64,000 nt of DNA from Marinobacter maritimus (GTDB lineage Bacteria; Pseudomonadota; Gammaproteobacteria; Pseudomonadales; Oleiphilaceae): the NCBI RefSeq assembly GCF_007671675.1, contig NZ_VCGW01000001.1:1178001-1242000 (forward strand), written 5' to 3'. A model generated the notes under the pieces. It made no database searches and was not told the origin of the DNA. It saw only the letters and a list, made by a program, of their open reading frames with translations. This document shows positions 1 to 64,000 of this stretch, piece by piece. Each line of letters begins with the position of its first letter. The first letter of the stretch is position 1. A program made the translations under genes and the position numbers.

Positions 1-1
1 T

Positions 2-667
2 CACTGCGGTCACGCGACGATTGCCGCATTCAGTTACCTGCGTCAAAACGGTCTGTTAACAAGCGATCGTTCGTCGAAAGAAACGATTGACGGTTGCAGG
101 TCAATCCATATGGAGAGCGACGCCGCGTTTATGGAGCAGATGGCGCCCCGCTCTGAGCCACTCAGCGATGTGGATCTACGATCAACGCTACTGGCCCTCG
201 GGATAACTCAGTCTGATCTGATTGATGGCGCTGATCCAAAAATCGTAAACACGGGGAATAGTTTTCTTCTGGTCGGCATTCGCGATGTCGAGACAATTAT
301 GCGTCTTCAACCGGACTTCGGGTTGATCGAGAAAATCAGTGATGCTCTTGATCTGATCGGGTTCTACGTTTTTTCTTACGATGGCGTCGGGCATGGAAGA
401 GACGCTGGGGCTCGAATGTTTGCACCTCGATATGGAATTCGGGAAGAGTCTGCAACCGGTATGGCTGCTGGCCCACTTGCCTGTTACCTCCACGATAATC
501 TCGGCATCGACAAACAGGAATTCGCCATCGAGCAGGGACACTGGATGTCACCGCCCTCTCCCAGCGTTATTACTGTGCGGCTGGCGCTAGACGCCGACGG
601 TAAGATCAAAAACCTCTACGCTGGCGGCCGAGGCGCGATCAAGGAGATAAAGGAAATCGTTTTCTAG
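2..667 (+). CDS. PhzF family isomerase-like protein, C-terminal part (partial at window start)
   Basis: The reading frame is open from base 2, so the gene begins before the window; the first internal ATG at 110 is not the real start. PhzF-family proteins are two-domain diaminopimelate-epimerase-fold enzymes (phenazine biosynthesis isomerase and many relatives of unknown substrate). The visible part opens with CGHATIAA, the family's GHAT-type motif of the first half, and later has FAPRYGIREESATGMAAG, the matching second-half motif (usual form F-P-x2-G-x2-E-D-P-A-T-G-S-A-A-G). The Glu-Asp pair is Glu-Glu-Ser here. The substrate cannot be told from sequence. It is separated from the next gene by about 85 bp. 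Confidence 0.85.
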   Translation, partial: HCGHATIAAFSYLRQNGLLTSDRSSKETIDGCRSIHMESDAAFMEQMAPRSEPLSDVDLRSTLLALGITQSDLIDGADPKIVNTGNSFLLVGIRDVETIMRLQPDFGLIEKISDALDLIGFYVFSYDGVGHGRDAGARMFAPRYGIREESATGMAAGPLACYLHDNLGIDKQEFAIEQGHWMSPPSPSVITVRLALDADGKIKNLYAGGRGAIKEIKEIVF

Positions 668-751
668 CGGAGAACACGCGCGTAATGGCTCATGAAAATG
701 TGGCGTATGAGGATGAGTATCTTTTGTAATAGGTGCTGAACTGTCAGGCTT

Positions 752-1651
752 TCATTGCGCAAGCCTCTCCTGAAAGATATCCAAAATAAAATCCAGAAAC
801 GCCCTTACCTTGGGGATTTTAACCCTGTGTGGCGTGTACAAGGCATGAACATCCACAGCATCCATGTGCCACTCGGGCAAAATATTGATCAGTCGCCCGG
901 CTGACACTGCTTCGCCACACATATAGGTAGGAAAGACCGCCACACCTAAACCATCCAGCACGCCTTGTCTGACGATATTAAAATCATCCACTAACATACG
1001 CGGCTGGATCTCCAGTTGTTGGCGCTTGTTCCCCTTGCTCAACTTAAGCTGATGTCGCCTCTGACTATCAGTCATCATCAGGATATCGCAATCAAGCAAC
1101 TGATCGACACGCTTGGGAAGGGCTTTGTCCTTAAAATAGTCGGGGCTGGCATAGAGTTTACGCTCCACCCTGCCCAGGCGCTTGGCGATTAACCGGGAAT
1201 CATCCAACTGGCCGACCCTGATCAGCATATCAAAACCTTCTTCAATCAGATCGACCCGGCGATTAAGCAGGCTCAACTGCAGATTCAGCTCCGGATACTG
1301 ATGCAGAAAACGTCCTAGCTCAGGTTTGAGAATTTCCTGTCCTATGCCGACGGAAGTACCGATGCGCAACGAACCTTTATATGAACTCATCAGTTCGAAG
1401 ACAGACGCTTCGGCCAGATCCACTTGCTCCTGAATACGTTTGCAGTGCGCGAGGTAGCGTTTACCAGCCTCCGTCAGATGCTGGGAACGGGTGGTACGCT
1501 CCAGCAGCCGCACGCCCAATCTGTCTTCCAGCCGCGAAACCTTGCGACTGACATTGGCTTTGGGCATATCCAGCCGGTCAGCAGCAAGAGTAAAACTACC
1601 GGCTTCCACGACCGTCAGGAAAATCAACATATCATTAATATCCAGTGCCAC
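752..1651 (-). CDS. LysR-family transcriptional regulator (YhaJ-like)
   Basis: A 299-residue protein with an N-terminal winged helix-turn-helix (residues about 5-65, including AADRLDMPKANVSRKVSRLE) followed by a periplasmic-binding-type effector domain to the C terminus. The length is normal for LysR. The best start is a GTG at 1651, preceded by GAGGGG at a good distance; there is no earlier ATG. It is divergent from a YhaK-like pirin with about 127 bp between them. E. coli has the same yhaJ-yhaK neighbourhood, so I infer that it controls the adjacent pirin and probably itself. Effector unknown. Confidence 0.9.
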   Translation of the reverse strand: MALDINDMLIFLTVVEAGSFTLAADRLDMPKANVSRKVSRLEDRLGVRLLERTTRSQHLTEAGKRYLAHCKRIQEQVDLAEASVFELMSSYKGSLRIGTSVGIGQEILKPELGRFLHQYPELNLQLSLLNRRVDLIEEGFDMLIRVGQLDDSRLIAKRLGRVERKLYASPDYFKDKALPKRVDQLLDCDILMMTDSQRRHQLKLSKGNKRQQLEIQPRMLVDDFNIVRQGVLDGLGVAVFPTYMCGEAVSAGRLINILPEWHMDAVDVHALYTPHRVKIPKVRAFLDFILDIFQERLAQ

Positions 1652-1778
1652 CGATTTCCCCTCAACCTTTCCACACTGTTGTCATAATGGAGATAATCTT
1701 ATCCAATTTTTACTATTTATCAAACAATGGGCGAGGCCTATGATTTCACCATAGCAATCAACAAGTGGAAAAAAACAG

Positions 1779-2462
1779 ATGAAAATACTATCAAGAGACA
1801 CCCTACCCCTGGGCGGCTTCGCGGGTTTAACCGAGCACAGACTGGTGACAGATTCGCGCGTATTTAACGGCCGAAAGCCCCCGCAAACCCGGGAAGGTTT
1901 AGGCAACTTTGTCTACCTGGCAGATGCCAGATACCAGCCTTTTGGTGAAACAGGCATGCACTCACATAAAGAACTGGATGTTATCTCTGTCATGGTTGAA
2001 GGTCGCATCGCCCATGAAGGTTCATTGGAGCACGGTCGAGATTTGCTGGCTGGCGAGGTTCAGGCTCAAAGGGCTGGCGGTGAAGGATTTGCCCATAATG
2101 AAATCAACCCCGACGATTTCCGCAGCCGTCTGCTGCAGATCTGGGTATTACCAGAGCAAGCGGGCCAGCCTGCCGGTTACAAGCACTACAGCCCTGCCGA
2201 TGGTGAAACAACCCGCATCTATGGTGGCGACAAAGCTCAGGAACAGACCTTCGATAGCCAAACCAAAATAGATATCGTACGTCTGCAACCAGGGCACATC
2301 GCACAACTCGGCGGCGAGACCTTGGTATATGTTTACTCAGGTAGCGCCCAAGTCAGTGAAAAGCAACAAAGCACTGAGGTAAAAGATGGCGATCTGATTC
2401 GAGCTAACGACTTGCGGATTGAAGCCAAAGACCCTCTAAATATGCTGGTTATCCGAGCCTGA
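1779..2462 (+). CDS. yhaK: Pirin-family bicupin, YhaK-like
   Basis: A 227-residue cytosolic bicupin. The N-terminal cupin has the metal-site pattern of pirins: GMHSHKELDVISVMVEG at about residues 65-81 and a downstream Glu/His pair (GEGFAHNEIN). Length and the ending around residue 227 fit E. coli YhaK (about 233 residues) rather than the longer 290-residue pirins also present in this window. YhaK is a redox-responsive protein without an assigned natural substrate; some pirins show quercetin 2,3-dioxygenase activity. It is divergent from the YhaJ-like LysR gene, and the next gene, for a small membrane protein, follows by 65 bp on the same strand. Confidence 0.85.
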   Translation: MKILSRDTLPLGGFAGLTEHRLVTDSRVFNGRKPPQTREGLGNFVYLADARYQPFGETGMHSHKELDVISVMVEGRIAHEGSLEHGRDLLAGEVQAQRAGGEGFAHNEINPDDFRSRLLQIWVLPEQAGQPAGYKHYSPADGETTRIYGGDKAQEQTFDSQTKIDIVRLQPGHIAQLGGETLVYVYSGSAQVSEKQQSTEVKDGDLIRANDLRIEAKDPLNMLVIRA

Positions 2463-2527
2463 TCACGAACGGTATCAGTGTTAGCAATAGCCGGGTGCCC
2501 CTTTTTTATCAACGAAAAAAGTATCTC

Positions 2528-2782
2528 ATGATGAATACCAATACACCCAACCAACATCTGATGGCTTTGGTTACTTATATTGCTCTGGTGCCTCTGGTGT
2601 ACTGGATCCCGGAGCTTATTGAACCTTTTTTACCGGCCAACAAGCTACTGCATGTCATAACTGCGGTGGGCATTATCGTACCGATTATTGCTTATGGCGT
2701 GGTGCCAACTTTTAGCACCTTGTATCACCGTTTGTTCCATAGGGCAGGATGCTGGCGGCAAAGTCGATCAAAATGTTCCTGA
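2528..2782 (+). CDS. Small two-helix inner-membrane protein
   Basis: About 84 residues from the ATG at 2528 (or 2531); an upstream in-frame start at 2495 would add an unlikely polar stretch. Two hydrophobic segments are visible, about residues 12-32 and 39-58. The second ends in VVPTFSTLYHRLFH, which resembles the C-terminal membrane tails of some antibiotic-biosynthesis-monooxygenase-like proteins; this is only a resemblance. The last dozen residues (RAGCWRQSRSKCS) look like read-through into unrelated sequence, so the natural C terminus may have been replaced when the shortened genes downstream were formed. Possibly cotranscribed with the pirin. Function unknown. Confidence 0.5.
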   Translation: MMNTNTPNQHLMALVTYIALVPLVYWIPELIEPFLPANKLLHVITAVGIIVPIIAYGVVPTFSTLYHRLFHRAGCWRQSRSKCS

Positions 2783-2791
2783 GGCACTCGG

Positions 2792-2995
2792 CTACGACAT
2801 TTCTGCTACGACACCAAGCTGTTGGAAGAAGGTCAAATTATCAATGATCTCTCTATCTTCCAGAATTTTGCTGTCCTTAATTCGACTAATGACCATGCCC
2901 TGAACCTCTACAGACTTCCCAGTGGCGGGAATGCCCATAAAATCTTGCTTATGCGTGCCCTTAAATGTGAAGGCAACTAATTGTTCTGATTGCAT
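2792..2995 (-). CDS. SnoaL-like (ester cyclase) protein, C-terminal half only
   Basis: 67 residues matching the second half of SnoaL-like polyketide/ester cyclase proteins: FTFKGTHKQDFMGIPATGK, then an R-I-x-D-x-K-I segment and a terminal LTFFQQLGV. Family members are normally about 130-150 residues, so the N-terminal half of the alpha+beta barrel is absent. A clear ribosome binding site (AAAGGAGAG, 5 nt before ATG) shows that the short form could be translated. It follows the shortened PhzF gene by 20 bp on the same strand, so the two form one transcription unit downstream of a MarR-type operator. A half-barrel is unlikely to be an active cyclase unless it dimerises in a new way. Confidence 0.6.
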   Translation of the reverse strand: MQSEQLVAFTFKGTHKQDFMGIPATGKSVEVQGMVISRIKDSKILEDREIIDNLTFFQQLGVVAEMS

Positions 2996-3015
2996 GACTC
3001 TCTCCTTTCGTAGGT

Positions 3016-3270
3016 CTATCGCTTAGCGAATCTAATCTCGGCCACATCCACAACATGCCCGGAAACCTGGACATTCGTTATGTCGTGCCCTTCGAATTCC
3101 AGCGCCACTTCAATCTCACTTGGCCTTTCTGAGAAGCGTCCTTGATGAATCGTATCCTGGGTAAATAGGAGCATTTCCTGTTCACTTAGCGACTCGAAAT
3201 CGTAAAAAATCGTTAGTCCATTGCCCTGGAACGTCTGGCGAGCAAACACATCTACCAGTCTGCATTTCAT
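3016..3270 (-). CDS. Internally deleted PhzF-like protein
   Basis: 84 residues. The first 38 or so (MKCRLVDVFARQTFQGNGL onwards to LLFTQ) match the N terminus of PhzF proteins (V-D-V-F-x5-F-x-G-N). The remainder (QGRFSERPSEIEVALEFE through VVDVAEIRF) matches the PhzF extreme C terminus (Q-G-x4-R-P-S-x-I ... V-x-G-x-V-x3-A-E). About 200 residues of a normal 260-300 residue protein are missing, yet the frame is preserved across the join. It is divergent from the MarR gene, with two operator-like palindromes between them, and leads into the half-SnoaL gene. Either a decayed gene fixed by an in-frame deletion or a retained mini-protein; the first is more likely. Confidence 0.6.
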   Translation of the reverse strand: MKCRLVDVFARQTFQGNGLTIFYDFESLSEQEMLLFTQDTIHQGRFSERPSEIEVALEFEGHDITNVQVSGHVVDVAEIRFAKR

Positions 3271-3297
3271 TGTCCAAATCCCATTTCAGCCAATATA

Positions 3298-3313
3298 AAG
3301 TGTATTTACACAA
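3298..3313. promoter_or_regulatory. MarR-type operator, copy 1 (upstream of the mini-PhzF gene)
   Basis: AAGTGTATTTACACAA, containing the perfect inverted repeat GTGTA-TT-TACAC. It lies 28 bp upstream of the divergent mini-PhzF start and resembles the 16-mers at 3363, 8745 and 9731. I infer it is a binding site of the MarR regulator encoded at 3399. Confidence 0.65.
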
Positions 3314-3362
3314 AGCGATTTAAAACTCACTCGATAGACATTGTGTTGGTAGAACGGTATGT

Positions 3363-3378
3363 TAGTGTATATACATCT
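3363..3378. promoter_or_regulatory. MarR-type operator, copy 2 (directly upstream of the marR-like gene)
   Basis: TAGTGTATATACATCT, matching AAGTGTATATGCACTT at 12 of 16 positions. It ends 20 bp before the GTG start of the MarR gene, a place where binding would block transcription of the regulator itself. Confidence 0.55.
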
Positions 3379-3398
3379 TATATCAACAGGATTGAATC

Positions 3399-3863
3399 GT
3401 GACCAGCAAAATGACCAAAGATCATACCACGCCGAATGACATCGCCAAGACTTGTGCAGCACTCTATTCGAGGGTTTTCTCTCGTTTGGTAACACGCCAT
3501 TACAACAACAAACTTGCAGTCACTGGTCTTCGAATCACACAGTTCTCGATATTAAATGCTATTAAGCTGTTCCCTCCGGAGTCCATTAACCAGCTCGCTG
3601 AACTTCTTGGCATGGAACGAACATCACTCCAGCGAACGGTTGAGAAGCTAATATCCAAAGAGCTGCTGAAAACAGAACCGACGGGGACTAAGCGATCTCT
3701 GGGCTTATCATTAACTGCCAAAGGTGAAGAGATTTACGAGCAAGCGCTGGAAAGATGGGAAGAAGCTCATGAGGAGTTCACGGATATGGTCGGATCCGAA
3801 AACTGGGCGGAAACCGCCCTGCAGCTCCGTGAGTACAGTGGCAAGATAAAATCGACGCTTTAA
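3399..3863 (+). CDS. MarR-family transcriptional regulator
   Basis: 154 residues with the MarR winged-helix core: ITQFSILNAIKLFPPESINQ, the recognition-helix region LAELLGMERTSLQRTVEKL, and a wing ending with GTKRSLGLSLTAKGEEIY. The GTG at 3399 is preferred over the ATG at 3411 because AGGA lies 7 nt upstream of it. MarR proteins are dimeric repressors, often released by hydrophobic or phenolic ligands. Similar palindromes occur before the mini-PhzF gene, before this gene, and before the exporter operon and the hydrolase, which suggests one local regulon for detoxification or export of a hydrophobic compound. Its 3' end overlaps the converging membrane-protein gene by 4 bp. Confidence 0.9.
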   Translation: MTSKMTKDHTTPNDIAKTCAALYSRVFSRLVTRHYNNKLAVTGLRITQFSILNAIKLFPPESINQLAELLGMERTSLQRTVEKLISKELLKTEPTGTKRSLGLSLTAKGEEIYEQALERWEEAHEEFTDMVGSENWAETALQLREYSGKIKSTL

Positions 3864-3871
3864 AGCGTCGA
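3852..3871. terminator. 20-bp perfect palindrome at the convergent gene ends
   Basis: TCGACGCTTTAAAGCGTCGA is a perfect palindrome that contains the MarR stop codon and the end of the converging gene. A second hairpin follows (GGGCAGGGC at 3875-3883 pairing with GCCCTGCCC at 3892-3900), inside the 3' end of the minus-strand gene. Neither has a U-run. A bidirectional transcription barrier is the likeliest role. Confidence 0.4.
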
Positions 3872-4279
3872 CCTGGGCAGGGCTCCACTCCGCCCTGCCC
3901 TCATCAATGTGAAAATAGCGGTCACAAAAACCCACCCAAAGCCAATGACGCCCACATTAATTCCGAACAGTGTTTTTTCGCTTCCGTCAGGATGGATCAT
4001 AGAGCCACCGTACTGTCCTTGAAGAAGGTAGGCCGCCAGGAAACCGCCAGTCACAAAAAGAGCAATTACACTGGCCGTGCCCCTTCCAGGGGCTTCTTTC
4101 CAGGTAAGCCATAGCGCCAGCAGACCAAACGACGAGTTGGTTATCAGCTGCCAGACTTCGTGAATGCGTGCGTGAGCAACCCATGCCGGGTTGAATACGT
4201 GGCTGTCGTTTATTTCCAGAACTGGGACTACGACGGCATAGAGCAGGATGCCCACGGTCAAAAGAATTTTGTCCAACAT
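3860..4279 (-). CDS. Small four-helix membrane protein, unknown function
   Basis: 139 residues with about four hydrophobic segments (roughly residues 4-22, 44-62, 68-86 and 105-127). The loops contain NDSHVFNPAWVAHARIHEVWQ and a W-L-T-W-K-E segment. I do not recognise a family with a known function. It is the third gene of the operon that begins with the MMPL-LolA fusion at 8732, 33 bp after the outer-membrane barrel gene, so it may be an accessory part of that export system. The last residues are encoded within GC-rich hairpin sequence that also overlaps the MarR stop codon, so the C-terminal tail may not be conserved. Confidence 0.7.
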   Translation of the reverse strand: MLDKILLTVGILLYAVVVPVLEINDSHVFNPAWVAHARIHEVWQLITNSSFGLLALWLTWKEAPGRGTASVIALFVTGGFLAAYLLQGQYGGSMIHPDGSEKTLFGINVGVIGFGWVFVTAIFTLMRAGRSGALPRSTL

Positions 4280-4312
4280 GTCTTATCCTCCAAAACAGCG
4301 TTTTATTGTGCG

Positions 4313-5578
4313 TTAAAAGCTCAAGGTGAAACCTGCAATTAGCCGGCTTTCCTTATGAAATCGCCCAAATGTTCCTTCGCGGTTACCCAGAAAAAGGTCA
4401 GCTCCGGTGCGTATAACCAGATTGGTTGATATCAAATATTCCGCCTCCAGTTGAATGAGCGAATCCCTGTTGTCGATGTCGTAAATACCCAGGGCCTCCA
4501 ATACCAATGCGTTGTTCATTGCACTCCGTCTAATCAGTAGAGTGACCTGTTCTTTGGATCGCTCCTCACCGTCACCAGCAGAAAAACGATATTTCTGGAA
4601 AAACTGAGTACTGATAAACCAGTCACTGAAGCCACTGTAATCCAGCCCGATTACGTAAGACCCGACAGCCGTGTTCTGGATGTTTCCGGTTATTGGATCC
4701 AGGGAGCGCTTTTTAGTCTCAAGACCCAGCTCACTGCGAAAAGTTAGGTCTCCAAACGGCTTTGACGCAGTGCCGCCAAACAAGTGCGAGCGGTTGTATT
4801 CCGCCTGGATTTTTTGCTCAGCGGTATCAAACTGAATCAGTGGATCATCCACTGTGTGGTATAGAAAATTCAGCGATAGATCCCAGCCTTGCTGAAAGGT
4901 TGAGAGCTTTAACCCTAGATCGCTTTGGGCCAACGAGTCAGGTCGATCAACCTCCATACGCCCACGCCCTGCAAAGGGGTCCGGGATCAGGGAGTAAGTG
5001 GCGCCCGGCAGAGTGCTTTCGGTCACCGTGGCATCTGGAATCCAGACAACCTGGGCAGTCCAGTTCGCCAGTGGAATTTCCGTGAGCGCAGACCATAACG
5101 GGATACGGCGATGCTCAATATCCGGGAGTATAAACTCCCGGTAGCTCAGAGGATTGAGGACATCAAGCACCCGCAGGCCATCGGCCTGGCCCCAGACAAT
5201 CTGCTGCTTACCGATCCGTAAAAACGCGTCACCGACATAGTGGTCAAGGTAAAACTCCCTAAGTTCCAGTTCAGCATGATCATCAGGGAAACCCTTTTTT
5301 GTCAGGCGGGCGCGAAATGGCTGCTCCGGCCGGCCTGGGTCAAGTTCATCTTTAGCATCAAAGCGCACTTCTCCCAACAATGTTAGCCGCGCTCCCGAGT
5401 TAAAGCGCGTTACCCACTCTGGCCGCCAGATTATTTCCTGTTTCTGCCAACCGGCCGCCTTTGGCGCATAAGCCAACTCTACCTCAAGCAAAGATGACAG
5501 CTGGTTGTCAGCCGCCCATCCAGGCATGGATACGAGGCCCGACATCACAGACAATGCCAACATTCGAAACAGCTTCAT
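4313..5578 (-). CDS. Outer-membrane beta-barrel protein of the DUF1302 kind
   Basis: 421 residues with a signal peptide (cleavage after about residue 22, MPGWA-AD). The body has alternating beta-strand character and the diagnostic segment LRIGKQQIVWGQADGLRVLD, which resembles DUF1302-type proteins (G-K-Q-x-V-W-G-x-x-D-G-L-R-V-L-D). The last residue is Phe, as in many outer-membrane barrels. The start codon is only 1 bp after the stop of the MMPL-LolA fusion gene, so the two are translationally linked. Exporters of the MMPL kind often neighbour a LolA-like protein and such a barrel; I infer that they move a hydrophobic molecule or lipid across the envelope. Not a proven pore. Confidence 0.8.
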   Translation of the reverse strand: MKLFRMLALSVMSGLVSMPGWAADNQLSSLLEVELAYAPKAAGWQKQEIIWRPEWVTRFNSGARLTLLGEVRFDAKDELDPGRPEQPFRARLTKKGFPDDHAELELREFYLDHYVGDAFLRIGKQQIVWGQADGLRVLDVLNPLSYREFILPDIEHRRIPLWSALTEIPLANWTAQVVWIPDATVTESTLPGATYSLIPDPFAGRGRMEVDRPDSLAQSDLGLKLSTFQQGWDLSLNFLYHTVDDPLIQFDTAEQKIQAEYNRSHLFGGTASKPFGDLTFRSELGLETKKRSLDPITGNIQNTAVGSYVIGLDYSGFSDWFISTQFFQKYRFSAGDGEERSKEQVTLLIRRSAMNNALVLEALGIYDIDNRDSLIQLEAEYLISTNLVIRTGADLFLGNREGTFGRFHKESRLIAGFTLSF

Positions 5579-5579
5579 C

Positions 5580-8500
5580 TCAGTAGCCCCGCTTCAATGC
5601 GTTCTGATCAAACAGCCTGGGAGGAACCGCCGCGCCGTAGTCGGTCTTGTGGAACTGAATTCGGGTCTTGTGTCCGGTTTTTTTGTTGGTCGCTTCTATA
5701 TCGGTAATAGCCCAAATACCATCGAATTTTTCGATGCTGCGCGCGCGTACCGTTTTCAGGAAATTACCGCTAACATCCCAGTATTCAGTGAGCCGTGGAA
5801 TCCACAAGGAGGAATCAATACGAAGAACGACCTTGCCATAGCCAAGGGCCCGGCTGACCTCTTCGTTGATCGGTGTCGCCTCCACTTTCCAGGTATGTTG
5901 CCCATCCACCTCCTCCGTACCGAGCACCTCAAACCGGTAGTCCTCAGCAGCAATTTTGCTTTCCTTCTTTATTTCCTCGTAGGTAAAGTCGGTTCCCAGG
6001 AAGTAATCACCGCGATCAGATGCGGAGACTCGACGAACCTTCCTCAACGCCGGCAAATAAAGCCATTGGTCGTCTTCCCTGGTTTGATTCTCGTAATCCC
6101 AGGTAAGAAACGCTGTACCCGCAACGGTTGCTGGGTGCGTGTAGAAAATTGCGGTTTTCTTCGTATTGCCGAAGTAACGGCGAAACGCGCTAGTGCGTTC
6201 CTCACGAGAATTGCCACGGTGATCGGTCAGAGTAATCACCATATCCCTTTGGACAGCGACGCCTTCCGGACGGTTGTTCATCTGTTTGATAATGGTATCC
6301 GCCGCTGGCACGCCCTCACCTGCAACTGCGTTGCTGGTTAATGCGATTGCTGCCAATAACGCCAGCAGGATCATTCCGGTTTTCCAGAAACTCCCCGCCT
6401 GAGCGAGCAGAAATCCCGGCTTGAAGACGACAGTAATCGCAGGAAGAATGAGTAAGCTGGCAACAAACGCTACGGAAACAGACAGTGCCACTAGCATCCC
6501 GAAGTTAACCAAGGGAGGGACATGGCTCGTCATCAGAACGCCAAAACCGAGAGACACCGCGAGAAGATTGAACCAGAGTGCGCGGCCGGTAGAGGCGAAC
6601 ACGCTAGAGATTCGCTCCTTGGTAGTAAGGTCCCCCGCTTTGGACATGGCCTCCCGGAGTCGGTCAATGGTGTGGATTGCAAAATCAACACTCAGCCCTA
6701 TCGCGATCGCGGCGAACATGGACGTTCCGACGCCAAGCCAAATACCCTTGACTCCCATAACTGCATAGATCACGAGGATTGACAGCCCCACGGGAATCGC
6801 TGCCATCAGCCCACCGACAAGCGAACGAAAAAGCAGAGCGGACATCAAAAATACAGCGAGAAAAGAGACAGCCACGCTCTTGAGGTGACTTTCTGCAATC
6901 CCATCAATCCAGTGATAGTCCACGTTAATCCGGCCACTGATGTGCGCTGTTGCTTCGCCCCCAAATCTCGTTGAGAGGTAGTGTTCCAGCTTGGGAATGA
7001 GTGATTGGCTGGCCTGGTAGGAGCCCGTTTTCAGACTTGCTCTTACCAACGCTGTCTTACGATGTGAATCAATGCGTTCCTCAAAGTCTGTCGGGTCGCC
7101 CGAAGCTGTGTACAGGAGGAAGAGTTGCGCAATTAGATTTTTGTTATCCGGTAAAACATAGAACTCGGGATCATCCTCATTAACGGCCCTGTTCATCTGT
7201 TTGATGTAGTCCGCAATAGACGTTGTTCCATGTACCTCGGGCTGTAATTCAAGAAACCGCTGAAGCTCTTCTATTTGCTCAAGTACGGCAGGCATATAAA
7301 TGCCGTCCGAATCGGGGGTTTCGATCACTACATCGAGATGGTAGGTGCCATCCATCGCAGCGTTGATCGCTTTGTCGGCGACATAAATTGGTTCATGGTG
7401 TTGGAAGTTTTCTATTCTCTCCTCGTTAATCACTACGTTTGATGCCCCTAGTACCGCGAAACCGGCAATCAACAATCCTGAAAAAAGAACTTTTCCAGGG
7501 TGCCCTAACGAAAGCGAACTCAGTATCTTGGCAACCCGGCTGTCCGGGGAGAGGTTGTTTTGTCGCCGGAAAAGGCGGCTGGGCCTGGCCTTCACAAAGG
7601 ACAACAATGAAGGCGTAACGAACAGCGTCAATACGCCTGCAATTAGTACGGCTATCGCTCCGAAAATACCGAAGTCTTGCAGCGGAGGCATGTCATTAGT
7701 CGGGTACAGAGCGAGAAATCCAGCAGCCGTGGTTAAGGTTGTTAGTGTTACCGGGCGCCACATACGCGCCATTGCTGTCGCAATTGCATCAGGCTGAGAC
7801 ATCGCTGGGCTACTGGCCAGGGTTTCGTAGTAGTCCGAAAAAATATGGATGGAATCGGCAACAGCAATCCCAATCATGCAGACGATCAGGCCATTGGTGA
7901 TGACGTAGAAGTCAGCTCCGCTGGCCGCCATTGCTCCCAGAGTTCCGGCGACAGTACCTGCGACAATCAGGTTGGGAATGATCGCCGCGCGGGGTGTAAA
8001 GAACGCGATGATTAACACAATGGTTATGATGATGCCCGCCAGAGGATTCAGGCGCTTGGCATCGCGGTCGATATACTCGGACAAGTAACCTGATATGGCC
8101 CCCTCGCCCGCAACGTGAATCTGATCCAGCCCTTTTTCAGGAGCTCGTTCAATCAGCTGCAATACAGCCTGGTAGGTTGCTTCTGCCTGATCCTGATCCA
8201 GCAGCTCGGCCACTATCAGTGTCATGGATCCATCATCTGAAACCAAGGTCCCCCGATAGAGAGGGAAATTTTCGATGCTGTCTTTGATCCATCCGATATG
8301 TGCTCTATCGAGAGATCCATCCAAAAATTTACGGACTTCCATACCGACTGAATCTCCCTGGATGTTCGACTCGGTCGCGAGACTGGTAATGCCCTGAGGA
8401 TCGATGTTTGGCACGGATATCAGCTGATCGCTCAACCATTGGACTAACCGCAGGCTTTGGTCATTGTAGATGCCAGAAGCTCCATTACTTTGCACCGCAA

Positions 8501-8732
8501 TCACCAGTGGGTCTTTCAGATTAAAGATGTTCTCCACAACCTTTCGGTAGATCAACGCAGGCTCTGATTCGCTGATAAACCCATCTGCACTCGTGTTTTT
8601 TTTCAGGTTCCCAAGCTGACTGGCGAGACCACCAATAATGGCCAACGCTGTTATCAGTAATAACCAGCGGTACCGGATTAATCGCTTGAAAAACAAAAAC
8701 TCAGCTGACCGATGTTCTTTACGCTCAGTCAT
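5580..8732 (-). CDS. MMPL/RND-family exporter fused to a LolA-like periplasmic domain
   Basis: 1050 residues from the ATG at 8732, which has GGGGAAG upstream; the longer start at 8744 abuts an operator and has no ribosome site. Residues 1 to about 780 form an RND exporter of the MMPL kind: TM1 near 15-35, periplasmic loop, TM block 220-400, second loop, TM block about 620-780. Candidate proton-relay segments are GIAVADSIHIFSDYYE and AIGLSVDFAIHTIDRLRE. Residues 805-1050 form an outer-membrane-lipoprotein-sorting (LolA-like) domain, with FLTWDYENQTREDDQWLYL and ALRKVRRVSASDRGDYFLGT. These are usually two adjacent genes. The junction (MILLALLAAIALTSNAVA) looks like a retained signal peptide. 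First gene of a three-gene operon behind a MarR-type operator. Confidence 0.9.
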   Translation of the reverse strand: MTERKEHRSAEFLFFKRLIRYRWLLLITALAIIGGLASQLGNLKKNTSADGFISESEPALIYRKVVENIFNLKDPLVIAVQSNGASGIYNDQSLRLVQWLSDQLISVPNIDPQGITSLATESNIQGDSVGMEVRKFLDGSLDRAHIGWIKDSIENFPLYRGTLVSDDGSMTLIVAELLDQDQAEATYQAVLQLIERAPEKGLDQIHVAGEGAISGYLSEYIDRDAKRLNPLAGIIITIVLIIAFFTPRAAIIPNLIVAGTVAGTLGAMAASGADFYVITNGLIVCMIGIAVADSIHIFSDYYETLASSPAMSQPDAIATAMARMWRPVTLTTLTTAAGFLALYPTNDMPPLQDFGIFGAIAVLIAGVLTLFVTPSLLSFVKARPSRLFRRQNNLSPDSRVAKILSSLSLGHPGKVLFSGLLIAGFAVLGASNVVINEERIENFQHHEPIYVADKAINAAMDGTYHLDVVIETPDSDGIYMPAVLEQIEELQRFLELQPEVHGTTSIADYIKQMNRAVNEDDPEFYVLPDNKNLIAQLFLLYTASGDPTDFEERIDSHRKTALVRASLKTGSYQASQSLIPKLEHYLSTRFGGEATAHISGRINVDYHWIDGIAESHLKSVAVSFLAVFLMSALLFRSLVGGLMAAIPVGLSILVIYAVMGVKGIWLGVGTSMFAAIAIGLSVDFAIHTIDRLREAMSKAGDLTTKERISSVFASTGRALWFNLLAVSLGFGVLMTSHVPPLVNFGMLVALSVSVAFVASLLILPAITVVFKPGFLLAQAGSFWKTGMILLALLAAIALTSNAVAGEGVPAADTIIKQMNNRPEGVAVQRDMVITLTDHRGNSREERTSAFRRYFGNTKKTAIFYTHPATVAGTAFLTWDYENQTREDDQWLYLPALRKVRRVSASDRGDYFLGTDFTYEEIKKESKIAAEDYRFEVLGTEEVDGQHTWKVEATPINEEVSRALGYGKVVLRIDSSLWIPRLTEYWDVSGNFLKTVRARSIEKFDGIWAITDIEATNKKTGHKTRIQFHKTDYGAAVPPRLFDQNALKRGY

Positions 8733-8744
8733 AATCTTCCCCAT

Positions 8745-8760
8745 AAGTGTATATGCACTT
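8745..8760. promoter_or_regulatory. MarR-type operator, copy 3 (upstream of the exporter operon)
   Basis: AAGTGTATATGCACTT, a near-perfect palindrome identical in all 16 bases to the copy at 9731-9746. It lies 12 bp upstream of the chosen exporter start, so bound repressor would cover the promoter or the first transcribed bases. Confidence 0.75.
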
Positions 8761-8823
8761 TAATATTTAAAAAAACGGACTTTCGCCACGCCACAATGAT
8801 CCCAGCAGAATCTCAGACACCTT

Positions 8824-9654
8824 TCAGGCCGGAATCGACGAATGGATAAACCGCACTACCTCGTCAACCACGTCCGGGCACTGCAAAAGCCGACTGTGAC
8901 CATAACCCCTGGTTTCGAATAATTGGCTGCGTGGCAAGGCACTATTCAAAGCCTGTGCCTCACCCACTGGTACTTCCTTATCCATTCCGTCGTGAATCAG
9001 CAATGTGGGCTGCTTGATCGATGGGGCAAGAGCAACAAGATCCAAACGGTCTACGTTCAATCCGACCGTTTTCTCCATGCCACCGATGAAAAGTCGTTTG
9101 CTCTTTTCACCAAGATTAACGAACCGGGCAAACCGCGTTAACACGCCTTCAATAGTCGCCGGCCCGGACACAAGAACCAGACGCTCAAAGCAATTTCTTG
9201 TACCACCAACATACACTAGCGCAGCAGCACCTAAGGAATGCCCAATTGCAACATCAAATGGCACGCCCACGTGATCATGTGCTGCCAGTACGGCTTCAAT
9301 AAACCGTCCCGGATGAGATTTTTCGGCGTAAGAATCGCCATGTCCTAGCGGGTGAACGGCATAGATTGTGTACTCGCGCGGATCAACCTGCGCGATCAGA
9401 TCTTTAAACTGCCCGACCCAACCGGACCAGCCGTGCATGAGCAACATTTTTTTTTGGCCGTTGCCGTGAATAGATAGCAAGGCGCCCCCGGGCAACGGCA
9501 CGACCTCATCAAACAATGCACTGCTCGCCTGCCGCCGTTCTGTCTTGATCCGGGGACTGGTCATTAGCTGGACGGCTTTTAAAGCAGCGCCCGCTGGTGA
9601 CAATCGGCTGTACACCCCAAAGTAAGCTCGGAACAAACCTAGTGACATATTCAT
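8824..9654 (-). CDS. Alpha/beta-hydrolase fold protein
   Basis: 276 residues from the ATG at 9654 (GGAGGGAG 9 nt upstream); an ATG at 9729 also exists but has no ribosome site and lies beside the operator. The alpha/beta-hydrolase landmarks are present: oxyanion-region HGWSGWVGQF, nucleophile elbow GHSLGAAA (Ser), an acid in LLIHDGMDKEVPV, and a catalytic His in GYGHSRLL. No signal peptide, so probably cytosolic. It stands just upstream of the exporter operon on the same strand, and each has its own identical MarR-type operator. Esterase or lactonase action on the regulon's inducer is a guess. The substrate cannot be read from sequence. Confidence 0.85.
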   Translation of the reverse strand: MNMSLGLFRAYFGVYSRLSPAGAALKAVQLMTSPRIKTERRQASSALFDEVVPLPGGALLSIHGNGQKKMLLMHGWSGWVGQFKDLIAQVDPREYTIYAVHPLGHGDSYAEKSHPGRFIEAVLAAHDHVGVPFDVAIGHSLGAAALVYVGGTRNCFERLVLVSGPATIEGVLTRFARFVNLGEKSKRLFIGGMEKTVGLNVDRLDLVALAPSIKQPTLLIHDGMDKEVPVGEAQALNSALPRSQLFETRGYGHSRLLQCPDVVDEVVRFIHSSIPA

Positions 9655-9730
9655 CTGATACTCCCTCCAAATGTTTCCCAAAGTGTTTTCTGAGGCTAAA
9701 GCGATTCTTGACTCCTGATTTCGACCCATA

Positions 9731-9746
9731 AAGTGTATATGCACTT
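9731..9746. promoter_or_regulatory. MarR-type operator, copy 4 (upstream of the hydrolase)
   Basis: AAGTGTATATGCACTT, identical to 8745-8760 nearly 1 kb away. It is centred about 84 bp upstream of the hydrolase start chosen here, which is consistent with a promoter position and supports the shorter start at 9654. Confidence 0.75.
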
Positions 9747-9836
9747 AGTCAAGAAGCACAAGAGGAATTTCGTGAACTTTACCTTCAAGAAGTGCCCGGT
9801 GAGTGACCTGACACATTCTAAAATGCAGGCCTGAGC

Positions 9837-10691
9837 CTACATGCTCCATGCGCCAGCTAGTGCTGCATCTTCCGCATACACTGCGAAATCTCTGGGCTGT
9901 CTACCCAATGCTCGTTGTACGCCATCACTGATATACGCATTCCGGCCATCCAGTACGGTTTCGAAGAGGTAATTGAGGAGCCAGACAATTTCCTCTGGAG
10001 CTCCTGAATCCCTGGCACCGGCCAGAAAATCCTGTTTCGGCACTGGAATGAAGGTGACTTCGCGGCCTATCGCTCGCGAGAGCTCTTGCGCGGTCTCTCG
10101 GAACGTCAACATTCTTGGCCCCGTTACTTCGTATACTTCGCCGTTGTGGTGATCTTCTGTGAGTGCCGCGACTGCAACGTCTGCAATATCGTCTACATCC
10201 ACAAATGGCTCCGGAATGTCGGCGACCGGGAGCGTAATCGCCCCGTTCAGAACCATCTCACGAAACTCACCCTCGGAGAAATTCTGACTAAACCAGCTGG
10301 CCCGGACTACCGTCCATTCCAGACCTGACTCCTGAACAATTTGCTCACAACGTTGCGCCTCCTCCTCCCCGCGCCCGGAGAGAAGAACCAAACGCCTGAC
10401 ATTGGAGTTCACCGCATAGTTGACGAATTCCTGAATTGTTTCGGTCGCACCGGGAATAGCCAGATCTGGCGCGTAATTGATGTAGACCGATTCAACACCA
10501 GCAAGAGCTCCACCCCAGGTGCTGGAATCATTCCAGTCAAATGGCGATGTTACTGAATTTCTTGATGCGATCCGCACAGGAACAGCTCGATCTCTGAGGC
10601 GCTCTGCGACCCGACGACCTGTTTTTCCAGTCCCACCAAGTACGAGAATTGTTCCTGATGTTGACGTTGAATTACTAACTTGAGTTTTCAT
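9837..10691 (-). CDS. NmrA-like NAD(P)-binding oxidoreductase
   Basis: 284 residues from the ATG at 10691 (AGGGG 7 nt upstream; the ATG at 10697 sits on top of that site). The Rossmann nucleotide-binding motif ILVLGGTGKTGRRVAERL is at the N terminus, followed by an atypical extended-SDR layout of the NmrA / azoreductase-like kind, with no Tyr-x3-Lys catalytic pair obvious. Such proteins act as NAD(P)H-dependent reductases or redox sensors. It is divergent from a TetR regulator with a long palindrome in between, so it is very probably that regulator's target. Confidence 0.85.
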   Translation of the reverse strand: MKTQVSNSTSTSGTILVLGGTGKTGRRVAERLRDRAVPVRIASRNSVTSPFDWNDSSTWGGALAGVESVYINYAPDLAIPGATETIQEFVNYAVNSNVRRLVLLSGRGEEEAQRCEQIVQESGLEWTVVRASWFSQNFSEGEFREMVLNGAITLPVADIPEPFVDVDDIADVAVAALTEDHHNGEVYEVTGPRMLTFRETAQELSRAIGREVTFIPVPKQDFLAGARDSGAPEEIVWLLNYLFETVLDGRNAYISDGVQRALGRQPRDFAVYAEDAALAGAWSM

Positions 10692-10710
10692 AACCATCCC
10701 CTTAGATTGC

Positions 10711-10740
10711 TTTACAGAGTGTCAATTGACACGATGTAAA
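10711..10740. promoter_or_regulatory. 30-bp TetR-type operator palindrome
   Basis: The core GTGTCAATTGACAC (10719-10732) is a perfect 14-bp palindrome. It is flanked by TTTACA (10711-10716) and its exact complement TGTAAA (10735-10740), separated from the core by GA on both sides. The 30-bp element therefore departs from symmetry only at those dinucleotides. It lies between the NmrA-like gene and the TetR gene and would cover both promoters. Confidence 0.8.
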
Positions 10741-10761
10741 GCTTGCGGTAAGGTTTACATC

Positions 10762-11358
10762 ATGTCAAGAGAAACTAATGAAACTCGCAAAAAGATCCTG
10801 CAGGCAACTGTCGACTCACTTGGAAAAACTGGAGGTGAAGGTGTGCGAATGGGTGATATTGCAAAAACCGCCGGCGTTTCTCGCCAGGCTGTTTACCTCC
10901 ATTTTGCATCACGTACCGAACTCCTGGTTTCCGCGACCCGGTTTCTGGACGAAGAGCTAGATCTTGAAGAACGCCTGGGATTTGTCCGGGCGGCCGAATC
11001 GGCACGAGAAAGACTGATTCGCTACGTTCATTTCTGGGGTGATTACATTCCAGGCATCTATGGAGTAGCCAAAGCGCTTATAATTGCCCAAAGCTCAGAT
11101 GAGGCTGCCAACGTAGCCTGGGATGATCGAATGTCCGCACTGAAATCGGGCTGCGAAGCTGTCGTTAAAGCATTGGCCGCAGAGCAGGCTTTGAAACCCG
11201 AATGGACTAAGGAATCGGCAACGGATGCTTTCTGGGCAATGCTGCTGGTGCCGGTCTGGGAGAATCTGACCTTAAAGTGTGGCTGGACCACAGAGCAGTA
11301 CAAGGATCGTGTTACGTTGATGGTGTTGAACAGCTTTGTGAAAGAAACGCCGCCGTAG
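10762..11358 (+). CDS. TetR-family transcriptional regulator
   Basis: 198 residues from the ATG at 10762 (AAGG upstream); a longer in-frame start at 10726 lies inside the operator. The N-terminal DNA-binding domain is typical: RKKILQATVDSLGKTGGEGV, then MGDIAKTAGVSRQAVYLHF with the Y-x-H-F end of the recognition helix. The ligand-binding domain occupies residues 70-198 and is not diagnostic. It is divergent from the NmrA-like gene around a 30-bp palindrome. The DUF1772 gene 30 bp downstream on the same strand may be cotranscribed. Confidence 0.9.
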   Translation: MSRETNETRKKILQATVDSLGKTGGEGVRMGDIAKTAGVSRQAVYLHFASRTELLVSATRFLDEELDLEERLGFVRAAESARERLIRYVHFWGDYIPGIYGVAKALIIAQSSDEAANVAWDDRMSALKSGCEAVVKALAAEQALKPEWTKESATDAFWAMLLVPVWENLTLKCGWTTEQYKDRVTLMVLNSFVKETPP

Positions 11359-11388
11359 GGAGTCTATTGCTGCAGGGGATGTCAGAAA

Positions 11389-11871
11389 ATGGCCAATTCT
11401 TTATTAAATGTGCTTGTGACTCTGGGGGCAGTCCTGTCTTTTGTTATGACAGGGATTTACTTCGCATTTTCTAATTTCATAATGCGCTCACTGAATGCTG
11501 TCGGCTATCAGGAAGCGATCTCCGCAATGAACTCCATAAACAGGGAAATAGTTCGACCGGGCTTCATGCTCTTGTTTTTTGGCTCCTCGTTTACCGCCCT
11601 CCTGGTCTTGACCTTGATCCTCTTTTTCGACAGTGCTCCTTTCTCTGGAGTGCTCATCATCGGATCACTGCTCTATTTGATTGGCATGTTTGGCTGTACC
11701 GCAGTATTTAATGTCCCCTTGAATAACCGATTAATGGCGGCTGTTGGTTCAGGCAAAGATCTTGAGCGCGAATGGTCGTACTACCTGAAAAAATGGACTC
11801 GCTGGAATCATATAAGAACAATCTGTTGTGCTATGTCTGGTTTGCTTTATTTATGCAGCTACCTACTGTAA
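11389..11871 (+). CDS. DUF1772 / anthrone-oxygenase-like membrane protein
   Basis: 160 residues with four hydrophobic helices (about 5-27, 55-78, 82-104 and 138-157). The family pattern is clear: FSNFIMRSLNAVGYQEAIS, AMNSINREIVRPGF, an internal FNVPLNNRL, and W-x2-WNHIRT near the end. DUF1772 includes anthrone oxygenases and many bacterial proteins of unknown role. It follows the TetR gene by 30 bp and could belong to its regulon. The enzymatic role is unproven. Confidence 0.8.
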   Translation: MANSLLNVLVTLGAVLSFVMTGIYFAFSNFIMRSLNAVGYQEAISAMNSINREIVRPGFMLLFFGSSFTALLVLTLILFFDSAPFSGVLIIGSLLYLIGMFGCTAVFNVPLNNRLMAAVGSGKDLEREWSYYLKKWTRWNHIRTICCAMSGLLYLCSYLL

Positions 11872-11965
11872 ACATCCCCTAGAATCGTTCCACTCGAAAC
11901 TGGAAAATCCGGCATGATAGAGTCCTGAGCCAGAGACAAATGCCGATATCAAGGCGCTGTAAAAG

Positions 11966-12072
11966 GTCCGCTTTGTGGTCAAAATGGTCAGTGGAGGCAC
12001 CGTAAGAAAGGTCGCAAAGCGGACATTCGGATTGGATCGTTCGAGTCGGATGAAATGGCCTCCGTTTGAGGC
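11966..12072. repeat. Dispersed hairpin repeat, copy A (two-part)
   Basis: GTCCGCTTTG (11966-11975) pairs exactly with CAAAGCGGAC (12015-12024). The right arm belongs to GTCGCAAAGCGGACATTC, shared with copies B and C. A second block, GGCCTCCGTTTGAGGC (12057-12072), is identical to one in copy B and is followed in both by a GGGGGTGT-like and a GGAAGTC-like segment. It lies between the DUF1772 gene and the end of an orphan minus-strand gene. Confidence 0.6.
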
Positions 12073-12137
12073 AGGGGTGTATCATGCGTAGCCAAGGAAG
12101 TCGACATGATTGGGATGCGGCACTTTTCACGGCTATA

Positions 12138-12632
12138 CTAAAAATCTGATTTCGCTTCGTTCAGACGACGATCCTCCTTCTTTTCATCCTGCGCCGCTTT
12201 TTTTGCGGCATATCTATCGCTGATGATCCTAATCGAAAAACCGTGGTCTTGAGTGCCTTCACGTTCTTCTTGAATGCTAACGGTCGCGCCTCCACGTGAT
12301 GCAGTAAACTCCTTTCCTGAATCACTTTCATCAAATTGACCAAAAACCTCCGAGTAGATATCGGTGAGTTCTTTAGCGGAAGATACATACTCGCCTCCCA
12401 AACTTGCTACTACTGAGTCTTTAGCAAACACATATGCTACAAGCATATACAAGCCTTGGAAGCCGGGAAGCGCTTCTTTATCGTTGACTTCGACGCAGCT
12501 AGCCACCCAACCTCCGATACCACCGTATGTCCAATCAGTTCCGATTGCAGCGGAGCAGGGAAATTTTGAATCGGGCAAACGTTCCTTAAATATATTCAGG
12601 TCCATCTGTAACAAAAGCAACCTGTATCGCAT
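12138..12632 (-). CDS. Orphan protein of unknown function, possibly frameshifted at its 5' end
   Basis: About 164 residues from the ATG at 12632 with no recognised domain. It contains a Gly-rich stretch (TYGGIGGWVASC) and a charged C terminus (KKAAQDEKKEDRRLNEAK). The start is poor: no ribosome site precedes it. A second frame begins with an ATG at 12663 behind GAAGAA, runs MRFKRLKFGMDAIQVAFV and so on for 25 codons, and stops at 12586, overlapping this gene's first codons. Joining the two by one base would give a continuous N terminus, so a single-base frameshift is plausible. It is flanked by repeat copies A and B and looks like accessory DNA. Confidence 0.4.
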   Translation of the reverse strand: MRYRLLLLQMDLNIFKERLPDSKFPCSAAIGTDWTYGGIGGWVASCVEVNDKEALPGFQGLYMLVAYVFAKDSVVASLGGEYVSSAKELTDIYSEVFGQFDESDSGKEFTASRGGATVSIQEEREGTQDHGFSIRIISDRYAAKKAAQDEKKEDRRLNEAKSDF

Positions 12633-12878
12633 CCATACCAAATTTTAGCCTTTTGAATCTCATTTCTTCTTGTGCATGTAGTGGTCAGCTAATCCCAGAC
12701 AGTAGTTTAAGCTTTTCCTATGCTGCAACGCGCGGAATGCCATCGTTGAGCGTGTGAGGTAGCTGCCGGTTGTAATGGTCCCTCAGATAGCCACCAACAT
12801 CTTTTTTTGCCTATGGCAGACTGTGATATTCGAAGGCCGGTATCCATTGGAAACCTGCATCTTTACAGGTGTCTCGCC

Positions 12879-12980
12879 AATGTCCGCTTTTGTTTAGGTG
12901 TCGCGTGGGATGCGGGATAGTCGCAAAGCCGACATTCAGGTTGAACCATCGAGGCCTTCAAACGGGCCTCCGTTTGAGGC
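12879..12980. repeat. Dispersed hairpin repeat, copy B (two-part), within a 390-bp gene-free stretch
   Basis: AATGTCCGCTTTTG (12879-12892) pairs with CAAAGCCGACATT (12924-12936) with one mismatch. A second hairpin follows: GCCTTCAAACGG pairs with CCGTTTGAGGC, the latter inside GGCCTCCGTTTGAGGC (12965-12980), which is identical to copy A. The stretch 12664-13051 otherwise holds no gene that I can support; it ends with the ribosome site of the next gene. Confidence 0.6.
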
Positions 12981-13051
12981 TTGGGGGTGTCATACTCTGC
13001 GGGGGAAGTCCATGAGTGCCTGTTTCATGGCCAGCAAAAATGGAGAAAATC

Positions 13052-14062
13052 ATGAAAGAATGGGCTAGTCTCGCCCGGTCGCTCTACCGTTCCGCCTTGG
13101 TGAATCTTCGGATCATCTATTTATTTTTCTTCCACCCTAGAGTATTTGCTGCGCGTATCATGAAATGCCCATCGATTACCGATGGCATAAAGTTTGTACT
13201 GGTGATCGTCGTTTTAACGTTCGTTCTGGAGGCAACCTCTCAGCGGCTATTTAGCCATGCGGGCTTCGACTCTTTCGGTGCTTTCGTGTTATGTGATTTT
13301 CAGGACTTTAGGAGTTTCAAGCGCAGCCCTGAAATCCAGCAATGGCTGAAAGACAGAAGATCTATGACAAAAGGGGATCAGATCCCTGCGCCTGAATATA
13401 TGGGAATGAAATTCGTGGGACCTGGGCTTCAAGTAGCTACTGGTGACCCTGAGACTGATCGACAGAACGCGAGAGTGCTTGAGTTCGGACTTTCAACAAA
13501 AATCGCCTTCCCGCAATACTGCCTGCTTGATGCGGACATCCCACAGCTCGCTTTTGTTAAATTTGGATTCGCCTCAATCCTCTTTGACAACGTCATCAGA
13601 GAGGATATACATAATGAACCCGTGGCAGTAATTTTCCTCCTCACCATATCCGCGCTCTTCTCGATCAGCGTCTGGTATGTGCTATTGAGGCTGGGAGCTA
13701 TTGTTAATGTTCGGAGCATTTTCCTTGCATCGGTATATTCAGTAGCGATTTGGCATGGGCTTGTCTACGTGCGCCAAGCTCTTCTCGGGATTTATTACTC
13801 TTTCGATGAAAACTTATCACTACACTTTGACCTGATGAACTATTTCCTCGGATTAATGGTATTTGTTTTTGCCTCAGCACTACTCGTCCTTGGTTATTTA
13901 TTTGCCTATATAAAAATTATCTCTCGATCCAGCTCCTGGAAGGTGGCCACCGGAATCCTAGTTGGGGCAGGTGCATCTTGCCTACTCGTTCCGCTTGCGA
14001 TGGTGCCGATTCTGTATCTGGTTTTTAACTTCGGTTACTGGATCGGTCTTTTAGTGGGCTGA
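13052..14062 (+). CDS. Polytopic membrane protein, Yip1-like architecture, unknown function
   Basis: 336 residues from the ATG at 13052 (GGAG 6 nt upstream; earlier ATGs at 13016 and 13040 lack this). There is one hydrophobic segment near residues 43-62. A soluble loop of about 120 residues follows, with five Cys/Gly-poor predicted strands. Then come four or five C-terminal membrane helices (about 197-335). A C-terminal helix bundle after a short first helix is reminiscent of Yip1-type proteins, but I see no diagnostic motif. It stands alone between repeat copies B and C with no operon partner, and looks like part of the accessory stretch. Confidence 0.6.
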   Translation: MKEWASLARSLYRSALVNLRIIYLFFFHPRVFAARIMKCPSITDGIKFVLVIVVLTFVLEATSQRLFSHAGFDSFGAFVLCDFQDFRSFKRSPEIQQWLKDRRSMTKGDQIPAPEYMGMKFVGPGLQVATGDPETDRQNARVLEFGLSTKIAFPQYCLLDADIPQLAFVKFGFASILFDNVIREDIHNEPVAVIFLLTISALFSISVWYVLLRLGAIVNVRSIFLASVYSVAIWHGLVYVRQALLGIYYSFDENLSLHFDLMNYFLGLMVFVFASALLVLGYLFAYIKIISRSSSWKVATGILVGAGASCLLVPLAMVPILYLVFNFGYWIGLLVG

Positions 14063-14179
14063 CTGGACCTGTTGAAGTAAGGTAAATGGCGGTCAGCAGT
14101 CGACACTGGTAATAAAACCACAACATGGCCGGAGATTGACACCACAAATTGGCCGCTCGGGTGGTCAATTCGATCGTTT

Positions 14180-14243
14180 CTGAATGTCCACTTTTGTTTA
14201 GCTGAGGTACGTGAGTAGCCTTGGTCGCAAAGCGGACATTCAG
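14180..14243. repeat. Dispersed hairpin repeat, copy C
   Basis: CTGAATGTCCACTTTTG (14180-14196) pairs with CAAAGCGGACATTCAG (14228-14243) with one mismatch, leaving a 31-base loop. The left arm is followed by TTTAGC and the right arm is preceded by GGTCG, as in copy B. The second-block sequence of copies A and B is missing here. Confidence 0.65.
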
Positions 14244-14328
14244 ATGTTGCGATAACGCCGCTCAACACACGCGGCTACGGAATGGAGGCGAGGCCGCAAT
14301 GTAGTAGCCGTCGCCGTGCATGGCCTGG

Positions 14329-15006
14329 TTATACAGACTTTGCCACCAACATCTCAGTGGCGCCTTTTTGAAAACGGTAGCTCACAGCCTGCAGCGAAAC
14401 TTCAATACCGCCTGCGGATAGTGCCGTCACGACCGAATCCAAATGCTTCGAAGCCGTTCCATCCAGAGAGATAACCGGGAAGACGCGAACCTCGGAGGCA
14501 ACTCTGCACAGCTCCCACATTGATTCCAAGTGAGCCACTTCGTTTACGTGGTCACTGTAGAGAAAAAGGTAGTGGGAGCAGAGAGCCAGATGGAAACCAG
14601 AGTCCGGGAATGGCAGCGAAGGTAATGATGCTGGTACATACCGCCCTTGGTGGCGACCGGTATCAAAGTCAGAAAGAAACTCAGACATGGCTTTCATCCG
14701 AACCTTGCCAAGCTCTTCAACGCTGCCCAGTGAGTCCCAGATATAGTTGTCTGCCGCCTGTTTCATCTTCGTCATGATGTCCGGATACACCTCATCAATC
14801 CGGCGACGTATCTCCTTCGTCTCGAACTGATATACTGGATCACAAGATGTGATTTGGCTCCCCCGTTTTGTTCCTTCCGCGTTGAAGCTCGCTGGGCCAT
14901 CACCACAACCAAGAATTCGCTTTTTCAGATCATCTTCCGATAATCCGAACATTGCTTGGTATTCTGCGAAAGATCGCCCCCATGGGACCACGTTTGCTAA
15001 CTCCAA
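14329..15006 (-). CDS. Class I SAM-dependent methyltransferase-like protein
   Basis: 225 residues starting at a TTG (15006) with GGGAGAG 6 nt upstream; no ATG fits. The glycine-rich SAM site is ILGCGDGPASFNAEG (about residues 31-45), followed by a strand with an acidic end (ITSCDPVYQFE). A later S-G-F-H-L-A-L-C-S-H-Y-L-F-L-Y segment corresponds to motif IV/V of Rossmann methyltransferases. The substrate is not known; a small molecule seems more likely than DNA or RNA given the absence of N-P-P-Y or other base-methylation motifs. Orphan gene in the repeat-rich accessory stretch, 92 bp upstream of the stop of the GFA-type gene. Confidence 0.75.
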   Translation of the reverse strand: MELANVVPWGRSFAEYQAMFGLSEDDLKKRILGCGDGPASFNAEGTKRGSQITSCDPVYQFETKEIRRRIDEVYPDIMTKMKQAADNYIWDSLGSVEELGKVRMKAMSEFLSDFDTGRHQGRYVPASLPSLPFPDSGFHLALCSHYLFLYSDHVNEVAHLESMWELCRVASEVRVFPVISLDGTASKHLDSVVTALSAGGIEVSLQAVSYRFQKGATEMLVAKSV

Positions 15007-15069
15007 TTCTGACTCTCCCTAGTCGGTATGACACCGGCAATAAACGGCGCCCTGACATGGGCGTCCGGT

Positions 15070-15090
15070 GTAGGCCGTAGGCCGTAGGCC
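15070..15090. repeat. Triple tandem GTAGGCC
   Basis: GTAGGCC is repeated three times without interruption at 15070-15076, 15077-15083 and 15084-15090, between two minus-strand genes. A short slippage-type tandem repeat with no visible function. Confidence 0.7.
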
Positions 15091-15098
15091 GGAACGAA

Positions 15099-15518
15099 CT
15101 ACAACAACTTGTTAAGTGATTCCAGGCTGTCCGGTCCACCGTCCAGTCGAACACACTCAGCAGACTCTAGCTCCCAAGGGGCAGCGGACTTTGTATAGAG
15201 GTGAACAGAAACCCGTGATGCAACCGCTTCATCAAGCAAACCAGCAGGAATCCAAACCATTCCGCTGTCTCTCAGGCTATTGGGAACCGGACTCCCGCAC
15301 TCTGAACAAAAGTCGCTTCGGAAACCGCTGGGCTTTTTGTAAGACTTGATACCACTTTCACCTGACACCCAACGAAAGGCGGTGCCCTGTACAAAAGTCG
15401 CGGCGTTAGCTGCCGCTCCCGTAACTTTTCGACACAACGAGCAGTGGCATTGATAGAAATTTCGAATCTCCTCTTCAATTTCGAACTTCACGTTTCCGCA
15501 GAGACATTCACCTTTCAT
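15099..15518 (-). CDS. GFA / CENP-V family zinc-binding protein
   Basis: 139 residues with the zinc-ligand set of the glutathione-dependent formaldehyde-activating (GFA) family: GECLCGNV at the N terminus, CHCSLCRKVTGAA at about 24-36, and FCSECGSPVPNSL at about 70-82. Two zinc ions are bound by these cysteines in the founding enzyme, which speeds the formation of S-hydroxymethylglutathione, but most family members have unknown substrates. Length is usual for the family. It lies between the methyltransferase and SelW-like genes on the same strand, with gaps that suggest separate units. Confidence 0.85.
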   Translation of the reverse strand: MKGECLCGNVKFEIEEEIRNFYQCHCSLCRKVTGAAANAATFVQGTAFRWVSGESGIKSYKKPSGFRSDFCSECGSPVPNSLRDSGMVWIPAGLLDEAVASRVSVHLYTKSAAPWELESAECVRLDGGPDSLESLNKLL

Positions 15519-15586
15519 CGATCACTCCTTCTGAGGGCGTCAGGCCCGTAACAGGAGAACCCGGGCCGACTCATTGATCCCGGGCT

Positions 15587-15859
15587 TCAACGATCCACGT
15601 GTCCGAGCGAGCGTTCAGGGTCGATTTCGTCCCGCACCAATTGCTTGAGCACCTTGATCTCCGGAAATCCCCCTTGCTCCTTGCGGGACCAGATCCGCTT
15701 TTCATTAACCCACACCTCAAAAATTCCACCGCTTCCCGGATGCAATGCCAGCGAATCCAGCTCGCCTTCGAAGGTGGCCAGCAGTTCCTGTGCCATCCAG
15801 GCCGAACGAAGCAGCCAGCGGCACCCTGTGCAGTAATGAATATCAACTTTGTTTGTCAT
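15587..15859 (-). CDS. SelT/SelW/SelH-family thioredoxin-like protein (Rdx type)
   Basis: 90 residues with the Rdx-family layout: beta strand VDIHYCTGCRW with a C-x2-C at residues 10 and 13, a helix with LRSAWMAQELLATF, the hallmark GSGGIFEVWVNEKRIWSRKE, and a GGFPEIKVLKQLVRDEI segment. Eukaryotic relatives carry C-x2-Sec; here both are Cys. Probably a small cytosolic thiol redox protein of unknown partner. Two alternative frames overlap this region, but only this one gives the family pattern. It is 53 bp downstream of the EamA transporter stop in sequence order and probably forms its own unit. Confidence 0.85.
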   Translation of the reverse strand: MTNKVDIHYCTGCRWLLRSAWMAQELLATFEGELDSLALHPGSGGIFEVWVNEKRIWSRKEQGGFPEIKVLKQLVRDEIDPERSLGHVDR

Positions 15860-15911
15860 TGGGCTCGCCCATTAATTCCCGAGTGTATTCGTCCGCAGTA
15901 TACGGCAGACG

Positions 15912-16784
15912 CTAGGTCTTCTGACCGGGTCGACGAAACAACACGTAGTTTCCCAGTATGGCCAGCATCGCTCCCGCCACCGCCGTAATAGTCCACTCGA
16001 AGCCCTCCAGCCAGGTGGACACACTCAAGGCCACGATCGGGAACAGCACCGTTGCATAGCCCGCCTTGTCAGCGCCCAGGATCTGGATCACAGTTATGTA
16101 GGAATAGAAGGCGATGATGGACCCGGGGACTGCAAGGAACACGGTTGCACCCCAGAAGGTGGCTGTCGTGGGCACCACCCACTCCACTCCCTGAATCAGG
16201 CACCAGACACCCAGGATCAAGGCACCGTAGACCATGCCCCAGGCGTTGGCGACCAACAGGGGAATCTCTGCCAGTCGCACCTTTATGCTCACCAGGTTCC
16301 CCATGGAAAACCAGAAAGTACCCGCAGCGGCAAACAGTATGCTGGCGCCGGTTGCGTTACCCAACTGCAGGTCATGCCAGAACAACAACGCGACGCCGCT
16401 TATACCCAGTGCCACGGCCGGGTACTGTCGGGCGGCGGGCTTCAGCCTTAGCCACAACCAACCATTAACCGCGTTGAACAGCGCCACCAGCGAGAACACC
16501 ACCGCGAGAAGGCCACTGGTCATCGACTCCGCAGCGCGATAGATCAGCAGAAAATTCACGCTGTACATGGTAAGCCCCTGAAGCACCAGCCAACTGTGCT
16601 GCTTCAGGCTCAGCTTCTGCAGGCGTCGCAGCAACGCAAGCACCGCCAGGGTCACAACAGAGGCCATGAGAAAACGGTAGAACACCGAAATATCAACCGG
16701 CGCCGACTCTACCTGCAAGCGAATAGCTGTCCAGGTCAGGCCCCAGATCAGCACCGTGAGAGCATAATGAGCAGAAACAGGCAT
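15912..16784 (-). CDS. EamA-type (DMT superfamily) transporter
   Basis: 290 residues from the ATG at 16784; the extended frame to 16826 would need TTG. There are ten hydrophobic segments in two five-helix repeats, with the DMT/EamA signature at the start (ALTVLIWGLTWTAIRLQ) and a second repeat beginning near FWFSMGNLVSIKVRLAEIPL. The C terminus is short and basic (FRRPGQKT). EamA proteins export amino acids, purines or other metabolites. It is divergent from an AraC regulator (119 bp between starts), which probably controls it. The substrate is not evident. Confidence 0.85.
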   Translation of the reverse strand: MPVSAHYALTVLIWGLTWTAIRLQVESAPVDISVFYRFLMASVVTLAVLALLRRLQKLSLKQHSWLVLQGLTMYSVNFLLIYRAAESMTSGLLAVVFSLVALFNAVNGWLWLRLKPAARQYPAVALGISGVALLFWHDLQLGNATGASILFAAAGTFWFSMGNLVSIKVRLAEIPLLVANAWGMVYGALILGVWCLIQGVEWVVPTTATFWGATVFLAVPGSIIAFYSYITVIQILGADKAGYATVLFPIVALSVSTWLEGFEWTITAVAGAMLAILGNYVLFRRPGQKT

Positions 16785-16903
16785 GGCAGGTATTCCAGAA
16801 AAAAGTTGCACGTAACCAAACGACAAGGACAGAGTAAGGGGATGGAGAGGGCAAGACTTGTCACATCCTGCGCAACCATGGATGATTCTTGCGGAGGCCC
16901 GCT

Positions 16904-17809
16904 ATGGATACCGACCCGATACCCACAAACACTTCACCGACGAAGCGCCACGATATCGTGGACACGCTCAAAGCCGCCGGCGTGGCGCCACAGAAACTGA
17001 TGGAACTGGATAAGGGGCGGGCGCTCGCACAGTGGCAGAATCGCAAAGGAGAAGTGCGTTATGAGCGGCCAAACCATCACGCCCTGAGCATCTACATCAA
17101 CGAGGGTGCCAAAACCAGACGGATGGTCAATGGGCAGGCCGTGAGCCAGGGGTTCCCCGGTGCCGTTTGTCTTTTTCCGGCAGGCAGCCACTCCACCTGG
17201 AAGATCGGCGGTCAGTTCGAATTCTTCCATTTCTACTTTAATGACCTCGACATAACCCAATGCGCTGAGCAAACCTGGGATTGCGAACCACACAACGTCG
17301 AGCTTGCCGAGCTCTACCATGCTGAAGACCCGGTACTGGCCCAGGCTGGGAAGTTGCTGGCGCTGAGCGATTGGCAGGCCCCTGGCCAAGCCATGGCAAT
17401 GGACCATCTGGCGCAGTGGCTGTTGTTGCAGGTGCTCAGCCGCCACTCCACGGTGCAAAAGACACCACCCGCTGTCACCGGCCAGCTCTCCATGCGTTAT
17501 CGCAGGTTGTTACAGGCCCGCATCCATCAGCAGCTGGACCAGCAGCTCACCCTCGCGGAGATGGCAGGCTGGGTAAACCTCAGCCCCTATCACTTCGCTC
17601 GCCTGTTCCGTGCCACCTTCGGCTGTGCGCCCTATCAATACGTCCAGGAACAGCGGCTGACCCGGGCCCGTGACCTGCTACGCAGGCCCGGGCATAAAAT
17701 CATCGCCGTCGCCCTGGCCTGCGGCTTCAATAATTCCAGCCAGTTCAGCCGGACGTTCAAGGCCCGGTTTGGGGTAACGCCGTCCGCCTATCGCGGCTTT
17801 GTCGAATAA
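16904..17809 (+). CDS. AraC-family transcriptional regulator
   Basis: 301 residues from the ATG at 16904 (GCGGAGG 6 nt upstream; a TTG 15 bp earlier is less likely). The N-terminal 190 residues are a cupin-like sensing domain without clear ligand motifs. The C-terminal 100 residues hold the double helix-turn-helix: LTLAEMAGWVNLSPYHFARL for the first and IIAVALACGFNNSSQFSRT for the second, then FKARFGVTPSAYR. It is divergent from the EamA transporter and is its likely regulator. Confidence 0.9.
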   Translation: MDTDPIPTNTSPTKRHDIVDTLKAAGVAPQKLMELDKGRALAQWQNRKGEVRYERPNHHALSIYINEGAKTRRMVNGQAVSQGFPGAVCLFPAGSHSTWKIGGQFEFFHFYFNDLDITQCAEQTWDCEPHNVELAELYHAEDPVLAQAGKLLALSDWQAPGQAMAMDHLAQWLLLQVLSRHSTVQKTPPAVTGQLSMRYRRLLQARIHQQLDQQLTLAEMAGWVNLSPYHFARLFRATFGCAPYQYVQEQRLTRARDLLRRPGHKIIAVALACGFNNSSQFSRTFKARFGVTPSAYRGFVE

Positions 17810-18340
17810 CTGGATGGACCGATTATCCACGAACAGTCTTGCTGGCCGCACCAGGCCTGACCACAGAACCGTCCCCTAGCCCGGATTTCTCATAGTACCT
17901 CGGCGAACTTCGCAAATGGCTACCAGTAACGCCAAGATCCCTTTTGTAAACATCCCTGTTTTAGTTGCACCTCTATTAGAGCCCTCCGCTGACGGTCGCA
18001 AAGCGAACATTCGGATCGACCACAAAGCGGACCTCGTGAGCGTTTGTGATGACATGCACATAGGTTCTTCCGGCGCAATAATAATGAAACTACATCGTTA
18101 AACCCTATGAACTGAATAACGGTCCGTTCTGCTGCGCTACGTACCTGTTTCAATTTAGCCCGCAGGCAAGTCCCCTGAACATGATTAAAAAGCGCAAAAA
18201 CAGGGCAGGTTGGGACATCCGTACAACTTGACCATTCTTCAACTACTCAATACACCAAACGTTTATTCTAATGTGCAACCGTCATTTTGTTGTGGTAAAG
18301 AGATGTAGTGAAGACTAAATGTGTAAGGACTGTCGCCATG
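17810..18340. other. Gene-free stretch with a degenerate repeat (copy D)
   Basis: No supportable gene in 530 bp. GGTCGCAAAGCGAACATTCGG at 17994-18014 matches the right arm of the dispersed hairpin repeats with one change, and ACAAAGCGGACC follows at 18022. A matching left arm is not preserved, so this copy is decayed. The promoter of the next operon must lie in the AT-rich part at about 18180-18310. Confidence 0.5.
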
Positions 18341-19870
18341 CGCTTCAATAGTTCCCGTGCCCCGCTTGCCTGTGCTTTCACATCAATTCTCCTGCTGCCC
18401 TCTGTTTCACAGGGGAGCAACGACGCTTTTGCCGGCCAGTGGCAGGCCGCCATCCTCGGCAAGAGCGGCACCAACAAGTACAACCTGCAGATTGACATCA
18501 GCGAAAGCAATGGCAAGCTCACCGGCACCACCCGGTATCTTGATCTGGGTTGCGGTGGCACTCTCACAGCCGTTCAGAGCAGCAGCGAGCAGGTGACCTT
18601 CAGGGAAACCCTGACCCGGGGCAAAAGCAAATGTGTGCAGGGTGCCGGTATCCGGCTGGTCCGCAAACAGGGTGGGCTGACTTATGAGTGGCTCTATCCC
18701 AATGGTAAAACCGGTTTACAGGCTACATTGGTGCCCGGCAACGGTGGCGCCGGATCGGCAGCGTCTTATGTGGCAGCCCCTGCCGCTAGTAGCAAGAGCA
18801 CTACTACTGCAACTGCAGCCAGCGGGAATTCTGCGGCTTCGGGTGCATCAGCAAATGCCACTATCAGTGATGCAGAGCTGGCTTTCACCGCTATAGACGA
18901 TATGGCCGCTCACCCGGAGGATCCGCAAAACCCCCTGGGTCTGGTAGGCGCTACAGACGAGGAAGTTTCCAGCCTGCCGCTGGAAGAAGCCGCCGAACTG
19001 ATCCAGTTTGCCCTGCCTCATGCCGAAGCGAATCTGCAGGAGCCCCGTTACCTGTTTGCCTTGGGGCGACTGGCATTGTTACAGGGGGATGAGGAATTTG
19101 CTGAAGAGTTGTTAACCAAAGCGGCCAACGCCGGTTCCGCGGCTGCAGAAGCTTACCTGGCGCACATTACTAATGACCTGCAACAGGCAACTACACACCT
19201 GCGTAACGCCATCAAAGGTGGCTTCACACCGGCCCGGGCCTGGCTGGCAAAGGTAGGAAATGCCGCGAAAGCCAATGCCATGGCTCAATCCGTTCCGACG
19301 CCGGGTTATGGCTCCGGCTATAACACGAATTATCAGTATCAACAGCAGCAGTATCAGACCCCGCCGGTAAAATTCGATCCGTCTGTTTATAACCGTCCGG
19401 ACCTAATCAATGCGTTTTATGAAGGCGATGTCTCTGGCCTGGGTAACGATTATCTGGCAAACCTGACTTACGTGTCTGCCATGCATAACTTTTTCAACGA
19501 AACGACCAGCCTGCTGTTTCTGGTGAACGATAAAAACATCATTACCGAAATTGACCCCAGCCTTTCCCATCAGATTGCCCGCAAAATCACAACGACGGAT
19601 AAAGGCATGAATGAAGCTATTGGTGTCGGAATGGAGTCTTTTTTTGGCCCCCTCATCGCCATTGGGCAAACCCGAAAGCGGGGCGGCAGCCTGAAGGAAG
19701 AAATGCACGCCATTAACCAGGCCATTATGGACAGCCCCCACGTGCGCCTCGAACTGGTCCGGGAAAAAGCCCTGCAGGATGCTAAGCGCCTGGCGCTTAC
19801 CTATGATCAAGATCCACAGGTTTTTCGCCGGGTCTACAGCGGCATGAAAAAGTTCGTCCGGGAGAGCTGA
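18341..19870 (+). CDS. Secreted protein with a two-cysteine beta domain and TPR/Sel1-like region; first gene of the barnase-barstar operon
   Basis: 509 residues from the ATG at 18341 (AAGGA 8 nt upstream). This start gives a good signal peptide cleaved near SVSQG-SND; a GTG at 18308 would spoil it. Residues about 30-130 form a beta-rich domain with LDLGCGGTLTAV and SKCVQGAGIRLV, which may be disulphide-linked. A low-complexity Ala/Ser/Thr linker follows (about 135-180). Next is a helical-repeat region of Sel1/TPR type (about 190-320; EPRYLFALGRLALLQGDEEF, AANAGSAAAEAYLAHI). A Tyr/Gln-rich linker leads to a C-terminal domain of 160 residues that I do not recognise. Only 1 bp separates it from the RNase toxin gene, so it is probably a partner of that toxin. 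Confidence 0.7.
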   Translation, partial: RFNSSRAPLACAFTSILLLPSVSQGSNDAFAGQWQAAILGKSGTNKYNLQIDISESNGKLTGTTRYLDLGCGGTLTAVQSSSEQVTFRETLTRGKSKCVQGAGIRLVRKQGGLTYEWLYPNGKTGLQATLVPGNGGAGSAASYVAAPAASSKSTTTATAASGNSAASGASANATISDAELAFTAIDDMAAHPEDPQNPLGLVGATDEEVSSLPLEEAAELIQFALPHAEANLQEPRYLFALGRLALLQGDEEFAEELLTKAANAGSAAAEAYLAHITNDLQQATTHLRNAIKGGFTPARAWLAKVGNAAKANAMAQSVPTPGYGSGYNTNYQYQQQQYQTPPVKFDPSVYNRPDLINAFYEGDVSGLGNDYLANLTYVSAMHNFFNETTSLLFLVNDKNIITEIDPSLSHQIARKITTTDKGMNEAIGVGMESFFGPLIAIGQTRKRGGSLKEEMHAINQAIMDSPHVRLELVREKALQDAKRLALTYDQDPQVFRRVYSGMKKFVRES

Positions 19871-19871
19871 T

Positions 19872-20516
19872 ATGCGCCTGGTGCTCTACACGCTGGTTGC
19901 CAGTCTGCTGTGGTTTTATACACCCACTGGTGTGGATTTTGTTTTTCAGGATTACTCGGCCCATGCCGCGGTAAAACGGCCACCGCCACCTCCGCCCAAG
20001 CCGAAGCCTAAAATCAAACGGACCGAACCCAAGGCTATAAGCAACCTCAGGCCCACCGCCAAGCGGAACCCGCTGAAAAACGAGGCCGTTAATAACAGGA
20101 GCCTGAAACCCAATTTCAGGCTCCCTAAAGGAAAGAAAGTTAACCTGAATCCCAGTTCCCTGAAGTCTTTCAAAGCCACGAAAGATGTCAGGAGCAGGTT
20201 ACTGAACAAGTACGGCACCAAACCCAAAGCGAAGATCCCACGAAAAGCCTACAATGTATTAAATCAGATCAAAACGCGCAATGGAGCGCCACCCAACGGC
20301 TATAAAGGTCAGGGAAAATTTAAAAACGACAGCAGAGGCGGCGGACAAATACTACCAAGAGCAGGACCCAACGGAAAAAAAATTACTTACAAAGAATATG
20401 ATGTGAATAAGTTCGTAAAAGGTCGCAACAGAGGCGCTGAGCGAATCGTTGTTGGCAGTAACGGGCGCGCTTACTACACTAACAACCATTACAAAACCTT
20501 CACGGAAATGAAATGA
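19872..20516 (+). CDS. Secreted barnase-type guanyl-specific ribonuclease toxin
   Basis: 214 residues. A hydrophobic N terminus (1-18, cleavage perhaps near SAHAA-VK at 33) is followed by a Pro/Lys-rich stretch with six consecutive prolines (37-42) and a basic linker to about 135. Residues 140-214 are a microbial RNase N1/T1 (barnase-like) domain: PPNGYKGQGKFKNDSRGGG, ITYKEYDVNKF, GRNRGAERIVVG and YYTNNHYKTF. The catalytic triad is intact: Glu175, Arg191, His206, corresponding to barnase Glu73, Arg87 and His102. The stop overlaps the barstar start (ATGA), as usual for toxin-immunity pairs. The long basic linker and secretion signal suggest delivery out of the producing cell or a role in the envelope; the route is not evident. 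Confidence 0.88.
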   Translation: MRLVLYTLVASLLWFYTPTGVDFVFQDYSAHAAVKRPPPPPPKPKPKIKRTEPKAISNLRPTAKRNPLKNEAVNNRSLKPNFRLPKGKKVNLNPSSLKSFKATKDVRSRLLNKYGTKPKAKIPRKAYNVLNQIKTRNGAPPNGYKGQGKFKNDSRGGGQILPRAGPNGKKITYKEYDVNKFVKGRNRGAERIVVGSNGRAYYTNNHYKTFTEMK

Positions 20517-20944
20517 TAGCTTCATCTTTGCTACAAACGCCCACCCCTCCCTGGATTATCCGCTCAGATCAATCCCTGCAAAATCTGTTGGATCAAATCA
20601 GGCATAATGTCAGCAATGCACACATTGTGGTGCTGGATGGCAGCAATATGATCAACTACAAAGGCCTGTATCGTGAATTTTCCGAAAAACTCGAATTTCC
20701 TGATTACTTCGGCCATAACCTGAACGCCTGGGTTGAATGCCTTACCGATCTGGACTGGCTCGACAAACACAACTATGTATTGATTATTACCGACAGCGGT
20801 CAGCTACTGTCTGAAAAACCGGATGAAAAAGACGCCCTTCTAGATGATCTGATGGAGGTATGTGAAGAGTGGAGCAAGCCGGTAAACCTTGGTGAAAGCT
20901 GGGACCGGGATGCCGTACCCTTCCATGTCATTCTGCTTGCCTGA
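20513..20944 (+). CDS. Barstar-family ribonuclease inhibitor (immunity protein)
   Basis: 143 residues with the barstar fold pattern: an N-terminal helix, then the strand HIVVLDGSNMINYKGLYREF, then EKLEFPDYFGHNLNAWVECL followed by TDLDWLDKHNYVLIITD. The F-P-x-Y-F-G-x-N segment is the most diagnostic. There is no signal peptide, so it is cytosolic, as expected for an inhibitor that protects the cell from leaked or incoming RNase. It overlaps the RNase gene by 4 bp. It is longer than B. amyloliquefaciens barstar (90 residues) because of N- and C-terminal extensions, which is usual in proteobacteria. Confidence 0.88.
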   Translation: MIASSLLQTPTPPWIIRSDQSLQNLLDQIRHNVSNAHIVVLDGSNMINYKGLYREFSEKLEFPDYFGHNLNAWVECLTDLDWLDKHNYVLIITDSGQLLSEKPDEKDALLDDLMEVCEEWSKPVNLGESWDRDAVPFHVILLA

Positions 20945-21118
20945 CCCCCAGGGTGAACAGCCTATTAAAGTCTGCCCCAACCTGTGTGATTCCGAAAAAA
21001 CATTACTGAGATTCCGGCGCAGACATCGCCTTGAACTGATTCAGCAATCTGAACTGGAAAATCTCCAGCCGGTGGTTTGGCTGGATGTGTCAGGCGTTTT
21101 TTGAAGCTTGAAATGGCG

Positions 21119-21679
21119 TTACTGGTTTTCCGTAGCGTACTTGGCACGCACCAGCAGAATCCGGTCGATGGCGTTTTCCAGAGCAACGACTTCGTTTTCC
21201 AGCTTTTCGATTTCAATCTCGTAACGCATCAGCTCTTCTCTGGCTTCGCGATCACTATTGAGGGTTGCCAGGCGGGCGTTTAAATCCGCTTCTTTCTGTT
21301 TCAGATCTTTGGCTTTGTTAATGGCCGCTGTCAGCTCCGCTTTCTTGGTTTCAATCTGCCGGTTGTATTCATCCAGCTTTTTCTGGGCGATCCGGGTTTT
21401 GACTTGCTGCTGGCTTGCCTGGGTATCCAGCCGGTTCAGTTCCCGTTGTTTCCTCCACAAACGCTGGTCCAGCTGGTGGGCTTTTTGCCGCAGGTTTTCC
21501 AGTTCCTGCTGGCGCGCTTCCAGGTGTTGATTCAACCGCGAATCGTCCGACACCTGCATGCCAATAATATCGCCCCAAGATACTTTGGTGGGGTCGGTCT
21601 CGTTGGTGGTGGCGCAGCCTGCCAGGCCAGCCAGCAGGCTGACCATGGCGGCCTGCTTCAGTTTGGTTTTAAATCGCAT
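21119..21679 (-). CDS. Outer-membrane lipoprotein with long coiled coil (last gene of the MotA/VWA operon)
   Basis: 186 residues. The signal peptide ends in the lipobox LAGC with Cys22; Ala at +2 directs it to the outer membrane. From about residue 48 to 180 it is almost wholly heptad-rich coiled coil (QHLEARQQELENLRQKAHQL onwards, then EIEIEKLENEVVALENAI). That is enough for a rod of roughly 15-20 nm if continuous, close to the width of the periplasm. It is 12 bp after the glycine-zipper lipoprotein and ends the operon that starts at 24902. I do not recognise a named family. It may connect the outer membrane to the inner-membrane motor-like complex. Confidence 0.7.
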   Translation of the reverse strand: MRFKTKLKQAAMVSLLAGLAGCATTNETDPTKVSWGDIIGMQVSDDSRLNQHLEARQQELENLRQKAHQLDQRLWRKQRELNRLDTQASQQQVKTRIAQKKLDEYNRQIETKKAELTAAINKAKDLKQKEADLNARLATLNSDREAREELMRYEIEIEKLENEVVALENAIDRILLVRAKYATENQ

Positions 21680-21691
21680 GTGATTCTCTCG

Positions 21692-22387
21692 TTAGCTCGA
21701 AGTAATCGCCATCAGGGTTTCTTTCTGGGCCATCAGCTGGGGCTGAATACCGTTAAGCGTATTTAACGATCCCACCAGTTCATCGCGACGTTGCAGCAGG
21801 TTTTTATGGATGTTGGCCAAGTCAGGATCGTTGGGCATTGTTTTCAGGTGGCCTTCCACTTCGGTGATTTGCTGTTCTAACAAACGCATCTGCACCTGGG
21901 TTTCGGTGCTTAGTTCTTCGTTAACCGCCAGGTTTTTATTCAGGTCATCCAGCATGATTTTGGCACGCTTGATATTCGCCTGTTGCTGGGTGTTCTGGCG
22001 GGTCATTTGTGCGATCTGCTGGGAACGATAACTCATTTGTTTTTGAATACTGGCGGTTTGCCGTCCGATGTGTTTGATTTTTTGATCGGTTTCGGCAATG
22101 TCCGATTCAATGCGATTGTGCTTTTCTGCGTACTGGCTGCGCCATTCACCCACCTGGTAACCGGCTGCTCCGCCCAATGCGCCACCCACCACAGCACCAA
22201 TGGCGCCTTTTTCAAGGCGGTCACGATCATCATCACCGGACACGGCGCCCACTACGCCACCGATCACGGCGCCCCAAGTGGCACCTTTTTTAGTGTCTGC
22301 GTCATCGAATGCGTTAGAGGAACATCCGGACAGAGCTACTGCCACGGCAAAGATAACGCCTGTTTTAGATATTTTGAGCGTTTTCAT
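21692..22387 (-). CDS. Glycine-zipper plus coiled-coil outer-membrane lipoprotein
   Basis: 231 residues. The lipobox LSGC has Cys22 and Ser at +2, which favours the outer membrane. Residues about 33-80 hold a glycine-zipper region (GATWGAVIGGVVGAVSG, then GAIGAVVGGALGGAAGYQVG), as in membrane-associating lipoproteins. Residues 90-225 are coiled coil (ESDIAETDQKIKHIGRQTAS onwards). Domain order therefore mirrors the neighbouring coiled-coil lipoprotein with an added membrane-insertion element. Fourth gene of the operon, 62 bp after the bitopic protein gene. Function unknown. Confidence 0.7.
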   Translation of the reverse strand: MKTLKISKTGVIFAVAVALSGCSSNAFDDADTKKGATWGAVIGGVVGAVSGDDDRDRLEKGAIGAVVGGALGGAAGYQVGEWRSQYAEKHNRIESDIAETDQKIKHIGRQTASIQKQMSYRSQQIAQMTRQNTQQQANIKRAKIMLDDLNKNLAVNEELSTETQVQMRLLEQQITEVEGHLKTMPNDPDLANIHKNLLQRRDELVGSLNTLNGIQPQLMAQKETLMAITSS

Positions 22388-22449
22388 AGTGCACCCCTTT
22401 CTTCCAGTGTTTGCGCTTGCCTACCCTTGCTTGCGCTGTATCTATCAAC

Positions 22450-23142
22450 CTACAAACGATCATCAATCATATTTTTAAAGTATTCTTTCGGCGCCATGAT
22501 GGGAGGCACCGAATTAATGGTTTCCATGCCCATGATGAGCATGTCTGCCGCTGTTTGCTTTTGCTCGCTCTGCAGAGTGGTGATGGTGTTCGTTAGCTCC
22601 TGTTCCACCAGCACGCCGTCGTTCATGTTATGTGTGTACAGGGATTCCAGGGTATCGGCCATGCGATCCCGCAGATCCACCAGTTCTTTCTTTTTGTGAT
22701 TCAAAATCACTTCAATGGCATTGATGGAAACACTGCTCCCGGTTTTTTGAGCTTCAATCAGGCTGATAGTGTTCATTTCGATTTCCTGACTGGTGAGATG
22801 ATACAGGGTCGACAGCTTGATATAGTTTTTGATATCGAGTTCCAGTTCCTCCGGATTGACGGGTGTTGCTTCCGGGGTTGATTCGGTTGTTACCTCGGCA
22901 ACCACGCCTTCATCAACCGGGGTTTGTGATTGCACATAGGCGTAACCACCGCCGCCCAAGGCACCAATCAACGACACCACTATAGCCACTGCCGTCAGGG
23001 GACTGGTTTTTTTAGCCGGCCCTGGTTTGGTTTTTGACGGCTCTGGTTCGGCCGGTTGCTCCTGAGTATCCTGTTCCTTGCCCGGTTCCGGTTGTTGCTT
23101 TTTCTCCGGAGCGGACCGGTTTGGATTGTTAATGATTGGCAT
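22450..23142 (-). CDS. Bitopic inner-membrane protein with disordered cytosolic tail and helical periplasmic domain
   Basis: 230 residues. Residues 1-46 are Pro/Glu/Lys-rich and probably disordered in the cytosol. One membrane helix follows (about 49-70, PLTAVAIVVSLIGALGGGGY). A periplasmic linker rich in Glu/Thr/Pro leads into a helical domain (about 97-230). The topology is inferred from the basic cytosolic flank (PAKKTS). No known domain was recognised. It lies 22 bp after the VWA protein gene, so the products are likely to act together in the inner membrane. A TolA/TonB-like linker role is possible but there is no TonB-type C-terminal signature. Confidence 0.65.
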   Translation of the reverse strand: MPIINNPNRSAPEKKQQPEPGKEQDTQEQPAEPEPSKTKPGPAKKTSPLTAVAIVVSLIGALGGGGYAYVQSQTPVDEGVVAEVTTESTPEATPVNPEELELDIKNYIKLSTLYHLTSQEIEMNTISLIEAQKTGSSVSINAIEVILNHKKKELVDLRDRMADTLESLYTHNMNDGVLVEQELTNTITTLQSEQKQTAADMLIMGMETINSVPPIMAPKEYFKNMIDDRL

Positions 23143-23164
23143 AGTGTCAACGAATCCTGATGCG

Positions 23165-24112
23165 TTAGTCTTCTTTTACTATAGCGGTTAGCAGGTAGGC
23201 CAGCATTTTACCGGGGTTCTGGGTAAAGTTTTGAGGCTGATCTGCAGCCACGGCTACCTGCCTAAAAAAGTTGTAACTGGCCTGATCTTTTCCACTGGAA
23301 CGGTTATTCACGGGCTCGCCGGAATACAGGCTGATAATGCTGCGCTTGTCGCGGTCGCCGACCCAGCGGCTGATTTGCTGCAGTAACTGGCGTTCTGCCT
23401 GACGCTCGTAATGTTCTACCCGGGTCCAGTCGCCATTGGGGGATTCATAGGGGCCTACATCCCCCAGCAGCATAATCGTTTGCGAGCCTTTGAACTGGCT
23501 TGCGGATTGTTCTGACATATCCAGCGCGGTAAGGAAGGCACGATCCACCGGTGCCAGGCCGCCGCGCACCAGTTTGTCGATAAAGCTATTGATCATGGCC
23601 AGTGAGCGGCCACCGTCTTTGTGTTCGGGGAATATCTGCTGGGCGGGGAACACCTGCAGGCCGTTGGGTACTTTATCGGATATAGCATAGGCCACCACGC
23701 CAATACGGAATTCCGGTGCCACTTTGGGAAGCACTTTGGATATGGTGCGGATGGTTTCTTCCAGGTGGCCCAGAGCATCGCTCATGCTGCCGGATACATC
23801 CACCACCACGATCAGCTCCAATCCCTGGGACTGGATAGCGGATTCAATATCGGCGAGTGCTTTGGTAACTTCTTCCAGTTGTTCGCGGGCTTTTTCCTTT
23901 TCGAATTCGGATTCCTGCATGGCTTGCTGAGCTTCGGCCATTTCGGCTTTGGCCTGTTCCAGCTCCTGCTTGATGGCGTCTACGTTTTCAGTGGGTTTAA
24001 TCAAAGACAGGAAAATAATCATCAGCAGCACAAAGATCGCCATGGTGGCAAAGATCAGGTCACTGAATGATTCATAAAAACTGGTAAAGCGGGAGGGCGA
24101 ATCAAGCTTCAT
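23165..24112 (-). CDS. MotB/ExbD-like bitopic protein with coiled coil and VWA domain
   Basis: 315 residues. The single membrane helix near the N terminus reads F-S-D-L-I-F-A-T-M-A-I-F-V-L-L (residues 16-30), the pattern of MotB, ExbD, TolR and ZorB proton-channel stators, with Asp18 in the position of the proton-carrying Asp. A coiled coil follows (about 44-95). Residues 98-310 are a von Willebrand factor A domain with an intact MIDAS start, D-V-S-G-S (Asp105, Ser107, Ser109), and a later L-L-G-D-V-G. In MotB and ZorB this place holds an OmpA-type peptidoglycan-binding domain, so the VWA domain is a substitution. It overlaps the MotA-like gene by 11 bp, which fits a two-part channel. Confidence 0.85.
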   Translation of the reverse strand: MKLDSPSRFTSFYESFSDLIFATMAIFVLLMIIFLSLIKPTENVDAIKQELEQAKAEMAEAQQAMQESEFEKEKAREQLEEVTKALADIESAIQSQGLELIVVVDVSGSMSDALGHLEETIRTISKVLPKVAPEFRIGVVAYAISDKVPNGLQVFPAQQIFPEHKDGGRSLAMINSFIDKLVRGGLAPVDRAFLTALDMSEQSASQFKGSQTIMLLGDVGPYESPNGDWTRVEHYERQAERQLLQQISRWVGDRDKRSIISLYSGEPVNNRSSGKDQASYNFFRQVAVAADQPQNFTQNPGKMLAYLLTAIVKED

Positions 24113-24902
24113 GGGAGCGCTCCCGCTCCAGCAGTCGTTGATGTTCGCGATCCTTGGCCAGCTGGCGCATATAGGGCAGTACGTGCACTTCGGTCAGCTC
24201 CGCCAGGTGGGCGGTATAACGCATGATGGAGGCATCAATCACGCTGGTGAGTACTCTCAGTATCACACCACCAAAGATGGCACCTGCTAAGGTGGTGTAA
24301 AATGCCGTACCCAGGCCCGCCAGAGGGCCGGAGTCGGGATCGGCAATTTTATCCAGCAGGCCATCACCACCAGGCTGAGTAGCAAGGGCGGCAGACAGGC
24401 CGTCCATCATCATGATTAAACCCAATATGGTACCGATCAAACCCAGGGTTATCAGGATGCTGGCAAAGAGTTCCACTACGCGGTTTTTGGCCATCAGGCG
24501 GGAGTGCAGCACTTCGATCAGATTGTCCTGATACACATCAGGTTGTGACAGGGAGATGGTGTACAGGTTGTCGATATGAGAGCGGAATACGCTGACGGGG
24601 GCGCGCTCCAGAAAGGTGTCAAAATCGTCCACTTCTTCCAAAATGGCCACTTGTTGGGACGCCAGCTTGGTTTCTTTATCCAGAAAGCGGGCGTCGAAAA
24701 ACCCCTTGATGATCAAACCAATACCCAACCCGCCAATGGCAATGTACATGCCCCATTCGATGGCGGCCTTGCTGTTGGCAATCATGGCTATGCTGAGCAC
24801 ACCGAATACGAGCACCATGACAATGGCCCAGGCGATCCATTCTGTCAGGCCTGAGAGTTTTTCGAACTGAGAAGCAAAGCTTTCCGGATGATGGGCGGAC
24901 AT
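24102..24902 (-). CDS. MotA/TolQ/ExbB-family proton-channel protein
   Basis: 266 residues from the ATG at 24902; an upstream TTG at 24929 is less likely. There are two N-terminal helices (about 22-42 and 50-68), a cytosolic segment of about 70 residues, then the conserved MotA/ExbB pair: ILITLGLIGTILGLIMMM (149-166) and GLGTAFYTTLAGAIFGG (196-212), with the usual Thr residues lining the channel. A charged C-terminal helix (H-Q-R-L-L-E-R-E-R) ends the protein. It is the first gene of a five-gene operon, immediately before the MotB-like VWA protein. Together they should form a proton-driven rotary or conformational motor. Which process it drives is not known. Confidence 0.88.
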   Translation of the reverse strand: MSAHHPESFASQFEKLSGLTEWIAWAIVMVLVFGVLSIAMIANSKAAIEWGMYIAIGGLGIGLIIKGFFDARFLDKETKLASQQVAILEEVDDFDTFLERAPVSVFRSHIDNLYTISLSQPDVYQDNLIEVLHSRLMAKNRVVELFASILITLGLIGTILGLIMMMDGLSAALATQPGGDGLLDKIADPDSGPLAGLGTAFYTTLAGAIFGGVILRVLTSVIDASIMRYTAHLAELTEVHVLPYMRQLAKDREHQRLLERERSHEA

Positions 24903-25946
24903 AGGAGCACGATTCCCTGCGCAAACCAACGAAAGTATACATCTGAGGCAGATCAGTGATGGTACCGCCGGCCTATTGCTGATTTCTTAAGCAATAATCT
25001 AAAGCGATTTATAGAATAGGGAGCTGGCGCTTCTGCAAAGACCTCAGGGGATCAACGCGATCACGCAGGCCCCTCCGTTCAGCGCAATCAGCACGACAAC
25101 AATGACGCTCTTCACGTTCTGTATATCCTGCCATAACAATGACCTCCTGTGATTTTTAATTGAGGCTGGCGACAGCCACGATAGCGAAAACTTCGGCTGC
25201 ATATTCTGAGCCACACCCGAAAGAGTGCCGCGAAATCAAAAAGGAAATGATCTATTGGCAACGCAGATGTAAAGTATCTCGACACGAGGAGGGGGTCCAA
25301 TCGCCCGAACGAGCCTGGCAAGTAGCGCCCAGGTAGCGCATGCACGGTGACACAGTGAGCCTCGGCGAGTTAGCGCCAGCGCCCCCAGCCCCTTGCATGC
25401 GGGTCCGCAAAGGCCATTTCCCCCAAACGCTAAAAAAAGTCGGCCGATTAGCTCCGCCTGCCCCAATGATGGTTTTTGTTCCTGCGCCAGCAGTCCGCAA
25501 TCCGTGCGGATACGGAGTCTCTGAACTGCACCGCTCCTCATTGATTTTCGGGTTCAAGCCTGTACCCTATTTCTCCCATTACGATGGACATCTTGGCTAA
25601 TATACCGCCTACTGACTTCTGCTCAATCATCGACAGGGTTACCCCTGTCGGCGCTATCGGTGCCCATCTCGTTCGCTCGCAACCGACCGATGGAGCCAAT
25701 CTCGGCACGGCAAAAAGGTCTGCTTTCCAATGGAAGCATGCATCTTTAAAGCGGACTTACCAATGTTCGCTTTTGTTTAATGGCGTCCCCTACTAACAAG
25801 GCCTGTTGCTCGACTCCACTCTTTCGGTTCCAGCGAGACTATTTCGAACTCCGAGTTGGACGACGAATTTAGCACTTTGTGTGGTCGTCTACTGTTTGGT
25901 GGACGACCATACGAAGTACAAAAAGAGACCGACACCATCTATACAT
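24903..25946. other. 1-kb intergenic stretch; possible tiny ORFs and repeat copy E
   Basis: No firm gene. On the minus strand an excellent ribosome site (AGGAGGTC, 25141-25148) precedes ATG at 25134, but the resulting 41-codon frame (to 25009) has unlikely composition. The overlapping frame 25115-25044 from a GTG encodes a 23-residue hydrophobic peptide, KSVIVVVLIALNGGACVIAL. A perfect hairpin (CGACAGGG at 25631-25638 with CCCTGTCG at 25643-25650) and another (TGGTCGTC at 25882-25889 with GACGACCA at 25902-25909) are present; the latter could end the LysR transcript. Long open frames at 25250-25560 on both strands look like chance in GC-rich sequence. Confidence 0.4.
25762..25780. repeat. Dispersed hairpin repeat, copy E (left-arm type)
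   Basis: AATGTTCGCTTTTGTTTAA matches the left arm of copies B and C (AATGTCCGCTTTTGTTTAG) with two changes. TTTAAAGCGGACTT at 25746-25759 precedes it, so the order of the arms is inverted relative to copies B and C, or two fragments are adjacent. About 7.7 kb from copy D, beyond the toxin and motor block. Confidence 0.5.
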
Positions 25947-26831
25947 TTACATGTTTTTCCAGCGCTGACTGAAAAAATCCAGAAACACCTGAATACGAGC
26001 CGACAACGTCGTGTTCCGGTAATAGACAGCATTAACCAACTCCCGGTGATTCGGGCGGACTAGGTAGTCATCCAGAAGCTCCACAAGGTCGCCTTTTTCG
26101 AGATCATTGGCAATCATGAAGCGGGACAGGTAGGCAATTCCATTGCCCTGCAGGCAAAGCTGGCGCACGGCTTCACCACTGCTGGCTCGAATTGCCGGTC
26201 TCACCTTCATTCCTTCTCCCAGATGCCAGATGTTCAGCGATTCAGGGGCGGTAAAACCAATGATGTCGTGTTCCTGGAGATCGGCAGGCGTATCACAACC
26301 ACCTTTACGCTCCAGATAATCCGGTGATGCCACCACTGACAGCGGAGAACGACCGACTGCCCGCGCGTGGAGGGTCGAGTCATCCAGAGCGCCGATCCGT
26401 ATGGCGATGTCGATTCGACGTTCCAGGAGGTCAACGATCGCGTCACTGGCCGTCAGTTCGAGCTCAATGTCCGGATAGGCAGCCCTGAATTCCCGAACGT
26501 GTGGAACGATCTGATGTAACAGGAACGGATTTGCAGCATCCACCCTTAAGCGCCCGGCTGGCCGTTGCTTGCGAATGGCTAGCTGCTCCTCAGCATCGTC
26601 CAGCGCAGCCAAACCACCTCGCACCTTCTCTACAAACAAGCGCCCTTCCTCTGTCAGCCCCACTTTACGGGTGGTCCGATTCAAAAGCGTGGTGTTCAGG
26701 GATTGTTCTAACCGGGTAACCGCACGGGAGACCCGGGTGACAGATACCTCCAGTTGCTCCGCCGCACCACTGAAGCTGCCACTGTCCACCACAGAGAGCA
26801 GAAAAAAGAGATCGTCCGACCGACTTTTCAT
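25947..26831 (-). CDS. LysR-family transcriptional regulator
   Basis: 294 residues from the ATG at 26831 (GGA 8 nt upstream); ATG at 26837 is an alternative. The N-terminal helix-turn-helix contains GAAEQLEVSVTRVSRAVTRLEQSL, and the effector domain covers residues about 90-290. It belongs to the LysR subgroup in which the start reads D-D-L-F-F-L-L-S-V-V, like two other regulators in this window. It is divergent from an MFS exporter with 100 bp between the starts and is its likely regulator. Confidence 0.9.
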   Translation of the reverse strand: MKSRSDDLFFLLSVVDSGSFSGAAEQLEVSVTRVSRAVTRLEQSLNTTLLNRTTRKVGLTEEGRLFVEKVRGGLAALDDAEEQLAIRKQRPAGRLRVDAANPFLLHQIVPHVREFRAAYPDIELELTASDAIVDLLERRIDIAIRIGALDDSTLHARAVGRSPLSVVASPDYLERKGGCDTPADLQEHDIIGFTAPESLNIWHLGEGMKVRPAIRASSGEAVRQLCLQGNGIAYLSRFMIANDLEKGDLVELLDDYLVRPNHRELVNAVYYRNTTLSARIQVFLDFFSQRWKNM

Positions 26832-26931
26832 TTTCATTATCCGCAAAAGTATTTTTCAAAAAGCACTGTTTATCGCAAAAGTATGAAAGACCACACTAGG
26901 CAACGTCAATCAACTCCAATGGAGAACCGTT

Positions 26932-28104
26932 ATGCCTATTGCACTATTCGCGCTGACATTAAGCGCCTTTGCAATCGGGACCACCGAATTCGTGATTGTT
27001 GGTCTGGTCCCAACCATCGCCCAGGATCTGGGCGTTACCCTACCTTCGGCTGGCCTCCTCGTCAGCTTGTATGCTCTGGGTGTCGCCGTTGGCGCCCCTG
27101 TACTTACCGCATTAACGGGTCGCTGGAATCGCAAATGGGTTCTGCTGTCGCTGATGAGTCTGTTCATCATTGGCAATGTGCTTGCCTGGATGGCCCCGAA
27201 TTACGCTTCGCTGATGACTGCTCGAATCCTCACCGGGCTCGCTCACGGTGTGTTCTTCTCGATCGGTTCAACGATTGCCACCAGCCTGGTTTCGAAAGAC
27301 AAAGAGGCCAGCGCCATAGCCATCATGTTTACCGGCCTCACGGTTGCACTGGTGACGGGCGTTCCACTGGGCACGTTTATCGGACAAACCTTCGGCTGGC
27401 GCGCTACGTTCCTGACGGTCGCTGCCCTGGGTACCATTGCACTCATTGGCAGCGCGCTACTGGTGCCAAAAAACCTGAAGAAATCAGCGCCAGCTACGCT
27501 TCGCCAACAGCTTGAAGTTATCACCCATCCGCGACTGCTACTGGTGTACGCCATGACCGCGGTCGGCTATGGCGGTACCTTCACGGCCTTCACCTATCTG
27601 ACACCCATTTTGGAGGATGTCAGCGGATTTGCGCCTGGCATGGTCAGTCTGCTGCTTCTGGTTTATGGCATCTCTGTAGCCACTGGCAACATCTGGGGCG
27701 GCAAGCTGGCTGATCGCCTCGGGCCGACCTCGGCGTTGTACATCATTTTCGCTGGCCTGGCCGCCATCCTCTTTGTGCTCACCTTCACGGCCTACAATCC
27801 AATTGCAGCAGTCATCACCTTGCTTGTTTGGGGCGCCTTTGCCTTCGGAAACGTGCCTGGCTTGCAGGTCTACGTGGTGCAACTCGCCGAGCGGTATACG
27901 CCACATTCTGTTGACGTTGCATCCGGATTAAACATCGCTGCATTCAACATCGGTATTGCCGGCGGCGCCTGGCTCGGTGGGCACGTGGTCGAGGATATGG
28001 GGCTGATGAACACCCCCTGGATTGGTGGAGTAATTGTACTGAGCGCCCTACTCCTGACCCGGATTTCTTCAACACTGGATAACCGCAAACCGGCTATGGC
28101 CTGA
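26932..28104 (+). CDS. MFS transporter, DHA1 family (AraJ/YdhP-like exporter)
   Basis: 390 residues, twelve predicted membrane helices. The start ALFALTLSAFAIGTTEFVIVG has the G-T-T-E-F motif of DHA1 sugar/drug exporters of the AraJ / YdhP group. The loop 2-3 motif A reads GAPVLTALTGRWNRKWVL, and motif C-like Gly/Pro sequence occurs in helix 5 (GLTVALVTGVPLGTFIG). The ATG at 26932 has GGAG 7 nt upstream. It is divergent from a LysR gene. A strong hairpin follows 9 bp after the stop. Substrate unknown: arabinose-type sugars, purine nucleosides and drugs are exported by relatives. Confidence 0.9.
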   Translation: MPIALFALTLSAFAIGTTEFVIVGLVPTIAQDLGVTLPSAGLLVSLYALGVAVGAPVLTALTGRWNRKWVLLSLMSLFIIGNVLAWMAPNYASLMTARILTGLAHGVFFSIGSTIATSLVSKDKEASAIAIMFTGLTVALVTGVPLGTFIGQTFGWRATFLTVAALGTIALIGSALLVPKNLKKSAPATLRQQLEVITHPRLLLVYAMTAVGYGGTFTAFTYLTPILEDVSGFAPGMVSLLLLVYGISVATGNIWGGKLADRLGPTSALYIIFAGLAAILFVLTFTAYNPIAAVITLLVWGAFAFGNVPGLQVYVVQLAERYTPHSVDVASGLNIAAFNIGIAGGAWLGGHVVEDMGLMNTPWIGGVIVLSALLLTRISSTLDNRKPAMA

Positions 28105-28113
28105 TCCATCAGA

Positions 28114-28133
28114 GGCCTCCCGAATGGGAGGCC
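28114..28133 (+). terminator. Terminator-like hairpin after the MFS gene
   Basis: GGCCTCCC (28114-28121) pairs perfectly with GGGAGGCC (28126-28133) around a GAAT tetraloop, 9 bp after the MFS stop. There is no U-run, so efficiency is uncertain. Confidence 0.6.
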
Positions 28134-28366
28134 CAGTGAGATTCGTGATGTTCCTCTATATGACCCGTCGTTCGGCGACGCCGCCCAGGTGTTCGATCCA
28201 CTGGTGTATCTGGGTTTCCTATCCGGAGTAACCCGAAACATTCTGCTTGGCACGGCGGCTGTTGTTCTCCCGCTGCGCAGCCCTTGGATCGTGCGCAAAT
28301 CCGCGGCCTAGGTTCAGGCACTGAGCCAGGACCGCTTGATGCTCGGTGTGGCGAGCTCCGAAAGGA
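28123..28366 (+). pseudogene. Fragment of an LLM-class flavin-dependent oxidoreductase
   Basis: In the frame starting at 28123, about 60 codons match the middle of luciferase-like monooxygenases: VPLYDPSFGDAAQVFDPLVY, then GFLSGVTRNILLGTAAVVLP and LRSPWIVRKSAA. A TAG stop follows at about 28309. The frame continues after it in the same family pattern (VQALSQDRLMLGVASSER), where functional relatives read L-Q-A-L-S-x-G-R-L-L-L-G-V-A-S-G. No start codon, N terminus or C terminus remains. This is a clear decayed fragment. The remaining bases to 28620 hold no gene that I can support, only the promoter region of egtB. Confidence 0.75.
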
Positions 28367-28620
28367 TGCCCTCCACTACTCACCAAAGGAATTATGGCAA
28401 GTCTCAAGTCGAACATGCCTCATTCCGTTCGGCGTGCAGCCCTTTTACCTCAGAAACTATCGGTCAGGCAACCGCTCAGAAACCCCTATCGCCGCGCTCT
28501 AACGAGTGAAAGACTTAACTAACCTGTAATGGAAAATAGTCCCGTAACGCGTATTGTTTGTGTTTCAGGTGATTGAACCGCTAGTCGCGCGCGCCGCCCC
28601 CTACAAGGAGCTTAACGGCC

Positions 28621-29928
28621 ATGCTAGAAGAAGCGCCTCTTGATAATAGTTTCAGATTTCGTCAGGTTAGAAACCAATCCGAGTTGTTGTGCGAGTCCCT
28701 CAGCCCGGAGGATTGCAATCTTCAAGCAATCCCTGATACCAGCCCATTGAAATGGCATGTGGCCCATACCACGTGGTTTTTCGAAACGTTTATTCTGGTT
28801 CCATTTCTAAGTCACTACCGGCTTTTTGATGAGCAATTCCAGGTTCTCTTCAATTCGTATTACAACGGTATTGGCAAGCAGCATCCCCGACCGAAGCGTC
28901 ACTTATTATCTCGCCCCAGCCTTGATGAAGTTATGTCTTATCGGCGTCATGTTGATCAGGCCATGGTTAATCTGCTTGACCGCCCACCTGAAGCCGATCA
29001 AAAAGAGATCAACGCGCGTCTGGTACTGGGGCTGAACCACGAGCAGCAGCATCAGGAACTCATGCTGACCGATCTCAAATATAATTTCGCTTGCAACCCT
29101 CTCCTACCGGCTTATGTCGACGGTGGCGTAGCTGTGAATCAGAACTCATTCAGGCGCGATAGCGGCTTTGAATTTTATAAAGGTGGGCTGATTGAAGTCG
29201 GACAAGAGGATGACGATCCATTTGGTTTTGATAACGAGCAGCCGCGCCATAAGGTTTGGCTTGAACCCTTTGCCATAGGCCGGAACTTGGTGACCAATGG
29301 CGAATTTCGCCAGTTCATGGAAGATGGCGGCTACGAGCGCCCCGAACTCTGGCTATCCGACGGTTGGAGCACTGTCCAGCAGGAAGGATGGAGACACCCT
29401 TTGTATTGGGATCTCTCATCCGACGAAGGGCGCATATTTACGTTGCACGGTGCAAAGCCGATAGAAGACGATGTTCCTGTATGTCATCTGAGCTACTTTG
29501 AGGCTGATGCCTTCGCGCGTTGGACAGGAGCCCGTTTACCTACTGAGGAGGAGTGGGAGCATGCCTGCATGCAGGCGAATACCGAAATCGCGGATGGTAG
29601 GGGCAGATTACACGGCCAGATCGACCGAACGCGTCTTCATCCAGATAATCTCCCCCCACGTCAAAAAGGACTGAGCGATATGTTTGGTCAGGTATGGCAA
29701 TGGACGTCCTCGCCGTATCGCGCTTACCCAGGTTACCGCACTGCGCCGGGGGCGCTCGGTGAGTACAATGGCAAGTTCATGTGCAGCCAATTTGTCCTTC
29801 GGGGCAGCTCCTGCGCCACACCCAAGGGTCACAGCCGTTCAAGTTACCGCAATTTTTTCTATCCGCCGGATCGTTGGCAGTTCACCGGATTGCGCCTCGC
29901 CAGAGATGCCATGCCGGGGACAGAGTAA
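28621..29928 (+). CDS. egtB: Ergothioneine biosynthesis protein EgtB (iron-dependent sulfoxide synthase)
   Basis: 435 residues, normal for EgtB. The N-terminal DinB-type helical bundle carries the likely iron ligands His49 (LKWHVAHTTWFFE) and His140/His144 (LNHEQQHQELMLTDLK). The C-terminal formylglycine-generating-enzyme-like domain spans about residues 180-430, with GRNLVTNGEFRQFM, RWTGARLPTEEEWEHA and FVLRGSSCATP. EgtB joins a thiol donor (gamma-glutamylcysteine or cysteine) to hercynine with oxygen to form the sulfoxide. AAGGAG lies 10 nt before the ATG. The egtD gene follows 70 bp later, so the pair makes and uses hercynine. EgtC and the lyase EgtE are not in the window. Confidence 0.92.
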   Translation: MLEEAPLDNSFRFRQVRNQSELLCESLSPEDCNLQAIPDTSPLKWHVAHTTWFFETFILVPFLSHYRLFDEQFQVLFNSYYNGIGKQHPRPKRHLLSRPSLDEVMSYRRHVDQAMVNLLDRPPEADQKEINARLVLGLNHEQQHQELMLTDLKYNFACNPLLPAYVDGGVAVNQNSFRRDSGFEFYKGGLIEVGQEDDDPFGFDNEQPRHKVWLEPFAIGRNLVTNGEFRQFMEDGGYERPELWLSDGWSTVQQEGWRHPLYWDLSSDEGRIFTLHGAKPIEDDVPVCHLSYFEADAFARWTGARLPTEEEWEHACMQANTEIADGRGRLHGQIDRTRLHPDNLPPRQKGLSDMFGQVWQWTSSPYRAYPGYRTAPGALGEYNGKFMCSQFVLRGSSCATPKGHSRSSYRNFFYPPDRWQFTGLRLARDAMPGTE

Positions 29929-29998
29929 CCTTTGTTCGTATACCCATTGGCAGAAACACCAGTGAACATCATTGCATTGCCCTACGCAGGAGCAAACC

Positions 29999-30997
29999 AT
30001 GGATTCTCTAGTCAAGCCTGTCTCGAATAGCGACCTTCAACCTCGACTTACGAACCTCCGGGTCCATCATTTGGACGATGCTCTGGATGATGACCTCGCA
30101 TTGATTCGAAAAGGCTTGTCTGATGCAAAGCCTTGGCTGCACCCCAAGTTTTTTTATGATTCTCGGGGCTCCAGGCTCTTCGATGCGATAACCGAAACGC
30201 CCGAGTATTATCCTACTCGTACCGAAGCATCGATATTTTCACGCTATACCCGTGAAATGATGGATCAGATGAGTGACAGAGCGGTGCTGGTAGAGCCGGG
30301 TAGTGGTAATTGTGTTAAAGCCTTAAAGCTCCTCAATGATGAGCGACTCAATCATTACGCTCCTATCGAGATTTCGAGGTCGTTTCTGGTGGATTGTTGT
30401 ACACGCCTGGCGGCTAACAATCCGGCGTTGCTAGTGGATGCTGTGTGTGGCGATTTTACCCGTTGTCAGTCGTTACCAGGATCAGTGCCGGCTGATGGCC
30501 GTGTGGTCTTTTTCCCAGGTTCCACCATCGGTAACTTTGATCCCGATCATGCGCAAACCTTACTTGAAAACTTCCACGAGCTGGCCGACGGTGGCTATCT
30601 GCTGATCGGGGCCGATCTCCCGAAAGATCGCGCCACCTTGGAGCGTGCCTATAACGATAGTCAGGGCATTACGGCTCAGTTCAATCTCAATATGCTGTCG
30701 CACCTCAGTAGCTGTCATGAATGTAAGTTCACGCCGGAACATTTCGAGCATCTTGCGTTTTATAACGCCGAACTCAAGCGTATTGAAATGCATCTCGTCT
30801 GCAAAACAGGCACCGCCATTCAGGTTCAAAATGACATTTTTACGTTAACGCCCGGCCAGAGCATCCATACTGAAAGCTCTTATAAGTACGACTCGGCTGA
30901 TTTACTTAGAATGGCTCGCTCTGCGGGATTTGAGCCGGTTGGACAGTGGACCGATTCACGCGACTGGTTTGCAGTTTATCTGTTGCGTGCTGTCTGA
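29999..30997 (+). CDS. egtD: L-histidine N-alpha-methyltransferase EgtD
   Basis: 332 residues from the ATG at 29999 (GGAG upstream; the frame extends to 29972 but without a ribosome site). It matches EgtD in length and motifs: PKFFYDSRGSRLFDAITETP near the N terminus, the SAM site LVEPGSGNCVKALKLL, and VVFFPGSTIGNFDPDHA, which is highly characteristic. The protein makes hercynine (trimethylhistidine) from histidine with three SAM, the first step of ergothioneine synthesis. Cotranscribed with egtB. Cytosolic. Confidence 0.93.
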   Translation: MDSLVKPVSNSDLQPRLTNLRVHHLDDALDDDLALIRKGLSDAKPWLHPKFFYDSRGSRLFDAITETPEYYPTRTEASIFSRYTREMMDQMSDRAVLVEPGSGNCVKALKLLNDERLNHYAPIEISRSFLVDCCTRLAANNPALLVDAVCGDFTRCQSLPGSVPADGRVVFFPGSTIGNFDPDHAQTLLENFHELADGGYLLIGADLPKDRATLERAYNDSQGITAQFNLNMLSHLSSCHECKFTPEHFEHLAFYNAELKRIEMHLVCKTGTAIQVQNDIFTLTPGQSIHTESSYKYDSADLLRMARSAGFEPVGQWTDSRDWFAVYLLRAV

Positions 30998-31044
30998 GAA
31001 TATTGGCAATCGGCAATCCATTTAAGTGCCAGATGCCTAAAGGA

Positions 31045-31390
31045 TTATCGGGAGTGAATCACCCGTCCTGTCTGATCCAGGGCTTTGAGGGTATTTGGTA
31101 CACCAAGCCAGCCGGTATCGGCGTATATATCATCCTCGATAATGGCAAGGTCGTGCTCCTCGGCCAGCTCAAGTAACCGCCTGCGGGCCTCTGGTGGCAT
31201 GGTTGCACCACTTGGCGTTGCGAACGCTGGTGATACCACGCAGGCACGTACGTCCCAACACTTGAGAACGTCTGCAAGCGCAGTACTTCTCGTCATGATG
31301 TCCCGAGGAAACCAGCCCGCTCACTGCTCACGATCAGTAGGTCGTTCCACCGTTAGAACACTCCGTTGCAAACCTTCAACTACCTATCCC
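31045..31390 (-). pseudogene. Fragment of a PLP-dependent aminotransferase domain (MocR-like)
   Basis: An 84-codon open stretch (31045-31296) matches the centre of fold-type I aminotransferase domains found in MocR/PdxR regulators: ACVVSPAFATPSGATMPPEA, RRRLLELAEEHDLAIIEDDI, then YADTGW and LKALDQTGRVIHS. The conserved sequence stops just before the catalytic-lysine motif (usually S-F-S-K), and a TGA lies at the N-terminal side at about 31339. A weaker match continues to about 31390. Neither the helix-turn-helix nor the lysine is left, so the gene is dead. It fills most of the 470-bp gap between egtD and the next pirin. Confidence 0.7.
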
Positions 31391-31470
31391 TGAATACTTC
31401 AGCTAGGTTTATACAAGTTCCTGCATACGTCGCAGTTTCCCGACCTGGGCCTAATTAACGGAGAGTGATG

Positions 31471-32385
31471 ATGAGTAATCCAAGCAAGTCCATGGCATTC
31501 GATTGCGATATTGCGCAACACTGTGGTGCGATCGAATTAATCATTCAGCCCATAGAGAAGAATCTCGGAGGGTTTTCTGTAAGGCGTGCGCTTCCCAATA
31601 AGGAACGACAAATGGTCGGCCCCTGGATCTTTTTTGATCACATGGGGCCCGCTCATTTTTCTCCTGGAGATGGCATCAATGTCCGCCCTCATCCCCACAT
31701 CAACCTTGCCACGGTAACCTATCTTTTTGAGGGTGAGATTCTCCATCGCGATTCACTCGGTAGCGTTCAACCTATTCGTCCGGGTGACATTAATCTCATG
31801 GTGGCGGGGAGTGGCATCGTTCATTCGGAGCGAGAGCGCCCTGAGGCTACGGGCAAAGATAGAACACTGCATGGTTTGCAGTTGTGGTTAGCGCTCCCCG
31901 AATCTGTAGAAGAGAGTGCCCCGGCGTTTTTTCATTACCCCAGCGAAACGATACCTGCGACGGACATTGAGGGCGTACCCATAAGGGTCATTATGGGCAG
32001 TGCCTTTGGACTGACTTCGCCAGTCAAGCTTTCTTCTGAAACCTTATACGTTGAAGCGCACCTGCAACCGGGCCAATCACTTACGCTTCCCTACGCTGAA
32101 GAGCGTGCAATTTATGTTGCACAGGGCTCGTTAAAGGCACGGGATACCTTTATCCCGGAATTCTCCATGGCGGTGTTGGCACCGGAGCAAGGCGTTGAAG
32201 TTGTCGCTCAGGAGGAATCCCGGATTGCGCTGATTGGCGGCGAGCCCTTGGGCCCCCGGCATATGGTTTGGAACTTCGTGTCCAGCCGAGCCGAACGAAT
32301 TGAAGAAGCCAAAAAGGATTGGAAGGCCGGCAGGTTTCCAGTCGTACCTGGCGATGAAGAGGAATTCATTCCGTTTCCAGGTTAA
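31471..32385 (+). CDS. Pirin-family bicupin (long form)
   Basis: 304 residues from the ATG at 31471; ATG at 31468 and GTG at 31465 are alternatives crowding the GGAG site. The metal-site pattern of pirins is present: VRPHPHINLATVTYLFEGEI with the paired His, then NLMVAGSGIVHSERE with the third His and the Glu. The C-terminal cupin domain starts near residue 180 (TPGD-like segments absent, as usual for pirins). Mononuclear iron is expected. Function unknown: redox-sensing cofactor or quercetinase-like oxygenase. It follows the egt genes and a dead MocR fragment, but is a separate unit. Confidence 0.88.
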   Translation: MSNPSKSMAFDCDIAQHCGAIELIIQPIEKNLGGFSVRRALPNKERQMVGPWIFFDHMGPAHFSPGDGINVRPHPHINLATVTYLFEGEILHRDSLGSVQPIRPGDINLMVAGSGIVHSERERPEATGKDRTLHGLQLWLALPESVEESAPAFFHYPSETIPATDIEGVPIRVIMGSAFGLTSPVKLSSETLYVEAHLQPGQSLTLPYAEERAIYVAQGSLKARDTFIPEFSMAVLAPEQGVEVVAQEESRIALIGGEPLGPRHMVWNFVSSRAERIEEAKKDWKAGRFPVVPGDEEEFIPFPG

Positions 32386-32596
32386 CCATCCACCCTGAAT
32401 CAGTGACAGCTCCACCAAACTGGCGGTGGTTACACCATCACTAACTGCATAGTTGCAGCTGAGTTCCGAGCCAAAAGCTACATTTGGTTACGATAATCGC
32501 GCTTTTCTTAACCCGTGAATCCTGATTTTTGTCATGAAATAAATATATAGTCTTTGCTTAAAAAATATAGGCATAAAGGGATGAGGGCCGTAATAA

Positions 32597-33847
32597 ATGA
32601 ATAAGAAAGCAACTGTGTTTGCAGGATTTCTGATTTTTCTTTGCAGTTTTCCGGTACTGGCAGACGCCATCAAGCTTGGGTTTAACTACCCGGAATCCGG
32701 GCGCTACAAAGACCTGGGCCTGCAACAAAGACTGGCAGCGTATCTCGCCGTTGAAGAAATAAACGAGGCCGGCGGAATTCTCGGGAAGCAAGTGGAACTG
32801 GTTATTCGCAACACAAGTGGATCACCGGAACGTGGCGCCGCTAACACTGAGGAACTCATCAAGCAGGAAAAGGTAGATATGGTTTTTGGTGGTGCATCCA
32901 GTGCAGTGACGATTGCCTCAGGCAAGGTCGCAAAAAATCTGGGCCGCCTCTATTTTGGTACGACAACTTCCGCGAACGCAACTACAGGTAGCGAGGGCCA
33001 CGATCACATGTTTCGTGAATACCCGAATGCCTGGATGACTGCGAATGCGCTTGGCAGTTATCTGACCGAGGCCTTCGGTGACGCCAAATATTTTTACGTT
33101 ACGGCGGACTACACATGGGGTTGGTCCTCTGAAGAGTCCATCCGCGAATTTACTAAGACAACAGATAAAAAAGCCCACCCCAATGCGCTGACCCCTTTTC
33201 CAAGAGCGTTCATCAAGGATTTCAAAAAAGCACTCGGCGAAGCAGAAGCCAGCGGAGCTGAGGTACTCATTCTGGTTTTATACGGTGACGACCTGGTGAG
33301 AGCGCTAAAGGTTGCCTATGAAATGGGCTTGAAAGACAAGATGAAGATCGTGTTGCCCAATATTACGCTTGGAATCGCCCAGAACGTTGGCGCGACCATT
33401 ATGGAAGATGTGATATCCACGACGCCCTGGGAGTGGATGATTCCCTATCAGTTGGGTTTTGTACGAGGCCAGGAGTTCGCTGAGGCATTTACTGAAAAGT
33501 ATGGTGTAAGGCCTACCTCCACTGCCGCGACGGCATATGGCATTGTCTATCAGTACAAGGATGCGGTGGAACGCGCCGGCACGACCCGCACCCCGGATCT
33601 TATAAAAGCACTCGAAGGCCATGAGTTCACCCTACTGAAAGATGTTCAGCAGTGGAGAGCTTTTGACCACCAGAACCTGCAGACAGTGTACGTGGTGCGC
33701 AGTAAAAAAAGAGAGGATGTCGTCAGCGACCCGCTGCGCAGTGATTTTTTCGAGGTGGTAGGGTCTCTTGAAGGGGAAAAGGCGGCACAAACCCTGGCGC
33801 AATGGCGCGCTGAGCGAGCTGCAGCCAATAAGCCGCCGCACCTGTAA
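32597..33847 (+). CDS. Periplasmic solute-binding protein, Liv/amide type (orphan)
   Basis: 416 residues with a signal peptide (cleavage near LA-DAIKL, residue 22). It is a type I periplasmic binding protein of the branched-chain amino acid / short-chain amide class: the N-terminal lobe begins IKLGFNYPESGRYKDLGLQQ, contains AVEEINEAGGILGKQVEL and the ligand loop FGGASSAVTIASGKVAKN. No ABC permease or ATPase is adjacent, so it either feeds a Liv system encoded elsewhere or acts as a sensor. It is 204 bp upstream of a GAF-GGDEF-EAL protein on the same strand; a signalling link is possible but unproven. Confidence 0.88.
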   Translation: MNKKATVFAGFLIFLCSFPVLADAIKLGFNYPESGRYKDLGLQQRLAAYLAVEEINEAGGILGKQVELVIRNTSGSPERGAANTEELIKQEKVDMVFGGASSAVTIASGKVAKNLGRLYFGTTTSANATTGSEGHDHMFREYPNAWMTANALGSYLTEAFGDAKYFYVTADYTWGWSSEESIREFTKTTDKKAHPNALTPFPRAFIKDFKKALGEAEASGAEVLILVLYGDDLVRALKVAYEMGLKDKMKIVLPNITLGIAQNVGATIMEDVISTTPWEWMIPYQLGFVRGQEFAEAFTEKYGVRPTSTAATAYGIVYQYKDAVERAGTTRTPDLIKALEGHEFTLLKDVQQWRAFDHQNLQTVYVVRSKKREDVVSDPLRSDFFEVVGSLEGEKAAQTLAQWRAERAAANKPPHL

Positions 33848-34051
33848 GAGCGATCCGGCCCTCGCCGGGGTGAGTAGGTAGATTGCCGCTCTCCACCGGC
33901 GGTCCGCGCTCGCGGAATTCCTTTCTCCGCCAGCGCCTTCGATTACAGATTTGGCTCGGTTCGAGCCTATGAAATTGAGCGGCCGTTAACGACCATTGCC
34001 CCTATTTATACGAATAAGAAACAAAGGGTTACATATTTTTACGGTTCGATA

Positions 34052-36490
34052 TTGGACGTATTCCAAGCTATGAACCAGAATTCCGTTTTTGGAATCTCAG
34101 GCGCTATGAAAAAGGGAATTGTTGTATCGCGATCACTTGGCTCTGCAAATCCAGAGGCAAGGATAGAGGGACAAACAGACTGTCTTGACCCGTTGTTGGA
34201 GTCTCAACTTACGGTGATCGCAACGCTTGCACAGCATTCTTTTGGCGTGGATACCGTCTTATTGTCAGTGCCAGGCACAGAAGGTCTGTGGATCAATTCA
34301 GAGTCAGAATCGGCGAGTGGACACTTCACTTACCGTGACGTTAACACGCACGGACAATCTAACTGTTCCGACCGAATTTGCGTTATAGAAGATACATTAA
34401 ATGTTCCTGCATTTTCGGAAGTTTTTCTCATTTCTGACTATTCCGAGACTCGGTTTTACGCAGAGTTAGCGGTCAGCGCGCCGAATGGCGTTCAGATAGC
34501 ATTAGTTCGCCTAATCCATTCCCAACCGAAACGCTTTGGCGAGCAGCCACGAAAAATGTTCCAGCTTTTAGGGAACATTATCAGCAATACACTTCAGAAC
34601 CAGGTACCGCGCCAACAACCATCGATCGAAACGCCCAGCCTTGTTCAATCCATTTCACAAACTCAGGACCTGTTTTTAAACAGTACTGACTGTAAACCTG
34701 CCTACAACCATCTGCTCAAAAACATTCTGTCTTTGACCAACAGTCAGATGGGACTGATCGGCGAAGTGCGTCAGAACCAGCAGGGTGAATTCTCTCTAAA
34801 GATTCTGGCTTTGTCTGGAGAGCCTCAATGCCCGCACGGCATCGCCCTCCTCCAGGGAATCCAGAATGAGGGAATGGTTTTCAAGCAGCTGGACAATCTG
34901 CTAGGGGCGGCCGTTTCACGGGGAAAAGTGGTTATCTCGAAGAATGTCGCAGCTGACTCAAAACAAGTTGGGCTGCCCAAAGGTCATCCCGCTATGACGA
35001 CCTACATGGGTATCCCCGTGTTTTCCGGTCAATCCGTGACTGGCCTAATTGGTCTCGCCAATCGTCCTGAAGGATACACCGAGAAACTCGCTGAGGAACT
35101 CCGGCCGCTCAGCCAAGCCGTCGGAATGCTCGTTGAGCGGCAAAAGTTGCACGTTGAAAAAGTACACAGCATTCGCAGGATGGAGCGAGCTCGCAATTAT
35201 GATCACTTAACGTGCCTGCCGAGCGGCCCCATGCTGACAAAACTCTTCAGGAGAGAGGTTCGGGAAACGATTAAATGGGCGCGCAAGCTCTCTGTCTGCA
35301 TGATTGATATCGACGACTTTAAACACATCAATGATCAATACGGCCATGCAATTGGCGATGAGATCCTCAAAACGATCGCCGGGCGATTAAAGCGCGCCGT
35401 TCGCTCAAAAGACTTGGTAGCTAAACTTCGTGGCGATGAGTTTCTCGTTACGCTTCGAGGTATGGATTCTCCCTCAGTTTATCGAAGGCTCCTGGATGTC
35501 ATCTCCGAGCCTATTACCATCTCGAATCAGGCGTTCGTGCTTTCAGCAAGCATGGGTGTAACGGTTTATCCGCAGGATCAAAGTGAGCCCGACACCCTCC
35601 TTCGTCACAGCAGCCATGCGCTGTATGAGGCGAAGGATTCCGGCAAAGGTCGGTTCGTAACGTTTGATGTTAGCGTTCATCAGGCGCGTCAAGAGCGTAT
35701 CCGCATTCTTGAAGACATCGAGTCCAGTCTTGAGCGCTCTCATTTCCAGCTATTCTATCAACCAAAAATCAATTTCCGCAGCGGGATTGTAGAAGGATTC
35801 GAAGCACTTATACGCTGGAACCATCCGAAGCATGGTCTACTGATGCCTAATGAGTTTTTGGGCGCAACAGAGTTAACGAAATATGAATCCCTCCTTGGGG
35901 ACTTTGTCATCCGAACGGCCCTGTCAGCGCTTCAGCAATTCGAGGCAAATCACCAGAACTACACAATCAGTATCAACATTAGCCCTAACCATTTTCTGGA
36001 CAGCAATTTTGTTTCTGCTCTGCAGGCCCATTTAAGAGGTTGTAGCACCCAATTACGACGGAGGCTCGTTCTTGAAGTACTGGAAAGCACCGCGATGGAG
36101 GACCTGGGTACGGCTAAAAACACAGTCAAAGCGTGTCACGCGCTGGGCGTTATGGTCTCACTAGATGACTTCGGAACAGGTTTTTCTTCGCTCACGTATT
36201 TCAGGGATCTGCCAGTCGATGAAATAAAAATTGATAAGTCGTTTGTGATCGGCATGCTGGACAACCCAAGCGACCGAGTGATAGTTGAATCCATTATAAG
36301 CCTATCAAAGCGCTTCAATCGTCGTGTTGTGGCCGAAGGGGTGGAAACCAAGGCGCTAGCCCAAGAACTGCGTGGTCTAAACTGCGATTTCGGCCAAGGG
36401 TATTATTTCAGCGTGCCCCGGCCGCTCGAACAAGCTATCGCGTGGGCTGACCCTTTTTCTGCCCCCTTGTTCAAAAATGAAATGCAATGA
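34052..36490 (+). CDS. Cytosolic GAF-GGDEF-EAL c-di-GMP protein
   Basis: 812 residues, no membrane helix. A poorly conserved N-terminal GAF-like domain (about 45-190) is followed by a clearer GAF domain (about 205-370; GLIGEVRQNQQ, MGIPVFSGQSVTGLIGLANR). The GGDEF domain (about 385-545) has R-G-D-E-F at 460-464 in place of G-G-D-E-F, so cyclase activity is doubtful. The EAL domain (about 555-800) has Glu-Ala-Leu at 584-586 and LDDFGTGFSSLTYF, so phosphodiesterase activity is likely. The GAF domains should sense a cytosolic signal. No good ribosome site was seen, and the start could be one of the later ATGs (34070, 34106). It ends 2 bp from a converging LysR gene. Confidence 0.88.
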   Translation: MDVFQAMNQNSVFGISGAMKKGIVVSRSLGSANPEARIEGQTDCLDPLLESQLTVIATLAQHSFGVDTVLLSVPGTEGLWINSESESASGHFTYRDVNTHGQSNCSDRICVIEDTLNVPAFSEVFLISDYSETRFYAELAVSAPNGVQIALVRLIHSQPKRFGEQPRKMFQLLGNIISNTLQNQVPRQQPSIETPSLVQSISQTQDLFLNSTDCKPAYNHLLKNILSLTNSQMGLIGEVRQNQQGEFSLKILALSGEPQCPHGIALLQGIQNEGMVFKQLDNLLGAAVSRGKVVISKNVAADSKQVGLPKGHPAMTTYMGIPVFSGQSVTGLIGLANRPEGYTEKLAEELRPLSQAVGMLVERQKLHVEKVHSIRRMERARNYDHLTCLPSGPMLTKLFRREVRETIKWARKLSVCMIDIDDFKHINDQYGHAIGDEILKTIAGRLKRAVRSKDLVAKLRGDEFLVTLRGMDSPSVYRRLLDVISEPITISNQAFVLSASMGVTVYPQDQSEPDTLLRHSSHALYEAKDSGKGRFVTFDVSVHQARQERIRILEDIESSLERSHFQLFYQPKINFRSGIVEGFEALIRWNHPKHGLLMPNEFLGATELTKYESLLGDFVIRTALSALQQFEANHQNYTISINISPNHFLDSNFVSALQAHLRGCSTQLRRRLVLEVLESTAMEDLGTAKNTVKACHALGVMVSLDDFGTGFSSLTYFRDLPVDEIKIDKSFVIGMLDNPSDRVIVESIISLSKRFNRRVVAEGVETKALAQELRGLNCDFGQGYYFSVPRPLEQAIAWADPFSAPLFKNEMQ

Positions 36491-36492
36491 CA

Positions 36493-37413
36493 TCAGTTGT
36501 CGCCAGGCAATCTGAAATCGACATCGTCGAGAGAGTCTGCAAGGAAGTCCAGAAACGCTCTTACAGCCGGAAGCAGCCCGCGACGCGTCGGAAAAACAGC
36601 GTGGAAGATACCACCGCGAGGTCGCCAGTCCGGCAGAATACTGATGAGATTTCCTTCAATCAGGTCCTGCCCACCGACGATGAGCGGCATTTTTACCACC
36701 CCCAAACCACCCACAGCAGCCTTTAGCAGTGTAAAGACATCGTCGGTAACCAGGCGTGGCTGGTGATGGATTTTTACGGACGCGCCAGCTGGCCCATCCA
36801 GGCACCAAACGTGCTGTCCGTCCCATTGTTCAAAATCGATACTGGGAAGCTTCGATAAATCATCGGGTGACATGGGTTTCGGGTGCCGGGCAACAACCTC
36901 CGGCGATGCCATCAAACACTGGGGGCTTTTGGACAACACCTTCATCGTCAAGTCACTGTCCTCAAGTGGTGGATACCTCACTCGCAAGGCAACGTCGAAC
37001 CCCTCCCTCACGAGGTCCACTCGCCGGCTCGTGGCCTCCATTTCGATTTTTACTTTCGGATATTGCTGCATAAACCGGACAATCAACGGGGCCACCAGAA
37101 AGTAGATAACTCCCGGCGCGCAGCTTACCCGTATTGAACCCACGGGTTCGGACCGGGAATGATCGATGACTTCCTGCGCGGCATCGGCCTCGACCAACAT
37201 TGCCACGCAGTGGCGATAATAATCTTTGCCCAGCTCCGTGACGGTAAAGACTCGCGGTGACCGATTGATCAGCCGGGTATCAAGCCGCTGCTCCAGCTCA
37301 GCAACCCGCCGGCTCAGCTTTGATTTGGGAACACCAAGCGCCCTGCCCGCCGGCGCAAATCCGCCGTGCTCAACCACTTTCACGAAGTAAAAAAGATCGT
37401 TCAAATCCTGCAT
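36493..37413 (-). CDS. LysR-family transcriptional regulator
   Basis: 306 residues. The N-terminal domain reads MQDLNDLFYFVKVVEHGGFA and continues with AGRALGVPKSKLSRRVAELEQRL, the winged helix-turn-helix. The effector domain covers about 90-295. It is divergent from ycaC, with 166 bp between the starts, and is its probable regulator. Relatives of this subgroup (start D-L-x-x-F-V-x-V-V-E-x-G-G-F) often sit beside pirin or hydrolase genes, as here. Confidence 0.9.
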   Translation of the reverse strand: MQDLNDLFYFVKVVEHGGFAPAGRALGVPKSKLSRRVAELEQRLDTRLINRSPRVFTVTELGKDYYRHCVAMLVEADAAQEVIDHSRSEPVGSIRVSCAPGVIYFLVAPLIVRFMQQYPKVKIEMEATSRRVDLVREGFDVALRVRYPPLEDSDLTMKVLSKSPQCLMASPEVVARHPKPMSPDDLSKLPSIDFEQWDGQHVWCLDGPAGASVKIHHQPRLVTDDVFTLLKAAVGGLGVVKMPLIVGGQDLIEGNLISILPDWRPRGGIFHAVFPTRRGLLPAVRAFLDFLADSLDDVDFRLPGDN

Positions 37414-37579
37414 GCTTGATCGTCCTATATGTAGAACCCAGAGTATAGATTCTCGTACCTACCCAGGCCATCCCAGCTGAACTATCGTTAAATCTGCCCC
37501 TTAATCCCCGAAACCGAAGTGGAAGGGGCCAACGATCTGAGAGCTATGCACCGCTTCAATCAAGGAAAAGGAGAATGTT

Positions 37580-38206
37580 ATGAGTAAGCCCTATGTTCGA
37601 CTCGATAAAAACGACGCTGCGGTACTGATGGTAGATCATCAGACCGGTCTGCTTTCCCTGGTTCGCGACATCGACCCGGACAAATTCAAGAACAATGTGT
37701 TGGCCATGGGTGACCTGGCTCAATACTTTGGACTTCCAACGATTCTGACAACCAGTTTTGAGACCGGTCCTAACGGTCCTTTGGTTCCAGAACTCAAAGA
37801 ACAGTTTCCCAACGCCCCTTACATTGCCCGCCCGGGGCAAATTAACGCCTGGGACAATGAGGACTTCGTAAAGGCCGTTAAGGAGACGGGCAAAAAACAA
37901 CTGATCATCGCAGGTGTGGTGACCGAAGTGTGCGTTGCTTTTCCGGCACTGTCCGCACTGGCTGAAGGCTACGACGTATTCGTGGTGACTGACGCGTCTG
38001 GCACATTCAACGAATTGACGCGGCACTCTGCCTGGGATCGGATGTCGCAGGCCGGTGCTCAACTGATGACATGGTTTGGACTGGCCTGTGAGTTGCACCG
38101 AGACTGGCGCAACGATATTGAAGGGCTGGGTGCTTTGTTCTCAAACCACATTCCTGACTACCGCAACCTGATTACCAGTTACAACACATTGCCTGAGAAG
38201 CAGTGA
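37580..38206 (+). CDS. ycaC: YcaC-like isochorismatase-family hydrolase
   Basis: 208 residues, the same length as E. coli YcaC. The catalytic positions of this subgroup fit: Asp19 (LMVDHQTGL), Arg84 (YIARPGQINAWDN) and the nucleophile Cys118 (IIAGVVTEVCVAFPALSAL). The next segment, VFVVTDASGTFNELTRHSAW, is also typical. YcaC forms an octamer of unknown physiological substrate; other isochorismatase-like hydrolases act on amides or vinyl ethers. AAGGAG-type sequence lies about 8 nt before ATG. Likely controlled by the divergent LysR. Cytosolic. Confidence 0.9.
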   Translation: MSKPYVRLDKNDAAVLMVDHQTGLLSLVRDIDPDKFKNNVLAMGDLAQYFGLPTILTTSFETGPNGPLVPELKEQFPNAPYIARPGQINAWDNEDFVKAVKETGKKQLIIAGVVTEVCVAFPALSALAEGYDVFVVTDASGTFNELTRHSAWDRMSQAGAQLMTWFGLACELHRDWRNDIEGLGALFSNHIPDYRNLITSYNTLPEKQ

Positions 38207-38216
38207 GCTAATGGTG

Positions 38217-38246
38217 GGGGTATTCGGGTCGTCCAGCGAATACCCC
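38217..38246 (+). terminator. Terminator-like hairpin after ycaC
   Basis: GGGGTATTCG (38217-38226) pairs perfectly with CGAATACCCC (38237-38246) around a 10-base loop, 11 bp after the ycaC stop. CTTTT follows only 18 bp later, so this is a weak or Rho-assisted terminator. Confidence 0.55.
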
Positions 38247-38439
38247 GCCCCATCGCACTTTTAGGCGGCGTGTTTTCTCGCTTATCGTCTATATCGGCGA
38301 AGGTAGGCCTTAGCAGTCAGCGTTTCAAAAATAGGATGCTGAGTACAAAAATCTTCACCTATTCAGGACCTGCAAGCTGCTTTATTGTCACATTCACGCA
38401 GCAAAAACATTGGGCCGATGAACCCATCAGGAGGTCAAA

Positions 38440-39303
38440 GTGAAAAAGATTCTGACAACGTACGGCCCCCCTCGAGGTCATTGGGTGGGTGATGGTTTTC
38501 CGGTGCGCTCACTCTTCTCCTATGATCAGATGGGCGCATCAAATATCTCGCCGTTTCTGCTACTGGATTACGCCGGGCCTTCGGAATTTCCACCGGCTCA
38601 ACGCCCCCGCGGTGTTGGCCAACATCCTCATCGAGGCTTCGAGACCGTTACAGTGGTTTACAGCGGTGAGCTTGAACACCGGGACACATCGGGTGCCGGC
38701 GGGCTCATCGCTGAAGGAGATGTCCAATGGATGACAGCTGGTGCAGGTATCGTGCATGAGGAGTTCCATTCCCGGCAATTCACCGAGCAAGGTGGTTTGC
38801 TGGAGATGGTGCAACTCTGGGTCAACCTGCCCGCATCAGCGAAGGACACGCCAGCGGCTTACCAGACATTGCTCAATGAGGATATTCCTCGTGTGCCGCT
38901 AGAAAATGGTGGTGGAATATTGCGTGTCATTGCCGGTGAGTACCTTGGGCACCAAGGGTCGGCCAGTACGTTTACGCCAATCAACGTGTGGGATCTCAGG
39001 CTTGAGCCCGGTTCACGCGTGAACTTACCGGTACCCAGTGGACACACCACCTTGGTGGCAGTGCTTAACGGCTCAGTTCTGATCAATGGCACTGATGTAT
39101 TGCGTGGAGTCGAGCTCGCGAACCTTGATCGCGAAGGACAAGAAGTCGTACTCGAGTCCAATAATGACGCGCGATTGTTGGTGTTGAGTGGAGAACCCAT
39201 TGATGAACCGGTTGTCGGTTACGGGCCTTTCGTGATGAACACACAGGAAGAAATTCAACAGGCCATGCTCGACTTTCAATCCGGCAAATTCGGCGCTCTC
39301 TAG
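38440..39303 (+). CDS. Pirin-family bicupin (long form)
   Basis: 287 residues, starting at GTG 38440 (AGGAGGT 5 nt upstream, an excellent site). Typical pirin: PPRGHWVGDGFPVRSLFSY, the metal-binding GVGQHPHRGFETVTVVYSGE with its two His, then WMTAGAGIVHEEFHS with the third His and a Glu. The C-terminal domain carries EPIDEPVVGYGPFVMNT near the end, common to the group. Length matches human and E. coli YhhW-type pirins (about 230-290). Third pirin of the window and the second long one. Function not assigned. Confidence 0.9.
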   Translation: MKKILTTYGPPRGHWVGDGFPVRSLFSYDQMGASNISPFLLLDYAGPSEFPPAQRPRGVGQHPHRGFETVTVVYSGELEHRDTSGAGGLIAEGDVQWMTAGAGIVHEEFHSRQFTEQGGLLEMVQLWVNLPASAKDTPAAYQTLLNEDIPRVPLENGGGILRVIAGEYLGHQGSASTFTPINVWDLRLEPGSRVNLPVPSGHTTLVAVLNGSVLINGTDVLRGVELANLDREGQEVVLESNNDARLLVLSGEPIDEPVVGYGPFVMNTQEEIQQAMLDFQSGKFGAL

Positions 39304-39343
39304 AGCGGGAGCTGAGCCGAATTGGCCCCGTTCAGAAGGGAAA

Positions 39344-39365
39344 AGTCCGGCTCCTGAGCCGGGCT
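39344..39365 (+). terminator. Terminator-like hairpin after the pirin gene
   Basis: AGTCCGGCT (39344-39352) pairs with AGCCGGGCT (39357-39365) around CCTG with one G-U pair, 41 bp after the pirin stop. It is followed by the AT-rich ATTAATAATG rather than a clean T-run. Confidence 0.5.
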
Positions 39366-39462
39366 ATTAATAATGTACTTTATGTGGACGTCGACTTAAC
39401 TACAGAAAGGCTCTAGGATTATTATTGCACCATCCGAAGGACCAATTATAATCAGAGCGCTA

Positions 39463-41595
39463 ATGCTACCCGGAGTACACTTTATCCACTTCCTTCCCCT
39501 TCCCCGTTCCCGTTTGTGGAGCTCCGGTCTGGCCTTCTTGCTGATACCAGGAGTTGCCATTGCTGCCGGGAGCGAAGATAGCCTTTGGGACACGCCGTTA
39601 GAGGAGCTAGGCCAAATCCGAGTGGTATCCATAGCTTCTGGTACTGAAACCCCGCTTGATAAGGCTGCAGCAATTACCTCCGTTATCAGTGCCAGCGACA
39701 TATCAGCCATGGGCGCAACGGACCTTGATCAGGTACTGGAAACCGTGCCAGGGCTGCACGTTAACCATTCAGACCAGACCTTTTCATCCAAATATATTTT
39801 CAGGGGAATTACCTCCAGCTTTAATCCGCAGGCCTTGTTGCTGGTGAACGGGATCCCTGTAACCACCATGATGTATGGCAATCGAGGTAATGTCTGGGGC
39901 GGCATGCCGATCAAGGCAATCAAGCGTATAGAGGTTATCCGGGGCCCGGGTTCTGCTTTATATGGTGCCGATGCCTACGCGGGCGTTATCAACATTATCA
40001 CCAAGACTGCGCAGGACGTGCACGACACCGTTGTTGGGGCCAGGACAGGGAGCTTTGACACCCGGGGTGGCTGGCTTGAAACTGGGAAGCAGCTGGACGG
40101 CGTAGGTATAAGTTTCGTGCTCGAGTATCAGGAAACTGACGGCTGGCGAGAAACTATCCATCATGACGATCAAACGAATTTTGATACAACATTCGGCACA
40201 TCGGCATCGCTGGCTCCCGGTCCAGTCAATACCTCAGTAGACCAATTGGATGCGCGACTAGATGTTAGCGCCGACAACTGGCAACTTCGAGCTGGATTTC
40301 AGGATCGGAGTAATGTGGGCACCGGCCCCGGCATTGCTCAAGCGCTGGACCCTGAAGGCCGTTACGGTTCCCGACGATTCAATACAGACTACAGTTATCG
40401 CTGGCAGCAAGTCGCCGATGGGCTCGATGTTGAAGCCAGAATAAGCTACTTCAATATTACCCAAAAGCCGGAAAATAATATTGTTCTCTACCCAGCTGGC
40501 GCTTTTGGTGGCACCTTTCCCGATGGTTTCATTGGCAGTCCGGGGTATAAAGAGAATCAGGTTCGCTTTGACCTGAGCTCAATATACCGCAATTTGAATA
40601 ATCACCGTGTTCTAACCGGAGCAGGTGTGTTTTGGGCTGACTTGTACGAAGTTACCGAGAGCAAAAATTTCAATCCGGATTTCAGTCCGAAAGGTAGTGT
40701 CGAAGATGTTTCCAATGATCCCAGCCAGGTCTGGATGCCCGAGGAAGCGCGGACTAATTACTATGCTTTTATACAGGATGAATGGCAGTTTGCTCAGAAC
40801 TGGCAACTGGTTAGCGGCTTTCGCTACGATCACTACTCGGATTTTGGCAATACAATCAATCCGCGAGCCGCACTAATCTGGGCGACGACAGACACCGTTA
40901 CTACAAAGTTTCTGTATGGGCGAGCATTCCGTGCGCCATCACTGAATGAGCTTTACGCTGCGAACAATCCGGTTGCCGGAGGTAACCCTGACCTTGATGC
41001 TGAAACGATCGATAGTTTTGAGATTGCCCTATCGCATCAGGTGACCTCGAAGTTCCTATATGGCGTCAACGCCTTCTACTACGAAATCGATGATCTGATT
41101 ATTGCACAGCCCACTTCCGGCCCTGTCTCCACAGTGTACCGAAATAGTGGCCAACGCAACGGTCATGGCGCAGAACTGGAAGCCACCTACCAAGTATCAG
41201 ACGATCTCAAAATTATTGCCAATTATGCCTATCAGGATGCGACTGATGATAAAACAAATGAGGCAGTCGGTGAGGCGCCCAATCATCAAGTGTATGGGCG
41301 TGCAGAATGGAGGGCTGTTTCAGGATGGTTTCTCAATACCCAGCTTAACTGGGTCGGCGAGCAAAAGCGGATTGCGGCCGATACCCGGGAACCCGTTTCT
41401 GATTACACCACTGTCGATTTGACACTACGTACCGATGGGCTTTGGCTGGGGCTGGACATGTCCTTGTCTGTGCGGAATCTATTTGATGATGATATTTGGG
41501 ATCCGAGCCCCTACTCCGACCCCATGCCTCTGGTCCCAGGTGATTTCCCGATGGCTGGTCGTAATGTCGTCGCAGAGGTTCAGTACCGATTCTGA
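39463..41595 (+). CDS. TonB-dependent outer-membrane receptor
   Basis: 710 residues. A signal peptide (cleavage near VAIAA-GSE, residue 36) precedes a TonB-box-like IRVVSIASG and a plug domain (about 60-170) with VISASDISAMGATDLDQVLE, NVWGGMPIKAIKRIEVIRGP and GSALYGADAYAGVINIITK. The barrel follows to the C-terminal Phe (VVAEVQYRF), with RAFRAPSLNELYAANNP as the typical TonB-receptor extracellular strand. A vitamin B12 / siderophore type transporter layout; the ligand cannot be read from sequence. Its upstream region (39369-39462) is AT-rich but shows no clear Fur box. No TonB-ExbBD genes in the window. Confidence 0.92.
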   Translation: MLPGVHFIHFLPLPRSRLWSSGLAFLLIPGVAIAAGSEDSLWDTPLEELGQIRVVSIASGTETPLDKAAAITSVISASDISAMGATDLDQVLETVPGLHVNHSDQTFSSKYIFRGITSSFNPQALLLVNGIPVTTMMYGNRGNVWGGMPIKAIKRIEVIRGPGSALYGADAYAGVINIITKTAQDVHDTVVGARTGSFDTRGGWLETGKQLDGVGISFVLEYQETDGWRETIHHDDQTNFDTTFGTSASLAPGPVNTSVDQLDARLDVSADNWQLRAGFQDRSNVGTGPGIAQALDPEGRYGSRRFNTDYSYRWQQVADGLDVEARISYFNITQKPENNIVLYPAGAFGGTFPDGFIGSPGYKENQVRFDLSSIYRNLNNHRVLTGAGVFWADLYEVTESKNFNPDFSPKGSVEDVSNDPSQVWMPEEARTNYYAFIQDEWQFAQNWQLVSGFRYDHYSDFGNTINPRAALIWATTDTVTTKFLYGRAFRAPSLNELYAANNPVAGGNPDLDAETIDSFEIALSHQVTSKFLYGVNAFYYEIDDLIIAQPTSGPVSTVYRNSGQRNGHGAELEATYQVSDDLKIIANYAYQDATDDKTNEAVGEAPNHQVYGRAEWRAVSGWFLNTQLNWVGEQKRIAADTREPVSDYTTVDLTLRTDGLWLGLDMSLSVRNLFDDDIWDPSPYSDPMPLVPGDFPMAGRNVVAEVQYRF

Positions 41596-41622
41596 CCGGA
41601 TAAAGAGTTTCGTGTCGTGGCT

Positions 41623-42426
41623 TTATTCGGGGCCGTTCCAATCTCGTTTGGCCCTACCGCCATAAACAATACTCGTGCACCTGACAGGGAAAAAACTGCC
41701 CTCGGGCTGGTCTCTCGCGTCCTGGTAGCAAGGCACCATGCCGGCAATGAAGCAGGGCGTCATAAAGAGCTGGTATTCCTGGCAGTTCAGCCCGACATCG
41801 GCAGCCAAAGCCGCATCAATAGCGGCGACATTCATTGAGTAGCCATAGGTTGCTTCAAGATGCGCGTGAACGTTTAAAGCCATTTTAAGGTAGCGCCCCT
41901 CTCCCAGCCCGCATTCCTCGGCTTTTTTGATGGTGTAGGGTATCCGCTCATCTGATTTCGCCAATGGACGACCGTAACCGTAGAGTATTCTGCCCGCGGA
42001 TTTCTCTCGTTCCACAAACTCTATCAGCTCACCTCCGTCATCACACCAGCGCCCTGCCCGGTAGAAAAAATCCAGCGCCCTGACTTCGGGCCGTCGACCG
42101 TACATTGAGGCCTCGGATACACTCATACCCGCCATCAATGCCAGAGAGGCAGTTGAACGAACGGTCCCCGCGAGGGCGGTAACATGGTTTGGCCAAATTG
42201 ACGCATCCGGGTAGCTGGTGGCCACCCAGTAAAAGTTCAACAGCTTTGCCTCATTCTCTCCTATGTCCCGACCGAGAATGCTATACAGGTAGAGATGGAG
42301 CCATTCATAGTCGCCAAGCTCCTGGTGCAAGTCCTTGTTGTGCATTACCACACGGTCCGACAGATAGGCTTTTCCTTTTCGGGTCACCCAATGGCTTTCG
42401 GTATCAAGTAGATGCTTGTGGCTCAT
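41623..42426 (-). CDS. Citrate-synthase-like protein, half-size paralogue 2
   Basis: 267 residues in the citrate synthase superfamily. The C-terminal part matches the end of citrate synthase, with MNVAAIDAALAADVGL and SIVYGGRAKRDW. The helical part has SYPDASIWPNHVTALAGTVR and STASLALMAGMSVSEASMYG. At 267 residues it is much shorter than a normal 380-430 residue citrate synthase and resembles the citryl-CoA lyase type of short homologues. Its start overlaps the stop of paralogue 1 by 4 bp, so the two are translationally coupled and may form a heteromer that completes one active site. Confidence 0.7.
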   Translation of the reverse strand: MSHKHLLDTESHWVTRKGKAYLSDRVVMHNKDLHQELGDYEWLHLYLYSILGRDIGENEAKLLNFYWVATSYPDASIWPNHVTALAGTVRSTASLALMAGMSVSEASMYGRRPEVRALDFFYRAGRWCDDGGELIEFVEREKSAGRILYGYGRPLAKSDERIPYTIKKAEECGLGEGRYLKMALNVHAHLEATYGYSMNVAAIDAALAADVGLNCQEYQLFMTPCFIAGMVPCYQDARDQPEGSFFPVRCTSIVYGGRAKRDWNGPE

Positions 42427-43256
42427 AGTGGGGCCTGCTCCGGTTTAGATGACTCAAACGGGCCAGGGTCATCGGCCAGCTCTATTGCGGGGCCATAATA
42501 TGGAAATTTCTTCCACCCCATTTGCTTTTGCTCCAACGCGTGGACAGCCGCACCAGGCAGCCGGAGCATCAGATACAACATGCTGCCCTGGTCCTCGTTC
42601 AGCCCAAGATCAACCAACGCAGCAGCGGCAACACCACTAATTGCCAATGGATAGCCTACCGTGTCTTCCAGAGTTGCCCGGTTTTGATTCAGCCAGGTGA
42701 GTGAGCCATTTGAGGGCGCAAGGCCGGCAAGAAAGTCCAGTGATTGCAAAACCGGAGCAGGCGTGCGATCACCGTTGGGGTCGAAGCCTGGCGCATGCTC
42801 CATTGGGAGCCAGATATCGGCTCGTTCATCTTCTTCAGGGTTGAAAAGTTGGTTGCCCCAAAGTTCGAGGCATTGACCACATTCCTGCCAGAGTCGCATA
42901 CAGATCGATACTTCCTGCGCTCCGCCATATTGCCCTGCCCCCACCGCCAATGCTGCCATAAGTGCTGAGCTGTGATTAGTGCCTGCCACACCGGCATTCA
43001 TCGCTGCACGAACACTGGCCTCCCGAGGCCCCGGATTGGCCAACACCATGGCCAGCTTTTCAAGCAACCTCGATTCTGAAGCCTGCGGACGATCACCTTT
43101 GAACATAAGCAGCAAGTACTCAAACCAGCTGGCTTGGGGAATGATCTGCCCGGAAACATCGTAACCATGACAATAACTTGCCTTGGCTGCGAAAGGATTG
43201 GATTCTTCGGGCTCTTCCAGCCAGATATTGGAGTGATAGCGATAATCAGAAGCCAT
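42423..43256 (-). CDS. Citrate-synthase-like protein, half-size paralogue 1
   Basis: 277 residues with the short citrate-synthase fold seen in proteins annotated as citryl-CoA lyase: ASYCHGYDVSGQIIPQASWF, YLLLMFKGDRPQASESRLL, then NAGVAGTNHSSALMAALAVG and GGAQEVSICMRLWQEC. A near-terminal LMLRLPGAAVHALEQKQMGW corresponds to the citrate synthase R-x2-G-x3-H-x3-E/Q segment. It sits between a TPP-dependent enzyme gene (63 bp upstream) and paralogue 2 (4-bp overlap). I infer a small pathway in which the TPP enzyme and a CoA-ester condensation or cleavage act in turn. Substrates unknown. Confidence 0.72.
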   Translation of the reverse strand: MASDYRYHSNIWLEEPEESNPFAAKASYCHGYDVSGQIIPQASWFEYLLLMFKGDRPQASESRLLEKLAMVLANPGPREASVRAAMNAGVAGTNHSSALMAALAVGAGQYGGAQEVSICMRLWQECGQCLELWGNQLFNPEEDERADIWLPMEHAPGFDPNGDRTPAPVLQSLDFLAGLAPSNGSLTWLNQNRATLEDTVGYPLAISGVAAAALVDLGLNEDQGSMLYLMLRLPGAAVHALEQKQMGWKKFPYYGPAIELADDPGPFESSKPEQAPL

Positions 43257-43319
43257 TTTTTGCCCTTGTGCGTATTCTCGATTCCGTAACCGGATATGTC
43301 ACAGGCCTTGGTGCCGTGG

Positions 43320-45050
43320 CTAGACGGCACCCGTTAATACTTTCATTCTCGAGCCCATGGGCGGAACTTCGTCACCGTCAATAATAATATTGAGCAAACA
43401 AGGCCCTGGCCGAGCCAGGATCCTTTCAATATCAAGTGCCTGCAGCTCCTCCAGAGTTTCAATTGTATACGACTCGATGCCCATGGATTTAGCCAGCATT
43501 GCATAATTGATATTCGGGAGTTTGTTGGCAGTGGCCTCGCCGCCACTAAGGGCCTGCCCATGTCGAACCATTCCCAAGGCTGAATCGTTCAGTATCACCA
43601 TCAGCAAGTTGAGGTTCTCTTGCAGAGCAGTGGTTATTTCCTGCCCCGCCATGAGGTAGCTTCCGTCTCCGGTAACGCAGATTACCGGGTCACCTTTCGT
43701 AGCCGCCGCCATGCCAACAGAGGCCCCAATTGCCCAGCCCATTGAGGCGAAACCAATACCGATGTGGAACAGCTTCCGGTGGGCACTGAGACCTTCAGGC
43801 CGGCGAATATTCCAGTAATGTATTCCCCAGAGAAAACTGTTGCCGCTGTCCATGAGGACCCGCGTGGTCGGCGGGCAGGTCTGGCTCAGATACGTCATGA
43901 GCGCTTGCGGTTTAATCCTGCCAGCCCGAGAGAAACACTTTGAGCGGTCACGGAGCGACGTATGTGCAGGCAGCGACAGGCCATCCAAAGCAGGCTCAGA
44001 CCCGGAGCACCGCTCTCGGCGATCACTTATCAGACACTTTACGACAGACTCGAGCGCAAGCCTGGGTGAACCTAATACAACCAAACGAGCCATGGTCGAA
44101 CGGCTAAGGTGTCCAGGGTTATTCGATAGATGAATCAGGCGCTCAGATAAAATGGCTGTCGGGTCCCAGCCGGAGGTTGATACTTCATCAAGGGCTGTTC
44201 CTACGACCACAACTCTTTCAGAATTTTCTGGTTTGAGAGCTTCGGCAGCGCTTTCATGACCGGCAAAGCCGAATACACCGCAGTAAAGGGGGTGACAACT
44301 ATCTATCAGCCCCTTGCCACGAGGAGTGGTGACAAGTTGCCAGCCTTTCGATTCGGCCAGAGCAATCAGTATATCAACCGAGCCAGCTGCGCCCTCCCCC
44401 AGGACAATTGTGGCCCTGGAAATGCCGGACAGCTCCTGTGTGAGTCGCTGCTGGGCTACGGGGCTCGGAGCCACCTCATGATCGAGAAATGCGCTTAGAC
44501 TGGAAGCACCAAGGGACTCTGAAACCCGGTGGCGCATGACATCCAAAGGGATACCCAAGTGCACCGGTCCGGGTTGGTTGCTCAGCGCATGGCTGATTGC
44601 CTGAAGCAGTTTGGGCTCCAGTTGGTCGGAGTGCGACACCAGCGTGTTAAAGCGTGTACAGCGTGAAAACATCTCTACGGTATTGATGCTGGTGCAGGAG
44701 GTTTCTTGCAGCGAACCTTGGCCAAACTTATTTAAAGAGGTTTGGGCGGAAATTACCAACATTGGAATATTGTCTGCATAGGCAGACGCAACACCCGTGA
44801 TCAGATTTGTAGCGCCTGGCCCGGCCGTTGAACAACAGACTCCAAGTTTGCCTGTTTCGCGCGCATAACCCTCAGCCATAAATGCAGCTCCGGATTCATG
44901 TCTGGCCACTACCGCACGGATACCTCCCCTGCGCTCACTGCGGGCAAGGGCGTTGTAGAACGGCTCGATACTCCCCCCCGGCACTCCGAAGACGTACTCA
45001 ACTCCCAGGCGTTCCAGATAACGCAAAATCAGGTCACCATTCTCAAACAT
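43320..45050 (-). CDS. Thiamine-diphosphate-dependent enzyme of the acetolactate synthase type
   Basis: 576 residues with the three-domain ThDP architecture. Pyrimidine domain: GVEYVFGVPGGSIEPFYNAL and the catalytic Glu in RHESGAAFMAEGYARETGKL. The central domain occupies about 190-330. The pyrophosphate-binding domain holds CVTGDGSYLMAGQEITTAL followed about 10 residues later by ILNDSALGM, the G-D-G ... N metal-binding motif. It is closer to acetolactate-synthase-like and sulfoacetaldehyde-acetyltransferase-like enzymes than to pyruvate dehydrogenase, and no small regulatory subunit is adjacent. It heads an apparent operon with two short citrate-synthase-like proteins. The 2-oxo acid or aldehyde that it uses is unknown. 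Confidence 0.85.
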   Translation of the reverse strand: MFENGDLILRYLERLGVEYVFGVPGGSIEPFYNALARSERRGGIRAVVARHESGAAFMAEGYARETGKLGVCCSTAGPGATNLITGVASAYADNIPMLVISAQTSLNKFGQGSLQETSCTSINTVEMFSRCTRFNTLVSHSDQLEPKLLQAISHALSNQPGPVHLGIPLDVMRHRVSESLGASSLSAFLDHEVAPSPVAQQRLTQELSGISRATIVLGEGAAGSVDILIALAESKGWQLVTTPRGKGLIDSCHPLYCGVFGFAGHESAAEALKPENSERVVVVGTALDEVSTSGWDPTAILSERLIHLSNNPGHLSRSTMARLVVLGSPRLALESVVKCLISDRRERCSGSEPALDGLSLPAHTSLRDRSKCFSRAGRIKPQALMTYLSQTCPPTTRVLMDSGNSFLWGIHYWNIRRPEGLSAHRKLFHIGIGFASMGWAIGASVGMAAATKGDPVICVTGDGSYLMAGQEITTALQENLNLLMVILNDSALGMVRHGQALSGGEATANKLPNINYAMLAKSMGIESYTIETLEELQALDIERILARPGPCLLNIIIDGDEVPPMGSRMKVLTGAV

Positions 45051-45116
45051 GGAACATTCTTTTTTCGTCTTGAGATAATGACATGCAGGTAGGTACCTTG
45101 GTGCAGTCTGACAACT

Positions 45117-46808
45117 TCAATCGAGAGGCCTGGGTTTTGCTACGCCGAAACCCTGAGCGTAGTCGAGCCCCAATTCGGTAACGCGCGCTTTAACGGCATC
45201 ATTTTCAACAAATTCAGCGATGGTTTTAAGTCCGGCTGCATGCCCTATGCGGTTACAGGCATCAACAATACTCAGATCAATAGGGTCATCCAACAGGTTA
45301 CGAATGAACCCTCCGTCGACTTTAAGATAATCCACTGGCAGAGCTCTCAGGTAGGAAAACGAACTCATGCCCGAACCGAAGTCATCGAGTGCAAACTCAA
45401 AACCGTCTTTCCGCGACTGCTCGATAAAGCTTATGGTTTGATTCAGGTTGGCAATGGCCGATGTTTCGGTAATCTCGAAACAGACCCGCTCTGGCAGAAT
45501 GGAGTATTTATCGACGAGTTTCCGGATATACGCATACAGCTCACCATCGCTCAGCGAGGAACCTGAAAGATTGATAAAGAAAGTGCCGGTGGGCTTTCGG
45601 CCCAAGGCAGTGCGGTCAAGATAGCGGAATGCCATATCAATAACCCGCCGATCAATGCGCGGCATCAGGCCAAAGCGTTCTGCGGCAGGAATGAAGGCGC
45701 CAGGTGGTATGAGACTTTTACCTTGTTGCAGACGTACCAGAAATTCGGTGCGGAAAACGTCCGTATTATGGGCCTGCAAAGGAACTATTTCCTGTTGATA
45801 CAGTATAAAACTGTCGGTTTGCAGAGCATCCTGGAGACGACTCGTCCAGTCCATATCGGCTTGTCGCTGCTGCATTTCTGAATCGTCACTCTGATAGAGC
45901 TGTACGTTATTGCGGCCCCGGTCCTTTGCTGCATAGCAGGCAAGGTCCGCGTGACTGAGCAATTCGCTGGTGGAGTTATAAGCGTTACTGATAACCACCA
46001 TGCCCACGCTCAGAGACACCGAAAATGGCTTGTTATGCCAGACGAATCGGTACTCCCGAACTTCTTCGCACAGGGTCTCTGCCACCCTTCTTGCATGGCT
46101 GGCTTCGCAACCACGAAGCAGAACGCCGAATTCGTCACCGCCCAATCGAGCCAGAGTGTCGTCAGACCGGATGTGACGATTGAGGATTTTGGCGATCTGT
46201 TTAAGCAGTTCGTCACCCGCGACGTGACCGGAGGTATCGTTGACAATTTTGAACTGATCAAGGTCCAGATAAAGCAGCACGTGGTGGCGCCCTGTTTCCT
46301 GGGCATCCTGGAGTGCATGGGACAATCGACGTTCAAATTCGCGCCGATTGGCAAGGTCCGTCAGGCTGTCATGGTAGGCCATATGCTGAAGGGTTGACTC
46401 TGCCAGCCGTTTGGCTTTGCGGACAGAACCTTCACGAATCTCACGCCGGATCGCAGGAATTAGCCGGGAGAGATTACTCTTCATGATGTAATCCTGGGCT
46501 CCGGCCTTCATGGCACTGACAGCCTCATCTTCGCCGATTAATCCTGAAACGATAAGGACCGGCAAATCTGCCCCGTATTGCCGCGTGAGTTCCAGCACCT
46601 GGAACGAGGTAAAACCCGGCATATTGTGATCAGTGACGACAATATCCCAGATTTCATCCTGAAGAGCTTTTGTCAGACCGTCTTCTGTGTCGACCACTTG
46701 ATAAAACGGTTCAATGCCGCCTTTTTTTAACGCCCGCAGAAGAAGAATCGCATCATCCTCGGAATCTTCGACGATTAACACCCTGAGCTGGTTATCTGGG
46801 TTAATCAT
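45117..46808 (-). CDS. Response regulator with GGDEF and EAL domains
   Basis: 563 residues. The REC domain (1-125) has phosphoacceptor Asp60 (DIVVTDHNMPG). The GGDEF domain (about 145-310) has R-L-G-G-D-E-F-G-V intact, so diguanylate cyclase activity is likely. The EAL domain (about 325-560) reads E-F-L-V-R-L where E-A-L is usual, while FALDDFGSGMSSFSYLRALP is normal, so phosphodiesterase activity is uncertain. It ends the signalling operon that begins with the YfiR-like gene at 49338 and follows a single-domain REC protein by 13 bp. Probably its phosphorylation by the HisKA kinase at 47351 sets c-di-GMP level. Confidence 0.9.
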   Translation of the reverse strand: MINPDNQLRVLIVEDSEDDAILLLRALKKGGIEPFYQVVDTEDGLTKALQDEIWDIVVTDHNMPGFTSFQVLELTRQYGADLPVLIVSGLIGEDEAVSAMKAGAQDYIMKSNLSRLIPAIRREIREGSVRKAKRLAESTLQHMAYHDSLTDLANRREFERRLSHALQDAQETGRHHVLLYLDLDQFKIVNDTSGHVAGDELLKQIAKILNRHIRSDDTLARLGGDEFGVLLRGCEASHARRVAETLCEEVREYRFVWHNKPFSVSLSVGMVVISNAYNSTSELLSHADLACYAAKDRGRNNVQLYQSDDSEMQQRQADMDWTSRLQDALQTDSFILYQQEIVPLQAHNTDVFRTEFLVRLQQGKSLIPPGAFIPAAERFGLMPRIDRRVIDMAFRYLDRTALGRKPTGTFFINLSGSSLSDGELYAYIRKLVDKYSILPERVCFEITETSAIANLNQTISFIEQSRKDGFEFALDDFGSGMSSFSYLRALPVDYLKVDGGFIRNLLDDPIDLSIVDACNRIGHAAGLKTIAEFVENDAVKARVTELGLDYAQGFGVAKPRPLD

Positions 46809-46821
46809 TGGCGTTACCTTA

Positions 46822-47286
46822 TTAAAGTTCGCGGACAGTACCGGATTCTGGAACCTTGTTTACCGTCAACCAGTAACGGGCAAGCAGCGTCATCTGATCC
46901 ATAAATTCAAGATAATCAATTGCCTTGGTAATGTAGCTATTGGCCCCCAATCGATAGGCCTCGACCAGTTCTGATGGTTCATCAGAGGACGAGATCATGA
47001 TAACAGGCATCCAGTTTGTCAGTGGGGAGGACCGGATATGTTTGAGCACTTCAAGCCCATTGATTCGCGGTAACTTTACGTCGAGTAAAATCACACCCAG
47101 AGAGTCCAGGTTGCTACGAGAGCCTTTGTTCTCGCCCCCGAATAGAAAATCCAACGCTTCTTGGCCGTCCTCCAATACGATGACCGGGCTGTTTTTGCTC
47201 GCATTTTTTAAAGCACGAACAGTCAGCACCTGATCATCTGGATTGTCGTCTACCACCAAGATCGAATACTCATCCATGTTAGTCAC
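46822..47286 (-). CDS. Single-domain response regulator (Rcp1/CheY-like)
   Basis: 154 residues, essentially one REC domain: acidic pair VVDDNPDDQVL, phosphoacceptor Asp69 in VILLDVKLPRINGLEVLKH, and the switch residues MISSS and the Lys in ANSYITKAID. A short C-terminal helix follows. It is the Rcp1-like type that often partners phytochrome-like histidine kinases. It starts at GTG 47286 (AAGGG upstream) or ATG 47277. It lies between the histidine kinase and the REC-GGDEF-EAL gene and probably relays phosphate or competes for it. Confidence 0.9.
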   Translation of the reverse strand: MTNMDEYSILVVDDNPDDQVLTVRALKNASKNSPVIVLEDGQEALDFLFGGENKGSRSNLDSLGVILLDVKLPRINGLEVLKHIRSSPLTNWMPVIMISSSDEPSELVEAYRLGANSYITKAIDYLEFMDQMTLLARYWLTVNKVPESGTVREL

Positions 47287-47350
47287 TGAACCCTTCTATT
47301 GAACTGAAAATAGTGGAGTTCAGGTGTGGCGCTGAACATAGTTGTGACTA

Positions 47351-48802
47351 TCAATCGCCAACCGGCAAACTGACGCAAAATCTAGCACCCTCCCCCACTT
47401 CAGAGCTCGCAGAAATTTTGCCATGATGTCGCAGGATAACCCTGTTAACCGTAGCAAGCCCAATTCCTGTGCCACCAAACTCCGACGGTGTATGCAGTCG
47501 GTTGAAGGCAACGAACAGCTTATCGATATACCTCATATCGAACCCGACGCCGTTGTCCTGTATGGCGATTGTAATATAATCAGCACCTGAAGTCGCCGAC
47601 ACTTCAATAAGGCGGACTTGTTCTTTAGCACTATATTTCCAGGCGTTTTCCAACAGGTTCTGGAAGGCGATACGTAACATCCGGCCGTCGCCTACAACCC
47701 AAATATCCGGCTGGATATGCACTTCGGTAGGAAGTGGTTTACTGAGATCAATCAATTCCTCCGCAATGTCCTGCAGCATTTCGCTGAGATTCAAACGCTT
47801 GCTTTCCATTGGCTGGCGGCTTACCCGTGAAAGTACCAGCAAGCCATCAATCAACCCCCCCATTCGCACGCTTGCCGCTCTTATCCTGCGTAGGTGGTCC
47901 TTTCCTGTTTCATCCAGCAGCCTTTCGCAGTCCTCCTCAAGCGCTCGGCCAAATCCTTCTATCGCCCTCAGAGGCTGCCGCAGGTCATGAGATACTGAAT
48001 AGCTGAACGCTTCAAGTTCCTTGTTCGCCAAACTTAGTTGGGAGGTACGGTGCTCCACGATGCGTTCAAGACCATCCCGACTTTCCAGAATTCGCCGGTT
48101 CTGTTGCTCAATGGTGCCTATCATATCGTTGAAGGTTGTACCGAGACGGCCCAGCTCATCATTACCATACACCGGCGCCCGAATTGTGTAGTCGTGCGCC
48201 AGTGAAATCCGTTCGGCAGCCCCGGAAAGTTCAAGGATGGGGTGAGAGACGACTCGCTGCAACTTGAAGGCAACGAAGACCAAAATCAACTGAATAAGCA
48301 CCCCAATACCCAGTGCCAGAAAAATAAAGGTGCGTATGTGTGCTTTAAGTACTTCCAGATGGGAAATGAGGTAGATAAGACCTACGGTATCATCGTAAAG
48401 CGTGACGGGCTGCGACAGCCGGTAATAGTCGCCAACAAACCCCAGTTCTGGCTGCGCTTTCATGTTTGTACAACTGGTATCGTCAGAGCTGTATAAGGCA
48501 CTCATAAGCACCCCCGACGCGTTGAAAACACATGCCTGTTTGATCGTCTCTATTTTGCGCAGGCTTGAAATAATATTGGAGAGTTGTTCATGATCCTCAA
48601 ATAATAGAGCGGCGGCCGATTGTTCAGCCAGGATCCCGGCAATGACCTGCAGCTCGGACTCAAGCTGTTCCCGGTAATTCTCATTCTCGACCACGATCAG
48701 GCTCGCACAAACCAAAACAATGCCCAAGGTACTGGTAAACAAGGTCGGGAATAGCAATTTGGCTTTCAGGGGCCAATAACGCCAACGCCAACGGCCCATC
48801 AC
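47351..48802 (-). CDS. Membrane sensor histidine kinase with CHASE8-like sensor and HAMP
   Basis: 483 residues. TM1 (about 16-38), a periplasmic CHASE8-like domain (40-150; LAEQSAAALLFEDHEQLSNI) and TM2 (about 157-180) precede HAMP (181-235). HisKA carries His272 in AFSYSVSHDLRQPLRAIEGF, and the ATPase domain has FQNLLENAWKYS, DNGVGFDM and GGTGIGLATV. The kinase core is of the phytochrome-like kind. Its start overlaps the YfiR-like gene by 4 bp. YfiR-type periplasmic proteins usually repress a CHASE8-containing partner, so I infer that the YfiR-like protein modulates this kinase's periplasmic domain. Confidence 0.92.
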   Translation of the reverse strand: MMGRWRWRYWPLKAKLLFPTLFTSTLGIVLVCASLIVVENENYREQLESELQVIAGILAEQSAAALLFEDHEQLSNIISSLRKIETIKQACVFNASGVLMSALYSSDDTSCTNMKAQPELGFVGDYYRLSQPVTLYDDTVGLIYLISHLEVLKAHIRTFIFLALGIGVLIQLILVFVAFKLQRVVSHPILELSGAAERISLAHDYTIRAPVYGNDELGRLGTTFNDMIGTIEQQNRRILESRDGLERIVEHRTSQLSLANKELEAFSYSVSHDLRQPLRAIEGFGRALEEDCERLLDETGKDHLRRIRAASVRMGGLIDGLLVLSRVSRQPMESKRLNLSEMLQDIAEELIDLSKPLPTEVHIQPDIWVVGDGRMLRIAFQNLLENAWKYSAKEQVRLIEVSATSGADYITIAIQDNGVGFDMRYIDKLFVAFNRLHTPSEFGGTGIGLATVNRVILRHHGKISASSEVGEGARFCVSLPVGD

Positions 48803-49338
48803 TGAATTACCCTCGAAGCCAGCTCCAGCAGCCGTGAGTTAATGCTCACGCCAGCAGCATCAGCAGCCTGAAGGTTTATCTCGAAGCGAATGATATTGCC
48901 TTGTTTCACGTAGCCGATTATTCCACCTCTACCAATGAAGCCTGGAAGTTCACTGATGGTGAGCATGTTTCCTTCCTGAGCCGTAGCAATAATCGCTGGC
49001 AAATTGCGAAGGTTTGATGAACCGACGAAAAGCACATTGCAACCGACAGCAGCAGTAAGATCTTCAGGATTTGCTAGCTCAAGCGTTCGCCCTTGTGATT
49101 TTCGACCCACGAGAGGTTGTAGCAGATCACCGAAGGGGTTGTCGCCAAGGACACAGATTCGTAATGGCAACTTTTTATCAGGTACCGGGATCCAACTGAC
49201 AAATTGGGTAAAATTATAGAAAAAGGCTGCTTTTACCTCGTATTCCGAAAGCACGGACGCATGCGCAAAGCTCAGACTAACGCACAACGCCAACGCAATA
49301 AGGAATTTCGAAAACAACAAAAAGTAGCCCCCGGCCAT
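48799..49338 (-). CDS. YfiR-family (DUF4154) periplasmic protein
   Basis: 179 residues with a signal peptide (cleavage near SFAHA-SVL). The mature protein begins YEVKAAFFYNFTQFVSWIP, the hallmark of YfiR-like proteins, and continues with LRICVLGDNPFGDLLQPLVG, CNVLFVGSSNL and LPGFIGRGGIIGYVKQGNII. In Pseudomonas, YfiR is a periplasmic inhibitor of the CHASE8 diguanylate cyclase YfiN. Here the partner encoded directly downstream with a 4-bp overlap is a CHASE8-type histidine kinase, so the same sensing logic feeds a two-component relay. First gene of the operon. Confidence 0.9.
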   Translation of the reverse strand: MAGGYFLLFSKFLIALALCVSLSFAHASVLSEYEVKAAFFYNFTQFVSWIPVPDKKLPLRICVLGDNPFGDLLQPLVGRKSQGRTLELANPEDLTAAVGCNVLFVGSSNLRNLPAIIATAQEGNMLTISELPGFIGRGGIIGYVKQGNIIRFEINLQAADAAGVSINSRLLELASRVIQ

Positions 49339-49550
49339 CTTTCTTATTAACCCCGCATCTCAGCGCTGCCTGTACCAAATGATTCAGGAAGCGCTGCTGG
49401 AGTTACCAATAACTATTCTCAAGTCAACGCGGAAAGCATTTGCACTTTGTGTGCCTAAGTTTCAGACCCTTGTTAGAGGTTGCAGAATAGCATTTCTAAA
49501 GGCCTAAGACTTGTTTTGATCCTGAGACTATGCCGGACTTCAATAATCGA

Positions 49551-50477
49551 TCAACCGGAGTTTTTCCGAATCACCTTCTGCAGTTCGCCGACCAGGCCAT
49601 TCCGGAAAGCCAACACGCAAATTACGAAGACGACGCCCATCAACACATGGATGTAGTTTGCCAGCGGGCCAGAGGCGAGAAAATTCTGCATTGAAACAAT
49701 GGCGGCTGCGCCCAGAACCGGGCCCCAGATTGTACCCATACCGCCCAGCAAGGTCATAAGAACCACCTCGCCCGACATGAACCAATGAACGTCGGTAAGA
49801 GAGGCCAACTGGAAAACCAGTGCCTTGGTGGAGCCGGCAAGGCCGGCCAGTGTGGCCGAAATCACGAAGGCCATCAGCTTGTATTGATTCACCTTATACC
49901 CCAGAGAAATGGCGCGTGGCTCGTTCTCCCGGATCGCCTTCATCACTTGGCCAAAAGGGCTGTGAATGGTGCGGTAAATGGTCAGAAACCCGATGATAAA
50001 AACGGCGAGAACAAAGTAGTACATGGTCATGTTGTCGGTCAGGTCGATCAGACCAAACAGCTTTCCACGCGGGATTCCCTGGAGGCCGTCTTCGCCGCCA
50101 GTGAGTGGTGTTTGCAGGAAGAAGAAGAAGGCCAACTGGGCCAGCGCCAGGGTAACCATGGCGAAGTAGATGCCTTCACGCCTTACCGCCAGTTTTCCAT
50201 AAACAAGACCAACCAGTGCGGACATAACTACGCCTGCAAGAATGCCGAGCTCCGGAGTGAGTCCGTAAGTCGTCATCACATAACCGGTTACGTAGGCGCC
50301 AGTCCCCAAGAACACCGCGTGGCCGAAAGAAAGCATCCCGGCAAATCCCAGAAGCAGGTTGAAGGCGCAAGCGAATAGAGCGAAGCAAAGCACTTTCATA
50401 AGAAAGACTGGGTAGAGGACGAATGGAGCGACCAGCGCCAGGCCCAGCAATACCAGATTGAGTTTTTTGTTGTACAT
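49551..50477 (-). CDS. livM: Branched-chain-type ABC transporter permease LivM
   Basis: 308 residues from the ATG at 50477 (AAGG 8 nt upstream; the frame extends to 50543 but that overlaps LivH and has no hydrophobic start). Eight to nine membrane helices with LivM landmarks: NLLLGFAGMLSFGHAVFLGTGAYV, the cytosolic ATPase-contact loop RENEPRAISLGYKVNQYKL (E-A-A-like motif), and VVLMTLLGGMGTIWGPVLGAA. Last gene of the six-gene operon starting at 56000. The substrate may not be an amino acid, because the operon starts with an acyl-CoA ligase. Confidence 0.92.
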   Translation of the reverse strand: MYNKKLNLVLLGLALVAPFVLYPVFLMKVLCFALFACAFNLLLGFAGMLSFGHAVFLGTGAYVTGYVMTTYGLTPELGILAGVVMSALVGLVYGKLAVRREGIYFAMVTLALAQLAFFFFLQTPLTGGEDGLQGIPRGKLFGLIDLTDNMTMYYFVLAVFIIGFLTIYRTIHSPFGQVMKAIRENEPRAISLGYKVNQYKLMAFVISATLAGLAGSTKALVFQLASLTDVHWFMSGEVVLMTLLGGMGTIWGPVLGAAAIVSMQNFLASGPLANYIHVLMGVVFVICVLAFRNGLVGELQKVIRKNSG

Positions 50478-50526
50478 GTTTATTACCTTAGAACGGAACA
50501 GCGGCGAAAATGTAGCGCAGAGATTT

Positions 50527-51414
50527 CTACGCTTCCTTGCCAAACAAGCCGACTGGCTTGACCATCAGCACCAGGACCATTACCAGGAAGATCACGGTGT
50601 TGGAGGCCTCGGGGTAGAAGTACTTGGTAAGGCCCTCGACGATACCCATGGCCAGACCGGTAAGAATGGCGCCGCCGATGGAACCCATGCCGCCTATAAC
50701 CACGATGGCAAAGACCACGATCAGAATATTCGAGCCCATGTCCGGGGATACTGTGTATATTGGAGCGGCCAGTACACCGGCCAGTCCGGCCAGGCCAACG
50801 CCGAAACCATAAGTCAGGGTTACCAGTAGCGGAACGTTAATACCGAAGGCCTGCATCAACCTAGGATTTTCGGTACCAGCGCGCAGATAGCCACCCAGTC
50901 GTGTCTTTTCGATCACAAACCAGGTGCCTGCACAGACCAGCAGTGAGAAAACGATGATCCAGGCCCGGTAATTGGGCAGATACATGAATGGCAGTCGCGT
51001 GCCGCCCATGAGCTCGTCGGGCATCGGGTAGGACAACCCGGATGAGCCAAACCAGTGGGTGAAGAGGCCTTGCAGTATCAAGGCGATGCCAAAAGTCAGC
51101 AACAGGCTGTAGAGGTGATCTTCATTGGCGATGGGGCGGATCAGCGTGCGCTCAAGTAAAATACCGAAGGCGCCTACGGCCAGGGGGACGAGTACCAGCG
51201 CCCACCAATAGTTGATCCCCAGGTAATTCAACCCGATCCAGGCAGCAAAGGCCCCGAGCATATAGAGCGCACCCTGGGAGAAATTGATGATTTTGAGCAG
51301 TCCAAAGATGATCGCCAGGCCCAGCGCAAGCAATGCGTAGAAGGAGCCGTTGATCAATCCGATCAGCAGTTGGCCGAACAAGGCAAATAGATTGATATCG
51401 AAAAAAGTCGCCAT
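50527..51414 (-). CDS. livH: Branched-chain-type ABC transporter permease LivH
   Basis: 295 residues from the ATG at 51414 (GTG at 51420 is possible; ribosome site weak). Hydrophobic throughout with LivH landmarks: LLALGLAIIFGLLKIINFSQG near the N terminus, RTLIRPIANEDHLYSLLLT, and FAIVVIGGMGSIGGAILTGL near the C terminus. Pairs with LivM to form the membrane channel. It lies 91 bp after the binding protein gene and 49 bp before livM. Confidence 0.92.
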   Translation of the reverse strand: MATFFDINLFALFGQLLIGLINGSFYALLALGLAIIFGLLKIINFSQGALYMLGAFAAWIGLNYLGINYWWALVLVPLAVGAFGILLERTLIRPIANEDHLYSLLLTFGIALILQGLFTHWFGSSGLSYPMPDELMGGTRLPFMYLPNYRAWIIVFSLLVCAGTWFVIEKTRLGGYLRAGTENPRLMQAFGINVPLLVTLTYGFGVGLAGLAGVLAAPIYTVSPDMGSNILIVVFAIVVIGGMGSIGGAILTGLAMGIVEGLTKYFYPEASNTVIFLVMVLVLMVKPVGLFGKEA

Positions 51415-51505
51415 AACCACACCCAGAAGTCTTTAAATAGAAGCAACAGCTTCCTTTTTTATCGTTAATCAGGGATATGGGGCAGGTAACCCTGCCCCGG
51501 AAAGG

Positions 51506-52720
51506 TTATTCCTGGCTCAGCGCGAATGCGCAACCGCCATCTTCGAGTTTCAAGAAGGCGTCTTCACCCTTAATCACTCTTTCTATCGCGAATATGTCGT
51601 TCTCATTATTACGCTCATCTGCGTTCTTGATCCGAACCTGCAACATGTCGTGCACCATTCGACCGTCTTTACGCAGGTACCCGTTACGGGAAAAGAAGTC
51701 CTCGACCGGCGTCTCTTTCATCTTGGCCATTACGGCGTCCGACTCGTCAGTGCCAACCGCTTCCACTGCTTTCAGATAATGCATGGTCGAGGAATACGCT
51801 CCTGCCTGTGCCATGGAGGGGATTTTGCCGTCCATGCGGGCCATATAGCGCTTGGACCATTCACGGGTTTGATCATCCATGTCCCAGTAGAAACCCGTTG
51901 TCAGCTTCATGCCGCCGGCGATCGCAGGATCCAGGGCTTGGGCATTCGGGGTAAAAACCAGCAAACCAGCAACTTCGGCCATCTCGGTGACGCCAAATTC
52001 TGCCGCAGTCTTGAGGGCGTTAACCATGTCGCTGCCAGTATTGGCCAGTGCGATGACGTCTGCGCCCGAGGACTGGGCTTGCAGGATGTAGGAGGAGAAA
52101 TCGGAGGTTCCCAGAGGTGCGCGCACACCGCCGACGACTTCACCACCGTTGGCTTCTATAACACCGGTAGCGACCGACTCCAATGCATGCCCGAAACCAT
52201 AGTCAGCGGTGATGAAAAACCACTTGTTTTTGCCCCCTTCCACCATCGGCTTTACGGTACCATTGGCCAGCGAAACCACATCGTAGCTCCAGTGCGCATT
52301 GTAAGGAGAGCACGCTGAGGTGGTGAAAGCATGACTGGCAGGGGCGGCTATAAGAGTGATTTTTCCGGCATTGCTCATCACTTTGGTCACGGCCCCGGTA
52401 ACCGAGCTGGCTACCGCGCCATTAATGACGTCTACCTGTTCGTTCTCGATCCATTGGCGCGCGATAGTCGATCCGATGTCCGGCTTTAGCTGCGTGTCGG
52501 CACTGATGACTTCGATAGGCTTACCGAGCACTTGCCCACCAAAATCATCGACAGCCATTTGCACGGCTTCGATACTGCCCTGCCCGGTAATATCTGAGTA
52601 GACACCACCCATATCAGTCAGGACGCCAATCTTGACCTTGTCGTCGGAAAAGCTTCCGTGAGCCAGGCCTGCAACGGTTATCAATGCAGTAGCGGCAGCG
52701 GTTTTTAACATCAGTTTCAT
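51506..52720 (-). CDS. ABC transporter substrate-binding protein (Liv/amide type)
   Basis: 404 residues from the ATG at 52720 (GGAG 6 nt upstream), which gives a clean signal peptide (cleavage near GLAHG-SFS, residue 22). Type I periplasmic binding fold: VKIGVLTDMGGVYSDITGQG, NGAVASSVTGAVTKVMSN and WFFITADYGFGHALESVATG. Sequence character is that of the hydrophobic-compound or short-chain-acid binding proteins often found with AMP-ligases rather than of LivJ/LivK. Fourth gene of the operon. Confidence 0.9.
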   Translation of the reverse strand: MKLMLKTAAATALITVAGLAHGSFSDDKVKIGVLTDMGGVYSDITGQGSIEAVQMAVDDFGGQVLGKPIEVISADTQLKPDIGSTIARQWIENEQVDVINGAVASSVTGAVTKVMSNAGKITLIAAPASHAFTTSACSPYNAHWSYDVVSLANGTVKPMVEGGKNKWFFITADYGFGHALESVATGVIEANGGEVVGGVRAPLGTSDFSSYILQAQSSGADVIALANTGSDMVNALKTAAEFGVTEMAEVAGLLVFTPNAQALDPAIAGGMKLTTGFYWDMDDQTREWSKRYMARMDGKIPSMAQAGAYSSTMHYLKAVEAVGTDESDAVMAKMKETPVEDFFSRNGYLRKDGRMVHDMLQVRIKNADERNNENDIFAIERVIKGEDAFLKLEDGGCAFALSQE

Positions 52721-52784
52721 GGTTTTCTCCACACTCGTTGTTTTTGTTTCGGGTTTACTTCGTTGATGAACAAGCCTCCGGGCT

Positions 52785-53513
52785 CTAAACACCCAGATAG
52801 GTATTCAAAAGATCTGTTTTCGTTCCTAGTTCGTGGGCTTTGATTTCCTCCACCATATGGCCATGCTCCATCAGGTAATGACGGTCGGCGATAGGTGCGG
52901 CGAAGTGAAAATTCTGCTCCACAAGGATGACGGTCAAGCCGCGTTCCTTGAGTTTCGTCAGCACTTCCGCGAGTTTTTGAACGATCACCGGTGCGAGACC
53001 TTCAGTGATTTCATCCAGCAGAAGGATGTTGGCTCCGGTTCGCAGGATGCGGGCCATGGCCAGCATTTGCTGTTCACCACCGGAAAGTCGCGTCCCCTGG
53101 CTTTTTCGGCGCTCGGCAAGGTTCGGGAAAGTGTCGTAGATTTCTTCCAGCGACATGCCATCAGAACGCACTTTGGGAGGCAGCAGCAGGTTCTCCTCGA
53201 CATTAAGGCTGGCGAATATGCCGCGTTCTTCGGGGCAGAACCCGATACCAAGGTGAGCGATCTTGTGGGCCGGCATGTCCAGGGTTTCGTGACCGTTGAT
53301 CATGATGGACCCTGTACGCTTGCCCACCATGTTCATTATTGCCTTCAGGGTGGTGCTGCGCCCTGACCCGTTTCGGCCCAGTAGAGTCACCAGTTCGCCC
53401 TGGTTTACGACCATATCGATGCCGTGAAGGATGTGTGACTCGCCGTAGAACGCGTGCAGATCGCTAATTCGCAGTTTTTCGCGGTTGGATTTGACCTTCA
53501 TCGCCGTACTCAT
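52785..53513 (-). CDS. livF: ABC transporter ATP-binding protein LivF (Walker A Lys replaced by Arg)
   Basis: 242 residues of LivF type. The Walker A motif reads G-R-N-G-S-G-R-S-T-T-L, with Arg in place of the invariant Lys. The signature motif RLSGGEQQMLAMARIL, Walker B NILLLDEITEGLAP and the H-loop region are normal. In LivFG heterodimers the partner LivG here has an intact Walker A, so ATP binding could be asymmetric. It overlaps livG by 4 bp and precedes the binding protein gene by 64 bp. Confidence 0.92.
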   Translation of the reverse strand: MSTAMKVKSNREKLRISDLHAFYGESHILHGIDMVVNQGELVTLLGRNGSGRSTTLKAIMNMVGKRTGSIMINGHETLDMPAHKIAHLGIGFCPEERGIFASLNVEENLLLPPKVRSDGMSLEEIYDTFPNLAERRKSQGTRLSGGEQQMLAMARILRTGANILLLDEITEGLAPVIVQKLAEVLTKLKERGLTVILVEQNFHFAAPIADRHYLMEHGHMVEEIKAHELGTKTDLLNTYLGV

Positions 53514-54313
53514 ACCAGGGTCCCCACTGCCGCTTCATTGCCTGTGGTACCTTCGGGCTGGCCTTCTTCAACCCCCATATAGGCTTCACGTACCTGAGGA
53601 TCGGCGGATACGGTCTCGTAGGTTCCCTTGGTCAGGATCGCTCCGCGCTGAAGTACGGTGATAGTGTCTGACAGGTCCGCGACCACGTTCAGGTTGTGTT
53701 CAACCATCAGGATTGTGCGGTCTTTGCCCACTTCTTTGATCAGTTCGGCAACCACACTGATATCCTCGTGCCCCATACCCTGTGTCGGTTCGTCCAACAA
53801 GAGCAATTCCGGATCAAGCGCAAGGGTCGTAGCGATCTCAAGAGAGCGTTTACGACCGTATGGCAAATCAACAGCCTTCGCCTTCGAGAAATCTCTCAGG
53901 CCCACTGAGTCCAACAACTCCAAGGCACGATCGTTAAGCCCATCGAGGATCTTTTCGGAACGCCAGAAGGTGAAGGTGTCGCTACGTTTCTGCTGAAGCG
54001 CAACCCGGACGTTCTCGAGTACCGTCAGATGCGGGAATACCGCCGAGATCTGAAAGGAACGCACAATCCCCAAGTGAGCGATAGAAGCAGAGTCTTTCCT
54101 GGTGATATCCTGGCCGTTGAAAAGCAACTTTCCCCGGGTAGGCTTCAAAAACTTGGTCAACAGATTGAAGACCGTGGTTTTTCCCGCGCCGTTGGGGCCA
54201 ATCAGAGCATGAATCGTACCGCGCTCGACCTTCAGGTTGACGTCGTCCACGGCGGTAAAGCCCTTGAACTCTTTAACGAGGCCTCTCGTCTCAAGAATCA
54301 AATCCTGACTCAT
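53510..54313 (-). CDS. livG: ABC transporter ATP-binding protein LivG
   Basis: 267 residues. Walker A GPNGAGKTTVFNLLTKFLKP is intact; LivG landmarks include IAHLGIVRSFQISAVFPHLT and Walker B LLLLDEPTQGMGHED. The usual LSGGQ signature is altered: the corresponding segment reads A-V-D-L-P-Y-G-R-K-R-S-L-E-I-A (L-P-Y-G instead of L-S-Y-G), as in some LivG proteins. An extended C-terminal tail follows the conserved A-Y-M-G. Second gene of the operon, 40 bp after the ligase. Confidence 0.92.
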   Translation of the reverse strand: MSQDLILETRGLVKEFKGFTAVDDVNLKVERGTIHALIGPNGAGKTTVFNLLTKFLKPTRGKLLFNGQDITRKDSASIAHLGIVRSFQISAVFPHLTVLENVRVALQQKRSDTFTFWRSEKILDGLNDRALELLDSVGLRDFSKAKAVDLPYGRKRSLEIATTLALDPELLLLDEPTQGMGHEDISVVAELIKEVGKDRTILMVEHNLNVVADLSDTITVLQRGAILTKGTYETVSADPQVREAYMGVEEGQPEGTTGNEAAVGTLV

Positions 54314-54353
54314 AGATGTTCCTTGTTTTTATTTGCAGCACCGGAGAGTTGTT

Positions 54354-56000
54354 TTATGTATTTAACTCGCTACGAATCAGCTTTTTATTGATTTTTCCAA
54401 CGCTGGTTTTGGGAATCTCATAGACGAACTCAATCCGCTCCGGAATTGCCCACTTCGCAATCTCACCGCTATCAACGAACTGCTTGAGATGGTCTTTGAT
54501 GGCATCGGAGGTCAACTGAGCACCCTCTCGGATTACGATGGTCGCCACCGGCCGCTCATCCCAGCGCTCGTCAGGAACACCAACCACAGCGACTTCTAAT
54601 ACGGCTGCATGCTTGCTGATCAGGTTTTCTAGCTCGATGGTGGAGATCCATTCACCGCCTGTCTTGATCACGTCTTTGATTCGGTCCTTGATCTGCAGGG
54701 TGTTGCGGCTGTTTATCGATCCCACATCACCGGTATGCAGCCATCCTCCTTCCCACAATTCGGCGCTTTTCTCCGGTTCTTTCAGGTAACCCTCGGTCAG
54801 CCAGGGAGCACGCGCGACCACTTCACCGACAGCCTCGCCATCGTGAGGGACATCGTTGCCCTCAGCATCAACGATACGAATATCAACCAGAGGTGTTGCG
54901 ACACCTGCAAGAATGCGGGCTGCGCTCTGCTCGGACATCGGCAGGGTTCGTTCTTCATCTGTCAGGTTGACCATTGTGATAACCGGGCAGGTCTCGGACA
55001 TACCGTAAGCGGTTACGAAGTTGATACCGCGGTCAGCCATCTGAGCGGATAAAGCCTGAGTGGGTGCAGAGCCACCTGTGAGCATATTCCAGCCCGACAG
55101 ATCCGTGGTCTTGGCTTCTTCGCAATTGAGCACCATCTGCAATACGGTCGGGACCCCGTGAGAGAAAGTAACGCCCTCGTCCCGGAACAACTGAACCAGA
55201 CGGTTCGGTTCATAACGACCCGGATAGACCTGCTTGACCCCGAGCATGGTGGCGATATAGGGAACACCCCAGGCGTGAACATGGAACATCGGGGTCATTG
55301 GCATATAGACATCGTCGCTACGCAACAACGCGTTTGCGTCCGAGCTACCCAGCGTTACCGCTGTACTTAGTGTGTGCAGCACCAACTGACGATGACTGAA
55401 GTACACCCCTTTCGGGTTGCCGGTGGTCCCGGTGGTATAGAATGTTGTCGCGATCGAGTTTTCATCAAAATCCGGGAAGTCGCACTCAGCGTCTGCTGCA
55501 GCCAGCATCGACTCATATTCGCCGATCACATTCAATGTGGTTGCGCCTGCGTTCGGGGCGTCTGTCAACTGCACGTAACCACTCACGGTCTTGAGCTCGG
55601 GAGCCACCTTCTCGATCAACGGTAGAAAATCATCGTGAACCAGCACAATGTCATCTTCTGCGTGATTCATGGTGTAGATAATCTGGTCGGGGCTCAGGCG
55701 AATATTCACGTGATGCAATACTGCGCCGATCATGGGTATAGCGAAGTAAGCTTCCAGGTAGCGATGGCTATCCCAATCCATGACAGCCACGGTATCACCG
55801 GCACCAATACCGGCTTTTTTCAATGCATTGGCCAGGCGCGCGATGCGCTCGTTCAGGGTCAGGTAGTCATAACGAGAGATATCGCTGTAGACGATTTCAC
55901 GGTCAGGAAAATAACGCACACCCGACAACAGCAGGCTTTTGATCAGCAAGGGGTATTGGTATGCGCTTTCGGTGGCTGGGAGCAGCTTGGTCTTCTTCAT
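54354..56000 (-). CDS. Acyl-CoA synthetase (AlkK-like fatty acid--CoA ligase)
   Basis: 548 residues from the ATG at 56000; the frame continues upstream into the promoter, so earlier starts are not used. AMP-binding enzyme: ATP/AMP P-loop TTFYTTGTTGNPKGVYFSH, VTAYGMSETCPVITMVNL, the motif GWLHTGDVGSINSRNTLQIK and a C-terminal lysine region PKTSVGKINKKLIRSEL. Overall length and motifs resemble AlkK-type medium-chain fatty-acid ligases of alkane degraders. As first gene of a Liv-type importer operon, it should activate the imported acid as a CoA ester. A sigma-54 promoter lies about 45 bp upstream. Confidence 0.9.
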   Translation of the reverse strand: MKKTKLLPATESAYQYPLLIKSLLLSGVRYFPDREIVYSDISRYDYLTLNERIARLANALKKAGIGAGDTVAVMDWDSHRYLEAYFAIPMIGAVLHHVNIRLSPDQIIYTMNHAEDDIVLVHDDFLPLIEKVAPELKTVSGYVQLTDAPNAGATTLNVIGEYESMLAAADAECDFPDFDENSIATTFYTTGTTGNPKGVYFSHRQLVLHTLSTAVTLGSSDANALLRSDDVYMPMTPMFHVHAWGVPYIATMLGVKQVYPGRYEPNRLVQLFRDEGVTFSHGVPTVLQMVLNCEEAKTTDLSGWNMLTGGSAPTQALSAQMADRGINFVTAYGMSETCPVITMVNLTDEERTLPMSEQSAARILAGVATPLVDIRIVDAEGNDVPHDGEAVGEVVARAPWLTEGYLKEPEKSAELWEGGWLHTGDVGSINSRNTLQIKDRIKDVIKTGGEWISTIELENLISKHAAVLEVAVVGVPDERWDERPVATIVIREGAQLTSDAIKDHLKQFVDSGEIAKWAIPERIEFVYEIPKTSVGKINKKLIRSELNT

Positions 56001-56041
56001 GATTGGCTTCACCTTTTTGTTGGAGCTATGTCGGAGACAGA

Positions 56042-56056
56042 GCAAGACCGGTGCCA
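56042..56056 (-). promoter_or_regulatory. Sigma-54 (RpoN) promoter of the ligase-liv operon
   Basis: On the minus strand TGGCACCGGTCTTGC (56056 to 56042): TGGCAC at -24, five-base spacer, TTGC at -12, an exact match to the sigma-54 consensus including spacing. Transcription should start near 56030, about 30 bp before the ligase ATG at 56000. Confidence 0.85.
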
Positions 56057-56127
56057 ATTGCGAGGAAAACAAAAAGGGCTGTTTTTATTGGATTAAATCG
56101 GGGTAAATTCTGCGACAACGACAACTA

Positions 56128-56209
56128 TGAGCGCTAATCGCTCATCATCAGCCAGAGCGATGAGCGATTAGCGCTCAGAATGAGCCTGGTCATGAGCGAA
56201 TTTCGCCCC
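56128..56209. promoter_or_regulatory. Three tandem palindromic activator sites (UAS) for the NtrC-type regulator
   Basis: Site 1 TGAGCG-CTAAT-CGCTCA (56128-56144) and site 2 TGAGCG-ATTAG-CGCTCA (56161-56177) are perfect palindromes and complements of one another. Site 3 TGAGCG-AATTT-CGCCCC (56193-56209) is degenerate. Centres lie at 56136, 56169 and 56201, spaced 33 and 32 bp, or three helical turns. They are about 105-170 bp upstream of the sigma-54 start, the usual enhancer position. Together sites 1 and 2 also make a 19-bp-arm inverted repeat. Confidence 0.8.
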
Positions 56210-56251
56210 TGGTGCCCGGGAGGTAGATTGCGCGGGAGGTGGCCTGGAGAG

Positions 56252-57547
56252 TCAGGGCGTCAGGGGGTTAATTTCAGGCATATAGACCTTCCAGTTACCC
56301 AACATGCGTTTTGCTGGCGGGTAGTCTTCATTCGGCAGCGACTCACCAATGGCGGTGACCTGCATTATCTGATGGCTGATGGGATCGATCCACGATTGAA
56401 ACCCGGGTGGGTCTTCGGGCAGTGACAGTTTCAGCCCTTCCAGCGCCAGCCGCATGCCATCAGCATCGGTGTTCTCGGCTTGCCGCCAGGCTTCGGCAAC
56501 CGCCAGAATGGCCGCATAAGCGCTCTCGGCCATAAAATTCGGATATCGGCCACTTCGGCGGTGAAACTCCGCCACAAACTCACGATTTCTTGGAGTGTCC
56601 GGCCAGTTATTGTGGTGATGGCCTGAAAGAATCACGCCGGGAGGAAGGTCATTCCCCAGTGCCGCGATAATACTGTATCCGCCCCCGGTGTCGAAGTTAG
56701 CCAGACGGCTGACCTCTAACAAACCTTGTAAATGCGCCTGACGGACAAAGTTTGCAAAGTCATCACCAAAAAAATTGCAGATCACTATGTCGGGCGGCGA
56801 ACTCAAAAGCGCTTGGATATAGGTTGAATAATCCGGTTCCGAAAGTTTGGGATAATACTCCCCGCTGATCTCGAAGTGCACATCCAGGGCTTCCAACCCC
56901 TCCAGGAGATCCCCCAGCGCTCTGTGGCCATAGTCATAGTCGGGCCCGACGTATGCTAGCGTGGTCCACGGCTGCTCGGATTTCATTTCTTTCAGGTAAC
57001 GCGCACCCGCACGCATGGACTGCCGGCTGTCATTGTTGACCCTGAAATACCACGGATTCACAGGCGCCTGCGTCAGTCTTGACGAGCTGTGACCCGCTCC
57101 AATGAAGAGCATTTTCTGCTGTTCGGCATAAGCGCTTATCTCAAGGGCGATGCTTGAATACACTACGCCGCACAAAATATCGGCGCCTTGCTCTTCTACC
57201 AACTGTCGGGCCAGGGTGGCACTGCGATGGCGCTTGCCTTTGCTGTCTTCGAGAAGGACTTTCAGGCGGGGGTAAAGCTTGGCTTCACCAGCATTCATGT
57301 ACTGGTGATTCAACTGTTGAAGTTGATCCAGTGCCATACCTATCGCGACATCAGCGTCACGACCGAAAAATCCCATCGGCCCTGTTAACGGGTAAAGGCA
57401 GCCGATCGTTAGGTCAGGCTCCGCAGCCTCTTCCCCTACCAGCGACTCCTGTCCATAGGCAGATGGCAACAACGACCAGATCACAACGGTTGCCCCCAAA
57501 GCCTTTCGGAAAAGGCGCGGCAAATTCAAAACACCTTTGGGCTTCAT
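56252..57547 (-). CDS. Periplasmic binding protein of the sensor operon (Liv/amide type)
   Basis: 431 residues with a signal peptide (cleavage near SAYGQ-ESL, residue 33). Type I periplasmic binding fold: LTIGCLYPLTGPMGFFGRDA, EQGADILCGVVYSSIALEIS, and WTTLAYVGPDYDYGHRALGD. It follows the NtrC-type regulator by 17 bp in the same operon as the histidine kinase, separated from the importer's own binding protein. I infer that it presents the ligand to the kinase or acts as its coreceptor. It is one of three such binding proteins in this window. Confidence 0.88.
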   Translation of the reverse strand: MKPKGVLNLPRLFRKALGATVVIWSLLPSAYGQESLVGEEAAEPDLTIGCLYPLTGPMGFFGRDADVAIGMALDQLQQLNHQYMNAGEAKLYPRLKVLLEDSKGKRHRSATLARQLVEEQGADILCGVVYSSIALEISAYAEQQKMLFIGAGHSSSRLTQAPVNPWYFRVNNDSRQSMRAGARYLKEMKSEQPWTTLAYVGPDYDYGHRALGDLLEGLEALDVHFEISGEYYPKLSEPDYSTYIQALLSSPPDIVICNFFGDDFANFVRQAHLQGLLEVSRLANFDTGGGYSIIAALGNDLPPGVILSGHHHNNWPDTPRNREFVAEFHRRSGRYPNFMAESAYAAILAVAEAWRQAENTDADGMRLALEGLKLSLPEDPPGFQSWIDPISHQIMQVTAIGESLPNEDYPPAKRMLGNWKVYMPEINPLTP

Positions 57548-57564
57548 TCCACTATCCCCAGTTT

Positions 57565-58893
57565 CTACAGTCGTCGCTTGAAGGCATGGCGCGATATTCC
57601 AAGCTTTTCTGCAGCGGCTCCCTTGCGTCCTCCTGCTTGCTCCAGGGTTCTGAGAATGATGTCCCGCTCAGTTTCCGCCAAACGATCTTCAATGGAACCG
57701 TCTGCACAAAAAGTGGGATAATCACTTGGCTGCATTTCCGGAGGCAACATGGAAAGCGTTACCACTTCACCTGGGTAGAGCACTGTTAGCCGTTCCAGCA
57801 GGTTTTTCAGTTCGCGGATATTGCCCGGCCATTCGTAATCTCTCAGGTGATTCATAATCTCCTGCTCAATCAATACTGGAGAACAACCCTCACTGGCGGC
57901 CATCTTCAGGCTGAAATGCTCTATAAGCAGCGGGATATCCTCGCGTCGTTGTGCCAGTGCAGGTACTCTTATCGGCATCACATTAAGGCGGTAATACAGA
58001 TCCGCCCGGAAGCTTCCTTCCTCCGCGGCCTGCCCCAATTCGCGATTAGTGGCCGCAATAATTCGCGCCTCTGCCTGGTAAACGCGGCTGGATCCTATAG
58101 GTCGGTACGTGTGATCTTCAAGGAAACTCAGCAATTTGGCCTGGAGTGCCAGCGGCATCTCGCCAATTTCGTCCAGAAAAAGCGTGCCGCCATTGGCCAA
58201 CTCCACCAGCCCTGAACGACGTTGATGAGCGCCGGTATAGGCGCCTTTTTCTGACCCAAAGAGTTCAGCCTCCAACAGTTGCTCCGGTAACGCAGCGCAA
58301 TTTACCTCCACAAAAGGGCCGGATGACACCTTCGAAAGCTGATGAACCTGTCGCGCCACGGCCGTTTTCCCCGTCCCCGAAGCCCCCTGTAGAAGAAGGG
58401 TCTTGGCGCCGCTACGGGCGATGCGGGTGAGGTCTTCATGCAGACGTCGCATGGCTTCGCTGTGGCCAATCAAGCGCGCTTTTCCCAACTCGCGCTCGCG
58501 GAAAAAACGCACCTCCTTGTCCAGCCTGCAACGTTCGAGCGTACGGGCGATCAACGATTTAAGCTCATGAATATCAAAAGGTTTGGTGATGAAGTCCAGG
58601 GCGCCACTTTTCAGCGCTTCAATGGCGACCTTGATATCGCCATGGGCGGAAAACATCACTACGGGACAAGTGGGTAACTGTAGCTGCAACTGTTTCAACA
58701 CCTCCAGGCCGCTAAAATCCGGCAAACGCAAGTCCAGCAACACCAGATCAGGCTGACGTTCCAGCGCTGTTTCGATACCGGCACTACCGGTGTGGGCGGT
58801 TGCAATGCGGTAGCCGTCGGCTTCCAGCGCTAACTGCAGAGAGCGCACGAGGCGCTGCTCGTCATCAATAATCAGAATCAGTGCCTTATTCAT
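57565..58893 (-). CDS. NtrC-type sigma-54 response regulator
   Basis: 442 residues from the ATG at 58893 (AGAGAG upstream); an earlier start at 58911 is possible. The REC domain has Asp54 (DLVLLDLRLPDFSGLEVL). The AAA+ domain (about 135-370) has Walker A GASGTGKTAVARQ, the sigma-54 contact loop GAYTGA in ELFGSEKGAYTGAHQRRSG, and Walker B GGTLFLDEIGEMP. The C-terminal Fis-type helix-turn-helix is GRKGAAAEKLGISRHAFKRR. Its start overlaps the histidine kinase by 8 bp. The sigma-54 promoter and three palindromes in front of the ligase operon are its probable targets. Confidence 0.93.
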   Translation of the reverse strand: MNKALILIIDDEQRLVRSLQLALEADGYRIATAHTGSAGIETALERQPDLVLLDLRLPDFSGLEVLKQLQLQLPTCPVVMFSAHGDIKVAIEALKSGALDFITKPFDIHELKSLIARTLERCRLDKEVRFFRERELGKARLIGHSEAMRRLHEDLTRIARSGAKTLLLQGASGTGKTAVARQVHQLSKVSSGPFVEVNCAALPEQLLEAELFGSEKGAYTGAHQRRSGLVELANGGTLFLDEIGEMPLALQAKLLSFLEDHTYRPIGSSRVYQAEARIIAATNRELGQAAEEGSFRADLYYRLNVMPIRVPALAQRREDIPLLIEHFSLKMAASEGCSPVLIEQEIMNHLRDYEWPGNIRELKNLLERLTVLYPGEVVTLSMLPPEMQPSDYPTFCADGSIEDRLAETERDIILRTLEQAGGRKGAAAEKLGISRHAFKRRL

Positions 58894-60652
58894 GAGTCTC
58901 TCTTGAAGCATTGAATGTCAGTAAAACTCGTGTACCTGCTCCTGGTTCACTGCTCATTTGCAGGTGTCCGCCATTAAGCTGTACCAAGCGTTTGGAAATG
59001 GACAATCCCAGGCCTGTACCCTGGCTCTTGGTCGTGTAAAAAGGTTCTGTCGCCCTTTCCAGCGATTCAGGCGCCATACCGATACCCGTATCGCCTACAA
59101 TAATGACCGTATTTTCTTTGGTGCTCTGAACCGCTAAATTGAGCCCTCCACCTTCCGGCATGGCCTGAATGCTGTTGAGTGCCAGGTTCATCAGTACCTG
59201 CTGAATCTGATTTTCATCGATACACAAGCGAGCATCCAGATCGCCTGACAGACTCAATTGGATGTTCTCTCTGACAGCGAGTGGGTCAATCAGTGCGGCT
59301 AACCGCCGAAGCAGGTCACCGGCCGTCACCCATACGCGTTCTGGATCGAACGGTCGGGCAAAACTCAGTAAGTTCTCAACAACCCCGTTGACCCGGTCGA
59401 TCTCTTCCAGAACAAGCGTGATAAGCTCGGCGTTTCGTGGGTCTTCATCTATGGGAAAGCTCTGTACACAAACCTTGATGGTGGCCAAGGGGTTGCGTAC
59501 CTCATGAGCAATGCTGGCCGAAAACTCTCCAAGGACCGCTTTTTTCTCGACATCCAGACGCGAGTCTATCAACGCCTGAAGCCGCCCTCCCATGCGGTTG
59601 AACGCTTTGGCTAGAAGGGTTATCTCATCGTTTCCTTCAGGGGGAATGTGGATATTCCAATCGCCTCTGGAGACCGCTTCCGCTCCTTCAATCAAGGGTA
59701 CAAACCTTCGTTTTATCCGCAGAATAAGAGCCATGAAAAAGCCGCCAACAAGTACCACAGATACGCCCACCCCCAACAGGAAAACAGGGCGTCTGAGCTC
59801 CTGGCTGAGGTTGACAGCGGGGTGGTGCTTGACCACTTCAATTGACCAACCCGGTGCAAACTCCTCACTGAGCCAGCTGGGCGTCTTATCCAGAGCAGGT
59901 CGACCATTTACGGTAAAACGTTGTCCTTCAGAGGTGCTTATTAGCGGTGTAAAGCCGTCGATTCGCGACTGGCCTTTTAGCAGCTCCGCCAGGCTGGCAA
60001 ACCGAAGATGCAAGGCGACAAATCCGGAAGATGATGTGTCCACTGAACTCAGCGGCAATGGCGCAGCCAATAAAAACCAGCCAGAGCGCCCCTGGCGAGG
60101 CGGTTGTGGGCCAATCAGCCAGTAATCAGCAAATTTGATTCTGGGCAGACCCTCCAGCGAAAACTCCGTTTCACCCCAGTAAGGAGGCCCCGATGAGGCA
60201 ACACCCGGCAATGCTGTTTTTAGTTGCCACTGGGTATCGAAGAAAAGCACACCGTAGATATCGAAGCTGTCCGTTTCGAAGCTGATCAATGCGTGAGTCG
60301 GCTCCAGTTCGGGTGACAAGGGATCCCCCGACAGGAACCGCTCAATATTAGGCAAATCCACAATCGTTTCGAGCTCAAACTGCCGGGCTTTCAGAAACCC
60401 TGATAATGCAGCGTGGGTCGCATTCATGGAGTGTTGAACTTTTTGCTCCCCCAGATCCTCGAGCAGCTCCCCAGTGAAGCGATCATAGAACCAGGTAACC
60501 ACCAACAGTGGCAGTACCGTAACCAGAAGCGAAAGGACCAGATAACGCCTTAACAGGCTGTTGCGCCACAGGCTGATTTTTATCTGGTTTCCGGTAGGTT
60601 CCTTCAACGATCCATCACTCTTGTGTATTGGCCTGAGCCGGGGGTTTGTCAC
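58886..60652 (-). CDS. Membrane sensor histidine kinase (NtrB/DctB-like layout)
   Basis: 588 residues, apparent GTG start at 60652. TM1 (about 35-57), a large periplasmic sensor region (about 60-290), TM2 (about 290-312), HAMP (about 312-365; FVPLIEGAEAVSRGDWNIHI). HisKA holds the His in GEFSASIAHEVRNPLATIKV, and the ATPase domain has MNLALNSIQAMPEGGG, GDTGIGMAPES and GTGLGLSISKRLVQ. Partner of the NtrC-type regulator downstream. With the adjacent binding protein it likely senses the compound handled by the ligase-liv operon. The regulator start is 8 bp inside this gene. Confidence 0.92.
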   Translation of the reverse strand: MTNPRLRPIHKSDGSLKEPTGNQIKISLWRNSLLRRYLVLSLLVTVLPLLVVTWFYDRFTGELLEDLGEQKVQHSMNATHAALSGFLKARQFELETIVDLPNIERFLSGDPLSPELEPTHALISFETDSFDIYGVLFFDTQWQLKTALPGVASSGPPYWGETEFSLEGLPRIKFADYWLIGPQPPRQGRSGWFLLAAPLPLSSVDTSSSGFVALHLRFASLAELLKGQSRIDGFTPLISTSEGQRFTVNGRPALDKTPSWLSEEFAPGWSIEVVKHHPAVNLSQELRRPVFLLGVGVSVVLVGGFFMALILRIKRRFVPLIEGAEAVSRGDWNIHIPPEGNDEITLLAKAFNRMGGRLQALIDSRLDVEKKAVLGEFSASIAHEVRNPLATIKVCVQSFPIDEDPRNAELITLVLEEIDRVNGVVENLLSFARPFDPERVWVTAGDLLRRLAALIDPLAVRENIQLSLSGDLDARLCIDENQIQQVLMNLALNSIQAMPEGGGLNLAVQSTKENTVIIVGDTGIGMAPESLERATEPFYTTKSQGTGLGLSISKRLVQLNGGHLQMSSEPGAGTRVLLTFNASRETHE

Positions 60653-60741
60653 CGTTTATAACTATAGAGTGATTAGCAATTAATAGGCCAACTTAAAAAC
60701 ACTTCACCAAGCCAATCGGGTTCACGCCACTCGTCCAGGAC

Positions 60742-61719
60742 TCAGGCGCTGACCAGTCTGGCTCTTTGATCGGCAACTTTTTTTCTCGAGCGGCCACACG
60801 GAGAGTTTGTCATCACGTCATGCCAGCGCTCCTGAAGGAGCCTTTCGATGTGATCCCGTATCCAGATGACCCCTGGATCCCGGTCGTGGCGGGCATGCCA
60901 GATAAGGTAGAGACTCGTCGGGTCAACGTCGAACGGCAGGTCGCCCATCCATAAATCATTCACGAAGCCGCAGTCCTGACTGATTATTTCCGGAATGGCC
61001 GCTATCAGATTTGTTTCTTTTAATATTTCAGGAACACCGGAGAAGTGGTTGGTGGTGGCCGCAATGCGTCGACTCTTCCCTTTCTGGTCCAGATAACTGT
61101 CCACGAAACCATGAGCCTCTCCGGACATGCTCACCAGAAGGTGGCGGGCATCCATAAACTCATCCATGGTTATTTGCCTGCCGGCGAGTGGATGATCCGC
61201 TCTCATCGCCAGCGCATACCCTCCGTCAAACAACCAGGTGCTGCGAAGGCTATGATCGTGGTGATTCAACATTCCGACTGCGAGATCAACGTTGGCTTCG
61301 CGTAACGCATCTCGGGTACCTTCCGGGGTGTAAGGTACAGCATGAAGGTCAACGCCCGGGGCTTCACGTTCAAGCAGCTCAAGCAACTCACGCCAGATTA
61401 ACTCTACAATCACGTCGGTCGCCGCGACACGGAACTTCCGCCGTGAAGTCAACGGATCGAATTGGGTGGCATGTACAGCATTCGTCAGGGCGAACATTGG
61501 CCCACCAACCTGGTCCCAAAGGCTCCATGCGTATGAGGTTGGCTCGATATTCCGCCCTTTGCGCACGAAAAGAGGGTCATTCCAGATGTGCCTCATCCTG
61601 GAAATCGCGTTGGAGACCGCTGGCTGGGTCATCGCAAGCCTGTCGGCTGCACGGGTGACCGAACGCTCCGTCATGATCGCGTCAAAGATATAGAGCAACT
61701 GAAGCTCTTGGGTTTTCAT
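60742..61719 (-). CDS. LysR-family transcriptional regulator (NodD/LeuO-like subgroup)
   Basis: 325 residues. Helix-turn-helix: RSVTRAADRLAMTQPAVSNA, then MRHIWNDPLFVRKGRNIEPT, a pattern typical for the NodD/SyrM/LeuO side of LysR. The effector domain spans about 90-300, with an extra basic C-terminal tail of about 20 residues (RSRKKVADQR). ATG start with fair context. There is no divergent neighbour on the plus strand; the small thioredoxin gene upstream is on the same strand but separated by a terminator. Target genes unknown. Confidence 0.9.
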   Translation of the reverse strand: MKTQELQLLYIFDAIMTERSVTRAADRLAMTQPAVSNAISRMRHIWNDPLFVRKGRNIEPTSYAWSLWDQVGGPMFALTNAVHATQFDPLTSRRKFRVAATDVIVELIWRELLELLEREAPGVDLHAVPYTPEGTRDALREANVDLAVGMLNHHDHSLRSTWLFDGGYALAMRADHPLAGRQITMDEFMDARHLLVSMSGEAHGFVDSYLDQKGKSRRIAATTNHFSGVPEILKETNLIAAIPEIISQDCGFVNDLWMGDLPFDVDPTSLYLIWHARHDRDPGVIWIRDHIERLLQERWHDVMTNSPCGRSRKKVADQRARLVSA

Positions 61720-61822
61720 GGCTAAAGTACCTCGGCAAGAAAAGCCGTTTTCAGTCTGACCGGTAAAAGTTGCCGTCGCAACCAGGTTATGCAGACATGT
61801 TGAATTCCGGGCAGACAGAAAA

Positions 61823-61850
61823 GAAAAGCCTCCGAACGCGGAGGCTTTTC
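61823..61850 (-). terminator. Rho-independent terminator of the thioredoxin gene
   Basis: GAAAAGCCTCCG (61823-61834) pairs perfectly with CGGAGGCTTTTC (61839-61850) around an AACG loop. Read on the minus strand the stem is followed by TTTTCTG, so it is a good intrinsic terminator 9 bp after the thioredoxin stop. Confidence 0.85.
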
Positions 61851-61858
61851 AATGACTT

Positions 61859-62182
61859 CTACAAGTGCCCTTTCACAAAGGTTCTAAGCTGGCCCAGGCT
61901 ACCGGCACCGGTCTGCTGTGCAACCACATCACCATCGCGGAAAAGTACCAGCGTTGGAATGCCTCTAATTTTCATCCTCGCAGCAATTTCAGGGCTGTCG
62001 TCCACATTGACTTTGACAACTGTCAGCCGGCCTCCAAATTCGTCGGCAATTTCTTCGAGAAGCGGCGCCACAGCTTTGCATGGGCCGCACCATGGCGCCC
62101 AGAAGTCGACGAGAACAGCTCTTTCATTCCCTACAACTACTTCGCCAAAGTTCGCGTCAGTTACATGAACAATGTCCGTCAT
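61859..62182 (-). CDS. Thioredoxin
   Basis: 107 residues, one thioredoxin domain: VLVDFWAPWCGPCKAVAPLL with the classic W-C-G-P-C active site, VVKVNVDDSPEIAARMKIRG and the cis-proline in GIPTLVLFRDGDVV. The usual length of a TrxA-type protein. The ATG at 62182 has GGAG 8 nt upstream. A strong terminator follows, so it is monocistronic. Cytosolic dithiol reductase; whether it is the main thioredoxin or a secondary copy cannot be told. Confidence 0.92.
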   Translation of the reverse strand: MTDIVHVTDANFGEVVVGNERAVLVDFWAPWCGPCKAVAPLLEEIADEFGGRLTVVKVNVDDSPEIAARMKIRGIPTLVLFRDGDVVAQQTGAGSLGQLRTFVKGHL

Positions 62183-62557
62183 CTGTATACTCCGGTTATC
62201 GGTTGGTTCACATCAAATTGCACCCGATTGACCGAGATAACTAATACGCTACAGATATAGTTTGTATTTCCCTGAGTGATACCTCAACCAAGATACCGGC
62301 AGGCAATTCCTACGAATGTGCCACCGAATAGAACTGCACCTATCATAGTAACCTCGGAAACCAGTAACGTATAAAGGCCTGCCTCGTTTATCTGTTACCC
62401 ATTCCTTTCTCCTGACGATCATTCGAACTCATCATTTGAACTGATGTGTTGTATACCTCAAAGCAATTTTTTCTTAGCGCGCTAAACAGAGAGAATTTCA
62501 ATCACGCCAAAGAGGCGACGTTGTTTAACTTAATTCTCCTAAAAGGTGGAATGTCAT
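62183..62557. other. Gene-poor stretch with one possible tiny membrane ORF
   Basis: On the minus strand ATG at 62346 with GAGGT upstream opens 20 codons to 62284, MIGAVLFGGTFVGIACRYLG, a hydrophobic peptide with a Gly-rich face. The same frame stays open upstream with protein-like sequence (NEAGLYTLLVSEVT) back to a TAA, but without an ATG. Could be a small membrane protein or a truncated one. Nothing else is supported here; the plus-strand promoter for the small secreted peptides probably lies near 62440-62530. Confidence 0.3.
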
Positions 62558-62701
62558 ATGAACGCACTTAACAAGTTTTTTTTCGTTTTCTCTGTACTCG
62601 CTTTTTCTGCACTTGCACAAGCAGAAGGTGTGAGCCAGGAAGATATTGAGCGTGGAAACAACCCCGCGGTTGAAACGGTCGATTTGGGTGGCAGCCACTA
62701 A
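62558..62701 (+). CDS. Tiny secreted peptide
   Basis: 47 codons: a signal peptide MNALNKFFFVFSVLAFSALA ending in AQA-EG, then a mature peptide of about 25 residues (VSQEDIERGNNPAVETVDLG, then GSH). AGGTGGA lies 8 nt before the ATG, so it should be translated. Too short for usual gene finders. A second small secreted protein follows 133 bp downstream on the same strand. No family recognised. Confidence 0.6.
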   Translation: MNALNKFFFVFSVLAFSALAQAEGVSQEDIERGNNPAVETVDLGGSH

Positions 62702-62834
62702 GCTGTCACTAACCGTATTCAGTGGTCGGGCACATTGCCCGACAATCTCTGAGCCCATACTTCTACCATCTGATATCGAGTCGTTTTTCGACATCGGTAT
62801 GAGCGTTAATCCATCGAACTGTGGAGAAAATGCC

Positions 62835-63011
62835 ATGCGTAAATTTGTATTGATTGCTCTCGCTTCGCTTTTTGCGATCGCTGCCTTACCAGCAAATGCT
62901 AGCCTGGCAGACCGGAAATCAGACGAGCCGAACTCCGAGCACGCTCAACCTGCACCATACAGCGGTCAGATCGTTATTCGTGGCGAAGTAAGGGCTGAAA
63001 GCCACGGTTGA
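62835..63011 (+). CDS. Small secreted protein
   Basis: 58 codons from the ATG at 62835 (GGAG 8 nt upstream); the frame runs open further upstream but with shadow-like composition. Signal peptide MRKFVLIALASLFAIAALPA with cleavage near ANA-SLAD, then a mature peptide of about 35 residues rich in Glu/Ser/His (DEPNSEHAQPAPYSGQIVIR, ending V-R-A-E-S-H-G). Together with the peptide at 62558 it forms a pair of tiny periplasmic or secreted products. Both end with Ser-His-(Gly), which may be coincidence. Function unknown. Confidence 0.6.
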   Translation: MRKFVLIALASLFAIAALPANASLADRKSDEPNSEHAQPAPYSGQIVIRGEVRAESHG

Positions 63012-63057
63012 GTGTTGGAGGTTTCATTTGTACCTTAGTACCAGGGACGGTACATCT

Positions 63058-63633
63058 TCACCTCAATGCCCAGTCCAACCTATCCTGTCCAAAGTGCATT
63101 TCATCCTTAACGAAAAAGGTTGGAGCTCCGAATACGCCGCGGCTAACCGCTTCATCTGTGGCATCAATCAGCGCGGTTTTGATCTCGGGCTGCGCCATCG
63201 CTTCCATCACTTCATCCGCATCGAAGCCTGCTTTGACCAGCGTATCTCGCAGAACCTCGCGAGATGAAAGGTCTTTGCCCTCGGCCCAAGCAGCGGAGAA
63301 CATGGCGCGGTTGTAGTCTTCAATTCGGCCCACGGATAGCGCCCAAAGTGCACCGCGCATCGCGTTAACAGTACTGAATATGAAGTGCGGGTTAAGCTGG
63401 AACGGAATGCCATAATGATCAGCATGGCGTTGAAAATCGGCCTTGATCCACTCCCATTTCGCCGGGATGGTGACGGGGGACGTGTTGCCTGTAGCCTTGA
63501 AGACGCCCCCAAGCAGAATCGGTTTGTAATTGATACGGGCGCCCGTACCTTCGGTAAGTTCCGTCAACCGCATAAACGCAAAATAGGACGAAAGGCTTAT
63601 GAAGTCATAATAGAAATCGATACTCGTACTCAT
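63058..63633 (-). CDS. 2-hydroxychromene-2-carboxylate isomerase-like protein (DsbA fold)
   Basis: 191 residues from the ATG at 63633 (GAGGTG 7 nt upstream). The DsbA-fold family of NahD / HCCA isomerases: IDFYYDFISLSSYFAFMRL at the N terminus with the Ser of the glutathione site in place of a C-x2-C, a helical insert, and EAVSRGVFGAPTFFVKDEMH near the C terminus with the cis-Pro. It is glutathione-dependent in naphthalene degraders; many homologues act elsewhere. The SDR gene lies just upstream on the same strand with 26 bp between, so they may be cotranscribed. Confidence 0.88.
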   Translation of the reverse strand: MSTSIDFYYDFISLSSYFAFMRLTELTEGTGARINYKPILLGGVFKATGNTSPVTIPAKWEWIKADFQRHADHYGIPFQLNPHFIFSTVNAMRGALWALSVGRIEDYNRAMFSAAWAEGKDLSSREVLRDTLVKAGFDADEVMEAMAQPEIKTALIDATDEAVSRGVFGAPTFFVKDEMHFGQDRLDWALR

Positions 63634-63659
63634 GCTGAACACCTCTTGTTGATAATGAA

Positions 63660-64000
63660 TTACCAGGATTCCGAGAAAGGCCGGGCATCTTGTTCGAATG
63701 TCCAGGCCGAACGGGGCTGCTTATGGAGCTGCCAATAGATCTCCGCGAGGTCGTCGGGTTCGATGATGCCCTCCTCCCCCTTACTGGCATAAAGATCTGG
63801 CAGAATTTCGGCGGTGGCCTCATTGCGTATGAGCCCGTCGATAACCACGTGGCCGACGTGAATACCTTGTGGCCCCAGCTCCCGGGCCATGCTCTGTGCC
63901 AGCGCCCGCAGTGCATGCTTGCCTCCGGCAAAGGCGGCGAATCCCCGCCCTCCTCTCAGGCTCGCCGATGCTCCGGTGAACAGGATGGTTCCCTCATTAC
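63660..64000 (-). CDS. Short-chain dehydrogenase/reductase, C-terminal part (partial at window end)
   Basis: The frame is open to the right edge. The visible 113 residues are the second half of an SDR: ILFTGASASLRGGRGFAAFA, GGKHALRALAQSMARELGPQ, then GIHVGHVVIDGLIRNEAT. At the catalytic pair the sequence is F-A-G-G-K, with Phe where Tyr is usual (Y-x3-K), as in a recognisable SDR subgroup that includes S-x-A-x-F-A-x2-K. This may change or abolish classical SDR catalysis. It ends 26 bp before the DsbA-fold isomerase start and is probably cotranscribed with it. Confidence 0.85.
   Translation of the reverse strand, partial: NEGTILFTGASASLRGGRGFAAFAGGKHALRALAQSMARELGPQGIHVGHVVIDGLIRNEATAEILPDLYASKGEEGIIEPDDLAEIYWQLHKQPRSAWTFEQDARPFSESW

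What the first reader, a model, noticed from the sequence alone, without database searches (positions are those of the whole stretch)
23165..24902. MotB/ZorB-like stator whose peptidoglycan-binding domain is replaced by a VWA domain
Seen: overlapping genes for a MotA-type channel and a bitopic protein with the stator pattern F-S-D-L-I-F-A-T-M-A-I-F-V-L-L (Asp18) followed by a coiled coil and a VWA domain with MIDAS D-V-S-G-S. Known: MotB and ZorB carry OmpA domains, ExbD/TolR small domains. Inferred: a proton motor whose periplasmic output is a metal-dependent protein-binding domain, with lipoprotein rods as likely partners.
Basis: partly seen in the sequence, partly recalled or inferred. Interest (0 to 1): 0.8.

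Follow-up and report, generated by a model that had tools for sequence, protein, structure and literature searches.

The report
Proton motor beside swappable secreted toxins
A proton-driven inner-membrane motor with a protein-binding (VWA) head, of a recently published family with no known job, here sits in a seldom-found gene cluster with outer-membrane coiled-coil lipoproteins and, in two lineages, with secreted proteins that share a front part but end in different bacterial toxins, which suggests that the motor helps to deliver toxins.

Summary
MotA (24102-24902, -) overlaps a bitopic protein (23165-24112, -) with a stator helix (Asp18), a helical stalk and a VWA fold. Asp18 is kept in 11 of 11 close and 26 of 27 distant rows, DxSxS in 10 of 10 and 27 of 27 VWA rows. 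The architecture is not new: a 2025 paper describes this 'TPH-vWA' family, function unknown.

What appears new is its company. The window belongs to a seldom-found sub-clade. In 6 of 7 loci that reach far enough the motor travels with an inner-membrane protein, a glycine-zipper coiled-coil protein and a coiled-coil lipoprotein. In three lineages a TPR protein and a signal-peptide protein lie beside them. Two of these look like polymorphic toxins: barnase with barstar in the window; in a Lamellibrachia symbiont, an end shared with PT-HINT and DUF637 proteins. Their front parts are alike, their ends unrelated; the third is not shown to be a toxin. Best reading: a proton-motor envelope machine that exports or delivers Sec-exported toxins. 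Delivery is inferred, not shown.

The parts
24102..24902 (-). MotA/TolQ/ExbB-type channel subunit (266 aa)
   Evidence: PF01618 E 1e-6, above cut-off; clade-2 MotA monophyletic, support 0.998; T152, T158, T203, T204 present in 7 of 7 clade-2 rows
23165..24112 (-). Stator helix (Asp18) + helical stalk (model helix 44-95) + VWA domain (Asp105, Ser109; loop-3 Asp218)
22450..23142 (-). Bitopic protein: charged N-terminus, one membrane helix, helical periplasmic part (topology by inspection); found in each of the six loci with the cassette
   Evidence: BLASTP to L067 E 2.5e-18, to L069 E 2.7e-7, in a set of 27 proteins; profile
21692..22387 (-). Lipoprotein with a glycine zipper and a long helical (probably coiled-coil) part
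   Evidence: PF13441 E 3.6e-8; BLASTP to L067 E 4.9e-20, to L069 E 5.6e-11, in a set of 27 proteins; lipobox pattern LSGC
21119..21679 (-). Coiled-coil lipoprotein
   Evidence: BLASTP to L067 E 5.0e-31, to L068 E 1.2e-9, in a set of 27 proteins; lipobox pattern LAGC
18308..19870 (+). TPR/SEL1-like protein (exported, by inspection) with a conserved C-terminal domain; its first ~140 aa are absent from L067 and L068
   Evidence: 51% identity over 332 aa to L067 (E 1.4e-104), 36% over 324 aa to L068 (E 9.6e-55), in a set of 27 proteins; alignment
19872..20516 (+). Secreted toxin: signal peptide (by inspection), Pro/Lys-rich constant region (about 33-117), C-terminal barnase-type RNase (about 116-213)
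   Evidence: PF00545 E 1.7e-12; PDB binase/barnase, best E 6.4e-4, with E175, R191, H206 aligned to identical residues; constant region shared with L067
20513..20944 (+). Barstar-type immunity protein; its start overlaps the toxin's stop by 4 bases
   Evidence: PF01337 E 3.4e-24

Best explanation
MotA and the stator-VWA protein form a proton-driven inner-membrane motor of the published TPH-vWA kind. In this sub-clade it is the engine of a trans-envelope machine: the VWA head, held in the periplasm on a helical stalk, pulls on or turns against coiled-coil rods anchored in the outer membrane (glycine-zipper protein and coiled-coil lipoprotein), with the bitopic protein as an inner-membrane adaptor. 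Where the toxin module is present, the TPR protein in the periplasm holds or guides a toxin exported by Sec, and motor strokes drive the toxin through or off the outer membrane toward neighbouring bacteria. The constant N-terminal part of the toxin would be the address; the C-terminal part is exchangeable and is matched by a cytoplasmic immunity protein. Shown here: gene content, VWA fold, conserved motor residues, homology of the cassette, and exchange of the toxin end between two loci. Inferred: motor activity, contacts, and toxin delivery.
For: Motor residues conserved. The bitopic protein, glycine-zipper protein and coiled-coil lipoprotein are linked to clade-2 motors in 6 of 7 loci that reach far enough (window, L057, L067, L068, L069, L071 yes; L022 no; L066's contig ends within them) and were found at 0 of 8 clade-1 loci (hits to rows used to build the profiles are by construction, L071's coiled-coil protein was an independent hit, 7.5e-27; pairwise BLASTP). 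A TPR gene directly followed by a signal-peptide protein is present in window, L067 and L068. Toxin constant region: window 33-120 vs L067 33-115 scores 111 against 43 +/- 7 for shuffles, 0 of 2000 reach it; the C-terminal parts score 30 against 32 +/- 6. L067's C-terminal domain matches 5 of 321 class genomes; in three it is the end of a long open frame (739, 1256, 4789 aa), in L081 (51% identity, E 5.8e-23) behind PT-HINT (PF07591 E 1.1e-16), in L082 in a protein with DUF637 (E 3.2e-15); it also matches two unannotated phage records. Toxin and next gene overlap by 4 bases in window and L067. Among 398 genomes of the phylum only the own genome matched the TPR protein along its length; 8 others match its middle (repeat) part only.
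Against: Three of the six cassette loci (L057, L069, L071) show no recognisable toxin and have tandem VWA genes instead (by inspection). In the window the toxin module is on the opposite strand and convergent, so not one operon. L068's secreted protein has no recognised toxin domain, and its N-terminus is not significantly like the window's (145 of 2000 shuffles reach the score) or L067's (1432 of 2000). L067's putative immunity gene is not shown to be related to those beside L081-L085 (hhalign probability 7.7). No outer-membrane channel gene was recognised in the loci. Few lineages, two of them from symbiont or MAG assemblies.
Confidence: 0.48

Rival explanations
1. The motor and lipoproteins are an envelope-maintenance or force-transducing machine (Tol-Pal-like in role). 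The toxin-immunity pair is a passenger of a variable genome region and uses another exit.
For: Clade-1 MotA-VWA pairs lack the cassette (0 of 8); three cassette loci show no toxin (by inspection; L057); the window region is variable: no VWA match in 60 of 60 congeners, and two flanking genes match in only 8 and 13 of 61 genomes of the genus at E<=1e-60, own included; simple barnase-barstar pairs are said to be widespread (PMC3482391, passage).
Against: The TPR protein next to the toxin is homologous across three lineages and no full-length relative was found in 397 other genomes of the phylum; the toxin constant region is shared by window and L067 while the ends differ.
Confidence: 0.27
2. Anti-phage defence of the Zorya kind: the envelope motor senses phage and lets loose a nuclease that kills the infected cell.
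For: Weak similarity of MotA and of the stator N-terminus to ZorA and ZorB models (best E 3.8e-5 and 1.3e-4); an RNase is linked; L068 lies beside genes of defence-like appearance (by inspection).
Against: No OmpA domain on the stator protein; NCBIfam Zorya models far below cut-off; no other Zorya gene among the 5 proteins given to PADLOC (other neighbours not given); the nuclease has an export signal (by inspection).
Confidence: 0.1
3. Surface adhesion or gliding machine, with VWA and fibrinogen-like heads as ligand binders; toxins incidental.
For: One clade-2 relative (L022) has a partial Fibrinogen_C match (PF00147 E 6.7e-9, 55 residues) in place of VWA; the 2025 paper suggests a gliding role for a sister vWA family.
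Against: Heads sit in the periplasm on the topology read from the sequence; no large surface adhesin recognised in the cassette; toxin linkage unexplained.
Confidence: 0.1

Closest known systems
TPH-vWA family beside tolQ-like genes (PMC12204202, Mol Biol Evol 2025; section 8 with Fig. 4 legend read, other passages seen)
   Same: tolQ/MotA-like gene next to a bitopic vWA protein with a pore helix and conserved Asp, no tolR/exbD; proposed motor dimer
   Different: The text of that section names no lipoproteins or toxins beside this family (its TPR gene is reported for the sister TolA-like vWA family; the figure itself was not seen), and the words toxin and barnase do not occur in the main text; function unknown there
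MotAB / ZorAB stators
   Same: Channel subunit plus Asp-bearing helix (Pfam MotB_plug match weak, E 0.17)
   Different: No OmpA-type domain on the stator; VWA instead; Zorya models far below cut-off
Polymorphic toxin systems (PMC3482391; passages only)
   Same: Constant N-terminal region, exchangeable C-terminal toxin, immunity gene directly behind; barnase-barstar and a PT-HINT-linked toxin end
   Different: The words MotA, TolQ, ExbB and vWA do not occur in the 300,000 of 357,715 characters held of that survey
SiiAB with a type I secretion system (named in a passage of PMC12204202; search listing)
   Same: MotAB-like motor linked to protein secretion
   Different: No type I secretion genes noticed here; substrate there is a giant adhesin; not compared by sequence here
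GldLM/PorLM motor of type IX secretion (recalled; a PorE passage)
   Same: Proton motor, lipoproteins and protein export across the outer membrane
   Different: Recalled analogy only; not tested

Membership tests
TPH-vWA motor family (2025) | vWA gene next to a tolQ/MotA-like gene | tested here: met
   11-base overlap; PF01618
TPH-vWA motor family (2025) | Pore helix with conserved Asp, no SHLS motif | tested here: met
   Asp18 in 11 of 11 clade-2 rows; no SHLS by inspection
TPH-vWA motor family (2025) | No tolR/exbD/motB partner nearby | tested here: met
   None seen by inspection among the ORFs of 80 aa or more at 16000-32000; Pfam was run on 8 of them
TPH-vWA motor family (2025) | vWA genes predominantly in heterologous pairs (not stated as required) | tested here: not met
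   One VWA gene in the window; pairs in L057, L069, L071
TPH-vWA motor family (2025) | 5:2 complex | not testable with these tools
   No complex prediction on hand
MotB/ZorB | C-terminal OmpA-like peptidoglycan-binding domain | tested here: not met
   No OmpA match among the 25 of 26 Pfam families shown at E<=1; VWA fold instead
Zorya defence system | ZorA and ZorB over threshold, with Zorya effector genes | tested here: not met
   NCBIfam ZorA 12.9 of 100 bits, ZorB1 15.3 of 400 bits; effector genes looked for only among the 5 proteins given to PADLOC
Polymorphic toxin | Constant N-terminal region with exchangeable C-terminal toxin | tested here: met
   Window vs L067 only; not shown for L068
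Polymorphic toxin | Cognate immunity gene directly downstream | tested here: met
   Barstar in the window; in L067 only an unassigned ORF with 4-base overlap; none recognised in L068
Polymorphic toxin | Toxicity and neutralisation | not testable with these tools
   Needs expression tests

The most novel reading that the evidence does not exclude
A new kind of protein delivery system in Gram-negative bacteria: a proton motor (MotA plus VWA stator) that works on outer-membrane coiled-coil rods to export or inject Sec-exported polymorphic toxins, with TPR-guided cargo and exchangeable toxin ends. It would give the TPH-vWA motors their first function.
Probability: 0.35. Interest if true: 0.92.

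Novelty: new variant of a known kind. Interest (0 to 1): 0.7.

Why it matters
TPH-vWA motors were published in 2025 with no function. This sub-clade offers a concrete, testable one: toxin export or delivery powered by the proton gradient. If true it adds a secretion route and links this class of motors to bacterial warfare. If false, the conserved cassette of adaptor and outer-membrane coiled-coil rods still names likely partners of the VWA head.

Tried and rejected
Relatives of the VWA, MotA and TPR proteins were sought in viral contigs (none) and plasmids (none; one partial match to the TPR protein's extra N-terminal part). A PDB search with the whole window toxin found nothing at 1e-3; the C-terminal part alone matched binase/barnase. 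PDB, Pfam and NCBIfam gave no useful match for the L067 toxin. Searches for the L068 end in plasmids and 185 genomes were empty, without a positive control. An AlphaFold model of the TPR protein was too poor to use (mean pLDDT 43.2) and was not searched. Homology of L022's middle membrane protein to the window's was suspected but not supported by the profile. Homology of L067's putative immunity ORF to those beside L081-L085 was suspected by eye and not supported. The TPR matches in L073-L080 cover only the middle part, and their neighbours look unrelated (by inspection). A clean empty site in congeners was sought through two flanking genes and given up, because both are themselves variable. 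Promoter-like and terminator-like sites were not clearly above shuffles. No Rfam match in the window at gathering score; no tRNA.

Rows dropped: L028's rows were left out of the clade-1 sets because L028 lies within L057; L066 was left out of the tree as a near-copy of L067 (by inspection); L041 has no VWA hit and was not followed up; L031 and L032 are near-identical and both counted. The six loci come from two short peptide patterns (93 stretches matched), so the number of relatives is a lower bound. BLASTP E-values are for a set of 27 proteins.

Full report
OBSERVATION. The two genes are real and placed as stated. MotA-type 24102-24902 (-) overlaps the stator-VWA gene 23165-24112 (-) by 11 bases. 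MotA passes Pfam's cut-off for PF01618. The second protein has a short N-terminus, a membrane helix with Asp18, a long helix and a C-terminal domain that Pfam's VWA models hit only below cut-off. A model built on ten relatives (mean pLDDT 78.1; the first 15 residues below 50) shows helix 9-38, stalk helix 44-95 and an alternating strand-helix domain; Foldseek against solved structures returns VWA domains, best E 3.6e-8.

TWO CLADES OF RELATIVES. In 97 relatives the VWA protein matched the own genome and one weak place (E 6e-4); 60 of 60 congeners have no match at E<=0.001. In 390 genomes of the order 10 match, own included, the others at E 7.7e-10 or weaker. In 369 genomes of the class MotA alone matched in 57 at E<=1e-5, own included. 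Of the 29 relatives' loci fetched by that search, 28 carry a VWA-type ORF next to MotA. A MotA tree of 44 sequences puts the window with six others at support 0.998 (clade 2) and 28 others together at 0.865 (clade 1); one own-genome paralogue (L010) joins clade 2 on a long branch, so clades 1 and 2 are not shown to be exclusive sisters.

CONSERVED MOTOR PARTS. Asp18: 11 of 11 clade-2 rows, 26 of 27 clade-1 rows; L036 has Ala. D-x-[ST]-x-S: 10 of 10 clade-2 VWA rows (the eleventh row, L022, has no VWA) and 27 of 27 clade-1 rows; the loop-3 Asp likewise. MotA threonines matching T152, T158 and T204: 28 of 28 clade-1 and 7 of 7 clade-2 rows; T203: 27 of 28 and 7 of 7. The usual loop-2 threonine of a MIDAS (recalled) seems absent from clade-2 rows, but the alignment is uncertain there.

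ALREADY IN PRINT. PMC12204202 (section 8 with Fig. 4 legend read; passages) describes vWA proteins with a pore helix and conserved Asp, tightly linked to tolQ-like genes and without tolR/exbD, and proposes that they are the motor's dimer; function unknown. PMC12505986 (passages) does not mention VWA. For a link of such motors to toxins I searched; no title or abstract start in those listings describes one, and of the papers listed I opened only PMC12204202, PMC12505986 and PMC3482391. The library holds open-licence papers only and no preprints.

THE CASSETTE. One pattern-based scan of the collection of 84,980 species genomes with the clade-2 MotA alignment gave six loci: two near-identical Lamellibrachia symbionts (L066, L067), a Phycisphaerales MAG (L068), a gammaproteobacterial MAG (L069), a Pseudomonadales MAG (L070, apparently the same contig as L022) and an Oceanococcus MAG (L071). 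A bitopic protein, a glycine-zipper coiled-coil protein and a coiled-coil lipoprotein are linked to the motor in window, L057, L067, L068, L069 and L071, not in L022, and L066's contig ends within them; 0 of 8 clade-1 loci examined have them. In L067 the glycine-zipper protein also carries a peptidoglycan-binding domain (PF01471 E 3.1e-13) and no lipobox was found by pattern in it, nor in some others (the pattern is crude). L057, L069 and L071 have two VWA genes in tandem and a different SEL1-like protein.

THE TOXIN MODULE. On the other strand of the window lie a TPR protein (18308-19870), a barnase-type protein (19872-20516) and barstar (20513-20944). In L067 and L068 the TPR gene follows the motor cassette on the same strand, and a signal-peptide protein follows it (signal peptides by inspection). 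TPR homology is strong: 51% over 332 aa and 36% over 324 aa. The toxin's constant region is shared by window and L067 (score 111, shuffles 43 +/- 7, 0 of 2000), while their C-terminal parts are unrelated (30 vs 32 +/- 6). The window's end is a barnase relative (PF00545 E 1.7e-12) with Glu175, Arg191 and His206 aligned to identical residues of the binase-type entry (that these are catalytic is recalled). L067's end matches 5 of 321 class genomes, among them behind a PT-HINT domain in L081 and in a protein with DUF637 in L082, so it is a mobile toxin-type end. L068's protein is not shown to be a toxin and its N-terminus is not significantly similar to either of the others. Among 398 genomes of the phylum only the own genome matched the TPR protein along its length; 8 others match the middle part only.

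MECHANISM. Shown: gene content, VWA fold, conserved motor residues, homology of the cassette, exchange of the toxin end between two loci. Inferred: 5:2 assembly and proton flow, VWA contact with the outer-membrane rods, TPR as toxin holder, and motor-driven export or delivery. The stalk helix of 52 residues would be about 8 nm long, and the helical parts of the two rod proteins could span much of the periplasm (simple geometry, helix rise recalled), so contact is plausible. Against: the module is in only three lineages and shown to be a toxin in two, it is convergent in the window, L057, L069 and L071 show none, and no outer-membrane channel gene was recognised.

OUTPUT SWAP. L022's stator is 69% identical to the window's over 39 aa, but its C-terminal part gives a partial match to Fibrinogen_C (PF00147 E 6.7e-9). 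The output head of these motors therefore appears exchangeable; this is one case.

VERDICT. Ordinary as a member of a newly published motor family; unusual for its conserved link to rods and to polymorphic toxins. New variant of a known kind, with a fair chance of being a new delivery system.

Noticed in passing
L022:10310-11179 (same place as L014; apparently also L070): Stator helix nearly like the window's, but the VWA is replaced by a part with a fibrinogen-like match (PF00147 E 6.7e-9, 55 residues): an output-domain swap on a proton motor.
   Followed up: partly
L026:4545-13018; also L024 and L025: A third architecture: a stator-like helix (MSAVDLFASAMGAF or similar) with VWA, near PP2C-like and kinase-like or FHA-like ORFs (by inspection). 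In L026 a MotA-like gene lies in the same run (HMM E 1.1e-15); none was found in L024 (6 kb) or L025 (12 kb).
   Followed up: partly
L036:2203-2988 (also L060:7345-8130): In one clade-1 MotA-VWA pair the otherwise conserved Asp of the stator helix reads as Ala; close relatives L040 and L054 keep Asp.
   Followed up: no
L057:7318-8595, L069:6078-7880, L071:6606-7970: The SEL1-like proteins of the tandem-VWA loci end in similar short tails (VID or IID), perhaps a docking signal.
   Followed up: no
L067:10607-11671: The glycine-zipper coiled-coil protein carries a peptidoglycan-binding domain (PF01471 E 3.1e-13), a possible wall anchor of the machine.
   Followed up: no
window:21692-22387: The glycine-zipper lipoprotein has sub-threshold similarity to the YiaD and type VI TagQ lipoprotein models (40.4 of 175 and 37.3 of 300 bits).
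   Followed up: no
L059, L062, L063, L064: Clade-1 MotA-VWA pairs in several families lie near mpl-like, and in some also ubiX-like and kinase-like genes, which hints at old vertical inheritance (names by inspection).
   Followed up: no
L068:78-6288: The Phycisphaerales locus is preceded by large ORFs and an ATPase of defence-like appearance (by inspection).
   Followed up: no
window:18308-18740: The TPR protein's first ~140 residues are absent from L067 and L068 and have a weak match in an Antarctobacter plasmid protein (E 7e-4).
   Followed up: no
L067:13870-14274: The toxin end of the Lamellibrachia symbiont also matches two short unannotated records filed as Listeria phages (39% identity, E 5e-11); not fetched.
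   Followed up: no
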